Of a stretch of DNA of 64,000 bases, positions 1 through 64,000 are shown in pieces. Each line of letters starts with the position of its first letter. Position 1 is the first letter of the stretch. A model generated the notes under the pieces. That model was not told the origin of the DNA. It saw only the letters and a program-made list of their open reading frames with translations, and did not search any database. A program made the translations under genes and the position numbers. The DNA is from Gammaproteobacteria bacterium (GTDB lineage: Bacteria; Pseudomonadota; Gammaproteobacteria; Burkholderiales; Rhodocyclaceae): the NCBI GenBank assembly GCA_018824085.1, contig JAHJHI010000034.1:124001-188000 (forward strand). Direction: 5' to 3'.

Positions 1-1260
1 GGCCGAAGCCAGCGCCGCGATGTCCTCGCCGGTTCCCGTTGCGGCCGTGCCGCCACCGGTGGCGACCGGATCGAATTCCTGCAGCAGGTCGGCCACGCCG
101 ATTTCCTGTCCCGGGTGTTTGGTGGCCAGACGGATGACAATGTTGCGCAGCTCGCGGACGTTGCCCGGAAAACCGTAATCCAGCCACGCCTGCTGCGCCG
201 CGCCGTCAAAGGAAAAGGGTGCGCGTTCCAGCTGGAGGCACAGTTGCCGGCGGAAATGTTCGAGCAGCACCAGGCGGTCGGCGCCGGTGTTGCGCAATGC
301 CGGCAGGGTGATGGTGAATACGCTGAGGCGGTGATAGAGGTCGGAGCGGAAGCGGCCGGCGCGCACCTCTTCGCTCAGGTCGCGATTGGTGGCGGCGATG
401 ATGCGTGCGCTGGAATGGCGCAACTGCGTCTCGCCGACGCGCTGGTACTCCCCGTTCTCGAGTACGCGCAGCAGCTTGGCCTGCAGGTCCAGCGGCAGTT
501 CGCCGATCTCGTCGAGGAACAGGCTGCCGGCGGCGGCGTCCTCGAAGTAGCCGGCGCGCGCGCTCTGCGCACCGGTGAAGGCACCCCGGGCATGGCCGAA
601 CAGCGTCGGTTCGACCAGACTGGGCGAGATGGCCGCGCAGTTCAGTGCCAGAAAGGGCCTGCTTTTGCGCGCGGTGGAGTCGTGCAGGCGGTTGGCGACA
701 ATGTCCTTGCCGGTGCCGGACTCGCCTTCGATGAGCACCGGGTAGGGCAGGTCGGCGTACTGGGCAATCTGCGCGCGCAGACGTTCCATCGGTTCGCTGG
801 TGCCGATCAGCGTCGGCAGGGACTGCTCCGGCGTGGCGCGCGAGTCGGCGAGCTGGCGCAGCAGCGTGTGCAGCGCCTGCGGCTGTGCCGGTTTCGAAAT
901 GAACTCCGTGGCGCCGAGCGCGCGGGCGTGCCGTGCCGGGCCGTCTTCGCCCTGGCCCGACAGCACGACGATGCGGGTGTCCGGCGCGTGCGCGAGCAGG
1001 TCGGCAATGAGGGCGTAACCTTCATCCGGAAGGTGCGGGCAGGGCGGCAGTCCCAGATCGACCAGTGCGAGCACCGGCGGTGACGGCTGGGCACGCAGCC
1101 ACGCGATCGCGGCACCGCGCGTGGCGTGGCTCACCACGTCGAAGTCCTGATCCAGCAGGAAGGCGAGCGAGTCGGCGATCAGCGGGTCATCGTCGACGAT
1201 GAGCAGCCCCGGGCGCGCTGCCTGGGGAGCCTGTGGTCGCGGGTCATTCATCATGGGCAT
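1..1260 (-). CDS. Sigma-54-dependent response regulator, 3' end beyond window
   Basis: Two-component transcription activator working with sigma-54 RNA polymerase. 420 codons are visible. An N-terminal receiver domain (about residues 18-130) has an acidic IVDDD pocket and a DLGLPP motif at the phospho-acceptor. An AAA+ domain follows (about 145-390) with Walker A GESGTGKD, the sigma-54 contact loop GAFTGA and the Walker B segment [10 protein letters not shown]. The C-terminal Fis-type DNA-binding helices should lie beyond the left edge. Several ATGs cluster at the start (1260, 1254, 1251) with no clear ribosome site, so the start is uncertain by 2-3 codons. The DLGLPP receiver resembles the PrsR regulators that accompany PEP-CTERM/exosortase systems, and a PEP-CTERM gene lies about 10 kb away. 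That link is inference. No partner kinase is visible. Transcribed divergently from mlaF. Confidence 0.93.
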
Positions 1261-1321
1261 GAAGGATGATAGCGCAGCGCCGGACGGGCGCTTCCGGGCT
1301 GCGGAAGGACGCGTTGCCGTC

Positions 1322-1330
1322 TGATACAAT
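1322..1330 (+). promoter_or_regulatory. Candidate extended -10 promoter of the mla operon
   Basis: TGATACAAT fits an extended -10 element (TGn plus TACAAT) 34 bases before the mlaF start. No good -35 hexamer lies at the right spacing, which is compatible with an extended -10 promoter. It sits in the 103-base divergent gap between the response regulator and mlaF. Confidence 0.4.
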
Positions 1331-1363
1331 CCGCCGTCCTCATCACAAGACCGTTCAGCGCTC

Positions 1364-2185
1364 GTGTCCGTTTCCCTTCCGGCCGATGACATTCTGGTCG
1401 ATATGGCCAATGTCGATTTCGCCTACGACAAACGGCCCATCCTTTCCGGCATCAATCTGCGCATCCCCCGTGGCAAGCTGGTCGCCATCATGGGGGGCAG
1501 CGGCTGCGGCAAGACGACGCTGCTGCGCCTGATCGGTGGTCAGCTCAAGCCTACGGCCGGCACGCTGTCCGTTGCCGGCCACGACATGGCGGCATTGTCG
1601 CGTCGAGACATGTACGCGCTGCGCCGGCGTGTCGGCATGCTTTTCCAGTTCGGTGCGCTGTTTACCGACCTGAACGTGTTTGACAACGTGGCCTTTCCGT
1701 TGCGCGAGCACACGGACCTGCCGCCGGACATGATCCGCGACCTGGTGCTGATGAAGCTGCACGCCGTCGGCCTGCGCGGCGCGCACGGCTTGATGCCGGC
1801 CGAACTGTCGGGCGGCATGGCGCGGCGCGTGGCTCTGGCGCGTGCGGTCGCGCTCGACCCCATGCTCGTCATGTACGACGAGCCGTTTGCCGGTCTCGAC
1901 CCGATATCGCTGGCCGTGGTCGGGCAACTGATCCGCCGCCTCAACGACGCGCTTGGTGCAAGCTCGATCATGGTGACGCACGACGTGCAGGAGTCGCTCG
2001 ACATCGTCGATTACCTGTACTTCCTGTCCGATGGCCGCGTGGTGGCTGAAGGGACGCCGGACGAGATCCGCGCGTCGAGTGATCCGTTCGTGCATCAGTT
2101 CGTCAATGCCGACATCGACGGTCCGCTGCCCTTCCACTATCCTGCCGGCGACTACCGGCAGTCGCTGATGGAGCGCCCGGCATGA
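1364..2185 (+). CDS. mlaF: Phospholipid ABC transporter ATPase MlaF
   Basis: ATPase of the MlaFEDB inner-membrane complex that moves phospholipids between the inner membrane and the periplasmic carrier MlaC. 273 aa, the usual family length. Walker A GGSGCGKTTLL (about residue 45), ABC signature LSGGMARRVALARA and Walker B LVMYDEPFAGLD are all intact. The longest reading uses a GTG start. An internal ATG at 1403 would shorten it by 13 residues and cannot be excluded. The stop overlaps the mlaE start (ATGA), so the two are translationally coupled. First gene of mlaFEDACB. Confidence 0.95.
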   Translation: MSVSLPADDILVDMANVDFAYDKRPILSGINLRIPRGKLVAIMGGSGCGKTTLLRLIGGQLKPTAGTLSVAGHDMAALSRRDMYALRRRVGMLFQFGALFTDLNVFDNVAFPLREHTDLPPDMIRDLVLMKLHAVGLRGAHGLMPAELSGGMARRVALARAVALDPMLVMYDEPFAGLDPISLAVVGQLIRRLNDALGASSIMVTHDVQESLDIVDYLYFLSDGRVVAEGTPDEIRASSDPFVHQFVNADIDGPLPFHYPAGDYRQSLMERPA

Positions 2186-2970
2186 TCGCGCAAGTGCTCC
2201 GCTCGATGGGTGCCCGCGCGGTCGATGGAATCTGGCGCCTCGGTTTCATCAGCCGCTTCTTCGTTGCGCTGCTGATGCGTTCCGGCACCTCATTCACGCG
2301 CTTTTCGCTGACGATACGCGAGGTGTTTTCGACCGGCGTGCTGTCGCTCATCATCATCACCGTGTCCGGATTCTTCGTCGGACTGGTGCTGGGCCTGCAG
2401 GGCTACGAAACCCTGCAGCGCTACGGGTCGAGCGAGGCGCTGGGGATTCTCGTCGCGCTGTCGCTCGTGCGCGAGCTCGGTCCTGTCGTTGCCGGGCTGC
2501 TGTTTGCCAGCCGGGCCGGATCGGCGCTGACGGCCGAGATCGGGCTGATGAAGACGACGGAGCAGCTCAAGGCGATGGACATGATGGCCGTCGACCCGAT
2601 CGCGCGAGTCGTCGCTCCGCGTTTCTGGGGTGGCGTCATCTCGATGCCGTTGCTGGCGGCGCTCTTTTCGACGATGGGCGTGTTCGGCGCCTGGTTCATC
2701 GGCGTCGTGTTCATCGGCGTGGATGACGGCGCCTTCTGGTCGCAGATGCAGGCTTCCGTCGATTTCCGCTACGACATCGTCAACGGCATCATCAAGAGCG
2801 TCGTGTTCGGCTTCGCCGTGTCGCTGATTGCGGTGTTCGAAGGCTACGACTCCGCGCCGACTGCCGAAGGCGTGTCGCGCGCCATTACAAGAACAGTGGT
2901 GAATTCGGCGCTGACCATACTGGCGCTGGATTTCGTGCTTACATCCTTCATGTTCAGGGGTATCGGATGA
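2182..2970 (+). CDS. mlaE: Phospholipid ABC transporter permease MlaE
   Basis: Integral membrane permease of the Mla complex (262 aa, typical length). Hydrophobic helices at about residues 50-75, 90-110, 150-180 and 200-255 and the MlaE/TTG1 family features are visible, including the ELGPVVAGLLFASRAGSA segment. Starts with an ATG overlapping the mlaF stop and ends overlapping mlaD by four bases. Confidence 0.95.
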   Translation: MIAQVLRSMGARAVDGIWRLGFISRFFVALLMRSGTSFTRFSLTIREVFSTGVLSLIIITVSGFFVGLVLGLQGYETLQRYGSSEALGILVALSLVRELGPVVAGLLFASRAGSALTAEIGLMKTTEQLKAMDMMAVDPIARVVAPRFWGGVISMPLLAALFSTMGVFGAWFIGVVFIGVDDGAFWSQMQASVDFRYDIVNGIIKSVVFGFAVSLIAVFEGYDSAPTAEGVSRAITRTVVNSALTILALDFVLTSFMFRGIG

Positions 2971-3443
2971 ATCGTACTGTGCTCGACCTCTGGGTCGGTC
3001 TTTTCGTGGCCATCGGTGTTGCCGCAGTGTTGTTTCTGGCACTAAAGGTTGGCAACCTTGCGTCCGCTAACATTGGCGAGACATACAGGCTGCAAGCCAA
3101 CTTTGATAACATCGGCGGGCTCAAGCCGCGTGCGCCGGTGAAAAGTTCGGGTGTGGTGGTCGGACGGGTGACGGAAATCACTTTCGACCCCAATCTCTAT
3201 GTCGCTGTGGTCAAGATGGATGTCGACAAGCGTTACAGTTTTCCCCGTGACACGTTTGCAACCATTCTGACCTCGGGCCTGCTGGGGGAGCAGTACGTCG
3301 GATTTGAAGTGGGTGGCGACACCGAAATGCTTCAGGCCGGCGCAACCATCACCAAGACGCAATCCGCCGTGGTGCTGGAAAAGCTGATCAGCCAGTTCAT
3401 GTTCAACAAGGCTGCCGAGAGCCCGACCGCTCCCGCGCAGTGA
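2967..3443 (+). CDS. mlaD: Mla complex MCE-domain protein MlaD
   Basis: Substrate-binding subunit of the Mla system. It forms a periplasmic hexameric ring in characterised homologues. 158 aa. One N-terminal transmembrane segment (about residues 7-27) anchors the protein, followed by an MCE domain (about 38-116) with the YRLQANFDNIGGLKPRAPVK region. Start overlaps the mlaE stop (ATGA). The short tail after the MCE domain is normal for the proteobacterial type. Confidence 0.95.
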   Translation: MNRTVLDLWVGLFVAIGVAAVLFLALKVGNLASANIGETYRLQANFDNIGGLKPRAPVKSSGVVVGRVTEITFDPNLYVAVVKMDVDKRYSFPRDTFATILTSGLLGEQYVGFEVGGDTEMLQAGATITKTQSAVVLEKLISQFMFNKAAESPTAPAQ

Positions 3444-3475
3444 TGTGCCGAATGCATAGCCGGGAAGCTCTCGAA

Positions 3476-4333
3476 ATGACGAATATGAAAAATCAGAAAA
3501 CAACGGGCCTGCGCCCGGCGCTCGTTGCGGTTGTGGCCGCCAGCCTGCTTGCAGGCTGTGCGACCTCCGGCAATCCGAAGGATCCGATCGAAGGTTTCAA
3601 CCGTGCCATGTTCTCGTTCAACGAGACCGTGGACAAGGCCGTCATCAAGCCGGTGGCACAGGGCTATGACGCCATCACGCCACGGCCGGTCCAGACCGGC
3701 GTCTCCAATTTCTTCGCCAACATCGCTGACCTGTGGATCGGATTCAACAATCTGGTTCAGGGCAAGCCGGGCGAGGCGCTGTCCGACGTGAGCCGCGTGC
3801 TGATCAACACCACGATCGGCATCGTCGGCCTGTTCGACGTGGCGTCCGAAATGGGGCTGGAAAAGCACGACGAGGACTTCGGCCAGACGCTCGGCCGCTG
3901 GGGTGTCGGCGACGGCGCCTATGTCGTGCTGCCGATCTTCGGCCCCCGCACGCTGCGGGATACCGGCGGTTTCCTCGTCGATATCACCGTGGATCCGGTC
4001 GCGAATCACGAGCCGGTCGATGTGCGCAATGTTGCACTCGGCCTGCGGGCGATCGACACCCGTGCGTCGCTGCTGCCGGCGGAAAGCGCCATCGACGCCG
4101 CTGCGCTCGACAAGTACGCCTACGTGCGCGACGCTTATCTGCAGCGCCGCCGCAGCCTGATTCACGACGGCAATCCGCCGCGCGAGGTGGAAGACATGTC
4201 GTACGCGCCGAACGAGAACCTTTTGACGATGGTGCCCATCGAATCGACGTGGACCTTCATGCTGGTCGGCGCGCCGGCCACCGGAAACGTTGATACGCCG
4301 GTTGTTGCTGCGCTGAATACGGCGCAGCACTGA
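3476..4333 (+). CDS. mlaA: Outer-membrane lipoprotein MlaA (VacJ family)
   Basis: Outer-membrane component of the Mla pathway that takes phospholipids from the outer leaflet of the outer membrane. The ATG at 3476 is chosen because GGGAAG lies about 8 bases upstream. It yields a type II signal peptide with lipobox LLAGC (Cys at about residue 28). The mature part carries the VacJ core (DPIEGFNRAMFSFNETVD and NTTIGIVGLFDVAS). The open frame extends upstream to 3440 without a signal-peptide-like start. In enterobacteria mlaA is elsewhere on the chromosome. Placement inside the operon is a betaproteobacterial trait. Confidence 0.93.
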   Translation: MTNMKNQKTTGLRPALVAVVAASLLAGCATSGNPKDPIEGFNRAMFSFNETVDKAVIKPVAQGYDAITPRPVQTGVSNFFANIADLWIGFNNLVQGKPGEALSDVSRVLINTTIGIVGLFDVASEMGLEKHDEDFGQTLGRWGVGDGAYVVLPIFGPRTLRDTGGFLVDITVDPVANHEPVDVRNVALGLRAIDTRASLLPAESAIDAAALDKYAYVRDAYLQRRRSLIHDGNPPREVEDMSYAPNENLLTMVPIESTWTFMLVGAPATGNVDTPVVAALNTAQH

Positions 4334-4342
4334 TCTTCGCAA

Positions 4343-4366
4343 GACCCCGCGCCGGTGGGCGGGGTC
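4343..4366 (+). repeat. GC-rich hairpin after mlaA
   Basis: GACCCCGC and GCGGGGTC form an 8-base-pair stem with an 8-base loop, 9 bases after the mlaA stop. No T-run follows, so it is more likely an RNA 3' stabiliser or a structure acting with the terminator just downstream than a terminator by itself. Confidence 0.5.
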
Positions 4367-4379
4367 CATTGATCACAAC

Positions 4380-4407
4380 GGCCTGTCGCTTGTCGACAGG
4401 CCTTTTC
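4380..4407 (+). terminator. Intrinsic-type terminator between mlaA and mlaC
   Basis: GCCTGTCG (4381-4388) pairs with CGACAGGC (4394-4401) around a 5-base loop. A flanking G-C pair extends the stem and CTTTT follows. This is the architecture of a rho-independent terminator, placed 16 bases before the mlaC ATG and inside what is otherwise one operon. It may lower expression of mlaC and mlaB relative to mlaFEDA, or mlaC may have its own promoter. Confidence 0.65.
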
Positions 4408-4422
4408 ATTCCGGGAGAACGC

Positions 4423-5037
4423 ATGTTCAAGCGCTTTATTCAATTGATGTTGCTTTGCTTTGCCGTGAGTGCCAGCGCGCAGGCAAGTGCGGGTGTGGCG
4501 CCGGATGCGTTGATCAAGGGGGTGACGGACGACGTCCTGACGACCTTGCGCAACGACGCGGCGATCAAGGGTGGAGATGCCCGGCGCGCTGCCGATCTGG
4601 TTGAGACGAAGGTTCTGCCGCATTTCAACTTCATGAGGATGACGGCGCTGGCGGTGGGACGCGACTGGCGGACGGCGAGCGCTGAGCAGAAGAAGCAGCT
4701 GTCTGACGAATTCCGCACTCTGCTGGTGAGAACCTATTCGAATGCACTGACCAGCTATCGCGACCAGACAGTCGAGTTCCGGCCGTTCCGGATGGCGGCC
4801 TCGGATACCGATGTGACGGTTCGCACGCAGATCAACCAGCCTGGCGCCCGGCCGATTCCGATCGACTATGCGCTGGAAAAGCAGGACAGTGGCTGGAAGG
4901 TCTACGACGTGATCGTCGCCGGCGTCAGTCTGGTGACGAACTACCGGGAGACGTTTTCGTCGGAGATCCGGGCGGGTGGCGTCGACGGGCTGTTGAAGAC
5001 GCTGCGTGCCAAGAACGCGACGACGGCGTCAAAATGA
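4423..5037 (+). CDS. mlaC: Periplasmic phospholipid carrier MlaC
   Basis: Soluble periplasmic shuttle that carries phospholipid between the MlaA outer-membrane complex and MlaFEDB. 204 aa. Start at ATG 4423 with GGGAG seven bases upstream, giving a Sec signal peptide (about residues 1-23, cleavage near SAQA/SAG). The Tol_Tol_Ttg2 domain fills the rest, including the conserved QINQPGARPIPIDYAL region. Its stop overlaps the mlaB start (ATGA). A terminator-like hairpin lies directly upstream of its ribosome site. Confidence 0.94.
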   Translation: MFKRFIQLMLLCFAVSASAQASAGVAPDALIKGVTDDVLTTLRNDAAIKGGDARRAADLVETKVLPHFNFMRMTALAVGRDWRTASAEQKKQLSDEFRTLLVRTYSNALTSYRDQTVEFRPFRMAASDTDVTVRTQINQPGARPIPIDYALEKQDSGWKVYDVIVAGVSLVTNYRETFSSEIRAGGVDGLLKTLRAKNATTASK

Positions 5038-5333
5038 TCGCGCTGGACAAGGATGTGCTGAAGGTCACCGGAACGATGCGTCTGCCCGAAGCGGTTGCAT
5101 TGCGTGATGCCGGGCTCGCGCTGATTGCGTCGGCGAAATCGATCGACCTGTCGGGCGTCCGGGATGTCGATTCCTCCGCGCTCGCCGTGCTCCTTGCCTG
5201 GGAGCGTGCGTCCGACGGCGGAGCAGGGGAGCCGCTTGCGGTCACCGGTGCGCCCGAAGGGTTGCGCAGCCTTGCGCGCCTTTATGAAGTCTCGTCCTTT
5301 TGCGGGTTGAACGCCGAAGCTCCCGCACGCTGA
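5034..5333 (+). CDS. mlaB: STAS-domain subunit MlaB
   Basis: Small cytoplasmic STAS-domain protein (99 aa) that binds and supports MlaF in the Mla complex. The STAS core is visible as IDLSGVRDVDSSALAVLLAW, with the conserved helix-capping DSS(A) segment. Start overlaps the mlaC stop by four bases. Last gene of the mla operon. Confidence 0.9.
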   Translation: MIALDKDVLKVTGTMRLPEAVALRDAGLALIASAKSIDLSGVRDVDSSALAVLLAWERASDGGAGEPLAVTGAPEGLRSLARLYEVSSFCGLNAEAPAR

Positions 5334-5380
5334 ATGGCCGCCTTTCGGGGGCGGAATGACCCCGGTTCCGATCTGTTTTC

Positions 5381-6295
5381 ATGTCCGACTCTTCCCCCGC
5401 GCTGCTGATTGAAGGCGTCTGCAAGCGATACGCATCGCTCCAGGCGCTGGACCACGTGTCATTCGAGGTGCGACAGGGCGAGTTTTTCGGCTTGCTTGGC
5501 CCGAACGGCGCGGGCAAGACGACGCTCATTTCAACGATGGCCGGCCTGACGCGGCCCGACGACGGACGCATCCGGGTCATGGGACACGATGTCGTCTCCG
5601 ACTATCGGGCTGCGCGGCGCAATCTGGGTGTCGTGCCGCAGGAACTCGTTTTCGATCCGTTCTTTACTGTGCGCGAAACACTGCGCATCCAGTCCGGCTA
5701 TTTCGGGATGGGGCGCAACGATGCCTGGATCGATGAAATCCTGCATCATCTCGATCTCGGTGCGAAGGCGGACGTGAACATGCGCGCGCTTTCCGGAGGC
5801 ATGAAGCGGCGCGTGCTTGTCGCGCAGGCGCTGGTTCACCGGCCGCCGGTCATCGTGCTGGACGAACCCACCGCCGGTGTCGATGTCGAGTTGCGGCAGA
5901 ATCTCTGGGCTTTCGTACGCCGGTTGAACGAGCAGGGCCACACCATCGTCCTGACCACCCATTACCTTGAAGAGGCGGAAAGCCTGTGCGGACGCATTGC
6001 GATGCTCAAGCAGGGGCGCGTGCTCGCGCTGGAAACCACGAGCGACCTGCTGTCCCGGCGTTTCCAGTTGACACTGCTTCTGCGCTTGCGCGGTGGGGTC
6101 GCATTGCCGCAGGCGTTTCACGCAGTCGCGAAAGCGTCCGCCGACGGACGGGTGGCCATCGCGCTCGATGGCGCCGACGATGTCGCCGCCTGCCTGGCGC
6201 AGCTTCACGCGGCCGGTGTAGGGCTTGACGATGTCGAACTGAGGCGCCCCGATCTGGAAGACGTTTTCATCGCGATGATGCAGGAGGCTGCTTGA
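5381..6295 (+). CDS. ABC-2 type exporter ATPase, YadG-like
   Basis: Cytoplasmic ATPase (304 aa) of an ABC-2 exporter. It has Walker A GPNGAGKTT (about residue 46), ABC signature LSGGMKRRVLVAQAL and Walker B VIVLDEPTAGVD, followed by a C-terminal extension of about 80 residues usual in the YadG/DrrA class. Substrate unknown. Together with the next gene it forms a transporter pair found between mlaB and ibaG in many betaproteobacteria, so an envelope role is plausible but not shown. Confidence 0.9.
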   Translation: MSDSSPALLIEGVCKRYASLQALDHVSFEVRQGEFFGLLGPNGAGKTTLISTMAGLTRPDDGRIRVMGHDVVSDYRAARRNLGVVPQELVFDPFFTVRETLRIQSGYFGMGRNDAWIDEILHHLDLGAKADVNMRALSGGMKRRVLVAQALVHRPPVIVLDEPTAGVDVELRQNLWAFVRRLNEQGHTIVLTTHYLEEAESLCGRIAMLKQGRVLALETTSDLLSRRFQLTLLLRLRGGVALPQAFHAVAKASADGRVAIALDGADDVAACLAQLHAAGVGLDDVELRRPDLEDVFIAMMQEAA

Positions 6296-7050
6296 GCAAG
6301 GCGCTTCGCACGCTGATGTACAAGGAGCTGCTGCGGTTCTGGAAGGTGGGATTCCAGACCGTCGGCGCTCCGGTGCTTACAGCGCTGCTGTACCTGCTCG
6401 TGTTCTCGCACGTGCTTGACCGACAGGTCGAGGTGTATGGCGGTGTCGGCTACACCGCCTTCCTGGTGCCCGGCCTCATCATGATGAGCCTGCTGCAGAA
6501 CGCGTTCTCCAACAGCTCGTCGTCGCTGATCCAGTCCAAGGTGACGGGCAATCTTGTGTTCGTTCTGCTTACCCCGATTTCGTATCGCGAGTTCTTCGCC
6601 GCCTATGTGCTGGCGGCGGTGATTCGCGGGCTGCTGGTCGGTGCCGGCGTCTGGGCGGTGACGCTGTGGTTCGTCGATCTGCCGTACGCCCACCCGCTGT
6701 GGATTCTCGTGTTTGCGTCATTGGGCGGAGCCATCATGGCCAGCCTGGGCGTGATCGCGGGCATCTGGGCAGACAAGTTCGATCAGCTGGCGGCGTTCCA
6801 GAACTTTGTCGTGATGCCGCTGACCTTCCTGTCGGGTGTGTTCTACTCCATCCATTCCCTGCCGGAGTTCTGGCAGCGGGTGTCGCACGTGAACCCTTTT
6901 TTCTACATGATCGACGGCTTCCGTTACGGATTTTTCGGCCAGTCGGACGTGTCCCCATGGATAAGCGCACTTGTTGCGGGCGGCAGTTTTGTGGCACTCG
7001 CGCTGGTCACGCTTAATATGCTCGCTCGCGGCTACAAATTGAGAAGTTGA
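6292..7050 (+). CDS. ABC-2 type exporter permease, YadH-like
   Basis: Six-helix membrane permease (252 aa) of the ABC2_membrane family, partner of the preceding ATPase. The start is a TTG overlapping the ATPase stop (TTGA), supported by CAGGAGG a few bases upstream. The family motif around FLSGVFYSIHSLPEFWQ is present in the C-terminal half. Substrate unknown. Confidence 0.9.
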   Translation: MSKALRTLMYKELLRFWKVGFQTVGAPVLTALLYLLVFSHVLDRQVEVYGGVGYTAFLVPGLIMMSLLQNAFSNSSSSLIQSKVTGNLVFVLLTPISYREFFAAYVLAAVIRGLLVGAGVWAVTLWFVDLPYAHPLWILVFASLGGAIMASLGVIAGIWADKFDQLAAFQNFVVMPLTFLSGVFYSIHSLPEFWQRVSHVNPFFYMIDGFRYGFFGQSDVSPWISALVAGGSFVALALVTLNMLARGYKLRS

Positions 7051-7051
7051 T

Positions 7052-7288
7052 ATGGTTACTCCAGATAGCATCCAGGCCTCCATCACGGCCGGAATCGATT
7101 GCCAGCATTGTCAGGTCGCGGGTGACGGCCAGCATTTCGAAGCCATCATCGTGTCCGAGGCCTTTGAGGGCCTGAGTCGGGTACGCCGTCACCAGCTGGT
7201 GTACGGCGCGCTCGGGGATCGCATGCGCGAGGAGATCCACGCGCTGTCGATGAAGACGCTGACGCCGGCTGAATCGCAGAACGCCTGA
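7052..7288 (+). CDS. ibaG: BolA-family protein IbaG
   Basis: Small BolA-like protein (78 aa). Family members bind monothiol glutaredoxins and [2Fe-2S] clusters. The BolA core is readable as GDGQHFEAIIVSEAF, then RVRRHQLVYGALGDRM with the conserved His. It lies immediately upstream of murA (12-base gap), the position that defines ibaG/yrbA in gammaproteobacteria, so I prefer IbaG over BolA proper. Confidence 0.88.
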   Translation: MVTPDSIQASITAGIDCQHCQVAGDGQHFEAIIVSEAFEGLSRVRRHQLVYGALGDRMREEIHALSMKTLTPAESQNA

Positions 7289-8563
<1,275 letters not shown>

Positions 8564-8601
8564 TGTGCGTGCGCTGATCCGAAACGAAACGAGGCCTATC
8601 C

Positions 8602-9243
8602 GTGCAAGGCATTACCCTCGCGCTGTCCAAGGGACGCATTTTTGAAGAGACGCTGCCCTTGCTGGCGGCGGCAGGCATCGTGCCGACCGACGACCCCGAG
8701 ACGTCGCGCAAGCTCATCATCGACACCAACCGCCCTGACGTGCGCCTGGTCATCGTGCGTGCGTCCGACACGCCGACCTACGTGCAGTACGGCGCGGCTG
8801 ACCTCGGCATCGCCGGCAAGGATGTGCTGCTGGAACATGGCGGCGGCGGGCTGTACCAGCCGCTGGACCTGAAGATTGCGCGCTGCCGGCTGAGCGTTGC
8901 GACGCCGGCCGGTTTTGACTACGAACAGGCGGTGCGGCGCGGGGCCCGGCTCAAGGTGGCGACCAAGTACCTGCACACTGCGCGCGAACATTTCGCGGCC
9001 AAGGGCGTCCACGTTGACCTGATCAAGCTCTACGGTTCGATGGAACTTGCGCCGCTGGTCGGGCTGGCCGATGCGATCGTTGATCTGGTCAGCAGCGGCG
9101 GTACGCTGCGCGCCAACAATCTGGTCGAGGTGGAACACATCATGGACATCAGTTCGCGTCTGGTCATCAATCAGGCCGCGCTCAAGGTCAAGCACGGGCT
9201 GCTCATGCCCATCCTCGAAGCTTTCGAGGGAGCGGTGCAATGA
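8602..9243 (+). CDS. hisG: ATP phosphoribosyltransferase catalytic subunit HisG (short form)
   Basis: First step of histidine synthesis, ATP plus PRPP to phosphoribosyl-ATP. 213 aa is the short form, which lacks the C-terminal regulatory ACT-like domain and needs the HisRS-like subunit HisZ. No hisZ lies in this window. GTG start. Family segments [27 protein letters not shown] and [16 protein letters not shown] are present. Overlaps hisD by four bases (ATGA). Confidence 0.96.
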
Positions 9244-10544
9244 ACACGCCGATCAGCCGGCTCGATTCGGCATCCGACGATTTCATCGAAACGCTGGATG
9301 CGCTGCTGGCGTTCGAGGCATCGACGGACGATGCGATCGAACACGCGGTGTCCGGCATCCTGCGTGACGTGCGCGAGCGCGGTGATGCCGCCGTGCTCGA
9401 ATACACCGCCCGTTTCGACAGGCTCGACGCGACGTCGATGGTCGAACTCGAACTGCCGCGCAGCGCGCTCGACGAAGCGTATGCAAGTCTGAGCGACGCG
9501 CAGCGCGGCGCGCTGGTCGAGGCGGCGGAGCGTGTGCGCCTGTATCACGAGCGACAGCGCCAGGAGTCCTGGGAATACACGGAGGCGGATGGCACGCGGC
9601 TCGGCCAGAAGGTGACGCCGCTTGATCGCGTCGGTCTCTATGTGCCGGGCGGCCGCGCGTCCTATCCGAGTTCGGTGCTGATGAACGCGGTGCCGGCCAA
9701 GGTTGCCGGTGTGGCCGAACTCATCATGGTGGTGCCGACTCCCGGAGGCGAGCGCAATGCCCTTGTGCTGGCGGCCGCGGCGATCACCGGCGTGGATCGC
9801 GTATTCACGATCGGCGGCGCTCAGGCGGTTGCGGCACTTGCCTACGGCACCGCGAGCATTCCCCAGGTCGACAAGATCGTCGGCCCCGGCAACGCCTATG
9901 TCGCGAGCGCGAAAAGGCGGGTGTTCGGCGTTGTCGGCATCGACATGGTGGCCGGCCCGTCCGAGGTACTCATCATTTCCGACGGGCACGGCAATCCGGA
10001 CTGGGTGGCGATGGATCTGTTCGCGCAGGCGGAACACGACGAACTGGCGCAGTCCATCCTGTTGTGCACCGATGCGGCATTCATCGACCGCGTGCATGCG
10101 TCGATCGATCGCCTGCTGCCGGGCATGCCCCGCCGCGACACGATTGCCACCTCGCTTGCCAACCGTGGCGCGCTGATCAGGGTCCGTGACTTGCAGGAAG
10201 CGTGCGACATCGCCAACCGCATCGCGCCCGAGCACCTGGAAATCTGTACCGATGAACCGCGTGCGCTGATGGACCGCATCCGCCACGCCGGTGCGATGTT
10301 CCTCGGCCATTATTCGGTCGAGGCGCTGGGCGACTATTGTGCCGGACCGAATCACGTGCTGCCGACGATGCGCAGCGCGCGCTTCTCCAGTCCGCTCGGC
10401 GTCTATGACTTCCAGAAGCGCACGTCCATTCTGGACATTTCGCCCGAGGGCGCGCAGAAGCTCGGGCGCATCGCGTCGGTGCTGGCGCACGGTGAAGGCC
10501 TGCAGGCACACGCACGCTCAGCGGAGTTCAGGATCGGCGACTGA
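9240..10544 (+). CDS. hisD: Histidinol dehydrogenase HisD
   Basis: Zn-dependent NAD enzyme for the last two oxidation steps, L-histidinol to L-histidine. 434 aa. Recognisable blocks are [23 protein letters not shown], the GPGNAYV and AGPSEVL segments, AEHDELAQ and APEHLEI, the last two carrying Zn and catalytic residues. Start overlaps hisG. In this genome hisD is followed by an unrelated block instead of hisC. Confidence 0.97.
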
Positions 10545-10654
10545 CTTCCCCGCCGGCGCCGTACAGCGTACAGTGCAGCCGGTTCATGCGCGCCCACCGA
10601 CGACGGACATCGTCGATCGGGTGATACGGGTGTGAACCGGTCAGGGGGAGAACG

Positions 10655-11476
10655 ATGCAGCCGTCAGAGTTGCCGGAGGAGCCGTCGCCAGCCGAGGGCG
10701 ACGACGAAGGATTGCCGTTTCCGGTCATCCGGGAAATCGGTGCGTTTGCACCGTTCGGATGGCTCGCCGATGGTGCGGCGGACATCGCTGCTCATCCCGG
10801 CGCAAGCCTGTTCTATGGCTGCTGTTTCGCCGCCATGGGACTGCTGCTTTCAACCGTGTTCAGTCACGCCTATGCGCTGACGTCCGCGCTGATCTGTGGC
10901 TTTCTGCTGCTTGGCCCCTTCCTGTCACTCGGCCTGTACGACCTGTCCAGACAGCGCGAACTCGGACGGGTACCGATGCTGGCCCATTCGCTGACGGCCG
11001 GTGGCCACAATGCCGGGGCGATAGGCGTGTTCGCACTGGTGCTCATCATCATCTTCCTCGTCTGGGCGCGCGCCTCGCTCGTCGTATTCGCGCTGTTCTA
11101 TACGTCCGAGATGCCGTCGATCGCCCGCTTCATGGAGCAGGTCGTGTCGATGCAGAACATCGAATTCCTGTTCGCCTACGCGATGGTGGGCGCCGTGTTC
11201 GCCGTACTTGTGTTCGGTGCGAGCGTTGTGGCCATTCCCCTCATGCTCGATCGTCGCCAGGACGCGGTGACGTCGATGCTCGCGAGTCTCGTGGCGCTTG
11301 GGCACAACCCGCTGCCGTTGATCATCTGGGGCATGCTGATCGTTGCGTTTACGGTGATCGGCTTCGCCACGCTGTTTCTGGGGCTCATCGTCATGATGCC
11401 GCTCATCGGGCACGCGACCTGGCATGCCTACCGGGCGCTGGTCGAACCGCTTCCGCGCCCGGCAGGACCGGCTTAA
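10655..11476 (+). CDS. DUF2189 family membrane protein
   Basis: Predicted inner-membrane protein of 273 aa. A polar N-terminus (about 40 residues, acidic) precedes about six hydrophobic segments, and the family-typical LGPFLSLGLYDLSRQRELG follows the second. Function unknown. GGGGGAG four bases before the ATG gives a strong ribosome site. The stop codon overlaps that of the convergent PEP-CTERM gene. It begins the block that separates hisD from hisB. Confidence 0.85.
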   Translation: MQPSELPEEPSPAEGDDEGLPFPVIREIGAFAPFGWLADGAADIAAHPGASLFYGCCFAAMGLLLSTVFSHAYALTSALICGFLLLGPFLSLGLYDLSRQRELGRVPMLAHSLTAGGHNAGAIGVFALVLIIIFLVWARASLVVFALFYTSEMPSIARFMEQVVSMQNIEFLFAYAMVGAVFAVLVFGASVVAIPLMLDRRQDAVTSMLASLVALGHNPLPLIIWGMLIVAFTVIGFATLFLGLIVMMPLIGHATWHAYRALVEPLPRPAGPA

Positions 11477-12195
11477 CGGCGCCTGCGCAGCGCGATGACG
11501 CCGATGCCGGTCAGCAGCATGGCGACCGCTGACGGCTCAGGAACCGCTGATACGCTGAAGGTGCCAAGCTGCGGTTGCGTGTCGGCGTGGTTGCCGTCGG
11601 TGAAACCCTGCCAGTTCGATGCGTCATTGATCAGAATGCGATAGGCGGCAAAATCGGCAGCACCGCTGCGCGCGCCTGCATACTCGGAATAGTCCGTGCT
11701 TGCCGGCAGCAACAGTGCGTTCACTCCCGACTGCAGGCCTGCGGCAGCGATGGCTGCGGCCCCGGCTGACGCGGATTCGGTCGATACCGCAGCGAGGAAG
11801 GTGCCGGGTTGATTTGCGTTGATGCCGAAGTAGGCGTACAGCGTGTCCGCGGTGCTGCTCAATGCAGTGTTGCCTGACGATGTCAGCGATCCTATGGACA
11901 CCGAACGGCTGGCCTTGTCGATATCGCTGAAGCGGATGACCGTGCCTGCGGAAATGCCTGCGTCTCCGCTGACCCAGGTGTGAAATCCTTCGTTGCTCGT
12001 GAACGCCGCGCCGTCCCAGTTGCTGTCGGTGAAGTACAGCGTGCTGTTCGCGGCGACATCGGTCAGCGCAACGATGGTCCAGCCGTCTTCATCCGCGTTG
12101 AGCGCGGTGAAGGCGATGTCGCCGGCCCCCATTGCGAATGCAGCCGGAGCCGACGCGCACAACGATGCCGCAAGCAACTTCTTTGCTGAAAACAT
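11473..12195 (-). CDS. PEP-CTERM sorting domain protein
   Basis: Exported protein of 240 aa. Sec signal peptide at residues 1-21 (MFSAKKLLAASLCASAPAAFA). The C-terminus is a textbook PEP-CTERM signal: VPEPS, a hydrophobic helix, then RRRR. It should be recognised by an exosortase, which is not in this window. The body is Ser/Ala/Thr/Gly-rich with no catalytic motif I recognise. The opening AGDIAFTALNADEDGWTIV resembles a family of secreted beta-rich proteins. Start at ATG 12195 with GGAGGG upstream. The open frame extends upstream but contains no better start. Confidence 0.88.
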   Translation of the reverse strand: MFSAKKLLAASLCASAPAAFAMGAGDIAFTALNADEDGWTIVALTDVAANSTLYFTDSNWDGAAFTSNEGFHTWVSGDAGISAGTVIRFSDIDKASRSVSIGSLTSSGNTALSSTADTLYAYFGINANQPGTFLAAVSTESASAGAAAIAAAGLQSGVNALLLPASTDYSEYAGARSGAADFAAYRILINDASNWQGFTDGNHADTQPQLGTFSVSAVPEPSAVAMLLTGIGVIALRRRR

Positions 12196-12312
12196 GAACA
12201 CCCTCCTTGTGTGGATGGAAACAGCCGCGTCGGTATGGCGCGGCCGGGTCGGGTGGTGTCTCCGGCAAGAATCCTGCGCTTGTTGTTGTGGCGTGTGCTG
12301 GCACCCGTGTCC

Positions 12313-12341
12313 AATGTATGACAAAGGGGTTTAAATATCAA
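12313..12341 (-). promoter_or_regulatory. Candidate sigma-70 promoter of the PEP-CTERM gene
   Basis: On the minus strand TTGATA (12341-12336), a 17-base spacer, then TACATT (12318-12313), in an AT-rich patch 118 bases upstream of the start. The match is 5/6 and 4/6 to consensus. I looked for a -24/-12 element that would tie it to the PrsR-like regulator and did not find a convincing one. Confidence 0.3.
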
Positions 12342-12350
12342 ATTGGAATA

Positions 12351-12884
12351 TCAACGCAAGGTCAGTCCGGCCCATCCCTTGGCGCGCAGGCATTCATAGA
12401 GGCCGCGGGTTACGGTTCCGGCAGCCGGATCGGAGTGGTGCGCTTCGCCGAGTGTTGTCAGGCACTGTGACCGGGCGGCCTCGAGTTCGGCGCCGCCGGC
12501 GCCTGCTTTGGCCCACATTGCGATGCGCAGCCGGTCGAGCGGGTCCTTCTTCGGTGGAGCCGGCCGCGCTGCCGCGGGTGGGACTCCCCGGTTCGGCGCA
12601 TCCGGCGGCGCGCCAAGGGTGACGCCGGCGTCTGTCGCTCCTGCCTCTGCGTCCTCGACCATGACCAGTCCGATCTCCGACAGCTCATCCATCGACCGTG
12701 TCCACCAACCCTTCGCCTCCATGCACTGCGCGAAGGCGCTGCGCTCCGAAGTGGTGCTCAGGCAGGCTGCCTCGGCGCGTTTGAGTTCGCCTCCGCCGGC
12801 GCCCTGTTTGAACGAAATGTTCGAACAGCCCGCGAGCAGCGCAAGCACGGTGACGGGAAGTGTGAGGCGTGCTGCAGCGTGCAT
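12351..12884 (-). CDS. Putative lipoprotein with two C...C-x2-AKGW repeats
   Basis: 177 aa. Signal peptide with lipobox LLAGC (Cys at about residue 20) predicts a lipid-anchored protein. The mature part contains two similar units, about residues 27-60 and 131-175. Each starts with a GAGG-ELxxA stretch, then a Cys-Leu, then a second Cys followed by two residues and AKGW. A Pro/Ala-rich linker (about residues 92-115) separates them. I do not recognise the family. The paired Cys in each unit could form disulfides in the periplasm. Start at ATG 12884 chosen for the signal peptide. The ribosome site is weak. Confidence 0.7.
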   Translation of the reverse strand: MHAAARLTLPVTVLALLAGCSNISFKQGAGGGELKRAEAACLSTTSERSAFAQCMEAKGWWTRSMDELSEIGLVMVEDAEAGATDAGVTLGAPPDAPNRGVPPAAARPAPPKKDPLDRLRIAMWAKAGAGGAELEAARSQCLTTLGEAHHSDPAAGTVTRGLYECLRAKGWAGLTLR

Positions 12885-12948
12885 GACCGAGGTCCGGGTT
12901 ATGGCGACATCCTGCCTGTAGCAAGAAGCGCTCCGCCCGCGCGCCCGG

Positions 12949-14022
12949 CTACTGTCCGACGAGTTGCTCCATGGCGCTGGCAAGTGCGTCGCACTGCTGC
13001 TCGGTACCGACGGTGATGCGCAGGAACTGGTCGATGCGCGGCGCATTGAAGTGACGAACGAGAATGCGACGTTCGCGCAGCCCGGCCGACAGCGTGGCCG
13101 CGTCGTGCCGCGCATGGCGCACGAACAGGAAGTTTGCCGCCGACGGCAGCACCTCGAAACCGAGCGCGCCAAGCGTCGCAGCCAGGCGGTCGCGGCTCGC
13201 AACGACGCGCGCGCAGGTCTGCTCGAAATACACGCGGTCCTGCATCGCGGCGGTCGCACCGGCGAGCGCAAGGCGGTCGAGCGGGTAGGAGTTGAAACTG
13301 TCCTTGACCCGCGTAAGCCCCTCGATCAGCGCCGATTGCCCGACGGCAAACCCGGTCCGCAGGCCCGCGAGAGAGCGGGATTTCGACAGCGTCTGCGTCA
13401 CCAGCAGGTTGGCATGGCGAGCCACCAGCGTGACGGCGGACTGGCCGCCGAAGTCGATGTAGGCTTCGTCGATGATGATCGGTACGTCCGGCAGCCTGCC
13501 GGCCAGGTGGTCAATGTCTGCCAGCGGCAGCAGTCGGCCTGTGGGCGCATTGGGGTTCGGGAAGATGACGGCGCCCGGATTGCGTTCGATGTAGTCGTCG
13601 ATGCGGATGGCGAAGTGCGCATCAAGCGGAACTCGCTCCGATTCGATGCCGTACAGCGCGCAATAGACCGGATAGAAGCTGTAGGTGATGTCCGGAAACA
13701 TCAGCGGCCGTTCATGTTTGAGCAGCGCGAGAAAGGTGTGGGCGAGCACTTCGTCCGAACTGTTGCCGACAAACACGTTGTCGCTGCTGACGGCGAAGTG
13801 TCCCGCGACGGCCGCGCGCAGCGCAAGGCCGGTCGGATCCGGGTAAAGCTTCAGGCGGTCGCCGTCACTCCCCAGTTCCGCCTGTATGGCTGCGACGACG
13901 TGCGGGCTCGGCGGGTACGGGTTCTCGTTGGTGTTGAGCTTGATCAGCCCTTCAATCTTCGGTTGCTCCCCCGGAACGTAGGGTGACAGGGACTGTACGA
14001 CAGGGCTCCAGAACTGGCTCAT
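12949..14022 (-). CDS. hisC: Histidinol-phosphate aminotransferase HisC
   Basis: PLP-dependent transamination of imidazole-acetol phosphate to histidinol phosphate. 357 aa. Fold type I aminotransferase with [13 protein letters not shown] near the N-terminus, [10 protein letters not shown] (PLP-ring Asp) and the PLP-lysine segment [18 protein letters not shown]. It could be the imidazole-acetol or the aromatic-preferring HisC2 type, but position supports a histidine role. It is on the strand opposite to every other his gene here, divergent from hisB, which is unusual. Confidence 0.93.
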
Positions 14023-14172
14023 GGCGGTCAAGTGCGATGGAAGGCGGGTCACGGGATTGGGGGATCCGGCACGCGCCGACACGGCGGGCGGACATCGACT
14101 CGATGTTATCATCCGGCCATTACCGTTCCGGCGTGATGCCGGGCCGATTCCCGGACAGCGACACCACTTCTC

Positions 14173-14760
14173 ATGCGGCAAGCCGAAATCACACGCAACA
14201 CGCTGGAAACCCAGATCAGCGTTCGCATCAATCTCGATGGCAGTGGGCAGGGCAAGCTCGATACCGGCGTGCCCTTCTTCGATCACATGCTTGACCAGAT
14301 CGTTCGGCACGGCCTGTTCGATCTCGAAATCGTGGCCAAGGGCGATCTGCACATCGACGCCCACCATACGGTGGAAGATGTGGGCATCACGCTCGGCCAG
14401 GCCTATGCGGCGGCTATCGGCGACAAGAAGGGGTTGCGCCGTTATGGCCACGCCTATGTGCCGCTCGATGAGGCGATGTCGCGCGCCGTGGTCGACCTGT
14501 CGGGACGGCCGGGGCTGGCATTCAATGTGGACTTCACGCGCGCGCGCATCGGCGATTTCGACGTTGACCTCACGCGCGAGTTCTTCCAGGGTTTCGTCAA
14601 TCACGCCCTGGTGACGCTGCATATCGACAACCTGCGTGGCATCAACGCCCATCATCAGTGCGAAACGGTGTTCAAGGCGTTCGCACGGGCGCTGCGCGCC
14701 GCGACGGAGCGCGACGAACGCGCTGCCGGACAGATGCCATCGACCAAAGGCTCGCTCTGA
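14173..14760 (+). CDS. hisB: Imidazoleglycerol-phosphate dehydratase HisB
   Basis: Mn-dependent dehydratase (195 aa, monofunctional, without the HisB-N phosphatase domain of enterobacteria). Metal-binding motifs are present twice, as [14 protein letters not shown] and [12 protein letters not shown], with the second set [15 protein letters not shown] near the C-terminus. It starts the uninterrupted hisBHAFIE run and must have its own promoter in the 150-base gap shared with hisC. Upstream ribosome site is weak. Confidence 0.96.
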
Positions 14761-14791
14761 GTCTACCGCACGACTTCCGGTTTTCCCGTTC

Positions 14792-15427
14792 ATGACTCGC
14801 GTTGCCATCATCGATTACGGCATGGGTAACCTTCGTTCTGTCGCCAAGGCGATCGAACATGTTGCGCCCGAGGCCGATGTTGTCGTCAGCAGTGACCCGA
14901 GGGAGGTCTCGAGCGCCGATCGCGTCGTCTTTCCGGGGCAGGGGGCGATGCCCGATTGCACACGCGAACTCGATGCACGCGGCCTTCGGTCGGTGGTGCT
15001 TGAAGCGGCGGCGAACAAGCCCTTCCTGGGCATCTGCATCGGCCTGCAAATGCTGTTCCGGCACAGTGAAGAGGGCGATGTGCCCGGTCTGGGCCTGTTT
15101 GCCGGCGACGTAAAGCACTTTGACAACCCGATCGATCGCGAGACGGGCGCACGGCTGAAAGTGCCGCACATGGGATGGAATGGCGTGCGACAGACGCGCC
15201 CGCATGCGCTATGGTCCGGTATCGGTGATGACGAACGCTTCTACTTCGTCCACAGTTACTTCGTGTTGCCGGAGGAAAGCGCGCTGACCGTCGGTTGCAC
15301 GGATTACGGTTCGGCCTTTACCAGCGCGATAGCGCGGGATAATATTTTCGCGGTGCAGTTCCACCCGGAGAAAAGCGCGCATGCCGGATTGCGCCTGCTG
15401 GCCAACTTCATCGGCTGGGCTCCCTGA
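14792..15427 (+). CDS. hisH: Imidazole glycerol phosphate synthase glutaminase subunit HisH
   Basis: Class I glutamine amidotransferase that feeds ammonia to HisF. 211 aa. [16 protein letters not shown] start, nucleophile Cys in [10 protein letters not shown] and the His/Glu of the triad in [11 protein letters not shown] are intact. An upstream in-frame extension overlaps hisB and lacks family similarity, so ATG 14792 is used. Confidence 0.97.
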
Positions 15428-15508
15428 CAGAACAGGCCGGACAATGCTGTCCGGCGACATGAATCTTCCGCTTTCCCTTTCACTTTTCCAACGACACGAC
15501 CTCGCGCC

Positions 15509-16255
15509 ATGCTGCTCATTCCCGCCATAGACCTCAAGGACGGTCACTGCGTACGCCTGAAGCAGGGTGATATGGATGTGGTAACCGTATTTTCCGAAGA
15601 CCCCGCTGCGATGGCCCGGCACTGGCTTGATGCCGGCGCCCGCCGCCTGCACCTCGTGGATCTGAACGGCGCGGTTGCCGGAAAGCCGAAGAACGAATCG
15701 GCGATCAAGGCCATCGTGCGCGAGCTCGGCGATGAGATTCCGATCCAGCTGGGTGGCGGCATTCGCGACCTCGACACGATCGAGCGCTATCTCGACGACG
15801 GCATCACCTACGTCATCATCGGCACCGCGGCGGTGAAGAGCCCGGGATTCGTGCACGACGCCTGCGGTGCCTTTCCGGGCCACATCATCGTCGGGCTGGA
15901 CGCCAAGGACGGCAAGGTCGCCGTGGATGGCTGGTCCAAGATGACCGGTCATGATGTCGTCGATCTGGCGAAGAAATTCGAGGATCAGGGGGTCGAAGCC
16001 ATCGTCTACACCGACATCGGCCGAGACGGCATGCTGGGCGGCGTCAATGTCGAGGCGACGGTCAAGCTGGCACAGGCGCTGCGCATTCCGGTCATCGCAT
16101 CGGGGGGCGTCACCAACCTTGATGACATCCGCGCTCTGTGCGGTGTCGAGGACGAGGGTGTGATCGGTGCCATCACCGGGCGGGCGATCTATGAAGGCAC
16201 GCTGGATTTCGCGGCCGCCCAGGCTGAAGCCGATCGCCTGAACGGCGAAGACTGA
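15509..16255 (+). CDS. hisA: ProFAR isomerase HisA
   Basis: Amadori isomerase of histidine synthesis, a (beta/alpha)8 barrel of 248 aa. Catalytic Asp in [14 protein letters not shown] and the half-barrel repeats GGGIRD and [10 protein letters not shown] with the second catalytic Asp in [10 protein letters not shown] are present. 81 bases separate it from hisH, longer than its other spacings, with no clear terminator in the gap. Confidence 0.97.
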
Positions 16256-16290
16256 CCCGCAACCTGCTGTCGCGCCCGGCGCGGACCCAA

Positions 16291-17061
16291 ATGCTAGCGA
16301 AGCGCATCATTCCCTGTCTCGACGTCAACGCTGGCCGTGTGGTCAAGGGCGTCAATTTCGTGTCACTGAAGGACGCGGGCGATCCGGTCGAAATCGCCCG
16401 TCGCTACGATGAGCAGGGCGCCGACGAGCTCACGTTTCTCGATATCACCGCCAGTTCGGACGCGCGCGACATCATCCTGCACGTGGTCGAACGCGTGGCG
16501 GAACAGGTGTTCATTCCGCTGACCGTCGGCGGCGGCGTTCGGGCCGTGGAGGATGTCCGGCGCCTGCTCAATGCCGGGGCCGACAAGGTGAGCATGAATA
16601 CGGCGGCCATCAACGATCCGGAACTGATCGCCAGGGCATCAGGCAAGGTCGGGTCGCAGGCCATCGTTGTCGCGATTGATGCGAAGCGCGTGGATGATCG
16701 TGACGGCAAGCCTCACTGGGAGGTGTTCACCCACGGCGGGCGCAATCCGACCGGACTCGATGCCGTCGAATGGGCGCAGCGTGTCGCCGCGCTCGGTGCC
16801 GGCGAAATCCTGCTGACCAGCATGGATCGTGACGGTACCCGCAGCGGCTTTGATCTGGCGCTCACGCGCGCCGTGTCCGACGCTGTGCGCATACCCGTCA
16901 TCGCATCCGGCGGGGTCGGCACGCTCGATGATCTGGCTGATGGCGTGGTGGCTGGCGGAGCGGATGCCGTGCTGGCAGCCAGCATTTTTCATTTTGGCGA
17001 ACATACGGTGCGCGAAGCCAAGCAGCGCATGCAGGAACGCGGCATCGAGGTCAGACTGTGA
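16291..17061 (+). CDS. hisF: Imidazole glycerol phosphate synthase cyclase subunit HisF
   Basis: Cyclase barrel (256 aa) that joins with HisH to form IGP and AICAR. Motifs [29 protein letters not shown] and [12 protein letters not shown] carry the two catalytic Asp residues. It overlaps hisI by four bases (GTGA). Confidence 0.97.
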
Positions 17062-17444
17062 CGCCCGACTGGATCAAGGAAGTCGAGTGGGACGATAACG
17101 GCCTGCTTCCGGTCATCGTGCAGGAGGCGGCGACCGGCGACGTGCTGATGTTCGCGTGGATGAACCGCGATGCGCTTGAACGGACGGCCCGCTTGCGCGA
17201 GGCTGTCTTCTGGTCGCGATCGCGGCGCAAGCTGTGGCACAAGGGCGAGGAGTCCGGCCACACGCAAAAAGTGCTCGATATCCGCCTCGATTGCGATCGC
17301 GACGTGCTGTTGCTCAAGGTCGAACAGACGGGCGGAATCGCCTGCCACACGGGGCGGCACAGCTGCTTCTTTCATGCGCTGGCCGGGGACCGCTGGGTCG
17401 AAGCCGAGCCGGTGCTCAAGAATCCGGGCGAGATATACAAATGA
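17058..17444 (+). CDS. hisI: Phosphoribosyl-AMP cyclohydrolase HisI
   Basis: Zn/Mg-dependent hydrolysis of the adenine ring of PR-AMP. 128 aa, monofunctional, not fused to HisE. Conserved [23 protein letters not shown], the metal Asp/Cys cluster DCDRDVLLL and [12 protein letters not shown] are present. GTG start overlaps the hisF stop and the stop overlaps the hisE start. Confidence 0.96.
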
Positions 17445-17764
17445 TCGATATCGAAGTGCTGCGCCGTGTCGCGCAGACCATCAACGAGCGCAAGGGGGCA
17501 GAGCCCGGATCGTCCTACGTCGCGTCGCTGATGCACAAGGGCACGGACGCCATCTGCAAGAAGGTTGCCGAAGAGGCGGCTGAAACCATCATGGCGTCAA
17601 AGGACGGTGATGCAGGGCATCTGGTCAAGGAGGTCTGCGACCTGTGGTTCCACAGCATGGTCCTGTTGTCCCATCATGGCCTGACGGTGGATGACGTGCT
17701 GCACGAGTTCCGCCGCCGCGAAGGCATTTCCGGCATCGACGAAAAGAAGTCCCGGCCGGGCTGA
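17441..17764 (+). CDS. hisE: Phosphoribosyl-ATP pyrophosphatase HisE
   Basis: Pyrophosphohydrolase of the MazG-like all-alpha fold (107 aa). Metal-binding helix [17 protein letters not shown] and the second EVCDLWFH segment are intact. ATG 17441 overlaps the hisI stop. A longer reading from 17234 overlaps hisI and is not used. Last gene of the his run. Confidence 0.95.
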
Positions 17765-17825
17765 CAGCCGCAATACGGTAATAAGCGTATTCCACACTAT
17801 CGACGACACGGACAGACTCAAGCCC

Positions 17826-18185
17826 ATGCACGATCCCGACTGTATCTTCTGCAAGATCATCGATGGCAAGATCCCGTCGCGCAAGCTGTACGAGGACGAC
17901 CTGATCTACGCTTTCCATGACATTCGTCCGGTAGCACCGGTGCACTTCCTGATCATTCCGAAGGCACACATTCCGACGCTGTCCGATGCCGATGCCACCC
18001 ATGAAACCGCGCTTGGGCGGATGCTGTCAAAGGCGGGCGAACTGGCTGCCGAAGCCGGCTGCACGGACGGTTTCCGCACGCTGATCAACTGCGGCAGGGT
18101 GGGGCGGCAGGAGGTGTATCATCTTCACATGCATGTCGTGGGCGGGCCGGATCCCCTGCCGCCCATGATCGTTTTCGAGAGGTAA
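17826..18185 (+). CDS. HIT family purine nucleoside phosphoramidase (HinT-like)
   Basis: 119 aa histidine-triad protein, predicted to hydrolyse AMP-lysine or other nucleoside phosphoramidates. [13 protein letters not shown] at the N-terminus gives a Zn-type Cys pair and HLHMHVVGG is the His triad. The usual small residue before Gln in the preceding loop is replaced by Arg ([10 protein letters not shown]). Located between hisE and tatA, as in many betaproteobacteria. Confidence 0.93.
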
Positions 18186-18187
18186 TC

Positions 18188-18412
18188 ATGGGTTCATTCA
18201 GTATCTGGCACTGGCTCATCGTGCTCGTCATCGTGCTTCTGGTGTTCGGCACCAAGAAGTTGCGCAACATCGGCTCCGATCTTGGCGGCGCGGTGAAAGG
18301 ATTCAAGGACGGCATGAAGACCGAAGGTGGCGCGCCGCCTGCCGAGGATCAGCCTGCCCAGCATGTCGGGCATACCATCGACGTGAAAGCCGAGGACAAG
18401 GTCAAGTCCTGA
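18188..18412 (+). CDS. tatA: Sec-independent translocase subunit TatA
   Basis: 74 aa. One N-terminal transmembrane helix (about residues 5-20), the FG hinge in [17 protein letters not shown] and an amphipathic helix followed by a polar tail. It forms the protein-conducting ring for folded twin-arginine substrates. Two bases after the HIT stop. Same transcription unit as tatB and tatC. Confidence 0.96.
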
Positions 18413-18480
18413 CCTTCGCGGCGCACGCCGCAATGCCACACGGCGCCGTTCAATAACCGGTCGCCCTATCTGCCTATCCC

Positions 18481-18957
18481 ATGTTCGACATCGGTTTTTC
18501 CGAACTTTTCATCATCGGCGTCGTGGCGCTCATCGTGCTTGGTCCCGAGCGTTTGCCACGCGTCGCACGGACGGCGGGGCATCTGCTCGGCCGCCTCCAG
18601 CGCTATGTGAATGACGTCAAATCAGATATCTCGCGGGAGATGCAGCTCGACGAGTTGCGCAAGCTGCAGTCGCAGGTCGAGCAGCAGGTGCGCGAAGTCC
18701 AGCATCAGGCGGATGCGGTCAGCGCCGGCGTGGACAGTGAGGTGGCAGGGTTGAGCGACCAGATGCGCGCGGCGATGGCGGAGCAGGAGAAGTACGCTGC
18801 GGTCGAACAGACGGCGGAGGATGCTCCGGTTACGGCAGATATCCCGCAAACCGGGGCGCCCGGCGTTCCCACAGAGGTGCCGGAAAACCCGTCAGGACAG
18901 TTGTCCCTCGACATCGCCGAGTCAGCCACCCAACCGGCGCGTCCGGATCGAGCATGA
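18481..18957 (+). CDS. tatB: Sec-independent translocase subunit TatB
   Basis: 158 aa. [26 protein letters not shown], the TatB-type helix with the hinge Gly-Pro-Glu, then a long amphipathic and coiled-coil region (about residues 45-105). TatB and TatC bind the twin-arginine signal peptide. Stop overlaps tatC (ATGA). Confidence 0.96.
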
Positions 18958-19703
18958 GCGAGCAGACCGAAAGTTTCGTTTCCCATCTGGTGGAATTGCG
19001 TGACCGCCTCCTGCGTGCGGTGGCCGCGGTGGTCATCGTGTTCATCTGCCTGATGCCGTGGGCCGCCGACATCTACGATCTGCTGGCCCATCCTCTGATG
19101 GTTGCGCTGCCCGAAGGTACGAAGATGATCGCGACCGGTGTCGTCACGCCGTTCTTCGTTCCGGTGAAAGTGACGATGATGGTGGCTTTCATCATCGCGC
19201 TGCCGGTGGTGCTGTATCAGGCGTGGGCGTTCATTGCGCCCGGGCTTTATGCCCACGAGAAGAAACTCGGTCTGCCTCTGGTCATCGCGAGTTCGCTGCT
19301 GTTCATGACCGGGATGGCGTTCTGCTACTTCTTCGTGTTTGGCGTCGTGTTCCACTTCATTGCAGAGTTTGCGCCGAAGAGCATTACGCCGGCGCCGGAT
19401 ATCGAGCAATACCTGTCCTTCGTGCTCACGATGTTCACGGCTTTCGGCGTCACGTTCGAGGTGCCGGTGGTGGTCATCGTGCTGGTGCGGTTCGGACTCG
19501 TGACGATCAGTCAGCTCAGGGAAGCGCGTCCCTATGTCATCGTCGGGGCTTTCGTCGTCGCGGCAATCGTGACGCCGCCGGACGTGGTATCGCAGCTGAT
19601 GCTGGCGGTGCCGCTCTGCCTGCTCTACGAAATCGGCATCCTGTTCGCGCGCTTCACCGGCAAGCGGCCGGCGGAACCGACGATCGAACCCGGCGATGCG
19701 TGA
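18954..19703 (+). CDS. tatC: Sec-independent translocase subunit TatC
   Basis: Six-helix membrane receptor for twin-arginine signal peptides. 249 aa. Conserved [12 protein letters not shown] start, the periplasmic P-(x)[10 protein letters not shown] region and [14 protein letters not shown]. Starts within tatB. Converges on the DegS-like protease gene with 5 bases between the stop codons. Confidence 0.97.
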
Positions 19704-19708
19704 CCGGA

Positions 19709-20914
19709 TCAGTCGTTGCTGCGCTGGGCCTGACCGCTGGCGGGGCGCTTTCCGACCGTAACTTCCAGTTCGCGTGCGCCGCCATTGCGGTAGACGGTGA
19801 GCCGGGCTTTCTGTCCGGGCTGCAGCGCCGCGATCAGTTGCAGCATGCCGGCCGAATCCTTCACCTTGCGGCCATCGACCTCGAGCAGGACGTCGCCGGG
19901 CCGCACGCCGCCGCGATCGGCCGGGCTGTTGCGCATCACGCCAGCGATCAGCGCGCCACCACTTGCCGGGTACTTGAAGCTCTCGGCGAGCTCGGGCGTC
20001 AGCTCCTGCACTTCGACGCCGACCCAGCCCCGGGTGACTGATCCGTTGGCGACGATCTGCTCCATCACGTTGCGCGCAGTGCTGACCGGGATGGCGAATC
20101 CGATACCGAGCGATCCGCCGCTGCGCGAGTAGATCGCAGTATTGATGCCGACCAGGTTGCCGGCGGCATCGACCAGGGCGCCGCCGGAGTTGCCGGGGTT
20201 TATTGCGGCGTCGGTCTGGATGAAATTCTCGAACGTATTGATGCCCAGTTGCGACCGCCCGAGCGCTGACACGATTCCCATGGTGACCGTCTGGCCAACG
20301 TCGAACGGATTGCCGATGGCGAGCACGACATCGCCGATGCGCAGGGCGTCGCTGGACGCGAAGCTCGCGGCGGGGAGTTTGGTCGGTGCGTTGACGCGCA
20401 GCACGGCGAGATCCGATTCCGGGTCGCTGCCGATCACCGTGGCCGGGTATTTCCCGCCGTCGTTGAGCGACACCTCGATTTCGTCGGCGGCTTCGACCAC
20501 GTGGTTGTTGGTGAGCACGACACCATCCTCGCTGACGATGACGCCCGAGCCCAGGCCCATCTGGCGCTGGGGCTGGTCGCCGCCGAGCCGGTCACCAAAG
20601 AAATGGCGGAAGATCGGGTCGTTCATCAGCGGGTGCTGGGGCGCGCGCACGGCCTTTGTCGTAAAGACGTGCACGACGGACGGCAGCGCCTTCTGGGCCG
20701 CGTCCGAGTAGGAAACGACTTTTGCCGATTCGATGCGCGCGGGTGCCAGCACGGGTTCCGGCAGCAGGTCCGCAGCGGCTGACGTGGCGACACCGCCCGG
20801 TCGCGCCGTCACCGAGCGTGCGGGCAGCCATTCGGGTTTGAGTGTTGCGACGACGAAGAGCACGGCCAGCGCGGCAGTGACCGATTGAGCAAAGACCAGC
20901 CACAGACGCTGCAT
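19709..20914 (-). CDS. Membrane-anchored HtrA/DegS-like serine protease
   Basis: Periplasmic trypsin-like protease with one PDZ domain (401 aa). A single N-terminal hydrophobic segment (about residues 4-23) has no clear signal-peptidase site, so membrane anchoring as in DegS is likely. Catalytic triad: His in [11 protein letters not shown], Asp in [11 protein letters not shown] and Ser in [11 protein letters not shown]. The PDZ domain occupies about residues 290-385. One PDZ rather than two separates it from DegP/DegQ. It might process an anti-sigma factor or act in quality control, which is not shown here. Divergent from the NIF3 gene, 30 bases apart. Confidence 0.9.
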
Positions 20915-20944
20915 AATCGAGAACGGAAGAATGGGGAAGAGAAA

Positions 20945-21691
20945 ATGGACAGAACGCAGTTGCAGCGCCATCTGGATGAATTGCTCGATGCGCCGCGCTT
21001 CAAGGATTATTGCCCAAACGGTCTGCAAGTGGAAGGCGCGCCGGACATCTCGCGCATCGTGTGCGGCGTCACCGCGAGTCTTGCACTGATCGACGCCGCC
21101 ATCGAGCGGGGCGCCCAGGCATTGCTGGTGCACCACGGGTGGTTCTGGCGCGGCGAGGACGCACGCGTGCTCGGCATGAAGCGGGCGCGCATGGCGCGCC
21201 TGCTTGCTCACGACATCAATCTGCTGGCGTATCACCTTCCGTTGGATGCGCACCCCGATCTTGGCAACAATGCGCAGCTTGGCCGGGTGCTCGGCCTGCG
21301 CCCGTGTTCGACGACGGGCGATCAGGGCCTGATATGGCTCGGCGAGCCCGGCACGCCGACGACGGCCGCGCAATTCGGGGCGCACGCGGGCACGAAACTC
21401 GGGCGTACGCCGCTGCTGGTGGGCGACGGCCAGCGCGTGGTCAGGCGCATTGCATGGTGTACCGGTGGCGCGCAAGGCTACTTCGAGCAGGCGATCGACG
21501 CCGGGGCCGATCTCTACATCTCGGGAGAAATCTCCGAACAGACGACGCATGTCGCGCGCGAATCCGGCGTGCCCTACATCGCAGCGGGGCACCATGCAAC
21601 CGAACGCTACGGCGTGCAGGCTCTGGGTGCGCACCTCGCGCAGACATTCGGACTCGATACCGTCTTCGTCGATATCGACAATCCAGCATGA
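20945..21691 (+). CDS. NIF3/YbgI family dinuclear metal protein
   Basis: 248 aa. Metal-site motifs are visible: [29 protein letters not shown] and GHHATERYG near the C-terminus. Members have a toroidal hexamer and have been annotated as GTP cyclohydrolase I type 2, but the physiological role is unsettled. ATG 20945 is chosen because GGGGAAGAG precedes it. A longer frame from 20885 would overlap the divergent protease start region. Confidence 0.9.
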
Positions 21692-21706
21692 GGCGGCGTC
21701 AGCCGC

Positions 21707-23878
21707 TCAAAGCAACGCGAGGCGGGTGGTCTGTGTCTCGGTGACCGACGGATTCGTGATCAGCCATTCGAGCATCGCGCGCAGCAGCAGCAGATCGTCG
21801 ATGACGCCGAGCGGAAAGCCTATGCGGGTGCCGGCCCGGTTGTCGCGCAGCAATTCCGTGATGTAGTCGAGACAGTCCTGATTCGGCCACGAGGCGTTGA
21901 TGCGCGCCATGATGTGGGCGAACTGTTCGACCGATTCCTGCGTCGTCGACGGTGCGTCAAAGGTTTCCCATTCCGGCACCTTCACGTTGAACGCGCGGTT
22001 GAGCTTCGGAGCGAGGTCGTCGTATTCGCCGCGACGACCGCTCGAGTGATAGAGCTCCAGCAGCTTGAGCCACGGAATCAGCGATTCCTTTGGATAGTCG
22101 CGCAGGAATTCCGACAGCGCCTGTGCCGCGCCCTCCGAGCGGCCGAAGGACATCATGATTTCGGCCAGTTCGAGAACGTGCTGGTGTGAGGGGACGTTTT
22201 CTTCGTTGGCGGGTGTGCCGACGTGATTGAACGCAGTGCCATGGGCCACCGCATCGATGGTGCCCACGAGCCGCGGGCCGTTTGCCGGCACTCCGGGAGC
22301 GGGGGAGGCGACGCTGCTGGCAGGGCCGACGAAGGTGTCGAATTCGAGATCGAGTTTGGTGAGCGGCGCTGTTGCGCCGTCGCTTGCGGCGTCTTCGAAT
22401 TCGAAGTCGATGGTTTGCGCGCTTTCGGTCGCCGGGGGCCGGGCGGATGCCGGCGCGACCATTTCCATGTCTTCCATGTGCTCGGCCGGTGCCTCGCCCG
22501 GGAAGTAGTCGATGGACGTCACCGAGGCGATTGCCGACTCCGGCTCAGCGGGCTCCGTCACGTCGGGTGTTCCAATGAATTCGCCGCGGGTGTCGGGCCC
22601 GGATTCGGGCTCTTCGGGGCTGGCCGCTGCTGCGAGGCGTTCGGCTGTGAGGCTGGCGACTGCGTCCTCGGCGTGCCGTCTGCGCACTGCGGATACCGCA
22701 GATACCTTCGGTCTGCGTCGGCGCCAGAGCCAGGTTCCGCCGAGTATAGATCCGGCCGCCAATGCGCCAAAGGCGGCAACCAGCCAGTTCACGTCCGGTC
22801 CGTCCGGCAGCGCCGTCGATTGCGCTTCGGCGGGCAGCTTGTTGATGACCCGCACCGGTTCATTGGTCAGTTCGCCAGGCGCTTGCGTGGGCGCCGGCGG
22901 TGTTTCGGCCGGCGCCGATCCGGAACCGTCCGGCGCGGACATGCCCGTCGCGGGGTCGTCGACCGGTGACTCGCTGTCGGCGGGCATGCCGGTCGACACG
23001 TCCGGCGCAACAGGCGGACGTGTTGCCGGAGCGCCGGCGGCATCGAGACTGCGCTCGGTGCGCGAGAGCTGTCTCTGAAGATCTGCGAGGCGGGCTTCGA
23101 GTTGCTTGACCTTGTCCTCGATGGCGAGGTGCGTCGCGATCTGTTCGTCGAGTGCGGCAAGCAGTCGCTGTTCCGTGCGCAGCGCTTCCCGCTGTGCTTC
23201 ACTCGCTTCGGCACGCGGTGCCAGCCCGCCGGACATTTTCAGGCCGTTGCCGGAATCGATGCCAGGCGCCACGTAGAGGCGATCGCGTGGCACTGCGCCC
23301 GCGCTGCGGCGCGGCTTGCGCGGCGCCCGCGCTGCCGGCTTGGCGGGTTCGGACGCGTCCTGCCCGACGTTGCGTCCGGATGGAGAGAGGGCTTGATTTC
23401 GGGTCGCGCGAGGCGCTGCGGCCGAGGCGGAAGGCGCGGCCGCCTCGGCGGGCGCGGACTGCGCTGTCACGCCGGCCGGCTGCATCAGGATTGTGTATTG
23501 GCGGGCGAGCTCGAAGCCGCAGCCGATACGCAGGCCCACCATGAGGATGGGTTCGTTGACGGCCGAACTGCCGGTAATGAAGACGCTCCGGCCCTGCATG
23601 CGGATACGTGCCCGGGTCAGCCAGGGCAGTTCGTCCTGGCCGGCGAAAGACGGAACGTCGAGCGAGAAGCATTCGCTGCCGAGGCGCGACTCAGGTACGC
23701 CGACGAGGACGATTTCTGCGCGGAGCGGTTCGCCAATGACGGAGCGTGTCGTGATGGCGCCAAGTCCGAGTGCAAGCGCATCGGGCGCGTGCAGGCCGGC
23801 TGCGAGCAGCGCGACTGCCAGCAGTGTCGGACGCATGCGCATCGAGGTCAGCGAGTACGCCGGGGCGGGTTTGTTCAC
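21707..23878 (-). CDS. FimV-like pilus assembly / polar protein
   Basis: 723 aa. GTG start at 23878 with GGAG six bases upstream. Signal peptide (about residues 13-36) and the FimV N-terminal domain LGLGAITTRSVIGEPLRAEI, a Pro/Ala-rich stretch, a coiled coil (about 240-290), one transmembrane helix (about 363-385), a long acidic cytoplasmic linker and a C-terminal FimV domain with TPR-like helices (about 560-640). Members with this layout support type IV pili and polar organisation. I see no LysM motif. It stands alone here, convergent with the NIF3 gene. The tail after the FimV domain (about 60 residues) is extra. Confidence 0.82.
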   Translation of the reverse strand: MNKPAPAYSLTSMRMRPTLLAVALLAAGLHAPDALALGLGAITTRSVIGEPLRAEIVLVGVPESRLGSECFSLDVPSFAGQDELPWLTRARIRMQGRSVFITGSSAVNEPILMVGLRIGCGFELARQYTILMQPAGVTAQSAPAEAAAPSASAAAPRATRNQALSPSGRNVGQDASEPAKPAARAPRKPRRSAGAVPRDRLYVAPGIDSGNGLKMSGGLAPRAEASEAQREALRTEQRLLAALDEQIATHLAIEDKVKQLEARLADLQRQLSRTERSLDAAGAPATRPPVAPDVSTGMPADSESPVDDPATGMSAPDGSGSAPAETPPAPTQAPGELTNEPVRVINKLPAEAQSTALPDGPDVNWLVAAFGALAAGSILGGTWLWRRRRPKVSAVSAVRRRHAEDAVASLTAERLAAAASPEEPESGPDTRGEFIGTPDVTEPAEPESAIASVTSIDYFPGEAPAEHMEDMEMVAPASARPPATESAQTIDFEFEDAASDGATAPLTKLDLEFDTFVGPASSVASPAPGVPANGPRLVGTIDAVAHGTAFNHVGTPANEENVPSHQHVLELAEIMMSFGRSEGAAQALSEFLRDYPKESLIPWLKLLELYHSSGRRGEYDDLAPKLNRAFNVKVPEWETFDAPSTTQESVEQFAHIMARINASWPNQDCLDYITELLRDNRAGTRIGFPLGVIDDLLLLRAMLEWLITNPSVTETQTTRLALL

Positions 23879-24043
23879 TACGGTCTCCGTGCCTGTGGGC
23901 GAACTGAGGTTCGCGGTTCAAGTGTCTTTCGGCAGCGGGAGGGGAAACTTTACTTTAGTGGCGCAACCTTTCATGGCGCCCGCCGCGCAAGGGAATGCGC
24001 GAACAGGCAAAATCGCGGGTATCGAAATCAGGGTGGATGCGGA

Positions 24044-24742
24044 ATGGACGAAATGCTCTTTGAAGTGAAGCCGCCGGCGCTTCCGGTGCGGGGTGAGCGG
24101 GCGCATTTTCCGGTGCGCAGGATCTATTGCGTGGGCCGCAACTACGCCGACCATGCGCGAGAAATGGGGCTGGACCCGGCAGTCGAGGCGCCTTTCTTCT
24201 TCTCCAAACCGGCCGACGCACTCGTGCGCTCGCCGGCAGTCGTGGTCTATCCGCCCGCGACCAGCGATCTCCAGCACGAAGTGGAGCTGGTTGTCGCGCT
24301 GCAGGGCGGCGGGCGCGACCTCGACGCCGGACGTGCCCGCGCGTGCATCTACGGTTATGCGGTAGGCCTGGATCTGACGCGACGGGATCTGCAGCGCACT
24401 GCGCGTGACAAGGGGCAGCCATGGGACATGGCGAAGGGCTTCGATCAGAGCGCCCCGGTGTCCGAACTTGTTCCTGCGGGCGAGTGCGGACATCCGCGCG
24501 ACGGCCGCATCGAGCTTGTGGTCAATGGCGTATTGCGCCAGTCCGGTGATCTGTCGGACATGATTCTCGACGTGGAGGAGTTGCTGGTGCGCTTGTCGCG
24601 ACTGGTTGAACTGCGGGCCGGCGACCTGTTGTTCACCGGTACGCCGGCGGGTGTGGCCGCACTGCACCCGGGCGACCGCGTGACTGCGCGTGTGGATGGC
24701 GTGGCCGCACTGGAGGTCCAGATATCGCCGCCATTGGCCTGA
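24044..24742 (+). CDS. Fumarylacetoacetate hydrolase family protein
   Basis: 232 aa, FAH superfamily. IYCVGRNYADHAREMG is the family entry motif. HEVELVVALQ supplies metal-binding acids, GLDLTRRDLQ with MAKGFDQSAPVS supplies the third acid and catalytic Lys, and LFTGTPAGV closes the fold. Closest type is the small fumarylpyruvate/oxaloacetate-decarboxylase-like group (YcgM/FAHD1), so an acylpyruvate hydrolase or oxaloacetate tautomerase activity is plausible. It directly precedes sucCD. The frame runs far upstream on this strand but only as a shadow of fimV. Confidence 0.87.
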   Translation: MDEMLFEVKPPALPVRGERAHFPVRRIYCVGRNYADHAREMGLDPAVEAPFFFSKPADALVRSPAVVVYPPATSDLQHEVELVVALQGGGRDLDAGRARACIYGYAVGLDLTRRDLQRTARDKGQPWDMAKGFDQSAPVSELVPAGECGHPRDGRIELVVNGVLRQSGDLSDMILDVEELLVRLSRLVELRAGDLLFTGTPAGVAALHPGDRVTARVDGVAALEVQISPPLA

Positions 24743-24748
24743 AGGTGT

Positions 24749-24767
24749 TTCGCTGCGGTGCAGCGAA
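24749..24767. repeat. 19-bp inverted repeat upstream of sucC
   Basis: TTCGCTGC and GCAGCGAA are exact inverted copies around GGT. It lies 6 bases after the stop of the FAH-family gene and just before the -10 of the sucC promoter, so it may be a short terminator hairpin or an operator. The core CTGC-N3-GCAG matches the form reported for PhaR sites in alphaproteobacteria. I treat that only as a hint. Confidence 0.5.
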
Positions 24768-24775
24768 TTGCACTG

Positions 24776-24781
24776 TATAAT
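24776..24781 (+). promoter_or_regulatory. Candidate -10 element for sucCD
   Basis: Perfect TATAAT hexamer 143 bases before the sucC ATG in a GC-rich background. At 17-base spacing the -35 region falls inside the inverted repeat and matches consensus poorly, so activation or repression there is plausible. The resulting leader is about 135 bases. Confidence 0.45.
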
Positions 24782-24924
24782 TATGGATTACGCGGGTCGG
24801 CTTCTGCGCCGGTCCGCCGCGTTTCCCGCCAACCGGCGAGGTCACGTGCAACAAGACTTGCGAGGGCTACAACCCGAAGCGGGCTTTTCACCATCCTGTG
24901 CAGACAACAAGGCGAGGAATACGC

Positions 24925-26091
24925 ATGAAGATCCATGAGTATCAGGCGAAAGAGGTATTGCGCCGTTTCGGTGTCGTGACACCGCGCGGCATACCTTGTT
25001 TCGAAGTCGACAAGGCCGTGGCTGCGGCAGAGTCGCTGGGCGGCAAGGTCTGGGTGGTCAAGGCTCAGATCCACGCTGGTGGTCGCGGCAAGGGCGGCGG
25101 CGTCAAGGTCGCGAAGTCGCTCGACGAGGTACGCGAGTTCGCGAAGCAGATCATGGGCATGCAGCTGGTGACACACCAGACCGGACCGGAAGGCCAGAAG
25201 GTCCGCCGCCTGCTGATCGAGGAAGGTGCTGATATCCAGAAAGAATATTATGTCGCCGCGCTGACCGACCGTGCGACGCAGAAGGTGGCGATGATGGCCT
25301 CCTCCGAAGGCGGCATGGACATCGAGGAAGTCGCCCACAACACCCCCGAGAAGATCATCAAGGTGTTCATCGATCCGCTCACCGGCATGACCGATGCGCA
25401 GGGCAAGGAACTGGCCGACGGCATCGGCGTTCCCGCGGCCTCGCAGGTGCAGGCGATCGACACCTTCAAGAAGCTCTACGCCTGCTACATGGAAACCGAT
25501 GCCTCGCTGGCGGAAATCAATCCGCTCATCCTCGAAGGCAACGGCAACATCAAGGCGCTGGACGCCAAATTCAATTTCGATTCGAACGCGCTCTACCGCC
25601 ACGAAGACATCGTGGCCTTCCGCGATCTGGATGAAGAAGACCCGGCGGAAATCGAGGCGTCGAAATTCGATCTCAGCTACGTGTCGCTGGACGGCAACAT
25701 CGGCTGCCTCGTCAACGGTGCCGGTCTGGCCATGGCCACCATGGACGTGATCAAGCTATACGGCGCCGAGCCGGCCAACTTCCTCGACGTGGGCGGCGGC
25801 GCCACGACGGAGAAGGTGACCGAGGCGTTCAAGATCATGCTGCGCAACCCGAATGTGCGCGGCATCCTGGTGAATATCTTCGGCGGCATCATGCGCTGCG
25901 ACACCATCGCGACCGGCGTCGTCGCCGCGGCGCGCGAAGTGCACCTCACGGTGCCGCTCGTGGTACGCATGAAGGGCACCAACGAGGAACTTGGCAAGCA
26001 GATCCTGGCGGAATCGGGGCTGCCCATCATTTCGGCCGACAGCATGGCGGATGCGGCACAGAAGATCGTTGCCGCCGTGGCCGGACACTGA
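24925..26091 (+). CDS. sucC: Succinyl-CoA synthetase beta subunit SucC
   Basis: TCA-cycle enzyme subunit (388 aa) with an N-terminal ATP-grasp domain ([30 protein letters not shown]) and a C-terminal CoA-ligase flavodoxin-like domain with [13 protein letters not shown] and [13 protein letters not shown] 24925 follows GGCGAGGA. Malate-CoA ligase subunits (MtkA) are close relatives. Without other serine-cycle genes in the window, SucC is preferred. Confidence 0.93.
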
Positions 26092-26104
26092 GGGGAATAC
26101 AGAC

Positions 26105-26998
26105 ATGTCGATTCTGATCAACAAGGACACCAAGGTCATCACGCAGGGGATTACCGGCAAGACCGGCCAGTTCCACACGCGCATGTGCCGCGACTACGCC
26201 AATGGCGCAAACTGTTTTGTCGCTGGCGTGAATCCGAAGAAGGCCGGCGAGGACTTCGAGGGCATTCCCATCCACGCCACCGTCGCGCAAGCGAAGGCCG
26301 CCAGCGGCGCCACCGTGTCCGTCATCTACGTGCCGCCTCCGGGCGCCGCAGCGGCGATCTGGGAAGCGGCCGAAGCCGACCTTGACCTCGTCATCTGCAT
26401 CACCGAAGGCATTCCGGTACGCGACATGCTGATGGTGCGCAACAGGATGAAGGCCAAGGTGGCCGCCGGCGGCAAGGAAACGCTGCTGCTCGGGCCGAAC
26501 TGCCCGGGCCTGATCACGCCGGACGAAATCAAGATCGGCATCATGCCGGGCCACATCCACAAGAAGGGCCGCATCGGCGTGGTCAGCCGCTCCGGCACGC
26601 TGACCTACGAAGCGGTCGGCCAGCTGAGCGAGATCGGCCTCGGCCAGTCGAGCGCGGTCGGCATCGGTGGCGACCCGATCAACGGCCTCAAGCACATCGA
26701 CGTGATGCGCATGTTCAACGACGATCCGGACACCGATGCGGTGATCATGATCGGCGAGATCGGCGGTCCGGATGAGGCAGAGGCTGCACAGTGGTGCAAG
26801 GCCAACATGAAGAAGCCGATCGTCGGCTTCATCGCAGGCGTCACCGCGCCACCGGGCAAGCGCATGGGACACGCGGGCGCGCTGATCTCGGGCGGTGCGG
26901 ACACGGCGGATGCCAAGCTCGCCATCATGGAAGAGTGCGGCTTCACGGTGACGCGCAATCCGTCCGAAATGGGCAAATTGCTCAAGGGACTGCTCTGA
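26105..26998 (+). CDS. sucD: Succinyl-CoA synthetase alpha subunit SucD
   Basis: 297 aa. N-terminal CoA-binding Rossmann domain ([14 protein letters not shown]) and the phosphohistidine loop [19 protein letters not shown] is also intact. It couples succinyl-CoA cleavage to nucleotide triphosphate formation with SucC. 13 bases after sucC and followed by a strong terminator. Confidence 0.95.
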
Positions 26999-27030
26999 TC
27001 CTGTCGCACTGATCCGTTGCCGGATCGGGA

Positions 27031-27060
27031 AAGGCCACCGCGCTTGCGGTGGCCTTTTTC
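27031..27060 (+). terminator. Rho-independent terminator after sucD
   Basis: GGCCACCGC (27033-27041) pairs with GCGGTGGCC (27046-27054) around a GCTT loop, with AA before and TTTTT after the stem. Ends the sucCD transcript. Confidence 0.9.
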
Positions 27061-27123
27061 ATTTGTGCGCTGATCTCGGCGCAGCCGGTAGAATTCGCGC
27101 TTTCGCAAATCGGACGCACCAAG

Positions 27124-27855
27124 ATGGATCTGAGTTCACCGGAATTCTGGTTGGCAGTCGGTCAGATCATCATGATCGACATCCTGCTTGGCGGTGACAA
27201 CGCGGTCGTGATCGCGCTGGCCTGCCGCAAACTGCCACCCGCGCAGCGCAAGCTGGGCATTCTCTGGGGTACGGCGGGTGCCGTACTGCTGCGCGTCATC
27301 CTCATCATGTTCGCGCTGACGCTGCTCAAGCTGCCTTTCCTGAAACTGGTCGGCGCCTTGCTGTTGCTGTGGATCGGCATCAAGTTGCTGATGCCGGACG
27401 ACGAAGAAGAGCACGCCGGCATCCAGTCCAGCGACAAGCTGTGGTCGGCCGTGAAGACCGTCATCGTGGCCGATCTCGTCATGAGCGTCGATAACGTCAT
27501 CGCCATCGCGGGTGCCGCTGAAGGCGCCGGCGCCGGCCACCAGTTGCCGCTCGTGGTGTTCGGCCTGCTCGTGTCCATCCCCATCATCGTATGGGGCAGC
27601 CAGATCGTGCTTGGACTGATGAGCCGCTTCCCGATGATCATCACGCTCGGCGGCATGTTGCTCGGCTGGATCGCCGGAACGATGGCCGTCACCGACCCGG
27701 CAGTGACGGCCTATCTGCCGCTGGAGGCGCCGGACATGACCGAAGTGTCTGCGCTGGTGCGCTACGGCGCGGGCGTGGCCGGGGCCCTTTTCGTGCTCGG
27801 TGTCGGCAAGTTCTTCGGTGCGCGTGCCAAGCCGGTCGATTACCCGATCCAGTAG
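27124..27855 (+). CDS. TerC/YjbE family integral membrane protein
   Basis: 243 aa with seven likely transmembrane helices. The two family motifs GGDNAVVIALA and SVDNVIAIAG place paired Asp-Asn residues in the membrane, as in TerC/Alx/YceF-type proteins linked to manganese or other metal homeostasis. No tellurite-resistance genes accompany it. ATG 27124 is used because the start region encodes the usual first helix. It follows the sucD terminator and so has its own promoter. Confidence 0.85.
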   Translation: MDLSSPEFWLAVGQIIMIDILLGGDNAVVIALACRKLPPAQRKLGILWGTAGAVLLRVILIMFALTLLKLPFLKLVGALLLLWIGIKLLMPDDEEEHAGIQSSDKLWSAVKTVIVADLVMSVDNVIAIAGAAEGAGAGHQLPLVVFGLLVSIPIIVWGSQIVLGLMSRFPMIITLGGMLLGWIAGTMAVTDPAVTAYLPLEAPDMTEVSALVRYGAGVAGALFVLGVGKFFGARAKPVDYPIQ

Positions 27856-27861
27856 CCGGCC

Positions 27862-28815
27862 ATGGCGCTCTATCTGACCGAGGACGAAGTGGGGCAGGTG
27901 CTGACCATGGCCGATGCATTGTCGGCCGTGGAGCAGGCGCACCGCTGGCACGCCGTCGGCGATGCGACAGATACGCCGCGCGCCCGTAGCCGCACGCCGT
28001 CCTCGGCGCTGCACATTCTGCACGGAGCCGTCATGCCGCTCGGCATCATGGGCTACAAGAGCTACACCACGAGCCGCGAGGCTGCCCGCTTCTGGCTGCA
28101 CCTGTTCGACGCGGGCAGCGGGCGGCCGCTGGCGGTGCTTGAGGCCAACCTGCTGGGCATGATGCGCACCGGGGCCGCGGGTGGTCTTGCTGCGCGGATG
28201 TTGTCGCGCGAATCGTCGCGCGTGGCCGGCGTATTTGGCGCCGGCTGGCAGGCGCGCAGCCAGATCGAGGCACTGTGCGCAGTGCGCGACCTGGATGAGA
28301 TCCAGGTGTTTTCACGCAGGCGCGACCGACTGGAGGCCTTCTGTGCCGAACAGACCGCGCGACTGGGGCGCGTCGTCCGCGCGGCCGACAGTGCCGAGGC
28401 GATGGTGAAGGCGTCCGATGTGGTCGTGACCATCACGACGGCCAGCGAGCCGTTGTTCGATGGCCGCTGGCTGCAGCCTGGCACGCACGTGACCGCAGCG
28501 GGTTCAAATGCGTTGATACGGCGAGAAATTGACGAAACGACAATCCGGCGCGCGGCGGTGGTTGCCGTCGACGGCCGCGCCAATGCCCTGCGGGAGTCGG
28601 GCGATCTGCTCCCCGTGCTGGAGAAGGGGCGTCTGAACGACTACACCATGGTTGAACTGGGTGAGCTGCTCGGCGGAGCGCGGCCGGGCCGCCGCAACGA
28701 CGATGACATCACGCTGTTCGAGTCCCAGGGCATGGCGATTCAGGACCTGGTGCTTGCGGCGCGTGTGCTGGAAAAGGCCGGAGCGGCCGGTATCGGGACC
28801 GAATTGCCGTACTGA
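27862..28815 (+). CDS. Ornithine cyclodeaminase / mu-crystallin family reductase
   Basis: 317 aa NAD(P)-binding protein. MGYKSYTT holds the conserved substrate Lys, RTGAAGGLAA follows, and the Rossmann loop is VFGAGWQARSQIEAL. The family includes ornithine cyclodeaminase, alanine dehydrogenase and imine/ketimine reductases. The usual GADxxxKxEL block of true ornithine cyclodeaminase reads SNALIRREID, so lyase activity on ornithine is doubtful and a reductase role is more likely. Six bases after the TerC-family gene. Confidence 0.8.
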   Translation: MALYLTEDEVGQVLTMADALSAVEQAHRWHAVGDATDTPRARSRTPSSALHILHGAVMPLGIMGYKSYTTSREAARFWLHLFDAGSGRPLAVLEANLLGMMRTGAAGGLAARMLSRESSRVAGVFGAGWQARSQIEALCAVRDLDEIQVFSRRRDRLEAFCAEQTARLGRVVRAADSAEAMVKASDVVVTITTASEPLFDGRWLQPGTHVTAAGSNALIRREIDETTIRRAAVVAVDGRANALRESGDLLPVLEKGRLNDYTMVELGELLGGARPGRRNDDDITLFESQGMAIQDLVLAARVLEKAGAAGIGTELPY

Positions 28816-29030
28816 ATGCAGGATGTCGGCACTTTTGCGCGGGTATAGCGTGATATTCCACCGGGTCGCGTGCATGCCTGTTTGACGGAGTTGAGGCTGA
28901 ACTGCAAGAATATGTGACAGTCGCCTGTTTTCCCGCATGAGTTCGTTTGCGGACGGGCGTTTTGCATACCAATAATCAGGCGGTCGCCGGCTCCCCCATA
29001 TCGGGACGCCATAACTTTGCGGGGGTGTGC

Positions 29031-31628
29031 GTGGCCAAAGCCGCTATCTGGAAGACGGACTGGTTCCTCGGCACCGTCATCAGCGTCCTGTTCCTGTTTT
29101 CAGCTTCTTCGGACCTGATCCAGAGTCTTGAACGCAAGGCGTACGACGTCGGCGTCAGCGCCAGCGAGCGTACACCGAGTCCGCGCATCGCAATCATCGC
29201 GATCGACCAGCAGAGCATCGACAACATTGGCCGCTGGCCGTGGCCGCGCGACGTTCACGCACGCATGATCGACAAGCTGGCCGAGGCACAGGCCAAGGTG
29301 GTCGGCACGACGATCTTCTTTGCCGAACCGCAGCTGGATCCGGGGCTTGCCTACATCAATCGCCTGCTTGCAATGGAGCAGCAGGCGCGCGAGGCCCGCG
29401 AACGCGCGGCGTTGGCCCCGGCCGAGGATGGTCTGGTGCCCCCGCAGGTGCCGGCAAGCGGCGAACTTGATGCGTTCGGCGATGTGCTGCGCGAGGCCGA
29501 GCGTGCGCTCAATACTGACCGGCAACTCGCGCAGAGCATGGCGAAGGCGGGCAATGTCGCGTTGCCCATGCTGTTCCTCGACGGCGAACCCCAGGGACGG
29601 CCGGACCGGGAATTGCCCGATTTCGTGCGCAAGACGGCGCTGGTGCACGTGGAGGGTACGGACCCCTTGCCGCCGCTCACGCTCGACGTGTCGGCCGGCG
29701 TGATAGAGCCGCTCGGCAAGGTGGCCACCGCAGTCGGCCATCTCAACCCGTCGATCGACCGTGACGGCGGCTTCCGCCTGCAGCCGCTGGTCGTGACCCA
29801 CTTCGACCAGCTCTACCCCTCACTTTCCCTGCTGGTTGCCGCGCGGAGCCTGAATCTGGGTGTTGACGACATTCGCGTGACGCTCGGCGAGTCGGTGTCG
29901 CTGGGCCGTCTGCGGATCGCCACCGATCCCGGCCTGGGCATGTACAGCTTCTATTACCGGGGAGTGGACGGCAAACCTGCCTTCCCCGTCGATTCGTTCT
30001 TTGACGTCATGAGCGGCAAGATCCCGCTCGACAAGTACCGCGACAAGATCGTGCTGATCGGACCGACGGCGCCCGGCATCGGCAACTTCTACGCGACGCC
30101 GGTGTCGCCGGCGATGTCGTCGGTCGAAGTCATGGCGCACGGCCTGTCCAGCATCCTGCAGGAGCACTTCGTCGTGACGCCGTCCTGGTCATGGGCGGCG
30201 GAACTGGCGGTATTCCTGCTGGTCGCGCTCTACCTCATCGTTGTCCTGCCGCGCCTCAAGGCGGGGCTGGGCGCCGGCGTGACGGCGCTGTTGTTTGTCG
30301 CCTTGCTGGTGACGCACTTCGTGCTGATGACGAGTCAGCTGATGTGGCTGCAGCTGATGCTTCCGGCGGCGCTGTTGCTGGTCGGCCACCTGTTGCTGAC
30401 GACCAAGCGTTTCCTCGTGACAGAGCGCGGCAAGGTGAAGTCGGACGAACAATCGGCCGAATCGAACCGCATGCTGGCGCTCGCTTTCCAGGGCCAGGGG
30501 CAGCTCGACATGGCCTGGGACAAGTTCCGGCAGGTCCCGCTGTCAGATGCGGTCATGGACAACCTCTACAACCTTGCGCTCGACTTCGAGCGCAAGCGCC
30601 AGTTCAACAGGGCGGAAGCGGTGTTCCGCCACATGGCCGAATTCAATCCGGCGTTCAAGGATCTGGAAACCCGCGTCAAGCGTGCCAAGGCGATGTCGGA
30701 GACCGTCATGCTTGGCGGCGGTGCCGGCGGCCGCACGAACGCGAGCATGCTCGACGACGGCACGATGGAAAAGCCGATGCTGGGGCGTTACCAGGTCGAG
30801 AAGGAACTTGGCAAGGGGGCCATGGGCGTTGTCTATCTCGGCCGCGATCCGAAGATCAATCGCGTGGTGGCGATCAAGACGATGGCGCTCGCACAGGAGT
30901 TCGACGAGGAGGAACTCGCCGACGTGAAGGAGCGCTTCTTCCGCGAGGCGGAAACGGCCGGGCGGCTGAACCATCCGAACATCGTCACGATATTCGATGC
31001 CGGCGAAGAGCATGACCTTGCCTACATCGCGATGGAGTTTCTCAAGGGCCGGGATCTCGTGCCGCAGACCAAGCCCGGCCAGCTGATGCCGCTGCCGACG
31101 GTGATGGGCATCGTGGCGCGCGTGGCCGATGCGCTGGCCTACGCGCACGGCAACAACGTCGTCCATCGCGACGTGAAGCCGGCAAACATCATGTACGAGG
31201 CGGAATCCGATCAGGTGAAGGTGACCGACTTCGGCATCGCGCGCATCACCGATTCTTCAAGGACGAAGACGGGCATGGTGCTCGGCACGCCGTCCTACAT
31301 GTCGCCCGAGCAGCTGGCCGGCAAGAAGATCGACGGCCGCTCCGACCTGTTCTCGCTGGGCGTGATGCTGTTCCAGCTGGTGTGCGGAAAGTTGCCCTTC
31401 GAGGGCGAGTCGATGGCGCAGCTCATGTTCCGCATCGCCAACGATGCACATCCGGACATTCGCGACATTCGCCCTGACGTGCCCGACTGCCTTTCTGCGA
31501 TCATCGACCGCGCGCTGGCGAAGGACGCCGAAGCGCGTTATCAGTCGGGTACGGACATGGCGGCGGACCTGCGCGCCTGCGCCGGCAGCTTCACCCTTTC
31601 CATCACACAGGTCGATTTCAGCATCTGA
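29031..31628 (+). CDS. CHASE2-domain transmembrane Ser/Thr protein kinase
   Basis: 865 aa. Layout: one transmembrane helix (about 10-28), an extracytoplasmic CHASE2 sensor (about 30-375), three transmembrane helices (about 385-465), a TPR-like helical linker (about 475-550) and a C-terminal Hanks-type kinase (about 583-850). Kinase motifs: glycine loop LGKGAMGVVYLG, Lys in VVAIKTMA, catalytic loop HRDVKPANIM, DFGIA and TPSYMSPEQ. The juxtamembrane segment has a Thr in SETVMLGG that may be a phosphorylation site. GTG 29031 chosen, with GGGGG upstream. The frame extends to a TTG at 28947, which would put a polar leader before the first helix. First gene of a kinase, phosphatase and FHA set. Confidence 0.92.
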   Translation: MAKAAIWKTDWFLGTVISVLFLFSASSDLIQSLERKAYDVGVSASERTPSPRIAIIAIDQQSIDNIGRWPWPRDVHARMIDKLAEAQAKVVGTTIFFAEPQLDPGLAYINRLLAMEQQAREARERAALAPAEDGLVPPQVPASGELDAFGDVLREAERALNTDRQLAQSMAKAGNVALPMLFLDGEPQGRPDRELPDFVRKTALVHVEGTDPLPPLTLDVSAGVIEPLGKVATAVGHLNPSIDRDGGFRLQPLVVTHFDQLYPSLSLLVAARSLNLGVDDIRVTLGESVSLGRLRIATDPGLGMYSFYYRGVDGKPAFPVDSFFDVMSGKIPLDKYRDKIVLIGPTAPGIGNFYATPVSPAMSSVEVMAHGLSSILQEHFVVTPSWSWAAELAVFLLVALYLIVVLPRLKAGLGAGVTALLFVALLVTHFVLMTSQLMWLQLMLPAALLLVGHLLLTTKRFLVTERGKVKSDEQSAESNRMLALAFQGQGQLDMAWDKFRQVPLSDAVMDNLYNLALDFERKRQFNRAEAVFRHMAEFNPAFKDLETRVKRAKAMSETVMLGGGAGGRTNASMLDDGTMEKPMLGRYQVEKELGKGAMGVVYLGRDPKINRVVAIKTMALAQEFDEEELADVKERFFREAETAGRLNHPNIVTIFDAGEEHDLAYIAMEFLKGRDLVPQTKPGQLMPLPTVMGIVARVADALAYAHGNNVVHRDVKPANIMYEAESDQVKVTDFGIARITDSSRTKTGMVLGTPSYMSPEQLAGKKIDGRSDLFSLGVMLFQLVCGKLPFEGESMAQLMFRIANDAHPDIRDIRPDVPDCLSAIIDRALAKDAEARYQSGTDMAADLRACAGSFTLSITQVDFSI

Positions 31629-31629
31629 C

Positions 31630-32433
31630 ATGAATCAGGATCTCAGCCAGGCACTGCAGATGGTCAGCCGCAGCAATGCGGGCATGGTTCGCACGCATAA
31701 CGAAGACGCGATTTTCACGCGGACCGATGTCGGCCTCGCGATACTCGCTGACGGCATGGGCGGTTACAACGCCGGTGAAGTGGCAAGCGGCATGGCCACT
31801 GCCGTCATTGGAGCGGAACTGGAACAGGCGCTGCGCGAAAGCAGGCAGGGTGTGTCCGAACTGCTTGAAACGGTCATCGGGCAGGCCAATACGGCAATCT
31901 ATCAGGCCGCGGACAGCCAGCCTCAGTACTCGGGCATGGGTACGACGCTGGTTATGGGCGTATTCCGCAATGACCGGATATCCGTTGCGCATATCGGGGA
32001 CTCGCGCATGTACCGGTTGCGCGACGGTGCTTTCGAATGCATCACCCGCGATCACTCGCTGTTGCAGGAGCAAATCGACAGCGGCATGATTACGGAGGAA
32101 GATGCGCGGCGCTCCCAGAACAAGAATCTCGTGACGCGTGCGCTGGGCGTAGACCCCGTGGTCGAGCCGGAGATACACACGTACGAGGTGTTGCCGGGCG
32201 ACCTCTACCTGTTCTGCTCGGACGGGTTGAACGACATGGTCGACAACGAAGATATCGCGCTGACCTTGCAGGCCTTGTCAGCCAATCTGGACCTCGCAGC
32301 TGAGCAGCTCATCCAGATGGCCAATGACAACGGTGGTCGTGACAATGTGTCGGTGATACTGGTCAAGGTGATGCAGGCCTATCCGGCGACGGAACGCGGA
32401 TGGGTCGCGCGCCTGCTTGCATGGTTGAAGTGA
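31630..32433 (+). CDS. PP2C-family Ser/Thr phosphatase (Stp1/PrpC-like)
   Basis: 267 aa. All metal-binding motifs are present: RTHNEDA, ADGMGGYNAGE, SGMGTTLV, AHIGDSRMYR, LFCSDGLNDM and GGRDNVSVILV. Expected to reverse phosphorylation by the kinase whose stop codon is one base upstream of its ATG. A C-terminal extension of about 25 residues ends in a Trp-rich amphipathic piece that might touch the membrane. Confidence 0.93.
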   Translation: MNQDLSQALQMVSRSNAGMVRTHNEDAIFTRTDVGLAILADGMGGYNAGEVASGMATAVIGAELEQALRESRQGVSELLETVIGQANTAIYQAADSQPQYSGMGTTLVMGVFRNDRISVAHIGDSRMYRLRDGAFECITRDHSLLQEQIDSGMITEEDARRSQNKNLVTRALGVDPVVEPEIHTYEVLPGDLYLFCSDGLNDMVDNEDIALTLQALSANLDLAAEQLIQMANDNGGRDNVSVILVKVMQAYPATERGWVARLLAWLK

Positions 32434-32445
32434 AGGGACTGGAAA

Positions 32446-33252
32446 ATGGCAAAATTGATACTCAGCATGGATGGTCTGGTCCTGAAGGAGCTTCCGCTCG
32501 CAAAGGAGCGCACGACGATCGGGCGCAAACCGCACAACGACATCCAGATCGACAACCTCGCGATCAGCGGTGAGCATGCGGTCATCGTGACCATCCTCAA
32601 TGACTCGTTTCTCGAGGACATGAACAGCACCAACGGCACCTACGTGAACGGGCAGCCGATCAAGAAGCACTTCCTGCAGAACAACGATGTGGTCGAGCTT
32701 GGCAAGTACCGCCTCAAGTACATCAACGAGACGCCCGCTCAGGCACAGTCACCGGATTTCGAAAAAACCATGGTGCTGCGCCCCGACATGATGCGCAAGG
32801 CGCCAGCAGACGCGCCGGCGACGGCTTCCGCGCCGCCCGCCCGCGCGGCCATCGACACCCAGGTCGGCTTCCGTCCGGGGCAGTCGATGCCTGCCGGTAC
32901 GTCGGTTCCGGGCAGTGCCGGTCTGCCGCCACCACCCGCTCCGCTGGCGAGTCCGCCGCCGGCGCCGTCGAACATGGCGGGTGCGAGCCAGATCGGGGCC
33001 ATCCAGATATTGAACGGCGCCAATGCGGGGCGTGAGCTTGAACTGACCAAGACGCTGACCACGCTGGGCAAGCCGGGCCTGCAGGTGGCGGTCATCACAC
33101 GCCGTCCTCAGGGCTATTTCATCACCCACGTGGAAGGTGCGAATTTCCCCGTCGTCAACGGCCGCCAGCTCGATGCCCAGGCGCATCCGCTGGAGGATCA
33201 CGACGTGATCGAGATCGCGGGCGTCAAGATGGAGTTCTTCGTCAAACGCTGA
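32446..33252 (+). CDS. Two-FHA-domain phosphothreonine-binding protein
   Basis: 268 aa. The N-terminal FHA domain (about 1-95) has the canonical GRKPHNDI, SGEHA and NSTNGTYVNG motifs for phosphothreonine binding. A Thr in FEKTMVLRP follows directly, then a Pro/Ala-rich linker (about 120-180), then a second, degenerate FHA-like fold (about 185-268) that lacks the GR and S-x-x-H residues but keeps FPVVNGRQL. Likely an adaptor or read-out for the upstream kinase. 12 bases downstream of the phosphatase gene. Confidence 0.88.
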   Translation: MAKLILSMDGLVLKELPLAKERTTIGRKPHNDIQIDNLAISGEHAVIVTILNDSFLEDMNSTNGTYVNGQPIKKHFLQNNDVVELGKYRLKYINETPAQAQSPDFEKTMVLRPDMMRKAPADAPATASAPPARAAIDTQVGFRPGQSMPAGTSVPGSAGLPPPPAPLASPPPAPSNMAGASQIGAIQILNGANAGRELELTKTLTTLGKPGLQVAVITRRPQGYFITHVEGANFPVVNGRQLDAQAHPLEDHDVIEIAGVKMEFFVKR

Positions 33253-33355
33253 CGGTCCGGTCACCTTTCATGCCGCCGCCCGCGTTGTCCGATGCCGCGA
33301 TGCGCACTGGCCGCGCGCGCGGCCACCGCCTTCCGGCCCTTCCGGGGATGCGCCA

Positions 33356-35593
33356 ATGAATCAGCAGATGCTGCGGCATGGCATCGGGGTCGTGCTGCTG
33401 CTTGTACTGCTCGGGCATGCGGCACGGCTCTACCAGATTCCGGTTCTCGGGAATCTCGATTACCTCGCCTACGACGCGAAGCTGTCGCTCACCATGCCCG
33501 AGGGCGTGGACGAGCGGGTCGTCATCCTGGACATCGACGAACGCTCGCTTGCCGAAATCGGTCGCTGGCCGTGGGGCCGCGAACGTCTGGCGACGCTGCT
33601 CGATACGCTGTTCGATCACTACGGCGTGAGCCTGCTCGGCATCGACGTCGTCTTTGCGGAGCCGGATACGAGCTCCGGCTTGCCCACGCTGGAGCGTCTG
33701 GCCGAAGGGCCGCTCGCCGACGACGCGAGGTTCCGGAGCGCGCTCGATGCCTTGCGCCCGCAACTTGACTACGACACGCGTTTCGCTGCCGCGCTCAAGG
33801 ACCGTCCTGTGCTGCTCGGCTACTACTTCAGTGGGCGCGGCGACGGGCTCAGCAGCGGTGCATTGCCCGAACCGGTGTTGCCGGCCGGCACCTTTCGCGG
33901 CCGCAACATCGCCTTTGCCGGTTTCGACAGTTTCGGCGCAAATCTCGAACGCTTCCAGAGTGCCGCGCTTGGCGCCGGCCACTTCAATCCGCTGCCTGAT
34001 TTCGACGGCCTCAACCGCAGGGTGCCGATGCTTGTCGAGTACAAGGGCGCGTACTACGAGTCCTTGTCGCTGGCTGTCGTGCGGACCTTGCTGGGCAGCC
34101 CGAATGTCGTGCCCGGCTATGCGGAGGGAGGCCTGTTCTCGGTGTCGGCGCGCGACTACGGCGGGCTGGAATGGCTTGATCTTCCGGCACGCCAGGGCAC
34201 CCTGCGCATTCCGGTCGACGAGAACGTTGCCGCGCTGATCCCCTATCGCGGCCGGCAGGGCAGCTTTGCCTATCATTCCCTGGCCGACGTCCTGGCCGGA
34301 CGCACGCCCGCCGATGCCCTGAAGGGGCGCATTGCCCTGCTTGGGACTACCGCGCCCGGGTTGCTTGACCTGCGGGCCACGCCGGTGGGCAGCTCGTACC
34401 CCGGCGTCGAAATCCACGCCAATCTCATCGCAGGCATGCTGGACGGACGCATCAAGCATCGGCCGCAATACGTGACCGGTTTTGACGTCGTCGTGCTCGT
34501 GCTGGTAGCCGCACTGCTGATCTGGGCCCTTCCGCGGCTGTCGCCGCAGAACGGCACGCTGCTTGTCGTGGCGACGCTTGCCGGGCTGGTCGGCATGAAT
34601 TTCGCGTTCTGGCAGCTTGCAGACTTCGTGCTGCCGCTCGCCGCCAGCGTATTGCTCGTGCTGGGGCTCTACGCGCTCAACATGTTCTACGGCTATTTCT
34701 TCGAATCGCGTTCGAAGCGCCAGTTCACGCGCATGTTTGGTCAGTACGTGCCGCCCGAGCTCGTGGCGGAAATGAGCCGCAATCCGGAGCACTACAGCAT
34801 GGAGGGGCGGACCGCCGAACTGACCGTGCTGTTCTCCGACGTGCGCGGCTTCACCAGCATTTCCGAAGGGCTGGAACCGAAGCAATTGGCACAGCTCATG
34901 AACGAATACCTGGGCGCAATGACTTCCGTGGTGCAGGATCAGCGCGGTACGCTCGACAAGTACATTGGCGACGCGATCATGGCGTTCTGGGGTGCGCCCG
35001 TGGATGATGCGGAACATGCCCGGCACGCCGTTGCCACGGCGCTGCACATGCATGCGAAGCTGGAGCATCTGAACCGCTCTCTGGCGGCGCGCGGATGGCC
35101 GCAACTGAAGATCGGCGTGGGCGTGAACACCGGTTCGATGACGGTGGGCGACATGGGGTCGCCGGTGCGCAAAGCCTATACTGTCATGGGCGACGCGGTG
35201 AATCTGGCGTCGCGTCTTGAAGCGCTGACGAAGCAGTACGGTGTGGGCGTTCTGGTAGGCGATTCGACGCGGCGTGCCGTGACGGATGTCGTGTTCCGGG
35301 AAGTGGACCGTGTGCGCGTGAAGGGCAAGGACGAACCTGTTGCGATCTACGAGCCGCTGGCGTTCGAGAGCGATTTCGATCGCAGCCGGGTGGAGGAGCT
35401 GAAGCTCTGGAATCTGGCGCTGCGCCAGTTCCGGGCGCAGGAATGGGACCAGGCCGAATTGTCGCTGTTCAACCTGCAGCGAATGGCGCCGCAGTGCGCG
35501 CTTTACCGGATGTACGCCGAACAGATCGGACACTATCGGCGCGAGCCGCCGGGCAAGGACTGGGATGGTGTGCGGACGTTTGAAACGAAGTAG
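33356..35593 (+). CDS. CHASE2-domain class III adenylate/guanylate cyclase
   Basis: 745 aa. N-terminal helix (about 5-22), periplasmic CHASE2 (about 25-365), three transmembrane helices (about 372-450) and a cytoplasmic cyclase domain (about 480-665). Metal Asp residues in FSDVRGF and YIGDAIMAFWG, substrate-base Lys in DKYIGD and a Thr in YTVMGDAVNLASRLE fit the class IIIb (Lys/Thr) adenylate type, with the transition-state Asn and Arg in NLASRLE present. cAMP is therefore the likely product. Shares its sensor architecture with the kinase two genes upstream. A C-terminal tail of about 70 residues has TPR-like helices. 103 bases after the FHA gene. Confidence 0.92.
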   Translation: MNQQMLRHGIGVVLLLVLLGHAARLYQIPVLGNLDYLAYDAKLSLTMPEGVDERVVILDIDERSLAEIGRWPWGRERLATLLDTLFDHYGVSLLGIDVVFAEPDTSSGLPTLERLAEGPLADDARFRSALDALRPQLDYDTRFAAALKDRPVLLGYYFSGRGDGLSSGALPEPVLPAGTFRGRNIAFAGFDSFGANLERFQSAALGAGHFNPLPDFDGLNRRVPMLVEYKGAYYESLSLAVVRTLLGSPNVVPGYAEGGLFSVSARDYGGLEWLDLPARQGTLRIPVDENVAALIPYRGRQGSFAYHSLADVLAGRTPADALKGRIALLGTTAPGLLDLRATPVGSSYPGVEIHANLIAGMLDGRIKHRPQYVTGFDVVVLVLVAALLIWALPRLSPQNGTLLVVATLAGLVGMNFAFWQLADFVLPLAASVLLVLGLYALNMFYGYFFESRSKRQFTRMFGQYVPPELVAEMSRNPEHYSMEGRTAELTVLFSDVRGFTSISEGLEPKQLAQLMNEYLGAMTSVVQDQRGTLDKYIGDAIMAFWGAPVDDAEHARHAVATALHMHAKLEHLNRSLAARGWPQLKIGVGVNTGSMTVGDMGSPVRKAYTVMGDAVNLASRLEALTKQYGVGVLVGDSTRRAVTDVVFREVDRVRVKGKDEPVAIYEPLAFESDFDRSRVEELKLWNLALRQFRAQEWDQAELSLFNLQRMAPQCALYRMYAEQIGHYRREPPGKDWDGVRTFETK

Positions 35594-35616
35594 TTTTCCT
35601 GGCGCATGAGGAGCTG

Positions 35617-36384
35617 ATGAGGATACGGGTGCTCGGTTGCAGTGGCGGCATAGGCGGCGCGAACCTGCGCACCACCTCGCTGCTGATTGATGACGATATC
35701 CTGGTCGATGCCGGGACGGGCGTCGGTGATCTGTCCATCGCCGAGCTCAAGCGCATTGATCACGTGTTCGTCACGCATAGCCATCTCGACCATATCGCCT
35801 GTCTGCCGCTGATGGTGGATACGGTGGGCGAGTTGCGCGATCGTCCACTTACGGTGTGGAGCACGGCGCCGACGATAGAGGTGTTGCGCCGCCACATCTT
35901 CAACTGGTCCATCTGGCCCGATTTCACGGAGATTCCGTCCGTCGAGCGGCCCTTCATGTGCTTCCGCGAACTGCGGGTCGGCGATGAAATCGACATGCGG
36001 GGCAGGGCGGTGCGCGTGCTGCCGGCGCAGCATACGGTGCCTGCCGTCGGATACGCGTTGCGCGGTGATGGCGGTACGCTGGCTTTCTCCGGCGACACGA
36101 CGGTGTGCGACGACTTCTGGGCGGCCGTGAATGCACTGCCCGACCTTCGCTACCTGATCATCGAAACCGCATTTCCGGATCGCGACAAGCAGCTGGCGGT
36201 GATGTCGCGCCACCTGTGTCCGACGATGCTTTCCGACGAGCTCGACAAGCTGCGGCATCCGGCCGAGATCTACATCACGCATCTGAAACCGAGCCAGATG
36301 GTGATGACGATGCGCGAGATCAATGAGTCGCTGGGCGCACGGAAGCCACGCATGTTGCGCAACAATCATGTTTTCGACTTCTGA
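35617..36384 (+). CDS. Metallo-beta-lactamase-fold hydrolase, possible class II cyclic-nucleotide phosphodiesterase
   Basis: 255 aa. THSHLDHI (about residues 52-59) supplies the paired metal site, AQHTVPAVG, SGDTTVCDDF and the late THLKPSQM complete the set. The HSHLDHI-x-CLP run and the FxEIPS-type middle resemble class II cAMP phosphodiesterases (PDE1/CpdP family) more than tRNase Z or lactonases. Next to a cyclase, cAMP hydrolysis is the simplest guess, but substrate is unproven. GAGGAG precedes the ATG. Confidence 0.82.
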   Translation: MRIRVLGCSGGIGGANLRTTSLLIDDDILVDAGTGVGDLSIAELKRIDHVFVTHSHLDHIACLPLMVDTVGELRDRPLTVWSTAPTIEVLRRHIFNWSIWPDFTEIPSVERPFMCFRELRVGDEIDMRGRAVRVLPAQHTVPAVGYALRGDGGTLAFSGDTTVCDDFWAAVNALPDLRYLIIETAFPDRDKQLAVMSRHLCPTMLSDELDKLRHPAEIYITHLKPSQMVMTMREINESLGARKPRMLRNNHVFDF

Positions 36385-36453
36385 CCGGCGCGACCGGCAT
36401 GCGCCACGCGCAGCTGCCGGTGTGCTGCCGGTCCGCACGGACGAGGTGATGAA

Positions 36454-38829
36454 ATGAGTGTGGCGACGCCTCCGGCGAGCGACCTGGGCGCAATGAGCGA
36501 CGTTTCCAGCCGGCTTGCCTTCTTCAAGAACCTGCAGGGTGTGACCAACCGGATCCACGCGACGACGAATATCGACGAAATCATGCTTGAACTGTCGCAG
36601 GAGATTTCCGCGCTGTTCAACGCTGACCGTCTGACGATCTATGTGCTCGGCGACGACCGGTCGACCATCGTGTCCAAGGTCAAGACCGGTCTGAACTCGT
36701 TCAAGGACCTGCGCCTGCCGCTGACCGAGCAGTCCATAGCCGGTTTCGTCGGCATGAGCCGCAAGCTGCTGAATCTGCGCGACGTCTACGACGAGGACGA
36801 GCTGAAGTCGCACGCGCCCAGCCTGCGATTTCTCGATGGCGTGGACAAGAAGACCGGCTATCGCACCAAGCAGATGCTGGTGGCCCCGATTCTGGACCCG
36901 GAAAAGAAGGACTTGCTAGGCGTCGTCCAGCTCATCAACAACAAGGCCGGACAGCCGTTCTCGGCGCTGGCCGAAGAGGGGTTGCTCAGCATGGCGCACA
37001 CGCTGGCCGTGGCGTTCCAGCAGCGCAGCAAGCCGGCGCATGTCGTGAAGTCCAAGTACGACTATCTGGTCGTCGATGGCGTCATGTCGGCACAGGAGTT
37101 CGATCTTGCATCGCGGGCGGCGCGGCGCAAGGGCCTCGACATCGAGGACATCCTGACGCGCGACTTCCAGGTCAAGCAGGCGGCCATCGGCAACTCACTG
37201 TCCAAGTTCTTCGGCGTCGAGCACGAACCGTTCAGGGCCGAGCGGATCAAGCCGTTCGACCTCATCAAGAACCTCAAGCGCGAGTATCTCGAAGAGCAGC
37301 AGTGGGTACCGGTGGAAGAGGGGCGGGATGGCATCGTCATCATTGCGCTCGATCCCGAGAAGGTCAAAGGATCGCGCGTCATCAACAACATCTTCCCGAA
37401 GTCGAAGCTGATCTACCGGGTGACGACGACCCGCGAATTCGTGCAGACGCTCGACCTGTTCTACGGTTCGACGATGGACGACACCAGTGTCGGCGATCTG
37501 CTGTCCGACATGCTGAGCGAGGAAGACGAGGCGATCGAGTCGGGCGGCGACGATGTCAGTGCCGCCGCCGACAACGAGCTGGTACGCCTGGTCAACAAGA
37601 TCATCGTCGATGCCTATCAGCAGGGCGCGTCCGACATCCACATCGAACCGCGTCCCGGCAAGGACAAGACGCATGTGCGCTTCCGCAAGGACGGCACGCT
37701 GCACCCGTACATCGAAGTTCCGGCCAGCTACCGCAGCGCGCTGGTCACGCGCCTGAAGATCATGTGCGACCTCGACATTTCGGAGCGTCGCAAGCCGCAG
37801 GACGGCAAGATCAAGTTCCGCAAGTTCGGTCCGCTGGACATCGAGTTGCGGGTGGCCACCATTCCGTCCGCTGGCGGCGTCGAAGACGTGGTGATGCGTA
37901 TCCTCGCCGCGGGCGAACCCATTCCCATCGACAAGCTGGGCGTGCTGCCCTACAACCTCGGCAAGCTGAAGGAGGCGGTGAGCAAGCCGTACGGCCTGTT
38001 CTTCGTGTGCGGTCCGACCGGTTCCGGCAAGACGACCACGCTGCACTCCATCCTCGGCTACATCAACACGCCGGAAACCAAGATATGGACCGCTGAAGAC
38101 CCGGTCGAAATCACGCAGAAGGGGTTGCGCCAGGTCCAGATCAACAAGAAGGCCGGGCTGGATTTTCCGGCCATCATGCGCGCCTTCCTGCGGGCCGACC
38201 CCGACGTGATCATGGTCGGCGAAATGCGCGACCGCGAAACGGTCGCCATCGGCATCGAAGCATCGCTGACCGGCCACCTCGTGTTCTCGACGCTGCATAC
38301 CAACAGCGCACCCGAGTCCATCGTGCGCCTGCTCGACATGGGGATGGATCCGTTCAACTTTGCTGACGCGCTGCTCGGCATCCTCGCGCAGCGCCTCGCG
38401 AAGCGGCTCTGTCCGTCATGCAAGGAAGCCTGGCATCCGAGCGCGGATGAAATGAAGCACTTCGTCGAGGAGTACTGCGGAGAGTTGCGCAACACGACGG
38501 ACTTCAAGATCGACGCCGAGGGCGCGATGAATGCCGTGCTGGCGAACTGGCGCAGCGCCTACGCCGACGACAAGGGCCGCTTCACGTTTCATCGCGCCAA
38601 GGGATGTTCCGAATGTGGCGAAACGGGATACCGCGGTCGTCTCGGCCTGCATGAACTGATGATAGGCACCGACGCGATCAAGAAGCACATCCAGGAGCGG
38701 GAGCGCGTGGCAACGATGCTGGCGACCGCACTTGAAGAGGGCATGCGCACACTGAAGATGGACGGCATGGAAAAGGTGCTCGCCGGCGCGACGGACATGA
38801 AGCAGGTTCGTGCGGTGTGCATCAAATAG
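36454..38829 (+). CDS. GAF/MshEN-like/GspE-PilB secretion ATPase chimera
   Basis: 791 aa. An N-terminal GAF sensor (about 25-190), an MshEN-like segment (about 205-265) and a type II secretion/type IV pilus ATPase (about 390-791). Walker A GPTGSGKTTTLHS (about 520), Walker B DPDVIMVGEMRDRE (about 583) and two CxxC pairs (LCPSCKE about 651, CSECGE about 717) for Zn are intact, so catalysis is likely. The MshEN RLG motif reads KYD, so canonical c-di-GMP binding is doubtful. No pilC/gspF, prepilin peptidase or pilin gene is adjacent except pilA two genes on. A PilB paralogue tuned by a small ligand is one reading. Confidence 0.9.
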   Translation: MSVATPPASDLGAMSDVSSRLAFFKNLQGVTNRIHATTNIDEIMLELSQEISALFNADRLTIYVLGDDRSTIVSKVKTGLNSFKDLRLPLTEQSIAGFVGMSRKLLNLRDVYDEDELKSHAPSLRFLDGVDKKTGYRTKQMLVAPILDPEKKDLLGVVQLINNKAGQPFSALAEEGLLSMAHTLAVAFQQRSKPAHVVKSKYDYLVVDGVMSAQEFDLASRAARRKGLDIEDILTRDFQVKQAAIGNSLSKFFGVEHEPFRAERIKPFDLIKNLKREYLEEQQWVPVEEGRDGIVIIALDPEKVKGSRVINNIFPKSKLIYRVTTTREFVQTLDLFYGSTMDDTSVGDLLSDMLSEEDEAIESGGDDVSAAADNELVRLVNKIIVDAYQQGASDIHIEPRPGKDKTHVRFRKDGTLHPYIEVPASYRSALVTRLKIMCDLDISERRKPQDGKIKFRKFGPLDIELRVATIPSAGGVEDVVMRILAAGEPIPIDKLGVLPYNLGKLKEAVSKPYGLFFVCGPTGSGKTTTLHSILGYINTPETKIWTAEDPVEITQKGLRQVQINKKAGLDFPAIMRAFLRADPDVIMVGEMRDRETVAIGIEASLTGHLVFSTLHTNSAPESIVRLLDMGMDPFNFADALLGILAQRLAKRLCPSCKEAWHPSADEMKHFVEEYCGELRNTTDFKIDAEGAMNAVLANWRSAYADDKGRFTFHRAKGCSECGETGYRGRLGLHELMIGTDAIKKHIQERERVATMLATALEEGMRTLKMDGMEKVLAGATDMKQVRAVCIK

Positions 38830-38839
38830 GGCAGCCCGC

Positions 38840-40471
38840 ATGGACACTCTCGACGACCTGCTGCGCAGGCTTGAACAACTCAACGAGATCGGAGCCGCGC
38901 TGTCGAACGAGCGCAGCATCGACGCGCTGCTCGAAAAGATACTGCTGGCGGCCAAGACCATCACGCATGCCGATGGCGGTACGCTCTACCGCACCGACGA
39001 GGCGGCGGAACATCTGCGTTTCGAAATCATGCGCACCGACTCCCTGGGCATCGCGATGGGCGGCACCAGCGGCAAGCGCATCGTGTTTGCGCCGCTGCCG
39101 CTGCATCTCGACGACGGCGCCCCCAATCTGTCCATGGTGGCGGCCTACAGCGCGCTGAAGCGCGAAACGGTCAACATCGCAGACGCCTACCGCGCTGACG
39201 GCTTCGACTTCTCCGGCACGCGCGCCTTTGACGCCCGCACCGGATACCGCTCGACCAGTTTCCTTACCGTGCCGATGATGAATCACGAAGGTCGCGTGAT
39301 CGGCGTGCTGCAACTCATCAATGCAGTCAGCCCGGTGTCGGGTGCCGTAAGTGCGTTCACCGACTCCGACCGGCGTCTGGTCGAATCGCTCGCGTCGCAG
39401 GCCGCCATCGCGCTGACCAACCGGCAGCTGGTAAGCCAGCTCGAGGCGCTGTTCGAGTCCTTCATCACGCTCATCAACAACGCGATCGACGAGAAGTCTC
39501 CCTACACGGGCGGCCATTGCCAGCGTGTGCCGACGCTGACCATGATGCTCGCCGAAGCGGTGAACGATACGGCTGAAGGCCCGCTGGCCGGTTTCACGAT
39601 GACCGACGCCGACCGCTACGAACTGAAGATCGCGGGCCTGCTGCACGACTGCGGCAAGGTGACGACGCCGGTGCACGTCGTCGACAAGGCAACCAAGCTG
39701 CAGACCATCTTCGACCGCATCGAGCTGGTCGACACGCGTTTCGAGCTGATACGCCGGGACATCCAGCTGTCGGCGCTGCAAAGCCGCCTGCAGGCGGGGC
39801 CGGAGGCGAGCCAGACGGTGCTTGCCCGGATCGAACGTCACGGCGCCGACCGCCTGCGCGACATCGACGAAGACCGCGCTTTCCTGCACCACGCCAACAT
39901 CGGCTCGGAGCGGATGGGCGACGCCGACGTCGAACGCGTGCATGCCATCTCGCGGCGCTGGCGCTGGACCGATGCGCAGGGCGGGGAACACGCCTGCCTG
40001 AGCGACGACGAGGTGGAGAACCTCACGATACGAGCCGGCACGCTGACCGGTGCCGAGCGCGAAATCATCAACTACCACATCGAGTCGACGATACGCATGC
40101 TGGAAGCGCTGCCCTGGCCGCGCCACCTCGCCAACGTGCCCGAATACGCGGGTGGCCACCACGAACGCATGGACGGCAAGGGCTACCCGCGCGGGCTGAC
40201 GCGCGAGCAGATGAGCGTGCAGGCCCGCGTGATGGGCATCGCCGACATCTTCGAGGCGCTGACCGCGAAGGACCGCCCGTACAAGCGTCCGATGCGCCTG
40301 TCCGAGGCGCTGCACATCCTCGGCAAGTTCCGCCTGAACGGCCACATCGACCCCGATCTGTTCGACGTGTTCGTGCGCCAGCGCGTCTATCTCAAGTACG
40401 CCGATATGTATCTCGACGCCGAACAGATCGACCCGGTCGACTTCTCCGCCATCCCCGGCTACCAGCCCTGA
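38840..40471 (+). CDS. GAF and HD-GYP domain protein (c-di-GMP phosphodiesterase type)
   Basis: 543 aa. A short coiled helix, a GAF domain (about 10-195) and an HD-GYP domain (about 205-520). Metal motifs LLHDCGK (about 268-274) and HHERMDGKGYP (about 440-450) are intact, so hydrolysis of c-di-GMP to pGpG or GMP is predicted. Between HD and GYP lies roughly 110 residues more than usual, with its own charged helices. Cytosolic, no transmembrane segment. Starts 10 bases after the GspE-like gene and shares the GAF type, so the two may sense the same ligand. Confidence 0.9.
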   Translation: MDTLDDLLRRLEQLNEIGAALSNERSIDALLEKILLAAKTITHADGGTLYRTDEAAEHLRFEIMRTDSLGIAMGGTSGKRIVFAPLPLHLDDGAPNLSMVAAYSALKRETVNIADAYRADGFDFSGTRAFDARTGYRSTSFLTVPMMNHEGRVIGVLQLINAVSPVSGAVSAFTDSDRRLVESLASQAAIALTNRQLVSQLEALFESFITLINNAIDEKSPYTGGHCQRVPTLTMMLAEAVNDTAEGPLAGFTMTDADRYELKIAGLLHDCGKVTTPVHVVDKATKLQTIFDRIELVDTRFELIRRDIQLSALQSRLQAGPEASQTVLARIERHGADRLRDIDEDRAFLHHANIGSERMGDADVERVHAISRRWRWTDAQGGEHACLSDDEVENLTIRAGTLTGAEREIINYHIESTIRMLEALPWPRHLANVPEYAGGHHERMDGKGYPRGLTREQMSVQARVMGIADIFEALTAKDRPYKRPMRLSEALHILGKFRLNGHIDPDLFDVFVRQRVYLKYADMYLDAEQIDPVDFSAIPGYQP

Positions 40472-40482
40472 ACTGACAATTT

Positions 40483-40537
40483 GTGTCACATGGTGCCGGC
40501 CGGCGTCAGTCCACCAGCATGTGTTTCAGACTGTGTC
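40483..40537 (+). promoter_or_regulatory. GTGTC boxes upstream of pilA, possible PilR sites
   Basis: Two GTGTC elements (40483-40487 and 40533-40537) lie about 110 and 60 bases upstream of the -24/-12 promoter. PilR of Pseudomonas binds clustered (C/G)TGTC boxes upstream of pilA. The resemblance is suggestive only. Confidence 0.4.
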
Positions 40538-40595
40538 AGCACGTCTGCAACAAAAAATCACATGAATTCAAGTGGATGTAAAAAAGTGCCAAAGC

Positions 40596-40610
40596 TGGCA
40601 CCCGCCTTGC
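40596..40610 (+). promoter_or_regulatory. Sigma-54 promoter of pilA
   Basis: TGGCACCCGCCTTGC has GG and GC elements with exactly ten bases between them, matching the -24/-12 consensus TGGCAC-N5-TTGC. It lies 55 bases before the pilA ATG and is the expected promoter type for a PilS/PilR-controlled major pilin. Confidence 0.88.
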
Positions 40611-40665
40611 TCGATATCCACCTGAGCGCAACGGCGCCCGTACCGTTCAACCCCAGGAGATAGAC

Positions 40666-41130
40666 ATGAAGAAAGTCCAGCAAGGTTTTACCCTGATCGA
40701 ACTGATGATCGTCGTCGCGATCATCGGCATCTTGGCCGCGATCGCCATTCCGCAATATCAGGACTACACGGTGCGCGCGAAGATCGCCAGCGTGCTGGCT
40801 TCCCTTGGCGCGGTGAAGACGGCTGTTGGTATCTGCATCCAGGAAAACGGTGGCGATGAAAGTGTATGTGATGCAGGTGATTTTAATATTCCGACCACGC
40901 TTCAGACCAACGAGATCGCGAGCATTGCCGTAGATGGAGGAGAGATCACCGCAACGCTGAATACTGGCATCGGCAAGAATGTAGGTGGTGACCTCGTTCT
41001 CAGGCCCACTGCGAATTCAAATTCCGCAAGCGTGACTTGGACCTATCAAGCCGACGGAATCACGAACACTGTCGCTACTGAAGCAATCGAGAAGACGTAC
41101 GCCAAGTACGGCGGCGGCGGCGGTAGCTAA
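40666..41130 (+). CDS. pilA: Type IV major pilin PilA
   Basis: 154 aa prepilin. Short leader MKKVQQG, cleavage before Phe8, then Glu at mature position 5 and the hydrophobic assembly helix [20 protein letters not shown]. Only two Cys (57 and 68), close together in the alpha-beta loop, so the classical C-terminal disulfide loop is absent. The protein ends in five Gly and one Ser, encoded by a GGC triplet run (41110-41124). A strong AGGAG precedes the ATG. Flanked by a sigma-54 promoter and a perfect terminator, so mostly monocistronic. Confidence 0.95.
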
Positions 41131-41150
41131 GCTTGCAAGGACTGATGCAG

Positions 41151-41178
41151 AAAGGAGCTCTCCGAGCTCCTTTTTTTT
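41151..41178 (+). terminator. Rho-independent terminator after pilA
   Basis: GGAGCTC (41154-41160) pairs with GAGCTCC (41164-41170) around TCC, preceded by AAA and followed by eight T. Ends the abundant pilA message, and limited read-through could feed the next gene. Confidence 0.92.
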
Positions 41179-41199
41179 GATCCTTACAGACTCTCCCCC

Positions 41200-42651
41200 A
41201 TGAAGCAGACGATCAATTTCCGGAACATGGGAATGCAGCCCTGTCTGGCGCAGGCGCGTCTTGCGCTGCTTGTGATCGGTTTCTTTGCATCGGGCTTCAG
41301 CGCCTTTCTGTTGTTCAAACCTGAATATCCGTACTCCTGGTACGACCATCAGCGCGTGATGCAAATGCTGTGGCTGACGCTGTCAATGGTGTTCCTGCCC
41401 TTTACAAGCGAAGACACAAGGCATCGCTTGCTCGGGATCATGGCAATGCTGGCTGTTGCGGGTGTCGCGTTGCCACTGCTGCATGGCGTGTCGCCACGTG
41501 CGATGTACATCGAGGCCCTCTCTCTTGCCTTGCTGGTGATCGCAGCGAGCTGGTGGGCAGGCCTGATCCGCGCGCATGGCCTGTCCGACGCCCTGCTGCT
41601 GAGCGCACAGCTCGCCATTGCCTGGTACGTCTTCCTTTCACTGCTGTCCCTTGCCGCCCTGCTGGTTGTGGGCGTATTGCCGAACCCCTTCACCTTCCTC
41701 GACGGGTTCAGCAACCCGCGCTTTTTCGGCGCGTGGATCACGCTTTCCTGGCCTTTGCTGTTGTTGCGGCCACGCATTCTCGAGCACGCTGGCGCGCGCC
41801 GCGCACGGCTCTGGGGTGCCGCCCTGTTCGTGTTGCTGGCCTTGTGGTGGGCGCTCGCCTTCTTTTCCGGTACCCGCGCAACCTGGCTTGCAGCTGCCGT
41901 CACGCTGGTGCTGACAGCGCTGTGCAGCAGGTCAGCCCGCAGTCTGGCGGTGCGCGCGGCACTGGCGATCTTTACCGGATTTCTGCTGCACCAGATGCTG
42001 TTCGTGCTCATGCCGGCCTGGGCGACCGGCCTTGACTCCGCGAACGCCCTGGACAGATTGCGGGAGGGAATGGCGTTGTCGAGCCGTGACGTGCTGTGGA
42101 AGCTGGCATGGCAAGGCATCGTTGAACGGCCGTGGTTCGGTGCCGGGCCGATGATGTTCTCCGCGACCAACAATGGCGTCGCCAGTACCACGCACAATAT
42201 CACGCTGCAGCTGGCGTATGAATGGGGGGTGCCGTTTGCGCTGGTGGTCATTGCCTGCACCGGGCGCGCGTTGTGGCGCCAGTTCCTGCTTTGCCGGACG
42301 GACGGTGGCCCGGTCCGCCTCGTGCTCTGGATGTGCATTGTCGGCGGACTGGTCGAAGCGCAGTTCGACGGCTTGCTGAGCGCGCCGCACAGCCAGTTCC
42401 TGTTCACCGTGTTGTGTGCCTGGCTGTTGTCGCTCGATGCGCCGGCGCAGCCCCGACTCGACGGCTGGCGCGCGCGCGCGTGGCCGGTGGCGCGCTTCGT
42501 TCCGCTGGCCGTGGCGCTGCTGTTGTGGTGGTCTGTCCGGCCGGAGCTGTCGCGTCTGGAAGCGTGGGAGTACGAGTGTTTTAAGCTCACCGGTGCCGGG
42601 CACTTCCAGCCCCGATACTGGGGGCAGGGGGTGATCTTTCCGGACAACTGA
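41200..42651 (+). CDS. O-antigen ligase-like protein, candidate pilin O-oligosaccharyltransferase
   Basis: 483 aa membrane protein with about twelve hydrophobic segments and a large periplasmic loop near residues 275-345, the layout of the Wzy_C/WaaL/PglL/TfpO group. The conserved segment RPWFGAGPM (about 310) followed by HNITLQLAYEWGVP is the family's loop signature, including the usual loop His. Its position just downstream of pilA, plus the C-terminal Ser of that pilin, matches tfpO (pilO) of Pseudomonas aeruginosa group I strains. No lipopolysaccharide genes are near. A Wzy or WaaL role elsewhere cannot be excluded. Confidence 0.8.
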   Translation: MKQTINFRNMGMQPCLAQARLALLVIGFFASGFSAFLLFKPEYPYSWYDHQRVMQMLWLTLSMVFLPFTSEDTRHRLLGIMAMLAVAGVALPLLHGVSPRAMYIEALSLALLVIAASWWAGLIRAHGLSDALLLSAQLAIAWYVFLSLLSLAALLVVGVLPNPFTFLDGFSNPRFFGAWITLSWPLLLLRPRILEHAGARRARLWGAALFVLLALWWALAFFSGTRATWLAAAVTLVLTALCSRSARSLAVRAALAIFTGFLLHQMLFVLMPAWATGLDSANALDRLREGMALSSRDVLWKLAWQGIVERPWFGAGPMMFSATNNGVASTTHNITLQLAYEWGVPFALVVIACTGRALWRQFLLCRTDGGPVRLVLWMCIVGGLVEAQFDGLLSAPHSQFLFTVLCAWLLSLDAPAQPRLDGWRARAWPVARFVPLAVALLLWWSVRPELSRLEAWEYECFKLTGAGHFQPRYWGQGVIFPDN

Positions 42652-42655
42652 CCCG

Positions 42656-43114
42656 TCAGTCCTCTGCCAGATCCGCCCCGATGCACGCCCGCAGCACTGT
42701 CTGCGTTTCACCGTTGCGCACCCGGTTCGTGAACCACCAGATTGCGCCCTTCTTCACCGACCAGTCCGCTTCTTCACCCGACAGCAGCAATGCGGACAGG
42801 CGGCCCAGCGTAGGTTGGTGGCCGACGACGACGACGGCGCCGCCGCTCGCGGGCCATTCGGTGGCGGCGATGAGGTCAGCGACGGAGGCGTCGGTGTTGA
42901 GCTGGCGCGATGTTTCAAACTCGACGCCGAGTGCCTGAGCGGTCTGCTGGGCGCGTGTGGCGGGGCTGACCAGGATGCGGGTGTTCTTGGGCAGGCGGGG
43001 CTTGAGCCACTGCGCCATCTGCCTGGCCTGACGCTCGCCGCGCGCGGACAGCTTGCGCGTCGCGTCGGGCAGCGTGTCGAGCGCCTCTGCATGACGCCAC
43101 AATATCAATTCCAT
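42656..43114 (-). CDS. sixA: Phosphohistidine phosphatase SixA
   Basis: Histidine phosphatase superfamily protein (152 aa). RHAEA at the N-terminus gives the phospho-accepting His, the partner Arg is in SPATRAQQTA and the second His in VGHQPTLGRL. SixA removes phosphate from HPt domains (ArcB in E. coli) or from PtsO. The target here is unknown. Convergent with the ligase-like gene, 4 bases between stops. Confidence 0.9.
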   Translation of the reverse strand: MELILWRHAEALDTLPDATRKLSARGERQARQMAQWLKPRLPKNTRILVSPATRAQQTAQALGVEFETSRQLNTDASVADLIAATEWPASGGAVVVVGHQPTLGRLSALLLSGEEADWSVKKGAIWWFTNRVRNGETQTVLRACIGADLAED

Positions 43115-43205
43115 CGGTCACTCCTCCGTTCGATGTGTTGCGGCGCGCAGTGTGGGCAGGGCGCGTGACAGTGCCATGACGCATGTCGGTACCCGGCGCA
43201 TGCAT

Positions 43206-44696
43206 TCAGTGCGGCAACGGCATTCTCGCGAGGCGTTTGAGCAGGCGGGGCGCGTCGCCGATCACCTTGCGATAGCGCGGCTTGTGGAAACCGGCGATTC
43301 TGGCGACCGCGCCGATCAGCGCCGGATCGTCGCCGGCCGCGGCGAGCAGGCGCGGCCCGGCCTGGCTGAGGTCGTTCAGGAAGCCGAGCTGTTCCTGCGC
43401 ATCCGCCAATGCACCCAATGCGCGACGCGCCTTGCGGATGCCCAGCAGCGGTGCGAAGAACTCGATGGCATAGCGCATGCGCTTCACGTCGATGCGCAGC
43501 GCGTGCAGTGCGGCGATGTCACCGGTGCTGGCGTGACGCGCCGCGTCCGTCATGCGCGCGTGCGCGCGGGCAAGGCGCTTGCGTGCCAGTTGCTGCAGCG
43601 CGCGCGCGTCGTCATCTGCGGGCAGGCGGTGCAGCGTGGAGAGCAGCGCAATCATCAGGCGCGCCTGGCGCCCGTCCTGCAGCGCAATCATGGCGCGCCG
43701 GCGTATGCGCTCGCGCTCTGCCTTCAGCGCCACCTGCATGCGCAGCAGTTCCGGTGCGGGGACGACCTTGATGACCGGCGCCAACAGCTCCTCTTCGAGC
43801 ACATCGCGGTCACGGACTTCAGCCAGATCGCCGGCGAGTGCGCGCAGGCGGGCCGACAGGTCGCCCGCCGCGCCTTCGGGCAGAACCGGTCCGAACACGC
43901 GCAACGCGCTGCGCAGCCGGCGCAGCGACACGCGCATCTGATGGATGAATTCCGGCGCATCGGATTGCAGCGCTCCGGCTTCGTTCGCCTGGTACTGGCT
44001 GATGCAGTCGTACGTGATGGCGCGCAGAGCACTGGCCGCACCGCGTGTGGTGTCGATCGGCGAGCGTCCGGCGCGCACGGGGACCGCGCGGACGTCGTCG
44101 ACGAGATCGTAGCCGCGCTGCGCCTTGCTGCGTGACTCCGCCCGCAGCGGCAGTGACTGCGCCAGCCTGGCCGCGGCGTCCAGCAGTGCTTCGATCGGTG
44201 CGCCGGACAATTCCAGTTCGAGTTCGGAAATGATGTCCAGACGCCCGCCGGCCTCGACCGCACCGCGATCGGCCATCAGCAGCACCTCGCCGTCGCCTGC
44301 GGCGAAGCGCCATTCGCGCCGTTCGAACCGCGTATCGAAGATGGCGCTGAGCGATCCACTGTCGCGCAGACCTTCGAGCAGGCGGCGCAGCGCACCATCC
44401 TCGATCATCGAGAAATCAAAGCGACCGGAGAACGGCTGTTCCCATTCCGGTCGGGACGACAGCCCCGCGCTGGCAGAACTGGCGCACTTCACCGTCTGCA
44501 GCCAGCGGCGGCCGGCGCGGCGCAGACGCAGCGCAACGCGATGCCTGCGCAGCGTTAAATCCGGGGTGTCGAAATAGAGATTGCGCAGCGTCTGGGTGTG
44601 CGGCTTTGCCAGCGCCTCGCGCAGCATGGGATGGCGGGCGAATGCGCGCCATCCGCTGTCGGCCATCGCCAGCTTGAGTTCCGTTTCCTGACCCAT
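43206..44696 (-). CDS. CYTH-CHAD domain protein, probable inorganic triphosphatase
   Basis: 496 aa. N-terminal CYTH tunnel domain with the ExExK signature (ETELKL, residues 4-9) followed by alternating acidic and basic strands (about 1-200), then a CHAD helical domain (about 220-490) rich in His and Arg. The same fusion is E. coli YgiF, a triphosphatase. CHAD domains bind polyphosphate granules. Cytosolic. Confidence 0.9.
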   Translation of the reverse strand: MGQETELKLAMADSGWRAFARHPMLREALAKPHTQTLRNLYFDTPDLTLRRHRVALRLRRAGRRWLQTVKCASSASAGLSSRPEWEQPFSGRFDFSMIEDGALRRLLEGLRDSGSLSAIFDTRFERREWRFAAGDGEVLLMADRGAVEAGGRLDIISELELELSGAPIEALLDAAARLAQSLPLRAESRSKAQRGYDLVDDVRAVPVRAGRSPIDTTRGAASALRAITYDCISQYQANEAGALQSDAPEFIHQMRVSLRRLRSALRVFGPVLPEGAAGDLSARLRALAGDLAEVRDRDVLEEELLAPVIKVVPAPELLRMQVALKAERERIRRRAMIALQDGRQARLMIALLSTLHRLPADDDARALQQLARKRLARAHARMTDAARHASTGDIAALHALRIDVKRMRYAIEFFAPLLGIRKARRALGALADAQEQLGFLNDLSQAGPRLLAAAGDDPALIGAVARIAGFHKPRYRKVIGDAPRLLKRLARMPLPH

Positions 44697-44784
44697 GTCT
44701 GTCCTGTGACATCGGGCGACATTGCCCGTAGTGGCGCCGATGGTAAAACGAAAGGCCGGTGCGGCGTCACCTTGCCGGGGGCGT

Positions 44785-45270
44785 TCAGTCTGCCTGCCAG
44801 TGCCCCGATTTGCCGCCAGCCTTCTCCAGCAGGCGGATGTCGCTGATCTGCATGCCGCGATCGACCGCCTTGCACATGTCGTAGATGGTCAGCAGCGCGA
44901 CGCTCACGGCGGTCAGGGCCTCCATTTCGACGCCGGTCTGCCCGGTCGTGTGGGCGCTGACTTCACAGTGCACCCGGTGCGCGACTTCGTCGAGCGCAAA
45001 GTCGACACTCACCTTGGTGAGTGCGATCGGATGGCACAAGGGGATCAGGTCCGACGCGCGCTTCGACGCCTGGATGCCGGCGATGCGCGCAATGCCGAGC
45101 ACGTCGCCTTTCTTTGCCGTACCGCTGCGCACGAGTTCGAACGTGGCGGCTTGCATGCCGATGGATCCGGCTGCTCGCGCGACCCGGGCAGTGTGGGCCT
45201 TGGCGCCGACATCGACCATGTGGGCCTGGCCTTCGGCGTCGAAGTGGGTGAGGGCGTTATCGTTGCTCAT
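44785..45270 (-). CDS. moaC: Cyclic pyranopterin monophosphate synthase MoaC
   Basis: Molybdenum cofactor synthesis, converting the MoaA product to cPMP. 161 aa. [29 protein letters not shown] and the catalytic Lys in [11 protein letters not shown] are intact. ATG 45270 is preferred because it overlaps the stop of the upstream response-regulator gene (ATGA). A GTG two codons earlier is possible. No other mo- gene is near. Confidence 0.95.
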
Positions 45271-45737
45271 CGACACATCGCGGACGGATGGGGTGGAGGA
45301 ATGTTGAGTTCGAGCCAGTAGCGCGCCAGCAGGGTCAGTGTTTCCGAGAAACTGACGAAATCGAGCGACTTGCGCACGAAGCTGTTGGCACCGAGCTGTG
45401 CCGCGGTACGGATGTCGCGTTGCTGCGACGACGCGGACACGACGACGACGGGCAGCACGTGCGTGTTCGGGTCGGCGCGTATCAGACGCAGCACTTCGAG
45501 GCCGTCGAGGCGCGGCAACGTGAGGTCCAGCATGACGAGCGACGGCTGGTAGCGGGTGTCGCGCCCGGCGTACGTGGCACGCCCGAACAGGTAATCGAGC
45601 GCCTCTTCTCCGGACGCCACGACCTTGATCTGCTCGGCCGGAATGATGGCGAGCAGCGCCGTGGTGATGAGCTTCACATCCTCGGGGACATCTTCAATCA
45701 GCAACAGTGCGTGCGAACCAACCGGAATCGATGACAT
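45267..45737 (-). CDS. Single-domain CheY-like response regulator
   Basis: 156 aa receiver protein without an output domain. [13 protein letters not shown] holds the acidic pocket, [15 protein letters not shown] the phospho-Asp, VVSAS the switch Ser and FVRKSLDF the Lys. It resembles the Rcp1-type group of phytochrome- and hybrid-kinase-associated regulators. No kinase gene is adjacent. Start at ATG 45737. A longer frame to 45797 adds 20 residues. Coupled to moaC by a 4-base overlap with no obvious functional link. Confidence 0.85.
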
Positions 45738-45943
45738 CGGAAGCGTAGGCGTGAATGGATGAGGAGCGCCGCGACGCGCGAGGCGCATCTGCGGCATTCT
45801 GCGTCCGTGTCGTGGAAAATGCCGTACATCGACCTGCCGTGAAGGACGTCGGTGACCGGATTTCCGCGCCGGACTTTCTGTTCTGTCGTGCAGTTGTGTG
45901 CCGTTGCCGGTAGCTTGTGCCTCACACCCGGTAACCTATACCC

Positions 45944-45955
45944 GAACGATCGTTC
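45944..45955. promoter_or_regulatory. 12-bp perfect palindrome upstream of bepA
   Basis: GAACGATCGTTC, 27 bases before the bepA ATG and followed by a weak TATCAT at 45968. The size and symmetry suit a TetR- or LacI-type operator. No candidate regulator gene is next to it. Confidence 0.35.
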
Positions 45956-45982
45956 ACTTCGCGTCGTTATCATAGCATTGCC

Positions 45983-47437
45983 ATGAGTCACTTCTTCACC
46001 GCAAGCCGCCTGCGCGCGGCCATCATCGGGCTCATGCTCGTACCGCTCGGCGTTCCGGCGCAGAACCTTCCGGATCTTGGCGACGTGGCGCAGGCCGATT
46101 TGCCGCCGGCGCTGGAACGGCGTATCGGCGAATCACTGTGGCGCGACGTGCGGGCGAGCGAACGCACCTACATCAGTGATCCTGAAGTCAGCGGCTATCT
46201 GAACCAGCTCGCGGACAAGCTGGTGGCGAAGCTGCCCGATTCGCGCCAGGACTTCGAGCTGTTTGCGCTGCGTGACCCGACGCTCAACGCCTTCGCCTGG
46301 CCGGGCGGATTCATCGGCGTGCACAGCGGGCTCATCATCACCGCGCAGAGCGAGTCGGAACTGGCTTCCGTCATCGCGCATGAAATTTCCCACGTGACGC
46401 AACGCCACATCGCGCGCCAGTTCGCCAAGCGGGGCGAAATGAGCGTGATCGCGATCGCGTCGCTGATCGTTGCCGCGCTCGCCGCGCGCGGCAATTCGCA
46501 GGCGGCGCAGGCGGCGCTGGTCGGCGGTCAGGCCGCCAGCATCGCAGCGCAGCTTGCCTATACGCGCGACTTCGAGCGCGAAGCGGACCGCATCGGGCTG
46601 CAGATGCTCGATGGCGCCGGGTTCGACACCCGTGCGATGGCGGCGTTTTTCGAGCGCATCCAGCGCTCGTCGCGCCTGTACGAAGGCAATGCGCCGTCCT
46701 ATCTGCGCACCCATCCGCTGACCGCCGAACGCATCGCCGACGCCAGTGCGCGCATCCAGCAGACGGCGTATCGCCAGGTGCCCGACAGCATCGACTTCCT
46801 GCTGGTGCGTGCCAAGCTGCGCGCCTACGACGGCGATGCCCGCGCGGCGCTGGCGGAATTCGACGAGCGCCTGCGTGACGTGCAGGGCAACGCGCGCATC
46901 GCGGCACGTTTCGGTCTGGCCCACGCGGCCTTGCGCCTGCGCGACTTCACGCACGCGCAGCAGGAGGTCGACATGCTGCGTGCCGAACGCTTCGTCTCGC
47001 CGATGCTCGATTCGCTGGCGGGGCAGATCAGCCTCGATGCGGGAAACGCCGCCGTGGCAGTCGACCGCTTCCGCGATGGATTGAAGCGCGCGCCGCACGC
47101 GCGTGCGCTGACCTACGGCCTCATCGAAGCGCTGCTCGCCGACAAGCGGCCGCAGGAGGCGCTCGATGTCGTCAATGACGAAGTGACCGTATTCACGCAG
47201 GATCCGCAGCTGTTCCAGTACCAGGCGCGCACTTATGCGTTGCTCGGCAAGCGCCTGGCGCAGCACCGGGCGCAGGCCGAGGCCTATGTGCTCAACGGGC
47301 AGCTGCAGGCGGCCGTGGAGCAGCTCGAACTGGCGCAGCGCGCGGCCGACGGTGATTTCTACCAGCAGTCGGCAGTCGACGCGCGGCTGCGTGACCTGCG
47401 TGAGCGGCAGGTCGAACTGCGCCGCGACGGCCTCTGA
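45983..47437 (+). CDS. Periplasmic M48 metalloprotease/chaperone BepA-like
   Basis: 484 aa. Signal peptide (about 1-25, ending VPAQN), M48 protease domain with HEISH zinc motif near residue 133 and the third-ligand Glu in FEREADRIGLQ, then TPR repeats (about 265-470). BepA in E. coli helps LptD folding and degrades stalled outer-membrane proteins. The domain order matches. Confidence 0.92.
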   Translation: MSHFFTASRLRAAIIGLMLVPLGVPAQNLPDLGDVAQADLPPALERRIGESLWRDVRASERTYISDPEVSGYLNQLADKLVAKLPDSRQDFELFALRDPTLNAFAWPGGFIGVHSGLIITAQSESELASVIAHEISHVTQRHIARQFAKRGEMSVIAIASLIVAALAARGNSQAAQAALVGGQAASIAAQLAYTRDFEREADRIGLQMLDGAGFDTRAMAAFFERIQRSSRLYEGNAPSYLRTHPLTAERIADASARIQQTAYRQVPDSIDFLLVRAKLRAYDGDARAALAEFDERLRDVQGNARIAARFGLAHAALRLRDFTHAQQEVDMLRAERFVSPMLDSLAGQISLDAGNAAVAVDRFRDGLKRAPHARALTYGLIEALLADKRPQEALDVVNDEVTVFTQDPQLFQYQARTYALLGKRLAQHRAQAEAYVLNGQLQAAVEQLELAQRAADGDFYQQSAVDARLRDLRERQVELRRDGL

Positions 47438-47515
47438 GCGGACGATGGCGCGTGCCGTTGATTCCGTACCCGCTAGCGGGTATAACCGGGCGCAACTATG
47501 GATACGGGAGCGGAC

Positions 47516-47743
47516 ATGGAATTCGACAAGGAACTGGATGCGCGCGGGCTGAACTGCCCCTTGCCCATCCTGCGCACCAAGAAGGCGCTGGCGGAAATGA
47601 GCAGCGGCCAGGTGCTTCGGGTGGTTGCCACCGATCCCGGCGCGGCACGCGACTTCGAGGCATTCGCGCGCCAGACGGGCAACACCCTGCTGGAGAGCGC
47701 TGACGTCGACAAGGAATACACCTTCCTGCTGCGTCGCAAATAG
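47516..47743 (+). CDS. tusA: Sulfur-carrier protein TusA
   Basis: 75 aa. The CPxP motif in LDARGLNCPLPILRTKKAL carries the persulfide Cys. In the family, TusA passes sulfur from IscS toward tRNA thiolation and molybdenum cofactor. Start 47516 is preferred over 47498 because GGGAG lies six bases before it. Confidence 0.92.
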   Translation: MEFDKELDARGLNCPLPILRTKKALAEMSSGQVLRVVATDPGAARDFEAFARQTGNTLLESADVDKEYTFLLRRK

Positions 47744-47777
47744 GGCGCACGCAGCAGAACCGGGAGGAACGAGATCC

Positions 47778-48602
47778 GTGATCCGGCTGTTCCAGTTTCC
47801 TCCCGCGATGGGGCTGCCCAATGCCAGCGGTTTCTGCCTCAAGCTGGAAACCTGGTTGCGCATGGCGGGCCTGCCCTATCAGAACGTCCATACGATGAAC
47901 CTCGCGCGCGCGCCCAAGGGCAAGCTGCCGCATGTCGATGACGACGGTGTGGCGGTGGCGGACAGCGGCTTCATCATCGAACATCTCACGCAACGTTACG
48001 GCGTCACGCTCGACCGGCATCTGGATGCCGGCGCACGTGCGCAGTCACTGTTGCTGCAGCGTGCGCTGGAAGAACATCTGTACTGGTGCATGCTGTACTT
48101 CCGCTGGGCAGACGATCGCTACTGGCCGGCCACCCGTGAGGCCTTCTTCGGCGCACTCGGCGCACCACGGTCGTGGTTCGTGCCGGCGCTGGTACGCAAG
48201 GCCATGGTCAAACAGGTGAGCAGCGCCGGCATCGGCCGCCACTCGACGGAAGAAGTCGTGACGCTGGCGATGCAGGATGTCGGGGCGCTCGCCACCGTGC
48301 TCGGCGACAAGCCCTTCCTGTTCGGAGCGCCGTCCAGCATCGACGCCAGCGCCTACGGCATGCTGGCGAATCTGCTGTTCGTCGATATCGATCTGCCGTT
48401 GAAGCGGCGTGTAATCCAGGATTTTCCGAAGGTTGTCGCCTACTGCGAGCGCATGCGCCAGGTGTACTGGCACCAGTCGCTCACGCAGCTGCCGGCGCAT
48501 CCTGATGCGCCGGCAGGGGCTGGCGTTCAGCCGAGCCGGGCGAGCTGCTCTTCGAGCTTGCCGGCGAGCGCGATGAAGTCGGTCATGCGCTTGCGCTCCT
48601 GA
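47778..48602 (+). CDS. Glutathione S-transferase-fold protein (metaxin/Faxc-like)
   Basis: 274 aa. N-terminal thioredoxin-like domain (about 1-75, with [16 protein letters not shown] and [12 protein letters not shown]) and an all-helical GST C-domain (about 90-235, with [10 protein letters not shown] and [16 protein letters not shown]). Start is a GTG with GGGAGG eleven bases upstream. The family function is unclear. The last 25 residues overlap the end of valS on the other strand and are low-complexity, so the functional protein probably ends near residue 245. Confidence 0.82.
48490..48515. repeat. Perfect 11-bp stem hairpin inside the GST gene, at the valS 3' end
   Basis: TGCCGGCGCAT and ATGCGCCGGCA around CCTG. 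It sits 12 bases past the valS stop on the minus strand and inside the last part of the convergent GST-fold gene. No T-run on either side. It could stabilise the valS message or block read-through. Confidence 0.55.
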
Positions 48603-51469
48603 TCGACGACGGCCGCCGGCGCACGATCGACGAAACTCGCGTTGCCGAGCTTGCCTTCGCATTTCGCGATCTCGCCCTTCACGCGTGCGATTTCCTTGCC
48701 AACGCGCTCGCGCTCGGCGGCGACGTCGATCTCGATCTTCAGCAGCAGACGGAAGTCGCCCACCACCTGAACCGGAGCCGGTGATGCCGGCAGCTCCGGC
48801 CCCACCGCCTCGACATCCGACAGCTTGGCCAATGCCGCCAGATAGCGCGCATAGCTGCGTATGGTTTCGGTGTCGCCGCTGGCGAGCAGCGGCACTTTCA
48901 GCGCCGGCGACACTCCCATTTCGCCGCGCAGGCTTCGGCAGGCATCGACCATGGACTTCAGTTGTGCCACCCAGGCGTCGGACGCCGCATCGATGCGGCT
49001 CGCGACGGCTTGCGGATAGCGCACGATCTGGATCGAATCCGCGTCGCGGCGACCGGCCAGCGGGGCGACCGTCTGCCACAGTTCTTCCGTGATGAAAGGA
49101 ATCAGCGGATGGGCGAGCCGCAGCACCGTCTCCAGCACGCGCAGCAATGTGCGGCGCGTGGCGCGGCACTGCGCGACGGTGCCGCCGGCGAGTTGCACCT
49201 TGGCCAGTTCCAGATACCAGTCGCAGTACTCGTCCCACACGAAGCGGTAGATGGCCTGCGCCACGAGGTCGAAACGGTAGTCGCCGAAGTGCTTCTCCAC
49301 TTCGGCCTCGACGCGCTGCAGCTCGCTGACGATCCACAGATCAGGTGCCTGGAAGTGCAGCGGGCCGTCCGGGCCGCAGTCCTCGTTGCACGGCGCCATG
49401 CCGCAGTCCTGATCTTCGCAGTTCATCAGCACGAAGCGCGTGGCGTTCCACAGCTTGTTGCAGAAGTTGCGGTAGCCCTCGCAGCGCTGCATGTCGAACT
49501 TGATGTCGCGCCCGGGGCTGGCCAGCGACGCGAAGGTGAAGCGCAGCGCGTCGGTGCCGAAGGCCGGGATGCCGTCCGGAAACTCCTTGCGCGTGCGCTT
49601 TTCGATCTGTGCGGCCTGCTTCGGATTCATCAGTCCGGTGGTGCGCTTGGCGACCAGGTCGTCGAGCGAAATGCCGTCGATGAGGTCGATCGGGTCAAGC
49701 ACGTTGCCCTTGGACTTGGACATCTTCTGGCCTTCCGCGTCGCGGATCAGGCCGTGCACATAGACGTCGCGGAACGGAATGCGGCCGGTGATGTGCGTGG
49801 TCATCATGACCATGCGCGCCACCCAGAAGAAGATGATGTCGAAGCCGGTCACCAGCACCGATGACGGCAGGTAGAGATCGAGCGCCGGATTGCTCTTCTC
49901 CGGATTGCCCGGCTCCCCGTCCGGCGTCCAGTCCAGCGTCGAGAAAGGCCACAGCGCGGACGAATACCAGGTGTCGAGCACGTCTTCGTCGCGCCGGAGC
50001 AGCGGCAGGTTTTCCTTCACCGCGTAGTTGCGGCCGACGTCGGGCAGCGTGTCGCCGGACATTTCGCGCGCCATGCCGACCGCCACCGCGAGGCGCTTCA
50101 GGTCGGGGGCAGCCTTCGCGAGATGTTCGAAATAGCGCTGGTAGGCTTCAGCTTCCGACTGCGCGACAAACACGTTTCCCTTGTCGTCGTACCAGGCGGG
50201 AATCTGGTGGCCCCACCAGAGCTGGCGGGAAATGCACCAGTCCTGGATGTTGTTCAGCCACTGGTTGTAGGTATTGACCCAGTTCTCCGGATGGAAGCGG
50301 ATCTCGCCGTTCGCGACGACGTCGAGTGCCTTCTGCGTGATGCTCTTGCCGTCGGGGCCGGGCTTGCTCATCGCGACGAACCACTGGTCGGTGAGCATGG
50401 GCTCGATGACCGCATTCGTGCGATCACCGCGCGGAACCTTGAGCTTGTGCTTGTCGGTCTTCTCCAGCAGGCCGGCGGTTTCGAGATCGGCGACGATCTG
50501 CTTGCGGGCGGCGAAGCGGTCGAGCCCGCGATAGGCTTCGGGCGCCTGGTCGTTGATCTTCGCGTCCAGCGTGAGGATGGAAATCATCGGCAGGCCGTGG
50601 CGCTGGCCGACCGCATAGTCGTTGAAGTCATGCGCCGGCGTGACCTTGACCACACCGGTGCCGAATTCGCGGTCGACGTAGTCGTCGGCGATGACCGGAA
50701 TTTCGCGGCCGGTCAGCGGCAGCTTGACCGTCTTGCCGATCAGCGCGCTGTAACGCTCGTCTTCCGGATGCACCATCACGGCGACGTCGCCGAGCATGGT
50801 TTCCGGGCGGGTGGTGGCGACGGTGAGCGCACCGGAGCCGTCGGCGAGCGGATAGCGGATGTGCCACAGGAAGCCGTCCTCTTCCTCCTGCACCACTTCG
50901 AGGTCGGATACGGCGGTGCCCAGCACCGGGTCCCAGTTCACGAGGCGCTTGCCGCGGTAGATGAGGCCTTCGTCGAACAGGCGCACGAAGGTCCGGGTGA
51001 CGGTCTTCGACAGCCCTTCGTCCATCGTGAAGCGCTCGCGCGACCAGTCCGGCGACGTGCCGAGACGACGCATCTGGCGCGTGATGGACGAGCCGGAAAA
51101 CTCCTTCCACTCCCACACCTTCTTCACGAAGGCTTCGCGGCCGAGGTCGTGGCGTGACACACCCTGCGCGTCGAGCTGGCGTTCGACGACGATCTGCGTC
51201 GCGATGCCCGCGTGGTCGGTGCCTGGCTGCCACAGCGTGTTGTCGCCGCGCATGCGGTGGTAGCGCGTCAGCGCGTCCATCAGGGTCTGGTTGAAGCCAT
51301 GGCCCATGTGCAGCGTGCCGGTGACGTTCGGCGGCGGCAGCAAGATGCTGAAGTTCGGCTTGTTCGGGGTGTCGGTATCCAGGCCGGCAGCGAAGTAGCC
51401 GCGTGATTCCCACTCGGGGTACCAGCGACGCTCGATGTCGGCCGGCTCAAAGCTCTTGGCCAGCGTCAT
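48527..51469 (-). CDS. valS: Valyl-tRNA synthetase ValS
   Basis: 980 aa class I synthetase. HIGH-type motif LHMGHGFN near residue 51, KMSKSKGN about two-thirds along, an editing domain between them, and a C-terminal coiled-coil arm (about 910-980). ATG 51469 is used. An upstream TTG (51490) would add seven residues without family support. Confidence 0.97.
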
Positions 51470-51498
51470 GACGGGTCTGCGTGAATGCAAACCGGCGA

Positions 51499-52053
51499 TT
51501 ATAGGGGGTGGTCCGGTGCTTCCGACGGGGCAAGGGTGAGCGTGGCGCCAACTACTGCCAGGCTGCGTGCTTCAATTTCCGTGGCGACGGTGCCGCCGAG
51601 CTCCAGCACGGCCTGTTCGCGGATGCGGTCGGCTGCGTGTCGTGTTGCGGCTCCGAGCGCCGATTCGAGCGCTGCCTGCAGCTCGATGCTGACCAGCGTC
51701 GGCAGTGTGTCGGTGCACCAGGCATCGATGTGCGACTGGATCAGCGCGGGCAGATCGGCGAAATGGCGCGTCAGCGCATCCGATGTGGCGTGCTGCATGT
51801 CGTCCCGCACCTGCGCCGTGACCTGCCGCGTCACGCGTTCCGTCACGTCGGCGGTCACCTGCGCCGTGACCGCGGCGGTGATCTCTTCGGTCCGGTCTTC
51901 CGGTTCCGGCTGCGCTGCCAGGATGTCGAAGTCCACCACTTCGGTCAGCAGCGGTATGCCGTCATCCGACGGTGCCTGCGCCGGCTGGCCGGCGACAAAG
52001 GTTCGGCTGCGGCGCATCAGGGAGTCAGCGCGGCCGATCAGGTCTTCGCTCAT
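51499..52053 (-). CDS. DUF2486 family protein
   Basis: 184 aa, cytosolic. The N-terminal [10 protein letters not shown] motif marks a betaproteobacterial family of unknown function seen beside holC. A 25-residue stretch (about 60-85) repeats a TAxVTxxVT pattern (periodic Val/Thr) and looks like a short helical heptad region. Its start overlaps the holC stop by four bases, so it is co-translated with holC, and valS lies 30 bases downstream. Confidence 0.8.
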
Positions 52054-52478
52054 GCGTTCTCCGTCGTGGCGTGTTGCGTGTGCATGTCGCAGCCGTTCTG
52101 CCGGTACTGCATGAAGCGCGCGCGCGCTGCGTCGCGATCCGCCGGGTCCTGGCTGACGATTTCCACAATATGGGCGCGCTGCGTGAAGTCGTCCGGCACC
52201 TGCGGCGACAGATTGAGCAGCAGCGCTTCGGCCGGCGCTGCCGACACGTCACTGCCGATGCGTACCGGACTGGCGGCTGCGAGCGGATGTCCGTCACGCG
52301 CATGGGCGATGAAGGACTGCGGGTCGAAGGTCCACAGCATCTGGTCGATCCGCGCAGCCAGTCCGTCGTCCGGGCAGTGGATCCACACCGGGCGCCCGTC
52401 GCGATGCCACTGCGCCACCAGCGTGCAGGCGTGGCGCAGCTTGTCGGGTGCGTCGTGGTGGAAGTCGACCTGCGTCAT
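52050..52478 (-). CDS. holC: DNA polymerase III chi subunit HolC
   Basis: 142 aa. Start TQVDFHHDAPDKL, HACTLVAQWHRDGRPVW and FDPQSFIAHA are family features. Chi links the clamp loader to single-strand-binding protein. ATG 52478 is five bases after the pepA stop, the usual pepA-holC-valS order. Confidence 0.93.
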   Translation of the reverse strand: MTQVDFHHDAPDKLRHACTLVAQWHRDGRPVWIHCPDDGLAARIDQMLWTFDPQSFIAHARDGHPLAAASPVRIGSDVSAAPAEALLLNLSPQVPDDFTQRAHIVEIVSQDPADRDAARARFMQYRQNGCDMHTQHATTENA

Positions 52479-52483
52479 GCGTG

Positions 52484-53977
52484 TCAGAGCTTGCCTGCGC
52501 GGTCCAGCAGGAAATGCGCAAGCAGCGGGACCGGGCGGCCTGTTGCGCCCTTGTCCTTGCCGCTCTTCCATGCCGTGCCCGCGATGTCGAGGTGCGCCCA
52601 GGCGTATTTCTTGGTGAAACGTGCGAGGAAGCAGGCCGCGGTGATCGAGCCTGCCGGGCGTCCGCCGATATTGCCCATGTCCGCGAAATTGCTCTTCAGC
52701 TGTTCCTGATAGTCCTCCCACACCGGCAGGCGCCAGGCGCGGTCGTGCGAGGTCTGGCCGGCCGCAAACAGTGCATCCGCGAGCGCGTCGTCGTTGGCCA
52801 TCAGGCCGCTGGTGACGTGACCGAGCGCGATGATGCAGGCGCCGGTCAGCGTGGCGATGTCGACGACGCAGGCGGGTTCGAAGCGTTCGGCGTAGGTCAG
52901 CGCGTCGCACAGGATGAGGCGGCCCTCGGCGTCCGTGTTGAGGATTTCGATGGTCTGGCCCGACATCGATTTCACGACGTCGCCCGGTCGCGTGGCGGCT
53001 CCGCCCGGCATGTTCTCCACGGTGGGAATCAGGCCGACGACGTTGATCGGCAGCTTCATCGCTGCCAGCGCCTGCATCGTGCCGAGCACGCTCGCCGCGC
53101 CGCACATGTCGTATTTCATTTCGTCCATGCCTTCGCCCGGCTTCAGCGAAATGCCGCCGCTGTCGAACGTGACGCCCTTGCCGACGAGCACGACCGGGGC
53201 GTCCGCCTTCTTGCCCGCCCGATACTCGAGCACGATGAACTTGGGCGGCTGGCGCGAACCGTTTGATACCGACAGCAACGAGCCCATGCCGAGCTTCTGC
53301 ATGTCGGCGCGTTCCAGCACGGTGACGGCGATGCCGGTCTTGCGCCCGAGGTCGAGCGCCTGCTCCGACAGATAGGTCGGGGTACACACGTTCGGCGGCA
53401 GGTTGCCCAGCGTTTTCGTCAGCGCCATGCCGTGACCGATGGCCGCGCCCTGCGCCAGCGCCGTCTCGGCGGCGCCGGTCGAGCCCTTCTTGGGCGCGGA
53501 GAACGCCAGCCGGGTCAGCGCGCGCGAATCGTCCTTCTTGTTGCGGGCATGCGTGTCGTAGCGATAGAGCACATCCAGCGTCACGATGGCTGCCTGACGC
53601 AGGCCCCATGCGGAGCCCTGTTTGCGCGGCGCGGTGTCGGCCAGCGTGCTGACGGCGTCCGTGGCGCCTGTGTCGCGCAGTGCGCGGATGCTGGCACCGA
53701 GCGCGTCGCGGTATTCACGGATGCCGAATTCCTTTTCCTTGCCCAGACCGACGAGCAGCACGCGCTCCGCATTGACGCCGGGAAGCTTGTGCAGCAGCAG
53801 CGAGCTGCCGGCCTTGCCGTCCATGTCGCCGCTGTCGATGATTTCGGAGACGCGGCCCTTGCTGGCGGCGTCGACCGCGGCGGCGGCGGCGGTCATTTTG
53901 CGCGACTCGAATACGCCGACGACCAGCGCACCGGTGCGCAGTTTCTCGGGGCTGCCGCTCTTTATGCTAAATTCCAC
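52484..53977 (-). CDS. pepA: Leucyl aminopeptidase PepA
   Basis: M17 dinuclear-metal aminopeptidase, 497 aa. KGVTFDSGGISLKPG (metal Lys/Asp) and NTDAEGRLIL (Asp/Glu, catalytic Arg) are intact. GTG start with GGAG six bases upstream. E. coli PepA also binds DNA (Xer recombination, carAB). Divergent from lptF with an operator-like palindrome over its -10 box. Confidence 0.96.
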   Translation of the reverse strand: MEFSIKSGSPEKLRTGALVVGVFESRKMTAAAAAVDAASKGRVSEIIDSGDMDGKAGSSLLLHKLPGVNAERVLLVGLGKEKEFGIREYRDALGASIRALRDTGATDAVSTLADTAPRKQGSAWGLRQAAIVTLDVLYRYDTHARNKKDDSRALTRLAFSAPKKGSTGAAETALAQGAAIGHGMALTKTLGNLPPNVCTPTYLSEQALDLGRKTGIAVTVLERADMQKLGMGSLLSVSNGSRQPPKFIVLEYRAGKKADAPVVLVGKGVTFDSGGISLKPGEGMDEMKYDMCGAASVLGTMQALAAMKLPINVVGLIPTVENMPGGAATRPGDVVKSMSGQTIEILNTDAEGRLILCDALTYAERFEPACVVDIATLTGACIIALGHVTSGLMANDDALADALFAAGQTSHDRAWRLPVWEDYQEQLKSNFADMGNIGGRPAGSITAACFLARFTKKYAWAHLDIAGTAWKSGKDKGATGRPVPLLAHFLLDRAGKL

Positions 53978-54012
53978 CCGCTTCTCCTCTAGTCAGTTCG
54001 CGCTGCAATGAT

Positions 54013-54031
54013 CGCGTCGATTATCGACGCG
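54013..54031. promoter_or_regulatory. 19-bp inverted repeat covering the pepA -10 box
   Basis: CGCGTCGAT and ATCGACGCG around a single T, exact over all nine pairs. It lies in the pepA/lptF gap and encloses the pepA -10 hexamer, a repressor-operator position. Bound factor unknown. CsrA or sRNA use is less likely because the arms are symmetric DNA half-sites. Confidence 0.6.
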
Positions 54032-54049
54032 TTGCCGCGCACGAGTCAA
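54020..54049 (-). promoter_or_regulatory. Sigma-70 promoter of pepA
   Basis: Minus strand TTGACT (54049-54044), 18-base spacer, GATAAT (54025-54020), five of six matches each. Leads to the GTG start at 53977. Confidence 0.65.
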
Positions 54050-54103
54050 AAAAGAACGATCCGCGCATTCGCGCCTCATCTCGTTTTGCACGGAGTTCAA
54101 GGC

Positions 54104-55186
54104 TTGATCTTCCAGCGCGCCGCCCTGCGCGAATTCGCCAGCACAGCCCTCACGGTTTTCGTGGCCCTGTTTGCAATTGTCCTCTCGACCCAGCTCGTGC
54201 GCCTGCTCGGGCAGGCAGCGGGCGGGAAAGTCGCGTCCGAGGCGGTCATGGCGCTGCTCGGCTTCGGTGCGTTGCGCTATCTGTCGGTGGTGCTGTCCCT
54301 GACGCTGTTCATCGCCGTGCTGCTGTCCATGTCACGCACCTGGCGCGATTCGGAAATGGTCGTGTGGTTTTCGACCGGAGTGCCGTTGACCGCCTGGATC
54401 AGGCCGGTGCTGCTGTTCGCGCTGCCGATGGTGGTTGCGGTCGCCGTGCTGTCGCTCTATCTGGCGCCGTGGGCGCAGAACAAGAGCGCGGAGTTCCGCA
54501 CCCGGATGAGCAACCGGGACGACGTAGCGCAGATGTCGCCGGGCAGTTTCCGCGAATCCTCGCAGGCCGATCGCGTGTTTTTTGTCGAGAGCAGCGACGG
54601 CGAGGACGGCACCGTCAAGAACATCTTTGTCAGCACCACGGTCAAGGGGAAGCTTGGCGTGATGGTGGCCGGTGACGGATACACGCAGACGATGGAGAAC
54701 GGAGACCGCTTCGTCGTGCTGCTCAACGGCCGGCGTTACGAAGGTCAGCCCGGCAGCGCGGAATACCGCGTGATGCGCTTCGAGAAGTACGCGGTGCGGA
54801 TCGAAACGCGGGAAGCACAGGGCGTCGTCGAAAGCCCGTACCTGATGACGCTGGACGAATTGCTGGCGGATCCCTCGCCGCCCAATCTGGGGGAACTTGC
54901 GTTCCGCATCGGTTTGCCGATCGCAGCAATGAATCTTGCGTTCCTGGCCATCCCGCTGTCGTTCGTCAATCCGCGGGCCGGGCGGGCCAACAATCTGTTG
55001 ATGGCGCTGCTCATCTATCTCGTGTATTCGAACCTGCTCAGCATCACGCAGGCCATGGTGGCGCAGGGCAAGCTGTCGTTCGTGACGGCGCTGTGGTCGC
55101 TGCACGGCACGATGTTCCTGCTGCTGGTGCTGATGTTCGCCTGGCGCCTCTACGCCGCCATGCCACGCGTCTGGCAGAGGCGCTGA
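54104..55186 (+). CDS. lptF: Lipopolysaccharide export permease LptF
   Basis: 360 aa. Six transmembrane helices (three near each end) flank a periplasmic beta-jellyroll region (about 135-265). TTG start at 54104 matches the usual (M)IFQRAxLRE N-terminus and has CGGAG eight bases upstream. Earlier codons back to 54008 overlap the promoter. LptF and LptG form the permease of the LptB2FG complex that moves LPS out of the inner membrane. Confidence 0.95.
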   Translation: MIFQRAALREFASTALTVFVALFAIVLSTQLVRLLGQAAGGKVASEAVMALLGFGALRYLSVVLSLTLFIAVLLSMSRTWRDSEMVVWFSTGVPLTAWIRPVLLFALPMVVAVAVLSLYLAPWAQNKSAEFRTRMSNRDDVAQMSPGSFRESSQADRVFFVESSDGEDGTVKNIFVSTTVKGKLGVMVAGDGYTQTMENGDRFVVLLNGRRYEGQPGSAEYRVMRFEKYAVRIETREAQGVVESPYLMTLDELLADPSPPNLGELAFRIGLPIAAMNLAFLAIPLSFVNPRAGRANNLLMALLIYLVYSNLLSITQAMVAQGKLSFVTALWSLHGTMFLLLVLMFAWRLYAAMPRVWQRR

Positions 55187-55188
55187 CG

Positions 55189-56262
55189 ATGGGGATCTTC
55201 GAACGTTACGTGCGGCGTGAAGTCGTGCTGGCGTCGCTGCTGGTACTGGCGGCGTTTCTCGGCCTGTTCGGCTTCTTCGACCTGATCAACGAACTCGACA
55301 ATCTCGGGCGCGGCAACTATGGCCTGGAGCACGCGGTGATGTTCACGCTGCTCACGATGCCGGGCCGGGTCTATGAAACGCTGCCGATCGCCGTGCTGAT
55401 CGGCGGGCTGTATTCACTCACCACGCTGTCGCGCCATTCCGAAATCACCGTGCTGCGCGCGTCGGGGGTGTCCACGGCGCGCTTGTTGCGCCTGCTGGCG
55501 TCGGTCGGCATGCCGTTCGTGATGATGACTTTCGTGACCGGCGAGTTCATTGCTCCGCCGGCGGAGCGCGCGGCACAGGAGTTGAAGCTGGAGGCGCGTT
55601 CGCAATTGCTCACCAGCGAGTTCCGCAGCGGATTCTGGGTCAAGGACGAGAACAATTTCGTCAATGTGGGCAGCGTGACCCCCGACGGCAAGCTGCTGCA
55701 GGTGCGGATATTCGAGTTCGACGGGAATCGGGTGCTGCGCTCCGTGTCGGAAGCGGCTGAAGGCGTCTACGCGGCGCCCGATGGCTGGACGTTGAGCGAT
55801 GTGGTCCGCACCGATTTTTCGGAAGAGGGGGCTACGGTGATGCGTAGCGCACACCAGGTGTGGCAGTCGGGTCTGAGCCCTGACGTGATGAGCGTCATGC
55901 TCGTGGTGCCCGAACGGATGTCGGCCTGGAAGCTGTGGCACTACATCCAGCATCTGGCCGACAACCGCCAGGACACGGGGCGCTACGAGATTGCGCTGTG
56001 GAAGAAGTTCACCTATCCGCTGGCCTGCTTCGTGATGCTCGCGCTCGCACTGCCGTTCGCCTACATGCACAACCGCAATGCGGCCGTCAGCGTCAAGGTG
56101 TTTACCGGCGTGATGATCGGCGTGCTCTTCCACATGCTGAACGGTCTGTTCTCCAATCTGGGCGCGATCAACTCGTGGCCGCCCTACGCGGCAGCCCTGA
56201 CGCCGGGCCTGATCTTCATGTTTGCCGCTGCAGCCATGCTGTGGTGGGAGGATCGCCGCTGA
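55189..56262 (+). CDS. lptG: Lipopolysaccharide export permease LptG
   Basis: 357 aa, same architecture as LptF: MGIFERYVRREV start, helices near residues 15-35, 60-80, 100-120, periplasmic domain (about 130-260), then three further helices. ATG 55189 is 2 bases after the lptF stop. Partner of LptF. Confidence 0.95.
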   Translation: MGIFERYVRREVVLASLLVLAAFLGLFGFFDLINELDNLGRGNYGLEHAVMFTLLTMPGRVYETLPIAVLIGGLYSLTTLSRHSEITVLRASGVSTARLLRLLASVGMPFVMMTFVTGEFIAPPAERAAQELKLEARSQLLTSEFRSGFWVKDENNFVNVGSVTPDGKLLQVRIFEFDGNRVLRSVSEAAEGVYAAPDGWTLSDVVRTDFSEEGATVMRSAHQVWQSGLSPDVMSVMLVVPERMSAWKLWHYIQHLADNRQDTGRYEIALWKKFTYPLACFVMLALALPFAYMHNRNAAVSVKVFTGVMIGVLFHMLNGLFSNLGAINSWPPYAAALTPGLIFMFAAAAMLWWEDRR

Positions 56263-56271
56263 TTGCCGTCG

Positions 56272-56703
56272 TTACTTGATGCGGATCACGCGCGTGCCGG
56301 CCAGACGGTCGTGCAGGAACTGGCGGTCTCGGTCGAACAGCGCCCATACGATGCCCGCGCCGAAGAACAGCAGCGACGGCCAGCACAGCACGTAACGGCG
56401 GATGGCGCGCCTGAGTTCGGGCGGAGTGTCCCGGTTCGCATCGACCACGCGGATGCCCCACGTCTGCATGGCAAGCGTCTGTCCGCCATTGCGCCAGTAG
56501 TGGACGAAATACAGGCCGAGCAACAGCATGATGTGCACCCAGGCAAACCAGCCGGTGGGTGCGACATCAAGCCACAGGCCGATGACGATGTAGGGCAGCA
56601 TGAAACCGGCTGCAAGGACGCCGAGCAGCAGCAGGGATTCGTACATCAGTGATGCAAGGCGGCGGCGCAGGCCAGCCGCGGGGAAACGGGCGGGATCGGA
56701 CAT
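56272..56703 (-). CDS. RDD family membrane protein
   Basis: 143 aa with three hydrophobic segments and the RDD-type entry ARFPAAGLRRRLASLMYES plus QTWGIRVVDAN and FDRDRQFLHDRLAGTR. Function unknown in general, with some members linked to Na+/H+ exchange. Last gene of the sigma factor, DUF3619, DUF3106 and RDD operon, and convergent with lptG. Confidence 0.85.
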   Translation of the reverse strand: MSDPARFPAAGLRRRLASLMYESLLLLGVLAAGFMLPYIVIGLWLDVAPTGWFAWVHIMLLLGLYFVHYWRNGGQTLAMQTWGIRVVDANRDTPPELRRAIRRYVLCWPSLLFFGAGIVWALFDRDRQFLHDRLAGTRVIRIK

Positions 56704-56742
56704 CGGATGGCGGGCGGCAGTGTGCCGCCGTGACGGGTTAAC

Positions 56743-57195
56743 TTACTTGCGTACCGGTGCGGCACTGGCCGCGCCGGGGGGCTTGTCGGACGGTTGCCGG
56801 GGCGTCGAAAGTCGCCGGCGTTCTTCCGGCGACAGGCTCTCATACGCTTCCCACTGCTTGCGCAACGTTTCACGCTGGTCGGACGGCATGGATTGCAGGC
56901 GCTTGTAACGGTCGCGAGCCTCAATGCGCTCCTCCGGGCTCAGGCTGGCCCAGTAGCTCATGCGGGCACGCACGCGCGCTTGCTCGTCCTGTGTCATGGA
57001 CGGATAGCGGGCAGCCAGCTCAAGCCATTTCGTCCGGCGTTCCGGGCCAAGGTTCGACCACTCATGGCCGAGCGGCGCAAGGATCGCGCGCTGCGTGGGG
57101 TCGAGCTGCTGCCAGTCCGGCGCGTTGCCGGAGGTGTCGGCCGCCGCCGGCAGGCTCACGCATGCGACGGCAAGTGCTGCAACAAAGCCGCGCAT
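56743..57195 (-). CDS. DUF3106 family exported protein
   Basis: 150 aa. Signal peptide (about 1-20). The body consists of short helical repeats of the form W..L...RR..W..LA.RY..M...EQ and LSPEER (three LSPEE-type units), likely a small periplasmic helical bundle. Function unknown. GGGGGAA precedes the ATG. The start shares a base with the upstream DUF3619 stop (TGATG). Confidence 0.82.
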   Translation of the reverse strand: MRGFVAALAVACVSLPAAADTSGNAPDWQQLDPTQRAILAPLGHEWSNLGPERRTKWLELAARYPSMTQDEQARVRARMSYWASLSPEERIEARDRYKRLQSMPSDQRETLRKQWEAYESLSPEERRRLSTPRQPSDKPPGAASAAPVRK

Positions 57196-57617
57196 CAGGT
57201 GTTCCCCCGGCGATCCAGCCAGGCGCCGAAGCCCCGGTCCAGATAGGCGTCGATGGGCAGGTCGTCGCTGAGCAGCGCGGTGTCGATGTCGACCATCTCG
57301 TCGCGCCGTTCGGCCTGGGGGAACTGGCTGGCGGACGTCGCGAGCAGCGCAAGCATCACGATGCCCATGGCCGGCGCGACGATGTCGCGCATCCAGTGCC
57401 CCGAGCCCGCCCCGGGCAAGCCGGCAAATCGCAGCCATGACACCGTACGGCGCCGCGTCGAATGGTGCGCCACGGCGCGTTCGCGCGACTGCTGCAGCCG
57501 GAACACGATGTCGGGCGGTAGCGCGCTTGCGGAAACTTCGAGCGCGGCGTGAGCGCGCTGCCCCAGCGTTGCCGCTTCGGTCGCGGAGAGTCCGTATGTC
57601 GGTTCAGAAGGTTTCAT
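57195..57617 (-). CDS. DUF3619 family membrane protein, possible anti-sigma factor
   Basis: 140 aa. A cytoplasmic helical region (about 1-70) is followed by one transmembrane helix (about 80-98) and a short acidic periplasmic tail. Directly after, and overlapping (ATGA) with, the sigma-factor gene, the position of many anti-sigma factors. Family function is not established, so this role is inference. Confidence 0.72.
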   Translation of the reverse strand: MKPSEPTYGLSATEAATLGQRAHAALEVSASALPPDIVFRLQQSRERAVAHHSTRRRTVSWLRFAGLPGAGSGHWMRDIVAPAMGIVMLALLATSASQFPQAERRDEMVDIDTALLSDDLPIDAYLDRGFGAWLDRRGNT

Positions 57618-58180
57618 AGCTTGATGCCACGCAGTTTAAGGGCGGCGGCGAGCGCGTGCGTCGCCCGTGAGCAGTGGGTTTTGACGCTGCCTTCGGAGCA
57701 GCCCATGACGCCGGCTGTTTCGGCGATGTCCATCTCTTCCCAATAACGCATCAGAAAGGCTTCCCGTTGACGGGCAGGCAACCTTGAAATCTCCCGTTCA
57801 ATCAATGCCATGACTTCCGTTTGCTCAAGGTTCTGTTCGGGCGTCCGGCCAAGCCGGGACGGGTCATCAACTTCCATCGACTCGAGCAGGTCATAGTCGT
57901 CGTCGGCGTCGCTGCCGGAGAAGGCGGACAGCAGTGTCGTCCAGGTCGAGCGGACCTTCCGTCGCCGGAAGACGTCGCGGATGACGTTCTGCAGGATGCG
58001 CTGGAACAGCATCGGGAATTCTGCAGACGGGCGGTCGCCATACTTCTCCGAGAGCTTCATCATGGCATCCTGGACGGCGTCGAGTGCGGACTCGTCGTCC
58101 CTCAGCGCGAAGACCGCCTGTTTGAAGGCGCGCCGTTCGACGGCGGCTAGAAAGCTGGATAGTTCTTCGCGGGAGGCCAG
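57614..58180 (-). CDS. ECF-type RNA polymerase sigma factor with apparent CTG start
   Basis: 188 aa if read from CTG at 58180. Sigma region 2 (ALDAVQDAMMKL through ILQNVIRDVFRRRKV) and region 4 (LPARQREAFLMRYWEEM to GSVKTHCSRATHAL) are clear. The first canonical in-frame start (ATG 58063) would remove 39 residues that continue the sigma2 fold (REELSSFLAAVERRAFKQAV). From the in-frame stop upstream to that ATG there is no ATG, GTG or TTG. The CTG has AAAGAG seven bases before it. Coupled to the DUF3619 gene by a 4-base overlap. Confidence 0.8.
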   Translation of the reverse strand: MASREELSSFLAAVERRAFKQAVFALRDDESALDAVQDAMMKLSEKYGDRPSAEFPMLFQRILQNVIRDVFRRRKVRSTWTTLLSAFSGSDADDDYDLLESMEVDDPSRLGRTPEQNLEQTEVMALIEREISRLPARQREAFLMRYWEEMDIAETAGVMGCSEGSVKTHCSRATHALAAALKLRGIKL

Positions 58181-58388
58181 GGCGTAACTCTTTCTCTGGG
58201 TGGCCGATGACGTCGATCAACGTATCTCGGAGCGGATTTTCAGGCCGGGTGGATCAGCAGGACAGGGCGCGGAACAATACGCCATTATGGGCCCTTGAAG
58301 AGGGGTGGGCGCCGACAAATGCCTTGACCACAAACGGGCCGGGGGCTACCCTCTGGCGCTTTTCCGGAAATTTTATACAGGTGTTGCG

Positions 58389-60098
58389 ATGCTTTTGAGC
58401 GGAGCGGAAATTGTAGTCAGGTGCCTTGCGGAAGAAAAGGTCGAGTATGTTTTCGGGTACCCCGGCGGCGCCGTACTGTACCTGTATGACGAGCTTTTCA
58501 AGCAGGACAAGGTACGCCACGTGCTGGTGCGCCACGAGCAGGCAGCCATACACGCGGCCGACGCCTACTCGCGCTCGACGGATCGTGTCGGTGTCGCACT
58601 GGTGACCTCCGGTCCCGGCGTGACCAATGCGATCACCGGCATTGCCACGGCCCATATGGATTCGATCCCGATGGTGATCATTTCCGGGCAGGTGCCGACC
58701 GCAGCGATCGGTCAGGACGCATTTCAGGAATGCGACACCGTCGGCATCACGCGTCCCTGTGTGAAGCACAATTTTCTGGTGAAGGACGCCAAGGATATTG
58801 CCGTCACGATCAAGAAGGCGTTCTTCATCGCGAACACCGGCCGTCCAGGCCCCGTGCTCGTCGATATCCCCAAGGACATCACGATTGCGAAGGCGGAGTA
58901 CGAGTACCCCAAGACGGTGTCGATGCGCTCCTACAATCCGATCACCAAGGGGCATCAGGGCCAGATCAAGAAGGCCGTGCAGCTGCTGCTGGAAGCCAAG
59001 CGGCCGATGATCTACGCCGGTGGCGGCGTCATTCTCTCCGATTCGTCGGAAAAGCTGACCAAGCTGGTGCGCACGCTCGGCGCACCGTGCACGAACACGC
59101 TGATGGGCCTTGGCGCCTATCCGGCGACGGACAAGCAGTTTGTCGGCATGCTCGGCATGCACGGCAACTACGAAGCCAATATGGCGATGCAGTACTGCGA
59201 CGTGCTGATTGCAATCGGCGCGCGCTTTGATGACCGCGTGATCGGCAATCCGGCGGATTTCGCCCGCGTTGCCCGCAAGATCATCCACATCGACATCGAT
59301 CCGTCGTCCATCTCCAAGCGCGTGAAGGTCGACGTGCCCATCGTAGGCAACCTGTCCGACGTGCTTGACGACATCCTGCGTCTGCTCGAAGCCTCGAACG
59401 AGCGCCCGGATCAGGAAGCGCTCGGCGAATGGTGGAAGCAGATCGACGAGTGGCGCCGTCGCGACTGCCTGAAGTACAAGCAGAGCGATGAGATCATCAA
59501 GCCGCAGTTCGTCATCGAGAAGCTCTGGGAAGTGACCAAGGGCGACGCGTTCGTGACGTCCGATGTGGGTCAGCACCAGATGTGGGCGGCCCAGTACTAC
59601 AAGTTCGACAAACCGCGTCGCTGGCTCAATTCCGGTGGTCTGGGCACGATGGGCGTGGGCATTCCGTATGGTATGGGCGTCCAGCTCGCGCACCCCGGTT
59701 CGCCGGTTGCCGTGGTGACCGGTGAAGGTTCCGTGCAGATGAACATCCAGGAGCTGTCGACCTGCAAGCAGTATCGTCTTCCGCTGAAGATATGCAGTCT
59801 GAACAACCGCTATCTGGGCATGGTCCGCCAGTGGCAGGAGATCATTCACGGCAACCGGTATTCGGAGTCGTACATGGATTCGCTGCCCGATTTCGCAAAG
59901 CTGGCCGAGGCTTACGGTCATGTCGGTTTGCGCATCGAGAAGCCGGGTGATGTCGAGGGTGCGCTGCGCGAGGCCTTCAAGCGCAAGAACGACCTCGTGT
60001 TTCTCGATTTCCAGGTCGATCCGACAGAGAACGTGTATCCGATGGTGATGGGCGGCAAGGGTCTTACCGACATGCTGCTGTCGTCCGAGGATCTGTAA
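58389..60098 (+). CDS. ilvI: Acetolactate synthase large subunit IlvI/IlvB
   Basis: ThDP enzyme (569 aa) forming acetolactate or acetohydroxybutyrate. Catalytic Glu in RHEQAAIHAADAY, ThDP/Mg segment GEGSVQMNIQELSTC with NNRYLGMV, and FAD-region residues around IGARFDDRVIGNP are present. ATG 58389 with AGGTG upstream. The frame extends to 58305 without family support. First gene of the branched-chain cluster. Confidence 0.96.
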   Translation: MLLSGAEIVVRCLAEEKVEYVFGYPGGAVLYLYDELFKQDKVRHVLVRHEQAAIHAADAYSRSTDRVGVALVTSGPGVTNAITGIATAHMDSIPMVIISGQVPTAAIGQDAFQECDTVGITRPCVKHNFLVKDAKDIAVTIKKAFFIANTGRPGPVLVDIPKDITIAKAEYEYPKTVSMRSYNPITKGHQGQIKKAVQLLLEAKRPMIYAGGGVILSDSSEKLTKLVRTLGAPCTNTLMGLGAYPATDKQFVGMLGMHGNYEANMAMQYCDVLIAIGARFDDRVIGNPADFARVARKIIHIDIDPSSISKRVKVDVPIVGNLSDVLDDILRLLEASNERPDQEALGEWWKQIDEWRRRDCLKYKQSDEIIKPQFVIEKLWEVTKGDAFVTSDVGQHQMWAAQYYKFDKPRRWLNSGGLGTMGVGIPYGMGVQLAHPGSPVAVVTGEGSVQMNIQELSTCKQYRLPLKICSLNNRYLGMVRQWQEIIHGNRYSESYMDSLPDFAKLAEAYGHVGLRIEKPGDVEGALREAFKRKNDLVFLDFQVDPTENVYPMVMGGKGLTDMLLSSEDL

Positions 60099-60126
60099 CG
60101 CAGTTCCCAACACTGTTGTGCGCGGA

Positions 60127-60177
60127 ACATGCCGGTCTGGCCGGCATGTCCGTCTGCCGGAATTACCCGTCCGGCAG
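60127..60177 (+). repeat. Two adjacent GC hairpins in the ilvI-ilvH spacer
   Basis: ACATGCCGG/CCGGCATGT (60127-60135 with 60141-60149, loop 5) and CTGCCGG/CCGGCAG (60154-60160 with 60171-60177, loop 10). They lie in a 150-base gap that is short or absent in most ilvIH operons. They could tune the ratio of the two subunits or stabilise the upstream message. Confidence 0.5.
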
Positions 60178-60248
60178 GCAGCGGGCACCGGCCTCCGGCA
60201 GCCCGTCGCCGTGGCAGCGGTCCCGTAATTCCAATTGAGGCGCTCGCA

Positions 60249-60740
60249 ATGAGGCATGTCATTTCAGTACTGATAGAGAACGAGGCCGGCGCGCTGTCGC
60301 GGGTATCCGGATTGTTCTCTGCTCGCGGCTACAACATTGAATCACTGACCGTGGCGCCGACCGAAGACGCGTCGCTGTCGCGCATGACCATCATTTCCAC
60401 CGGCTCAGATGACATCATCGAGCAGATCACCAAGCAGCTGAACAAGCTGATCGAGGTGGTCAAGGTGGTCGACCTGTCGGAAGCTGCGCACATCGAGCGT
60501 GAGCTGATGCTCATCAAGGTGCGCGCCACCGGCAAGGACCGCGAGGAGCTGAAGCGCGTGTCCGATATTTTTCGCGGTCGCATCATCGATGTGACTGACT
60601 CGACCTATGTGATCGAACTGACCGGCAACACGTCGAAGCTCGACTCGTTCGTCGGCGCGATCGACAGTTCGCTGATTCTGGAAACCGTGCGTACCGGCGT
60701 CAGCGGTATCGGTCGCGGCGACCGCATCCTGCGCCTGTGA
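60249..60740 (+). CDS. ilvH: Acetolactate synthase small (regulatory) subunit IlvH
   Basis: 163 aa. N-terminal ACT domain (RHVISVLIENEAGALSRVSG, FSARGYNIESLTVAPTED) that binds the feedback inhibitor valine and a C-terminal domain that activates the catalytic subunit. ATG 60249, with GAGGCGC weakly upstream. Part of ilvI-ilvH-ilvC. Confidence 0.96.
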   Translation: MRHVISVLIENEAGALSRVSGLFSARGYNIESLTVAPTEDASLSRMTIISTGSDDIIEQITKQLNKLIEVVKVVDLSEAAHIERELMLIKVRATGKDREELKRVSDIFRGRIIDVTDSTYVIELTGNTSKLDSFVGAIDSSLILETVRTGVSGIGRGDRILRL

Positions 60741-61808
<1,068 letters not shown>

Positions 61809-62250
61809 GTTGTTTCCGGCGGGCCCGCATGGCGTGCATGATGCGCAATGCGGGCCCGTCGTCAGCATATGAATCGGCCCGTCCGACGTTCGCCCGCGAG
61901 GCCCGACCCTTCAGCGTCGTGCGCGGGGGCCGTCTGCCGCGCGATGAGCCGGGCTGAACGCGTTGCACCATCTTCGCATTCGCGGGTTGGTCAGGACATG
62001 AGCCGAATGCCGATCGTTCGTCGCATCCTGTGCGGTGTCGACGCACATATCCGTCGTTCTCACGCGGTCAGCGGTGTGGATTCCCCGCTATCGATTCACG
62101 CTACACACTCCTCCCGCCGTTCGAAACGTGCGCCGAGGTAGCGAGCGGCGAGGCGACCGGAGCTTGCCTGCACAATGCTTGCCGGATTGCCCTGAATGCA
62201 TGTCCTGCCTGCGCGCGGTGATTCCGCCCGCCGATTGACGGAGAGAGCCC
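61809..62250. other. 442-base gap between ilvC and pssA, no supported gene
   Basis: Near its start a hairpin (61820-61830 with 61848-61858, CGGGCCCGCAT/ATGCGGGCCCG, 17-base loop that can itself fold) may end the ilv message although there is no T-run. The remaining 390 bases hold only Arg/Ser/Pro-rich open frames without ribosome sites or family-like composition. Presumably contains the pssA promoter. I see no convincing hexamer pair. Confidence 0.6.
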
Positions 62251-63018
62251 ATGTCTGAGTACGACCCGCAGTACTTGAAGCCCGCTGATCCGGTCAAGCG
62301 CCGGCGCGGCATCTACATCCTGCCCAACCTGTTCACCACGGCGTCCCTGTTCGCGGGCTTCTACGCCATCGTTCAGGCCATGAACGGGCGCTATGAATAC
62401 AGCGCGGTGGCGATTTTCGTCGCCATGGTGCTTGACGGGCTGGACGGGCGCGTGGCACGCATGACGCGCACGCAATCCGCGTTCGGCGCCGAATACGATT
62501 CGCTGTCGGACATGGTTTCCTTCGGCGCGGCCCCGGCGTTGATCGCCTACGAATGGGCGATGCGCGGACTGGGCAAATGGGGATGGATCGCTGCCTTCAT
62601 CTATTGTGCGGGCGCGGCCTTGCGTCTGGCGCGCTTCAATACCAACCTTGGCACCGTCGACAAGCGCTATTTTCAGGGCCTGCCCAGCCCGGCGGCGGCG
62701 GCTCTGGTTGCGGGGCTTGTGTGGGTGACGACCGACAACGGATTCACCGGCCCTGACATGAGCTGGATCGCGTTCGCGATCACACTGTTCGCGGGCCTCA
62801 CGATGGTGAGCAACGTGAAGTTCTGGAGCGGCAAGGAAATCAATCTGCGGCGCAGTGTGCCGTTCATCGTCATCTTCGGCTTCGTGCTGGCTTTCGTCGC
62901 GGTGTCGGTGAATCCGCCGGTCGTGCTTTTCAGCCTGTTCGTCACCTATGCGCTGTCCGGTTACGTCATGCTGCTGCTCGGAATGACCCGCCGCAAGCCG
63001 AAACCGCCGGTCGTCTGA
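62251..63018 (+). CDS. pssA: CDP-diacylglycerol-serine O-phosphatidyltransferase PssA
   Basis: 255 aa membrane enzyme making phosphatidylserine, the precursor of phosphatidylethanolamine. The CDP-alcohol transferase signature is read as DGLDGRVARMTRTQ, then GAEYDSLSD. About seven to eight transmembrane helices. This is the Bacillus-like integral membrane class, not the soluble E. coli type. ATG follows GGAGAG. Typically sits between ilvC and leuA in betaproteobacteria, as here. Confidence 0.94.
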   Translation: MSEYDPQYLKPADPVKRRRGIYILPNLFTTASLFAGFYAIVQAMNGRYEYSAVAIFVAMVLDGLDGRVARMTRTQSAFGAEYDSLSDMVSFGAAPALIAYEWAMRGLGKWGWIAAFIYCAGAALRLARFNTNLGTVDKRYFQGLPSPAAAALVAGLVWVTTDNGFTGPDMSWIAFAITLFAGLTMVSNVKFWSGKEINLRRSVPFIVIFGFVLAFVAVSVNPPVVLFSLFVTYALSGYVMLLLGMTRRKPKPPVV

Positions 63019-63079
63019 ACACCGTGATCGCCGTTGTCGGCGGCCTGCTTTGCATCTATATTCGGTCGCCAGACTGCCG

Positions 63080-63107
63080 GACGCCGGTGGCGGGGCGCAC
63101 CGGCGTC
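63080..63107 (+). repeat. 10-bp stem hairpin in the pssA-leuA gap
   Basis: GACGCCGGTG (63080-63089) and CACCGGCGTC (63098-63107) with an 8-base loop. No T-run follows, so it is either a weak terminator for pssA or a structure in the leuA leader. Confidence 0.45.
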
Positions 63108-63223
63108 GCCCGTTGAACTTCCTTCCCGTCATCGAAGCCTGAACATTGCGTTGCAGCACGCGGATGCCGCTGCGACATGCGCGCTCATCCGGCCATGAGC
63201 GTGCCCGCCCACTGGAGATTGTC

Positions 63224-64000
63224 ATGTCCGACCGTTTGATCATTTTTGATACCACGTTGCGTGATGGCGAACAGAGCCCCGGCGCGTCGATGACGCGGGA
63301 CGAGAAACTGCGCATTGCGCGTCAGCTCGAGCGCATGCGGGTGGACGTTATCGAGGCGGGTTTTGCCGCGGCGTCGAACGGCGACTTCGAATCGGTACGC
63401 GCGGTGGCCGAAGCGATACGCGAATCCACCGTCTGCTCGCTGGCACGCGCCAGCGAAAATGACATCCGGCGTGCCGGCGAGGCGATCAAGCCGGCCGCCA
63501 GCGGGCGCATCCACACCTTCATCGCGACCAGCCCCATCCACATGGAAAAGAAGCTGCGCATGACGCCGGACCAGGTCGTCGAGCAGGCGATCAAGGCCAT
63601 CGCGTGGTCGCGCGAGTACACCGATGACGTCGAGTTCTCGGCCGAGGACGCGGTGCGCAGCGACATCGATTTTCTGGTGCGCGTGTTCACCGAAGTGATC
63701 AAGGCGGGTGCGAAGACGATCAACGTGCCGGACACCGTCGGCTATTCGGTGCCGGCGCAGTGGGCAGAGCGCATGCGTCAGCTGATCGAGCGCGTGCCGG
63801 GTGCGGACCGCGTGGTGTGGTCAACGCACTGTCACAACGATCTGGGCATGGCGGTCGCCAATTCGCTCGCGGCGGTCGCAGCGGGTGCGCGCCAGGTCGA
63901 ATGCACGATCAACGGTCTTGGCGAACGCGCGGGCAACGCGTCGCTGGAGGAAATCGTGATGTCGGTGCGGACGCGGCGCGACGTGTTTGGCGTCGATACG
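63224..64000 (+). CDS. leuA: 2-isopropylmalate synthase LeuA, 3' end beyond window
   Basis: First committed leucine step. 259 codons visible. [16 protein letters not shown] carries the catalytic Arg and metal Asp, [18 protein letters not shown] gives the metal HxH and [14 protein letters not shown] closes the TIM barrel. The regulatory LeuA C-domain is outside the window. GGAG precedes ATG 63224. Homocitrate synthase or citramalate synthase are alternatives, but pssA-leuA order and the motif set favour LeuA. Confidence 0.94.

Follow-up and report, generated by a model that had tools for sequence, protein, structure and literature searches.

An open reading frame check of the window, the whole stretch of 64,000 nucleotides analysed here, recovered nine intact genes, all on the plus strand (Table 1). 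From the kinase gene to the HD-GYP gene they are separated by gaps of 1, 12, 103, 23, 69 and 10 bases; 194 bases then lead to pilA, and 69 more to the Wzy_C gene. Pfam searches found every named domain across the nine products. An earlier note on this DNA had described signalling genes on one strand with gaps of 1-103 bases, followed by pilA and an O-antigen-ligase-like gene, and our data bear out this layout as well as the domains that it named. The kinase start codon is uncertain, since position 29031 is a GTG and the frame stays open back to a TTG at 28947. The intergenic stretches between the kinase gene and pilA showed no terminator-like site on the plus strand, in a scan whose overall yield was near the shuffle mean (12 vs 9.2). 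Among the matches listed from the open-licence literature we found no published account of this cluster.

Table 1. Genes of the cluster, with positions in the window, Pfam domains and profile scores.
Product	Position	Strand	Pfam domains	Score
CHASE2 Ser/Thr kinase (PKN)	29031..31628	+	CHASE2+Pkinase	CHASE2 190 bits, Pkinase 181.7 bits
PP2C-type (Stp1) phosphatase	31630..32433	+	PP2C	NF033484 250.6 bits, cut-off 230
FHA protein	32446..33252	+	FHA	FHA 84.1 bits
CHASE2 class III adenylate cyclase (CYA)	33356..35593	+	CHASE2+Guanylate_cyc	CHASE2 178.6, Guanylate_cyc 85 bits
MBL-fold hydrolase, putative cAMP phosphodiesterase	35617..36384	+	Lactamase_B_2/PDEase_II	Lactamase_B_2 61.7, PDEase_II 54.5 bits
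GAF-MshEN-T2SSE ATPase (GAFE), PilB/GspE type	36454..38829	+	GAF+MshEN+T2SSE	T2SSE 388 bits
GAF-HD-GYP c-di-GMP phosphodiesterase-like protein	38840..40471	+	GAF+HD/HD_5	HD_5 147 bits, GAF 55 bits
pilA	40666..41130	+	Pilin	Pilin 41.8 bits
Wzy_C (O-antigen-ligase-like) protein	41200..42651	+	Wzy_C	PF04932 37.8 bits

Gene order and co-variation of kinase and cyclase

We compared the locus with its relatives. From at least 593 loci the best 80 were used, a choice biased towards the window; the matches of two other searches supplied a further 132 (29 + 103), giving 213 with the window and 196 after 17 duplicates were dropped. Gene presence was called by score cut-offs, and presence/absence counts refer to 162 loci, 34 of the 196 not being assessable upstream. 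All seven signalling genes lie on one strand in 93 of 196 loci, and 91 of these 93 keep exactly the gene order of the window, indicating that the order is more than chance. The kinase is always accompanied by PP2C and FHA genes (99/99 loci) and PP2C always by FHA (135/135). The earlier note had suggested such a comparison, and had held that independent occurrence in related genomes would speak against a unit. The unit proved conserved in its order, and independent occurrence is seen to the extent that many loci carry just a subset of the genes. Three loci (L306-L308) come from genomes outside the taxonomic order of the window; L306 and L307 were chosen for a CHASE2 match on the same contig and are thus biased, and L308 has no cyclase match. 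Among 8 genomes covered by both the locus search and the CHASE2 search, the two matches lie within 5 kb in 2.

Kinase and cyclase are both present at 96 of the 162 loci and both absent at 52, leaving 14 discordant. Twenty-one tree-independent contrasts gave on average 14.1 changes in the same and 0.0 in the opposite direction (median p 0.0001). Several loci scored as absent hold weaker matches. For the kinase family there are three, a shorter gene without most of the sensor part (L275) and two fragments (L199, L185); for the cyclase family there are five, at 46-327 bits, among which L239, L240 and L245 (>300 bits) carry cyclase genes of ~630 codons some 4 kb upstream. If the three kinase loci and these last three cyclase loci are scored as present, the tally becomes 98 with both, 48 with neither, 4 with the kinase alone and 12 with the cyclase alone, and contrasts with weaker matches included average 13.8 same and 0.2 opposite of 18. 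Together the results show a co-variation of the two genes that goes beyond common descent.

At 26 loci, L275 among them, the PP2C, FHA and MBL genes are kept and neither CHASE2 kinase nor cyclase is present. Kinase and cyclase flank the retained PP2C-FHA pair, and thus a single deletion cannot explain their joint absence. As we read the CHASE2 kinase and cyclase search results, 25 genomes with neither gene at the locus divide into 7 with both kinds elsewhere, 12 with neither and 6 mixed. The linkage is therefore not obligatory, given these 7 genomes and the subset loci. Joint gain and loss around a retained PP2C-FHA pair offers a natural test bed for the wiring of the switch.

The earlier note had also given kinase and cyclase the same sensor and a three-helix topology. 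Each protein indeed has a hydrophobic segment at its N-terminus and three more behind the sensor, and the sensor is the same at family level only, the two CHASE2 domains being 35% identical. In a CHASE2 tree the kinase domains form a separate clade, and those of the cyclases fall among CHASE2 cyclases from the whole class; the two are not sisters, and we reject local duplication as the origin of a shared sensor. Over 85 loci we saw no special sensor-sensor co-evolution: rate coupling between the two sensors (partial r 0.275) does not exceed that between kinase domain and cyclase domain (0.401) and is close to that between kinase sensor and PP2C (0.262). These results lend no clear support to the idea that both proteins read one envelope signal.

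Active sites and candidate cAMP receptors

Residues needed for activity are retained along the cluster: the VAIK, HRD and DFG core of the kinase (98-100% in 105 orthologues), the metal-site Asp and Gly residues of PP2C (100% in 144), the G-R, S..H and N-G residues of FHA (100% of 150) and the HD, HHE and GYP residues of the HD-GYP protein (98-100% in 155), the GYP motif being present in the window as well. After the FHA domain, at about residue 108, lies a conserved Thr motif whose Thr is kept in 94% of 150. All 123 cyclase orthologues have the Asp, Lys, Thr, Asn and Arg of class III adenylate cyclases, which we take to be the two metal Asp, the adenine-selecting Lys and Thr and the catalytic Asn and Arg. 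Likewise, HxHxDH and the further His/Asp ligands are invariant in 169 MBL orthologues. The window's MBL score exceeds the PDEase_II cut-off of 23.7, with a best stretch that covers only profile positions 81-146 of 340, and reaches 38.6 against 400 for NF041851. Pairing of MBL and cyclase is weak, because the MBL gene is retained in 45 of 55 loci without a cyclase and the contrasts between the two fall short of significance (5.1 same, 0.5 opposite of 19, median p 0.125).

When the ATPase's GAF domain was compared by profile with the PDB, 1ykd, the cAMP-binding GAFs of Anabaena CyaB2, came first (2.9e-32); 19 of the 26 matches are cNMP-type GAFs, judged by their names. Another close match is 4mcw, the GAF of an HD-GYP protein, for which we know of no cNMP binding; by fold alone, other GAFs, including non-cNMP ones, match as well. 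According to PMC4411481, CyaB2 GAFb contacts cAMP through R291, T293, I308, D356 and N359. The ATPase counterparts are R59 (192/192 orthologues), T61 (190/192), V/I/L76 (189/192), D131 (192/192) and T/S134 (192/192), so that each of the five positions is kept in 189-192 of 192, with V taking the place of I308 and T/S that of N359. In the NKFDE motif, F is kept in 100%, N in 62%, K in 63% and E in 80%, and the D position is mostly A, V or M. By its profile match and contact residues, the front end of the ATPase looks like a cAMP receptor, and cAMP binding is predicted. The pocket residues are equally conserved in the 55 loci without a cyclase, so cAMP would not be supplied locally there.

We also considered c-di-GMP as an input to the ATPase through MshEN, whose binding motif is RLGxx...G...L...L..Q, present twice, as described in PMC5013675. 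When the match to PilB at residue 204 is used to set the register, motif I has no R, G or Q at its positions in 192 orthologues, and motif II has E instead of G at the third and F/Y instead of Q at the last position, each in 192; this input is thus unlikely. The GAF of the HD-GYP protein is a weaker candidate for a second CyaB2-like receptor, its Arg position being G or A in 155/155.

A tandem cNMP-binding-rhodanese gene, absent from the window, occurs at 41 of 162 loci, and only 1 of the 41 is without a cyclase at the locus. Among 61 genomes there are sixteen full-length copies, each lying immediately upstream of the ATPase gene. An AF2 model compared by Foldseek predicts a tandem cNMP-binding fold in common with the PKA regulatory subunit; unlike the latter, the protein ends in a rhodanese domain. 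Its intact phosphate-binding cassette lies in the second cNMP domain only (FGE..AL and R, 98-100% of 52), and the first has no Pfam match. The earlier note mentioned neither this gene nor the cAMP-type GAF.

The ATPase and the type IV pilus

Walker A, Walker B and four Cys, as in PilB/GspE ATPases generally, are kept in 99-100% of 192 ATPase orthologues. The window's ATPase scores 458.1 bits against the PilB model TIGR02538, below the cut-off of 675.65, and is also below the GspE cut-off. We counted 121 genomes as carrying the ATPase, 119 through a single match of 966 bits or more and two (G192, G157) through a match split over contigs; 8 genomes whose matches were all weaker or partial went into the group lacking it. 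Class III cyclase matches occur in 118/121 genomes with the ATPase vs 86/179 without, PilM in 118/121 vs 107/179 and, among PilM-positive genomes, cyclase in 115/118 vs 61/107, in tables that do not fully correct for kinship and genome size. Counted by family, the cyclase is found in 30/30 vs 14/21 (p 0.001) and PilM in 29/30 vs 15/21 (p 0.015).

In 61 of the 121 ATPase genomes no TIGR02538 match was found at 1e-175, in a search that used this strict threshold and scored no more than 4 candidates from each genome. As the ATPase is itself below the PilB cut-off, its assignment to a particular machine is tentative. On the more speculative reading given below, it might act as the chief extension motor where a lineage has no recognisable PilB. 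Within one genus, G106 is just over the PilB threshold and G059 has no match.

The link to the pilus drawn in the earlier note holds in part: the ATPase is nested in PilM genomes and no second PF00114 pilin match besides pilA was found in the genome, but pilA adjoins in just 72 of 157 loci. TfpO pilin glycosyltransferases are Wzy_C proteins encoded beside a pilin with C-terminal Ser/Thr. The window's pilA ends in Ser beside its Wzy_C gene, and C-terminal Ser/Thr is found in 13/15 pilins with an adjacent Wzy_C gene vs 18/66 without (p 3e-5), or 13/15 vs 18/58 with one pilin per locus (p 2e-4); L037 was counted as without, though tblastn shows its Wzy_C gene. The Wzy_C protein is thus likely a TfpO-type pilin oligosaccharyltransferase.

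A proposed cAMP-gated motor and its alternatives

We propose that in Betaproteobacteria this conserved cluster serves as the regulatory module of a PilB-type motor, in which cAMP would gate the ATPase through its GAF domain, a reading to which the comparisons above give about an even chance. Such a module would make, and probably break down and probably read, cAMP beside a protein kinase switch. The two CHASE2 membrane proteins would read envelope conditions; the cyclase would make cAMP, the MBL hydrolase would break it down, and cAMP bound by the GAF would gate the action of the ATPase on the type IV pilus. The PKA-R-like cNMP-binding-rhodanese protein of many relatives may be a second cAMP reader. 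The kinase would phosphorylate Thr sites that PP2C resets and the FHA protein reads, the latter perhaps docking on kinase and motor, and the HD-GYP protein would lower local c-di-GMP in parallel. Where adjacent, pilA and its glycosyltransferase would be the output. More tentatively, we picture cAMP as the direct gate of a type IV pilus motor, acting on the fused GAF and fed by the neighbouring CHASE2 cyclase together with the putative phosphodiesterase, with the motor cross-wired to the kinase-PP2C-FHA switch and, in many relatives, to the cNMP-binding-rhodanese protein.

The cluster could be conserved and the GAF bind another ligand, with cAMP acting only via CRP-like regulators and the cNMP-rhodanese protein and the ATPase being a plain alternative pilus motor. 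We find this doubtful, as a cAMP-binding GAF ranks first in the sequence profile search and a class III cyclase match is missing in only 3 of 121 ATPase genomes; it fits the conserved pocket at cyclase-less loci, the fold shared with non-cNMP GAFs and the action of P. aeruginosa cAMP on pili through Vfr, as given in PMC11656802. The ATPase might instead serve in signalling, or drive another type II/IV-like machine, with pilA nearby for other reasons. Its scores below the PilB and GspE cut-offs, the 72 of 157 loci with adjacent pilA and the signalling role in exopolysaccharide production described for M. xanthus PilB (PMC5544727) point that way, but PilM in 118 of 121 ATPase genomes and the conserved Walker and Cys residues make it unlikely.

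Joint absence of kinase and cyclase through plain cluster erosion or relocation, with no shared function, is consistent with the 7 of 25 genomes that hold both kinds elsewhere. It is unlikely in view of the PP2C and FHA genes kept in between, the 12 genomes with neither kind and 6 mixed, and the near absence of opposite contrasts (no more than 0.2 in 18-21).

If the proposed gating is true, pilus output would answer to cAMP without new gene expression, through post-translational cAMP control of a secretion-family ATPase, and Ser/Thr phosphorylation, cAMP and c-di-GMP would be tied to one machine in a large, mostly environmental group of Betaproteobacteria. Pseudomonas aeruginosa CyaB, an adenylate cyclase, carries a CHASE2 domain. 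As described in PMC3019171 and PMC11656802, CyaB controls type IV pili, as proposed here for the cyclase; in the Chp-CyaB-Vfr system the input is the Chp chemosensory system, and the link from cAMP to the pilus runs through transcription, by the factor Vfr (PMC11656802). In contrast, the cyclase here lies beside a Ser/Thr kinase and a motor with a cAMP-type GAF, which suggests that cAMP may drive pili directly, beyond switching genes on. The CyaB2 tandem GAF, the closest solved GAF by sequence and the one whose cAMP-contact positions are kept, feeds back on its own cyclase according to PMC4411481, whereas here the GAF sits on a motor ATPase. MshE-type extension ATPases receive a second messenger through their N-terminal domain, as reported in PMC5013675 and as predicted for the ATPase here; unlike them, the latter has the first MshEN motif's Arg, Gly and Gln replaced in 192/192 and a cAMP-type GAF in front. 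Acinetobacter baylyi TfpB is, by the accounts in PMC8213720 and PMC11656802, likewise a second, divergent PilB-like ATPase besides PilB, but GAFE scores 389.2 against the TfpB model, under its cut-off of 850, and carries a GAF domain.

Conservation of the signalling cluster

Nine genes, all on the + strand, make up the cluster, and every domain named for them is borne out by Pfam. From the CHASE2 Ser/Thr kinase through PP2C, the FHA protein, the CHASE2 class III adenylate cyclase, the MBL-fold hydrolase (a putative cAMP phosphodiesterase) and the GAF-MshEN-T2SSE ATPase to the GAF-HD-GYP protein, the genes are separated by 1, 12, 103, 23, 69 and 10 bases, followed by gaps of 194 bases to pilA and 69 bases to the Wzy_C gene. 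The genome, 4.28 Mb in size, has Methyloversatilis as its closest named relatives.

Features and their coordinates.
Feature	Sequence	Position	Remark
Nine-gene cluster	window	29031-42651	+ strand
ATPase gene	window	36454-38829	PilB/GspE type
Wzy_C gene	window	41200-42651 (40666-42651 with pilA)	adjoins pilA
LOIP gene	window	45983-47437	downstream of cluster
cNMP-rhodanese gene	L038 (example; 40 other loci)	8900-9967	between MBL and ATPase
GAF-GspE-like genes	L306	793-5248 (with CHASE2-cyclase-like gene)	outside the order
GAF-GspE-like genes	L307	1289-8402 (with CHASE2-cyclase-like gene)	outside the order

Searching GTDB species genomes with the ATPase as query yielded at least 593 relatives, of which we used the best 80 with flanks of up to 10 kb. 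Adding 132 further stretches (up to 20 kb) around ATPase orthologues of other genomes gave 213 loci including the window, or 196 after removal of 17 duplicates; upstream presence was counted in the 162 with sufficient upstream DNA. The comparison of gene order proposed in the earlier note finds the complete seven-gene set, kinase to HD-GYP, on a single strand in 93 of 196 loci, 91 of them in exactly the window order. Individually, the kinase is present in 99 of the 162 loci, PP2C in 135, FHA in 139, cyclase in 107 and MBL in 146. HD-GYP follows the ATPase in 150/182 loci, a same-strand pilin gene lies downstream in 72/157, and sucD lies upstream, within the available stretch, in 58/160. Some lineages differ in layout, for example with a divergent cyclase-HD-GYP-MBL arm (L052, L057, L061, L068). 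MBL is the sole upstream gene in 12/162 loci, and five of the 162 lack all six upstream genes. Three loci with MBL and ATPase alone (L239, L240, L245) have a divergent class III cyclase gene of ~630 codons ~4 kb upstream.

Catalytic residues are invariant or nearly so in kinase, PP2C, cyclase, MBL hydrolase, ATPase and HD-GYP (105 to 192 orthologues each), thus none of the six is a visible pseudo-enzyme. The same-strand cluster claimed earlier holds in coordinates, gaps and domains, and the module of ATPase and signalling genes is real and widely conserved. Among the open-licence papers listed in literature searches, none dealt with this cluster.

Conserved Thr motifs occur near residue 108 of the FHA protein (94% of 150) and near residue 558 of the kinase (586 from the TTG start; 96% of 105). 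Both could serve as phospho-acceptors for the FHA domain, a role with precedent in GarA/OdhI. Six loci (L066, L070, L073, L082, L099, L106) carry a second kinase-family gene, 36-41% identical to the window kinase, adjoining a relative of the LOIP gene, whose product we take to be an M48-type peptidase.

Kinase and cyclase: a tendency to shared fate, and distinct sensor domains

Kinase and cyclase are both present in 96 of the 162 loci and both missing from 52, with the kinase alone in 3 and the cyclase alone in 11; counting six weaker matches as present gives 98, 48, 4 and 12, respectively. Among 21 independent kinase contrasts on the ATPase tree (starred branches), the cyclase changed the same way in 14.1 and the opposite way in 0.0 on average (median p 0.0001), and with the weaker matches added in 13.8 and 0.2 of 18. 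Likewise, cyclase and cNMP-rhodanese gene changed together in 6.1 of 19 contrasts and oppositely in 0.0 (median p 0.03); for cyclase and MBL, 5.1 same and 0.5 opposite were not significant. PP2C and FHA accompany the kinase in 99/99 loci. Most telling are 26 loci with PP2C, FHA and MBL in which both CHASE2 genes are absent; PP2C and FHA sit between the positions of the two missing genes. One of these loci, L275, has a shorter kinase gene.

The earlier note had named independent occurrence in related genomes as evidence against a common unit. We searched whole genomes in 25 cases without both genes at the locus: as we read the matches, 7, all of family f22, encode a full-length CHASE2 kinase and a CHASE2 cyclase at other sites, 12 show neither, and 6 are mixed (G104, G159, G174, G225, G292, G328). 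Linkage is therefore breakable, as the 7 genomes show, but kinase and cyclase tend to share their fate.

In both proteins a single hydrophobic segment lies at the N-terminus and three more follow CHASE2; the two had been described as sharing the same sensor. The window's two CHASE2 domains are 35% identical (median within 100 loci, 31.4%), versus medians of 54.9% and 57.6% to their own orthologues. We placed 62 CHASE2 domains in a tree by a quick method (18 kinase and 18 cyclase domains from the loci, plus 26 others; some branches are long). Kinase domains form a single clade there, and cyclase domains cluster with those of CHASE2 cyclases found throughout the class. By distance residuals, the kinase and cyclase sensors are not specially tied to each other. 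A signal common to both CHASE2 proteins is possible but not indicated. The genome's third CHASE2 protein, on its contig C53 (L003, L276), bears a GGDEF motif.

Candidate cAMP-binding domains

A profile of the ATPase N-terminus best matched the tandem GAF of Anabaena CyaB2 (1ykd, 2.9e-32; window ATPase alone, 1.3e-23), followed by the HD-GYP GAF 4mcw and the GAFs of PDE2, PDE10, PDE5 and PDE6. The CyaB2 GAFb residues R291, T293, I308, D356 and N359, described as cAMP contacts (PMC4411481), align with ATPase R59, T61, V76, D131 and T134. Among 192 orthologues, R59 and D131 are kept in 192, T61 in 190, V/I/L at position 76 in 189 and T/S at position 134 in 192. The NKFDE motif is kept only in part, and by fold comparison alone the domain resembles cNMP GAFs and other GAFs equally. 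The GAF of the downstream HD-GYP protein is without the corresponding Arg. In its MshEN part, the ATPase is missing Arg, Gly and Gln of the c-di-GMP-binding motif (PMC5013675). The earlier account over-described c-di-GMP, as it did the shared sensor, and under-described cAMP.

In 41/162 loci an extra gene of ~360 codons lies between MBL and ATPase, encoding Pfam cNMP_binding and Rhodanese domains (three copies scanned); one of the 41 is without a cyclase at the locus. PKG and PKA-R chains were top matches of a profile from 29 copies. A predicted model (mean pLDDT 84) suggests, from its secondary structure, two cNMP-binding folds plus rhodanese; Foldseek ranked PKA/PKG regulatory tandem domains top, with low full-chain TM-scores, so no domain arrangement is claimed. 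Across 52 copies, conservation reaches 98-100% both for the second-domain cassette FGEEAL...RNA and for the rhodanese Cys. Of 16 full-length copies in 61 relatives, 16 lie directly upstream of the ATPase gene; none was found in 13 genomes of the window's genus.

In P. aeruginosa, cAMP from CyaB acts on pili via Vfr (PMC3019171, PMC11656802); the review PMC11656802 does not mention GAF. On the best testable reading, cAMP would gate a pilus-type motor directly; the scheme as stated stands at about even odds.

Association with type IV pili

The ATPase was sought in 300 genomes of the order and is present in 121, as a single match of at least 966 bits in 119 and split over contigs in 2. Of these 121, 118 have a class III cyclase (PF00211, 1e-8), as have 86 of the 179 others; for PilM the figures are 118/121 and 107/179. 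Among PilM-positive genomes the cyclase accompanies the ATPase in 115/118, compared with 61/107 without it. By family, the associations hold at p 0.001 (cyclase) and 0.015 (PilM). It thus looks as if the ATPase depends on a type IV pilus apparatus as well as on a cyclase encoded at any site in the genome.

This reading is complicated by a TIGR02538 PilB match at 1e-175 in a smaller share of ATPase genomes (60/121 versus 116/179, p 0.01); the remaining 61 have no such match, yet PilM occurs in 118/121. Divergent PilB proteins may be hidden by the threshold and by the scoring of four candidates per genome, or PilB may have given way to the ATPase in some lineages. Second extension motors are already known (TfpB, PMC8213720).

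In this genome pilA is the sole PF00114 match found; it ends in Ser, and its pairing with the Wzy_C gene recurs in relatives. Ser/Thr-ended pilins are expected in TfpO-type glycosylation. A C-terminal Ser/Thr occurs in 13/15 pilins followed by a Wzy_C gene but in 18/66 of the rest (p 3e-5), and in 13/15 versus 18/58 when each locus contributes a single pilin (p 2e-4), which supports the earlier proposal of a putative pilin glycosyltransferase.

Further ATPase paralogues with open frames of ~800-920 codons, 45-63% identical and aligning only from ~residue 180 or later, occur in G017, G019, G030, G038 and other genomes. Outside the order, the GAF-GspE-like genes of L306 and L307 lie opposite a CHASE2-cyclase-like gene, the ORF ends in L306 being 1 base apart.
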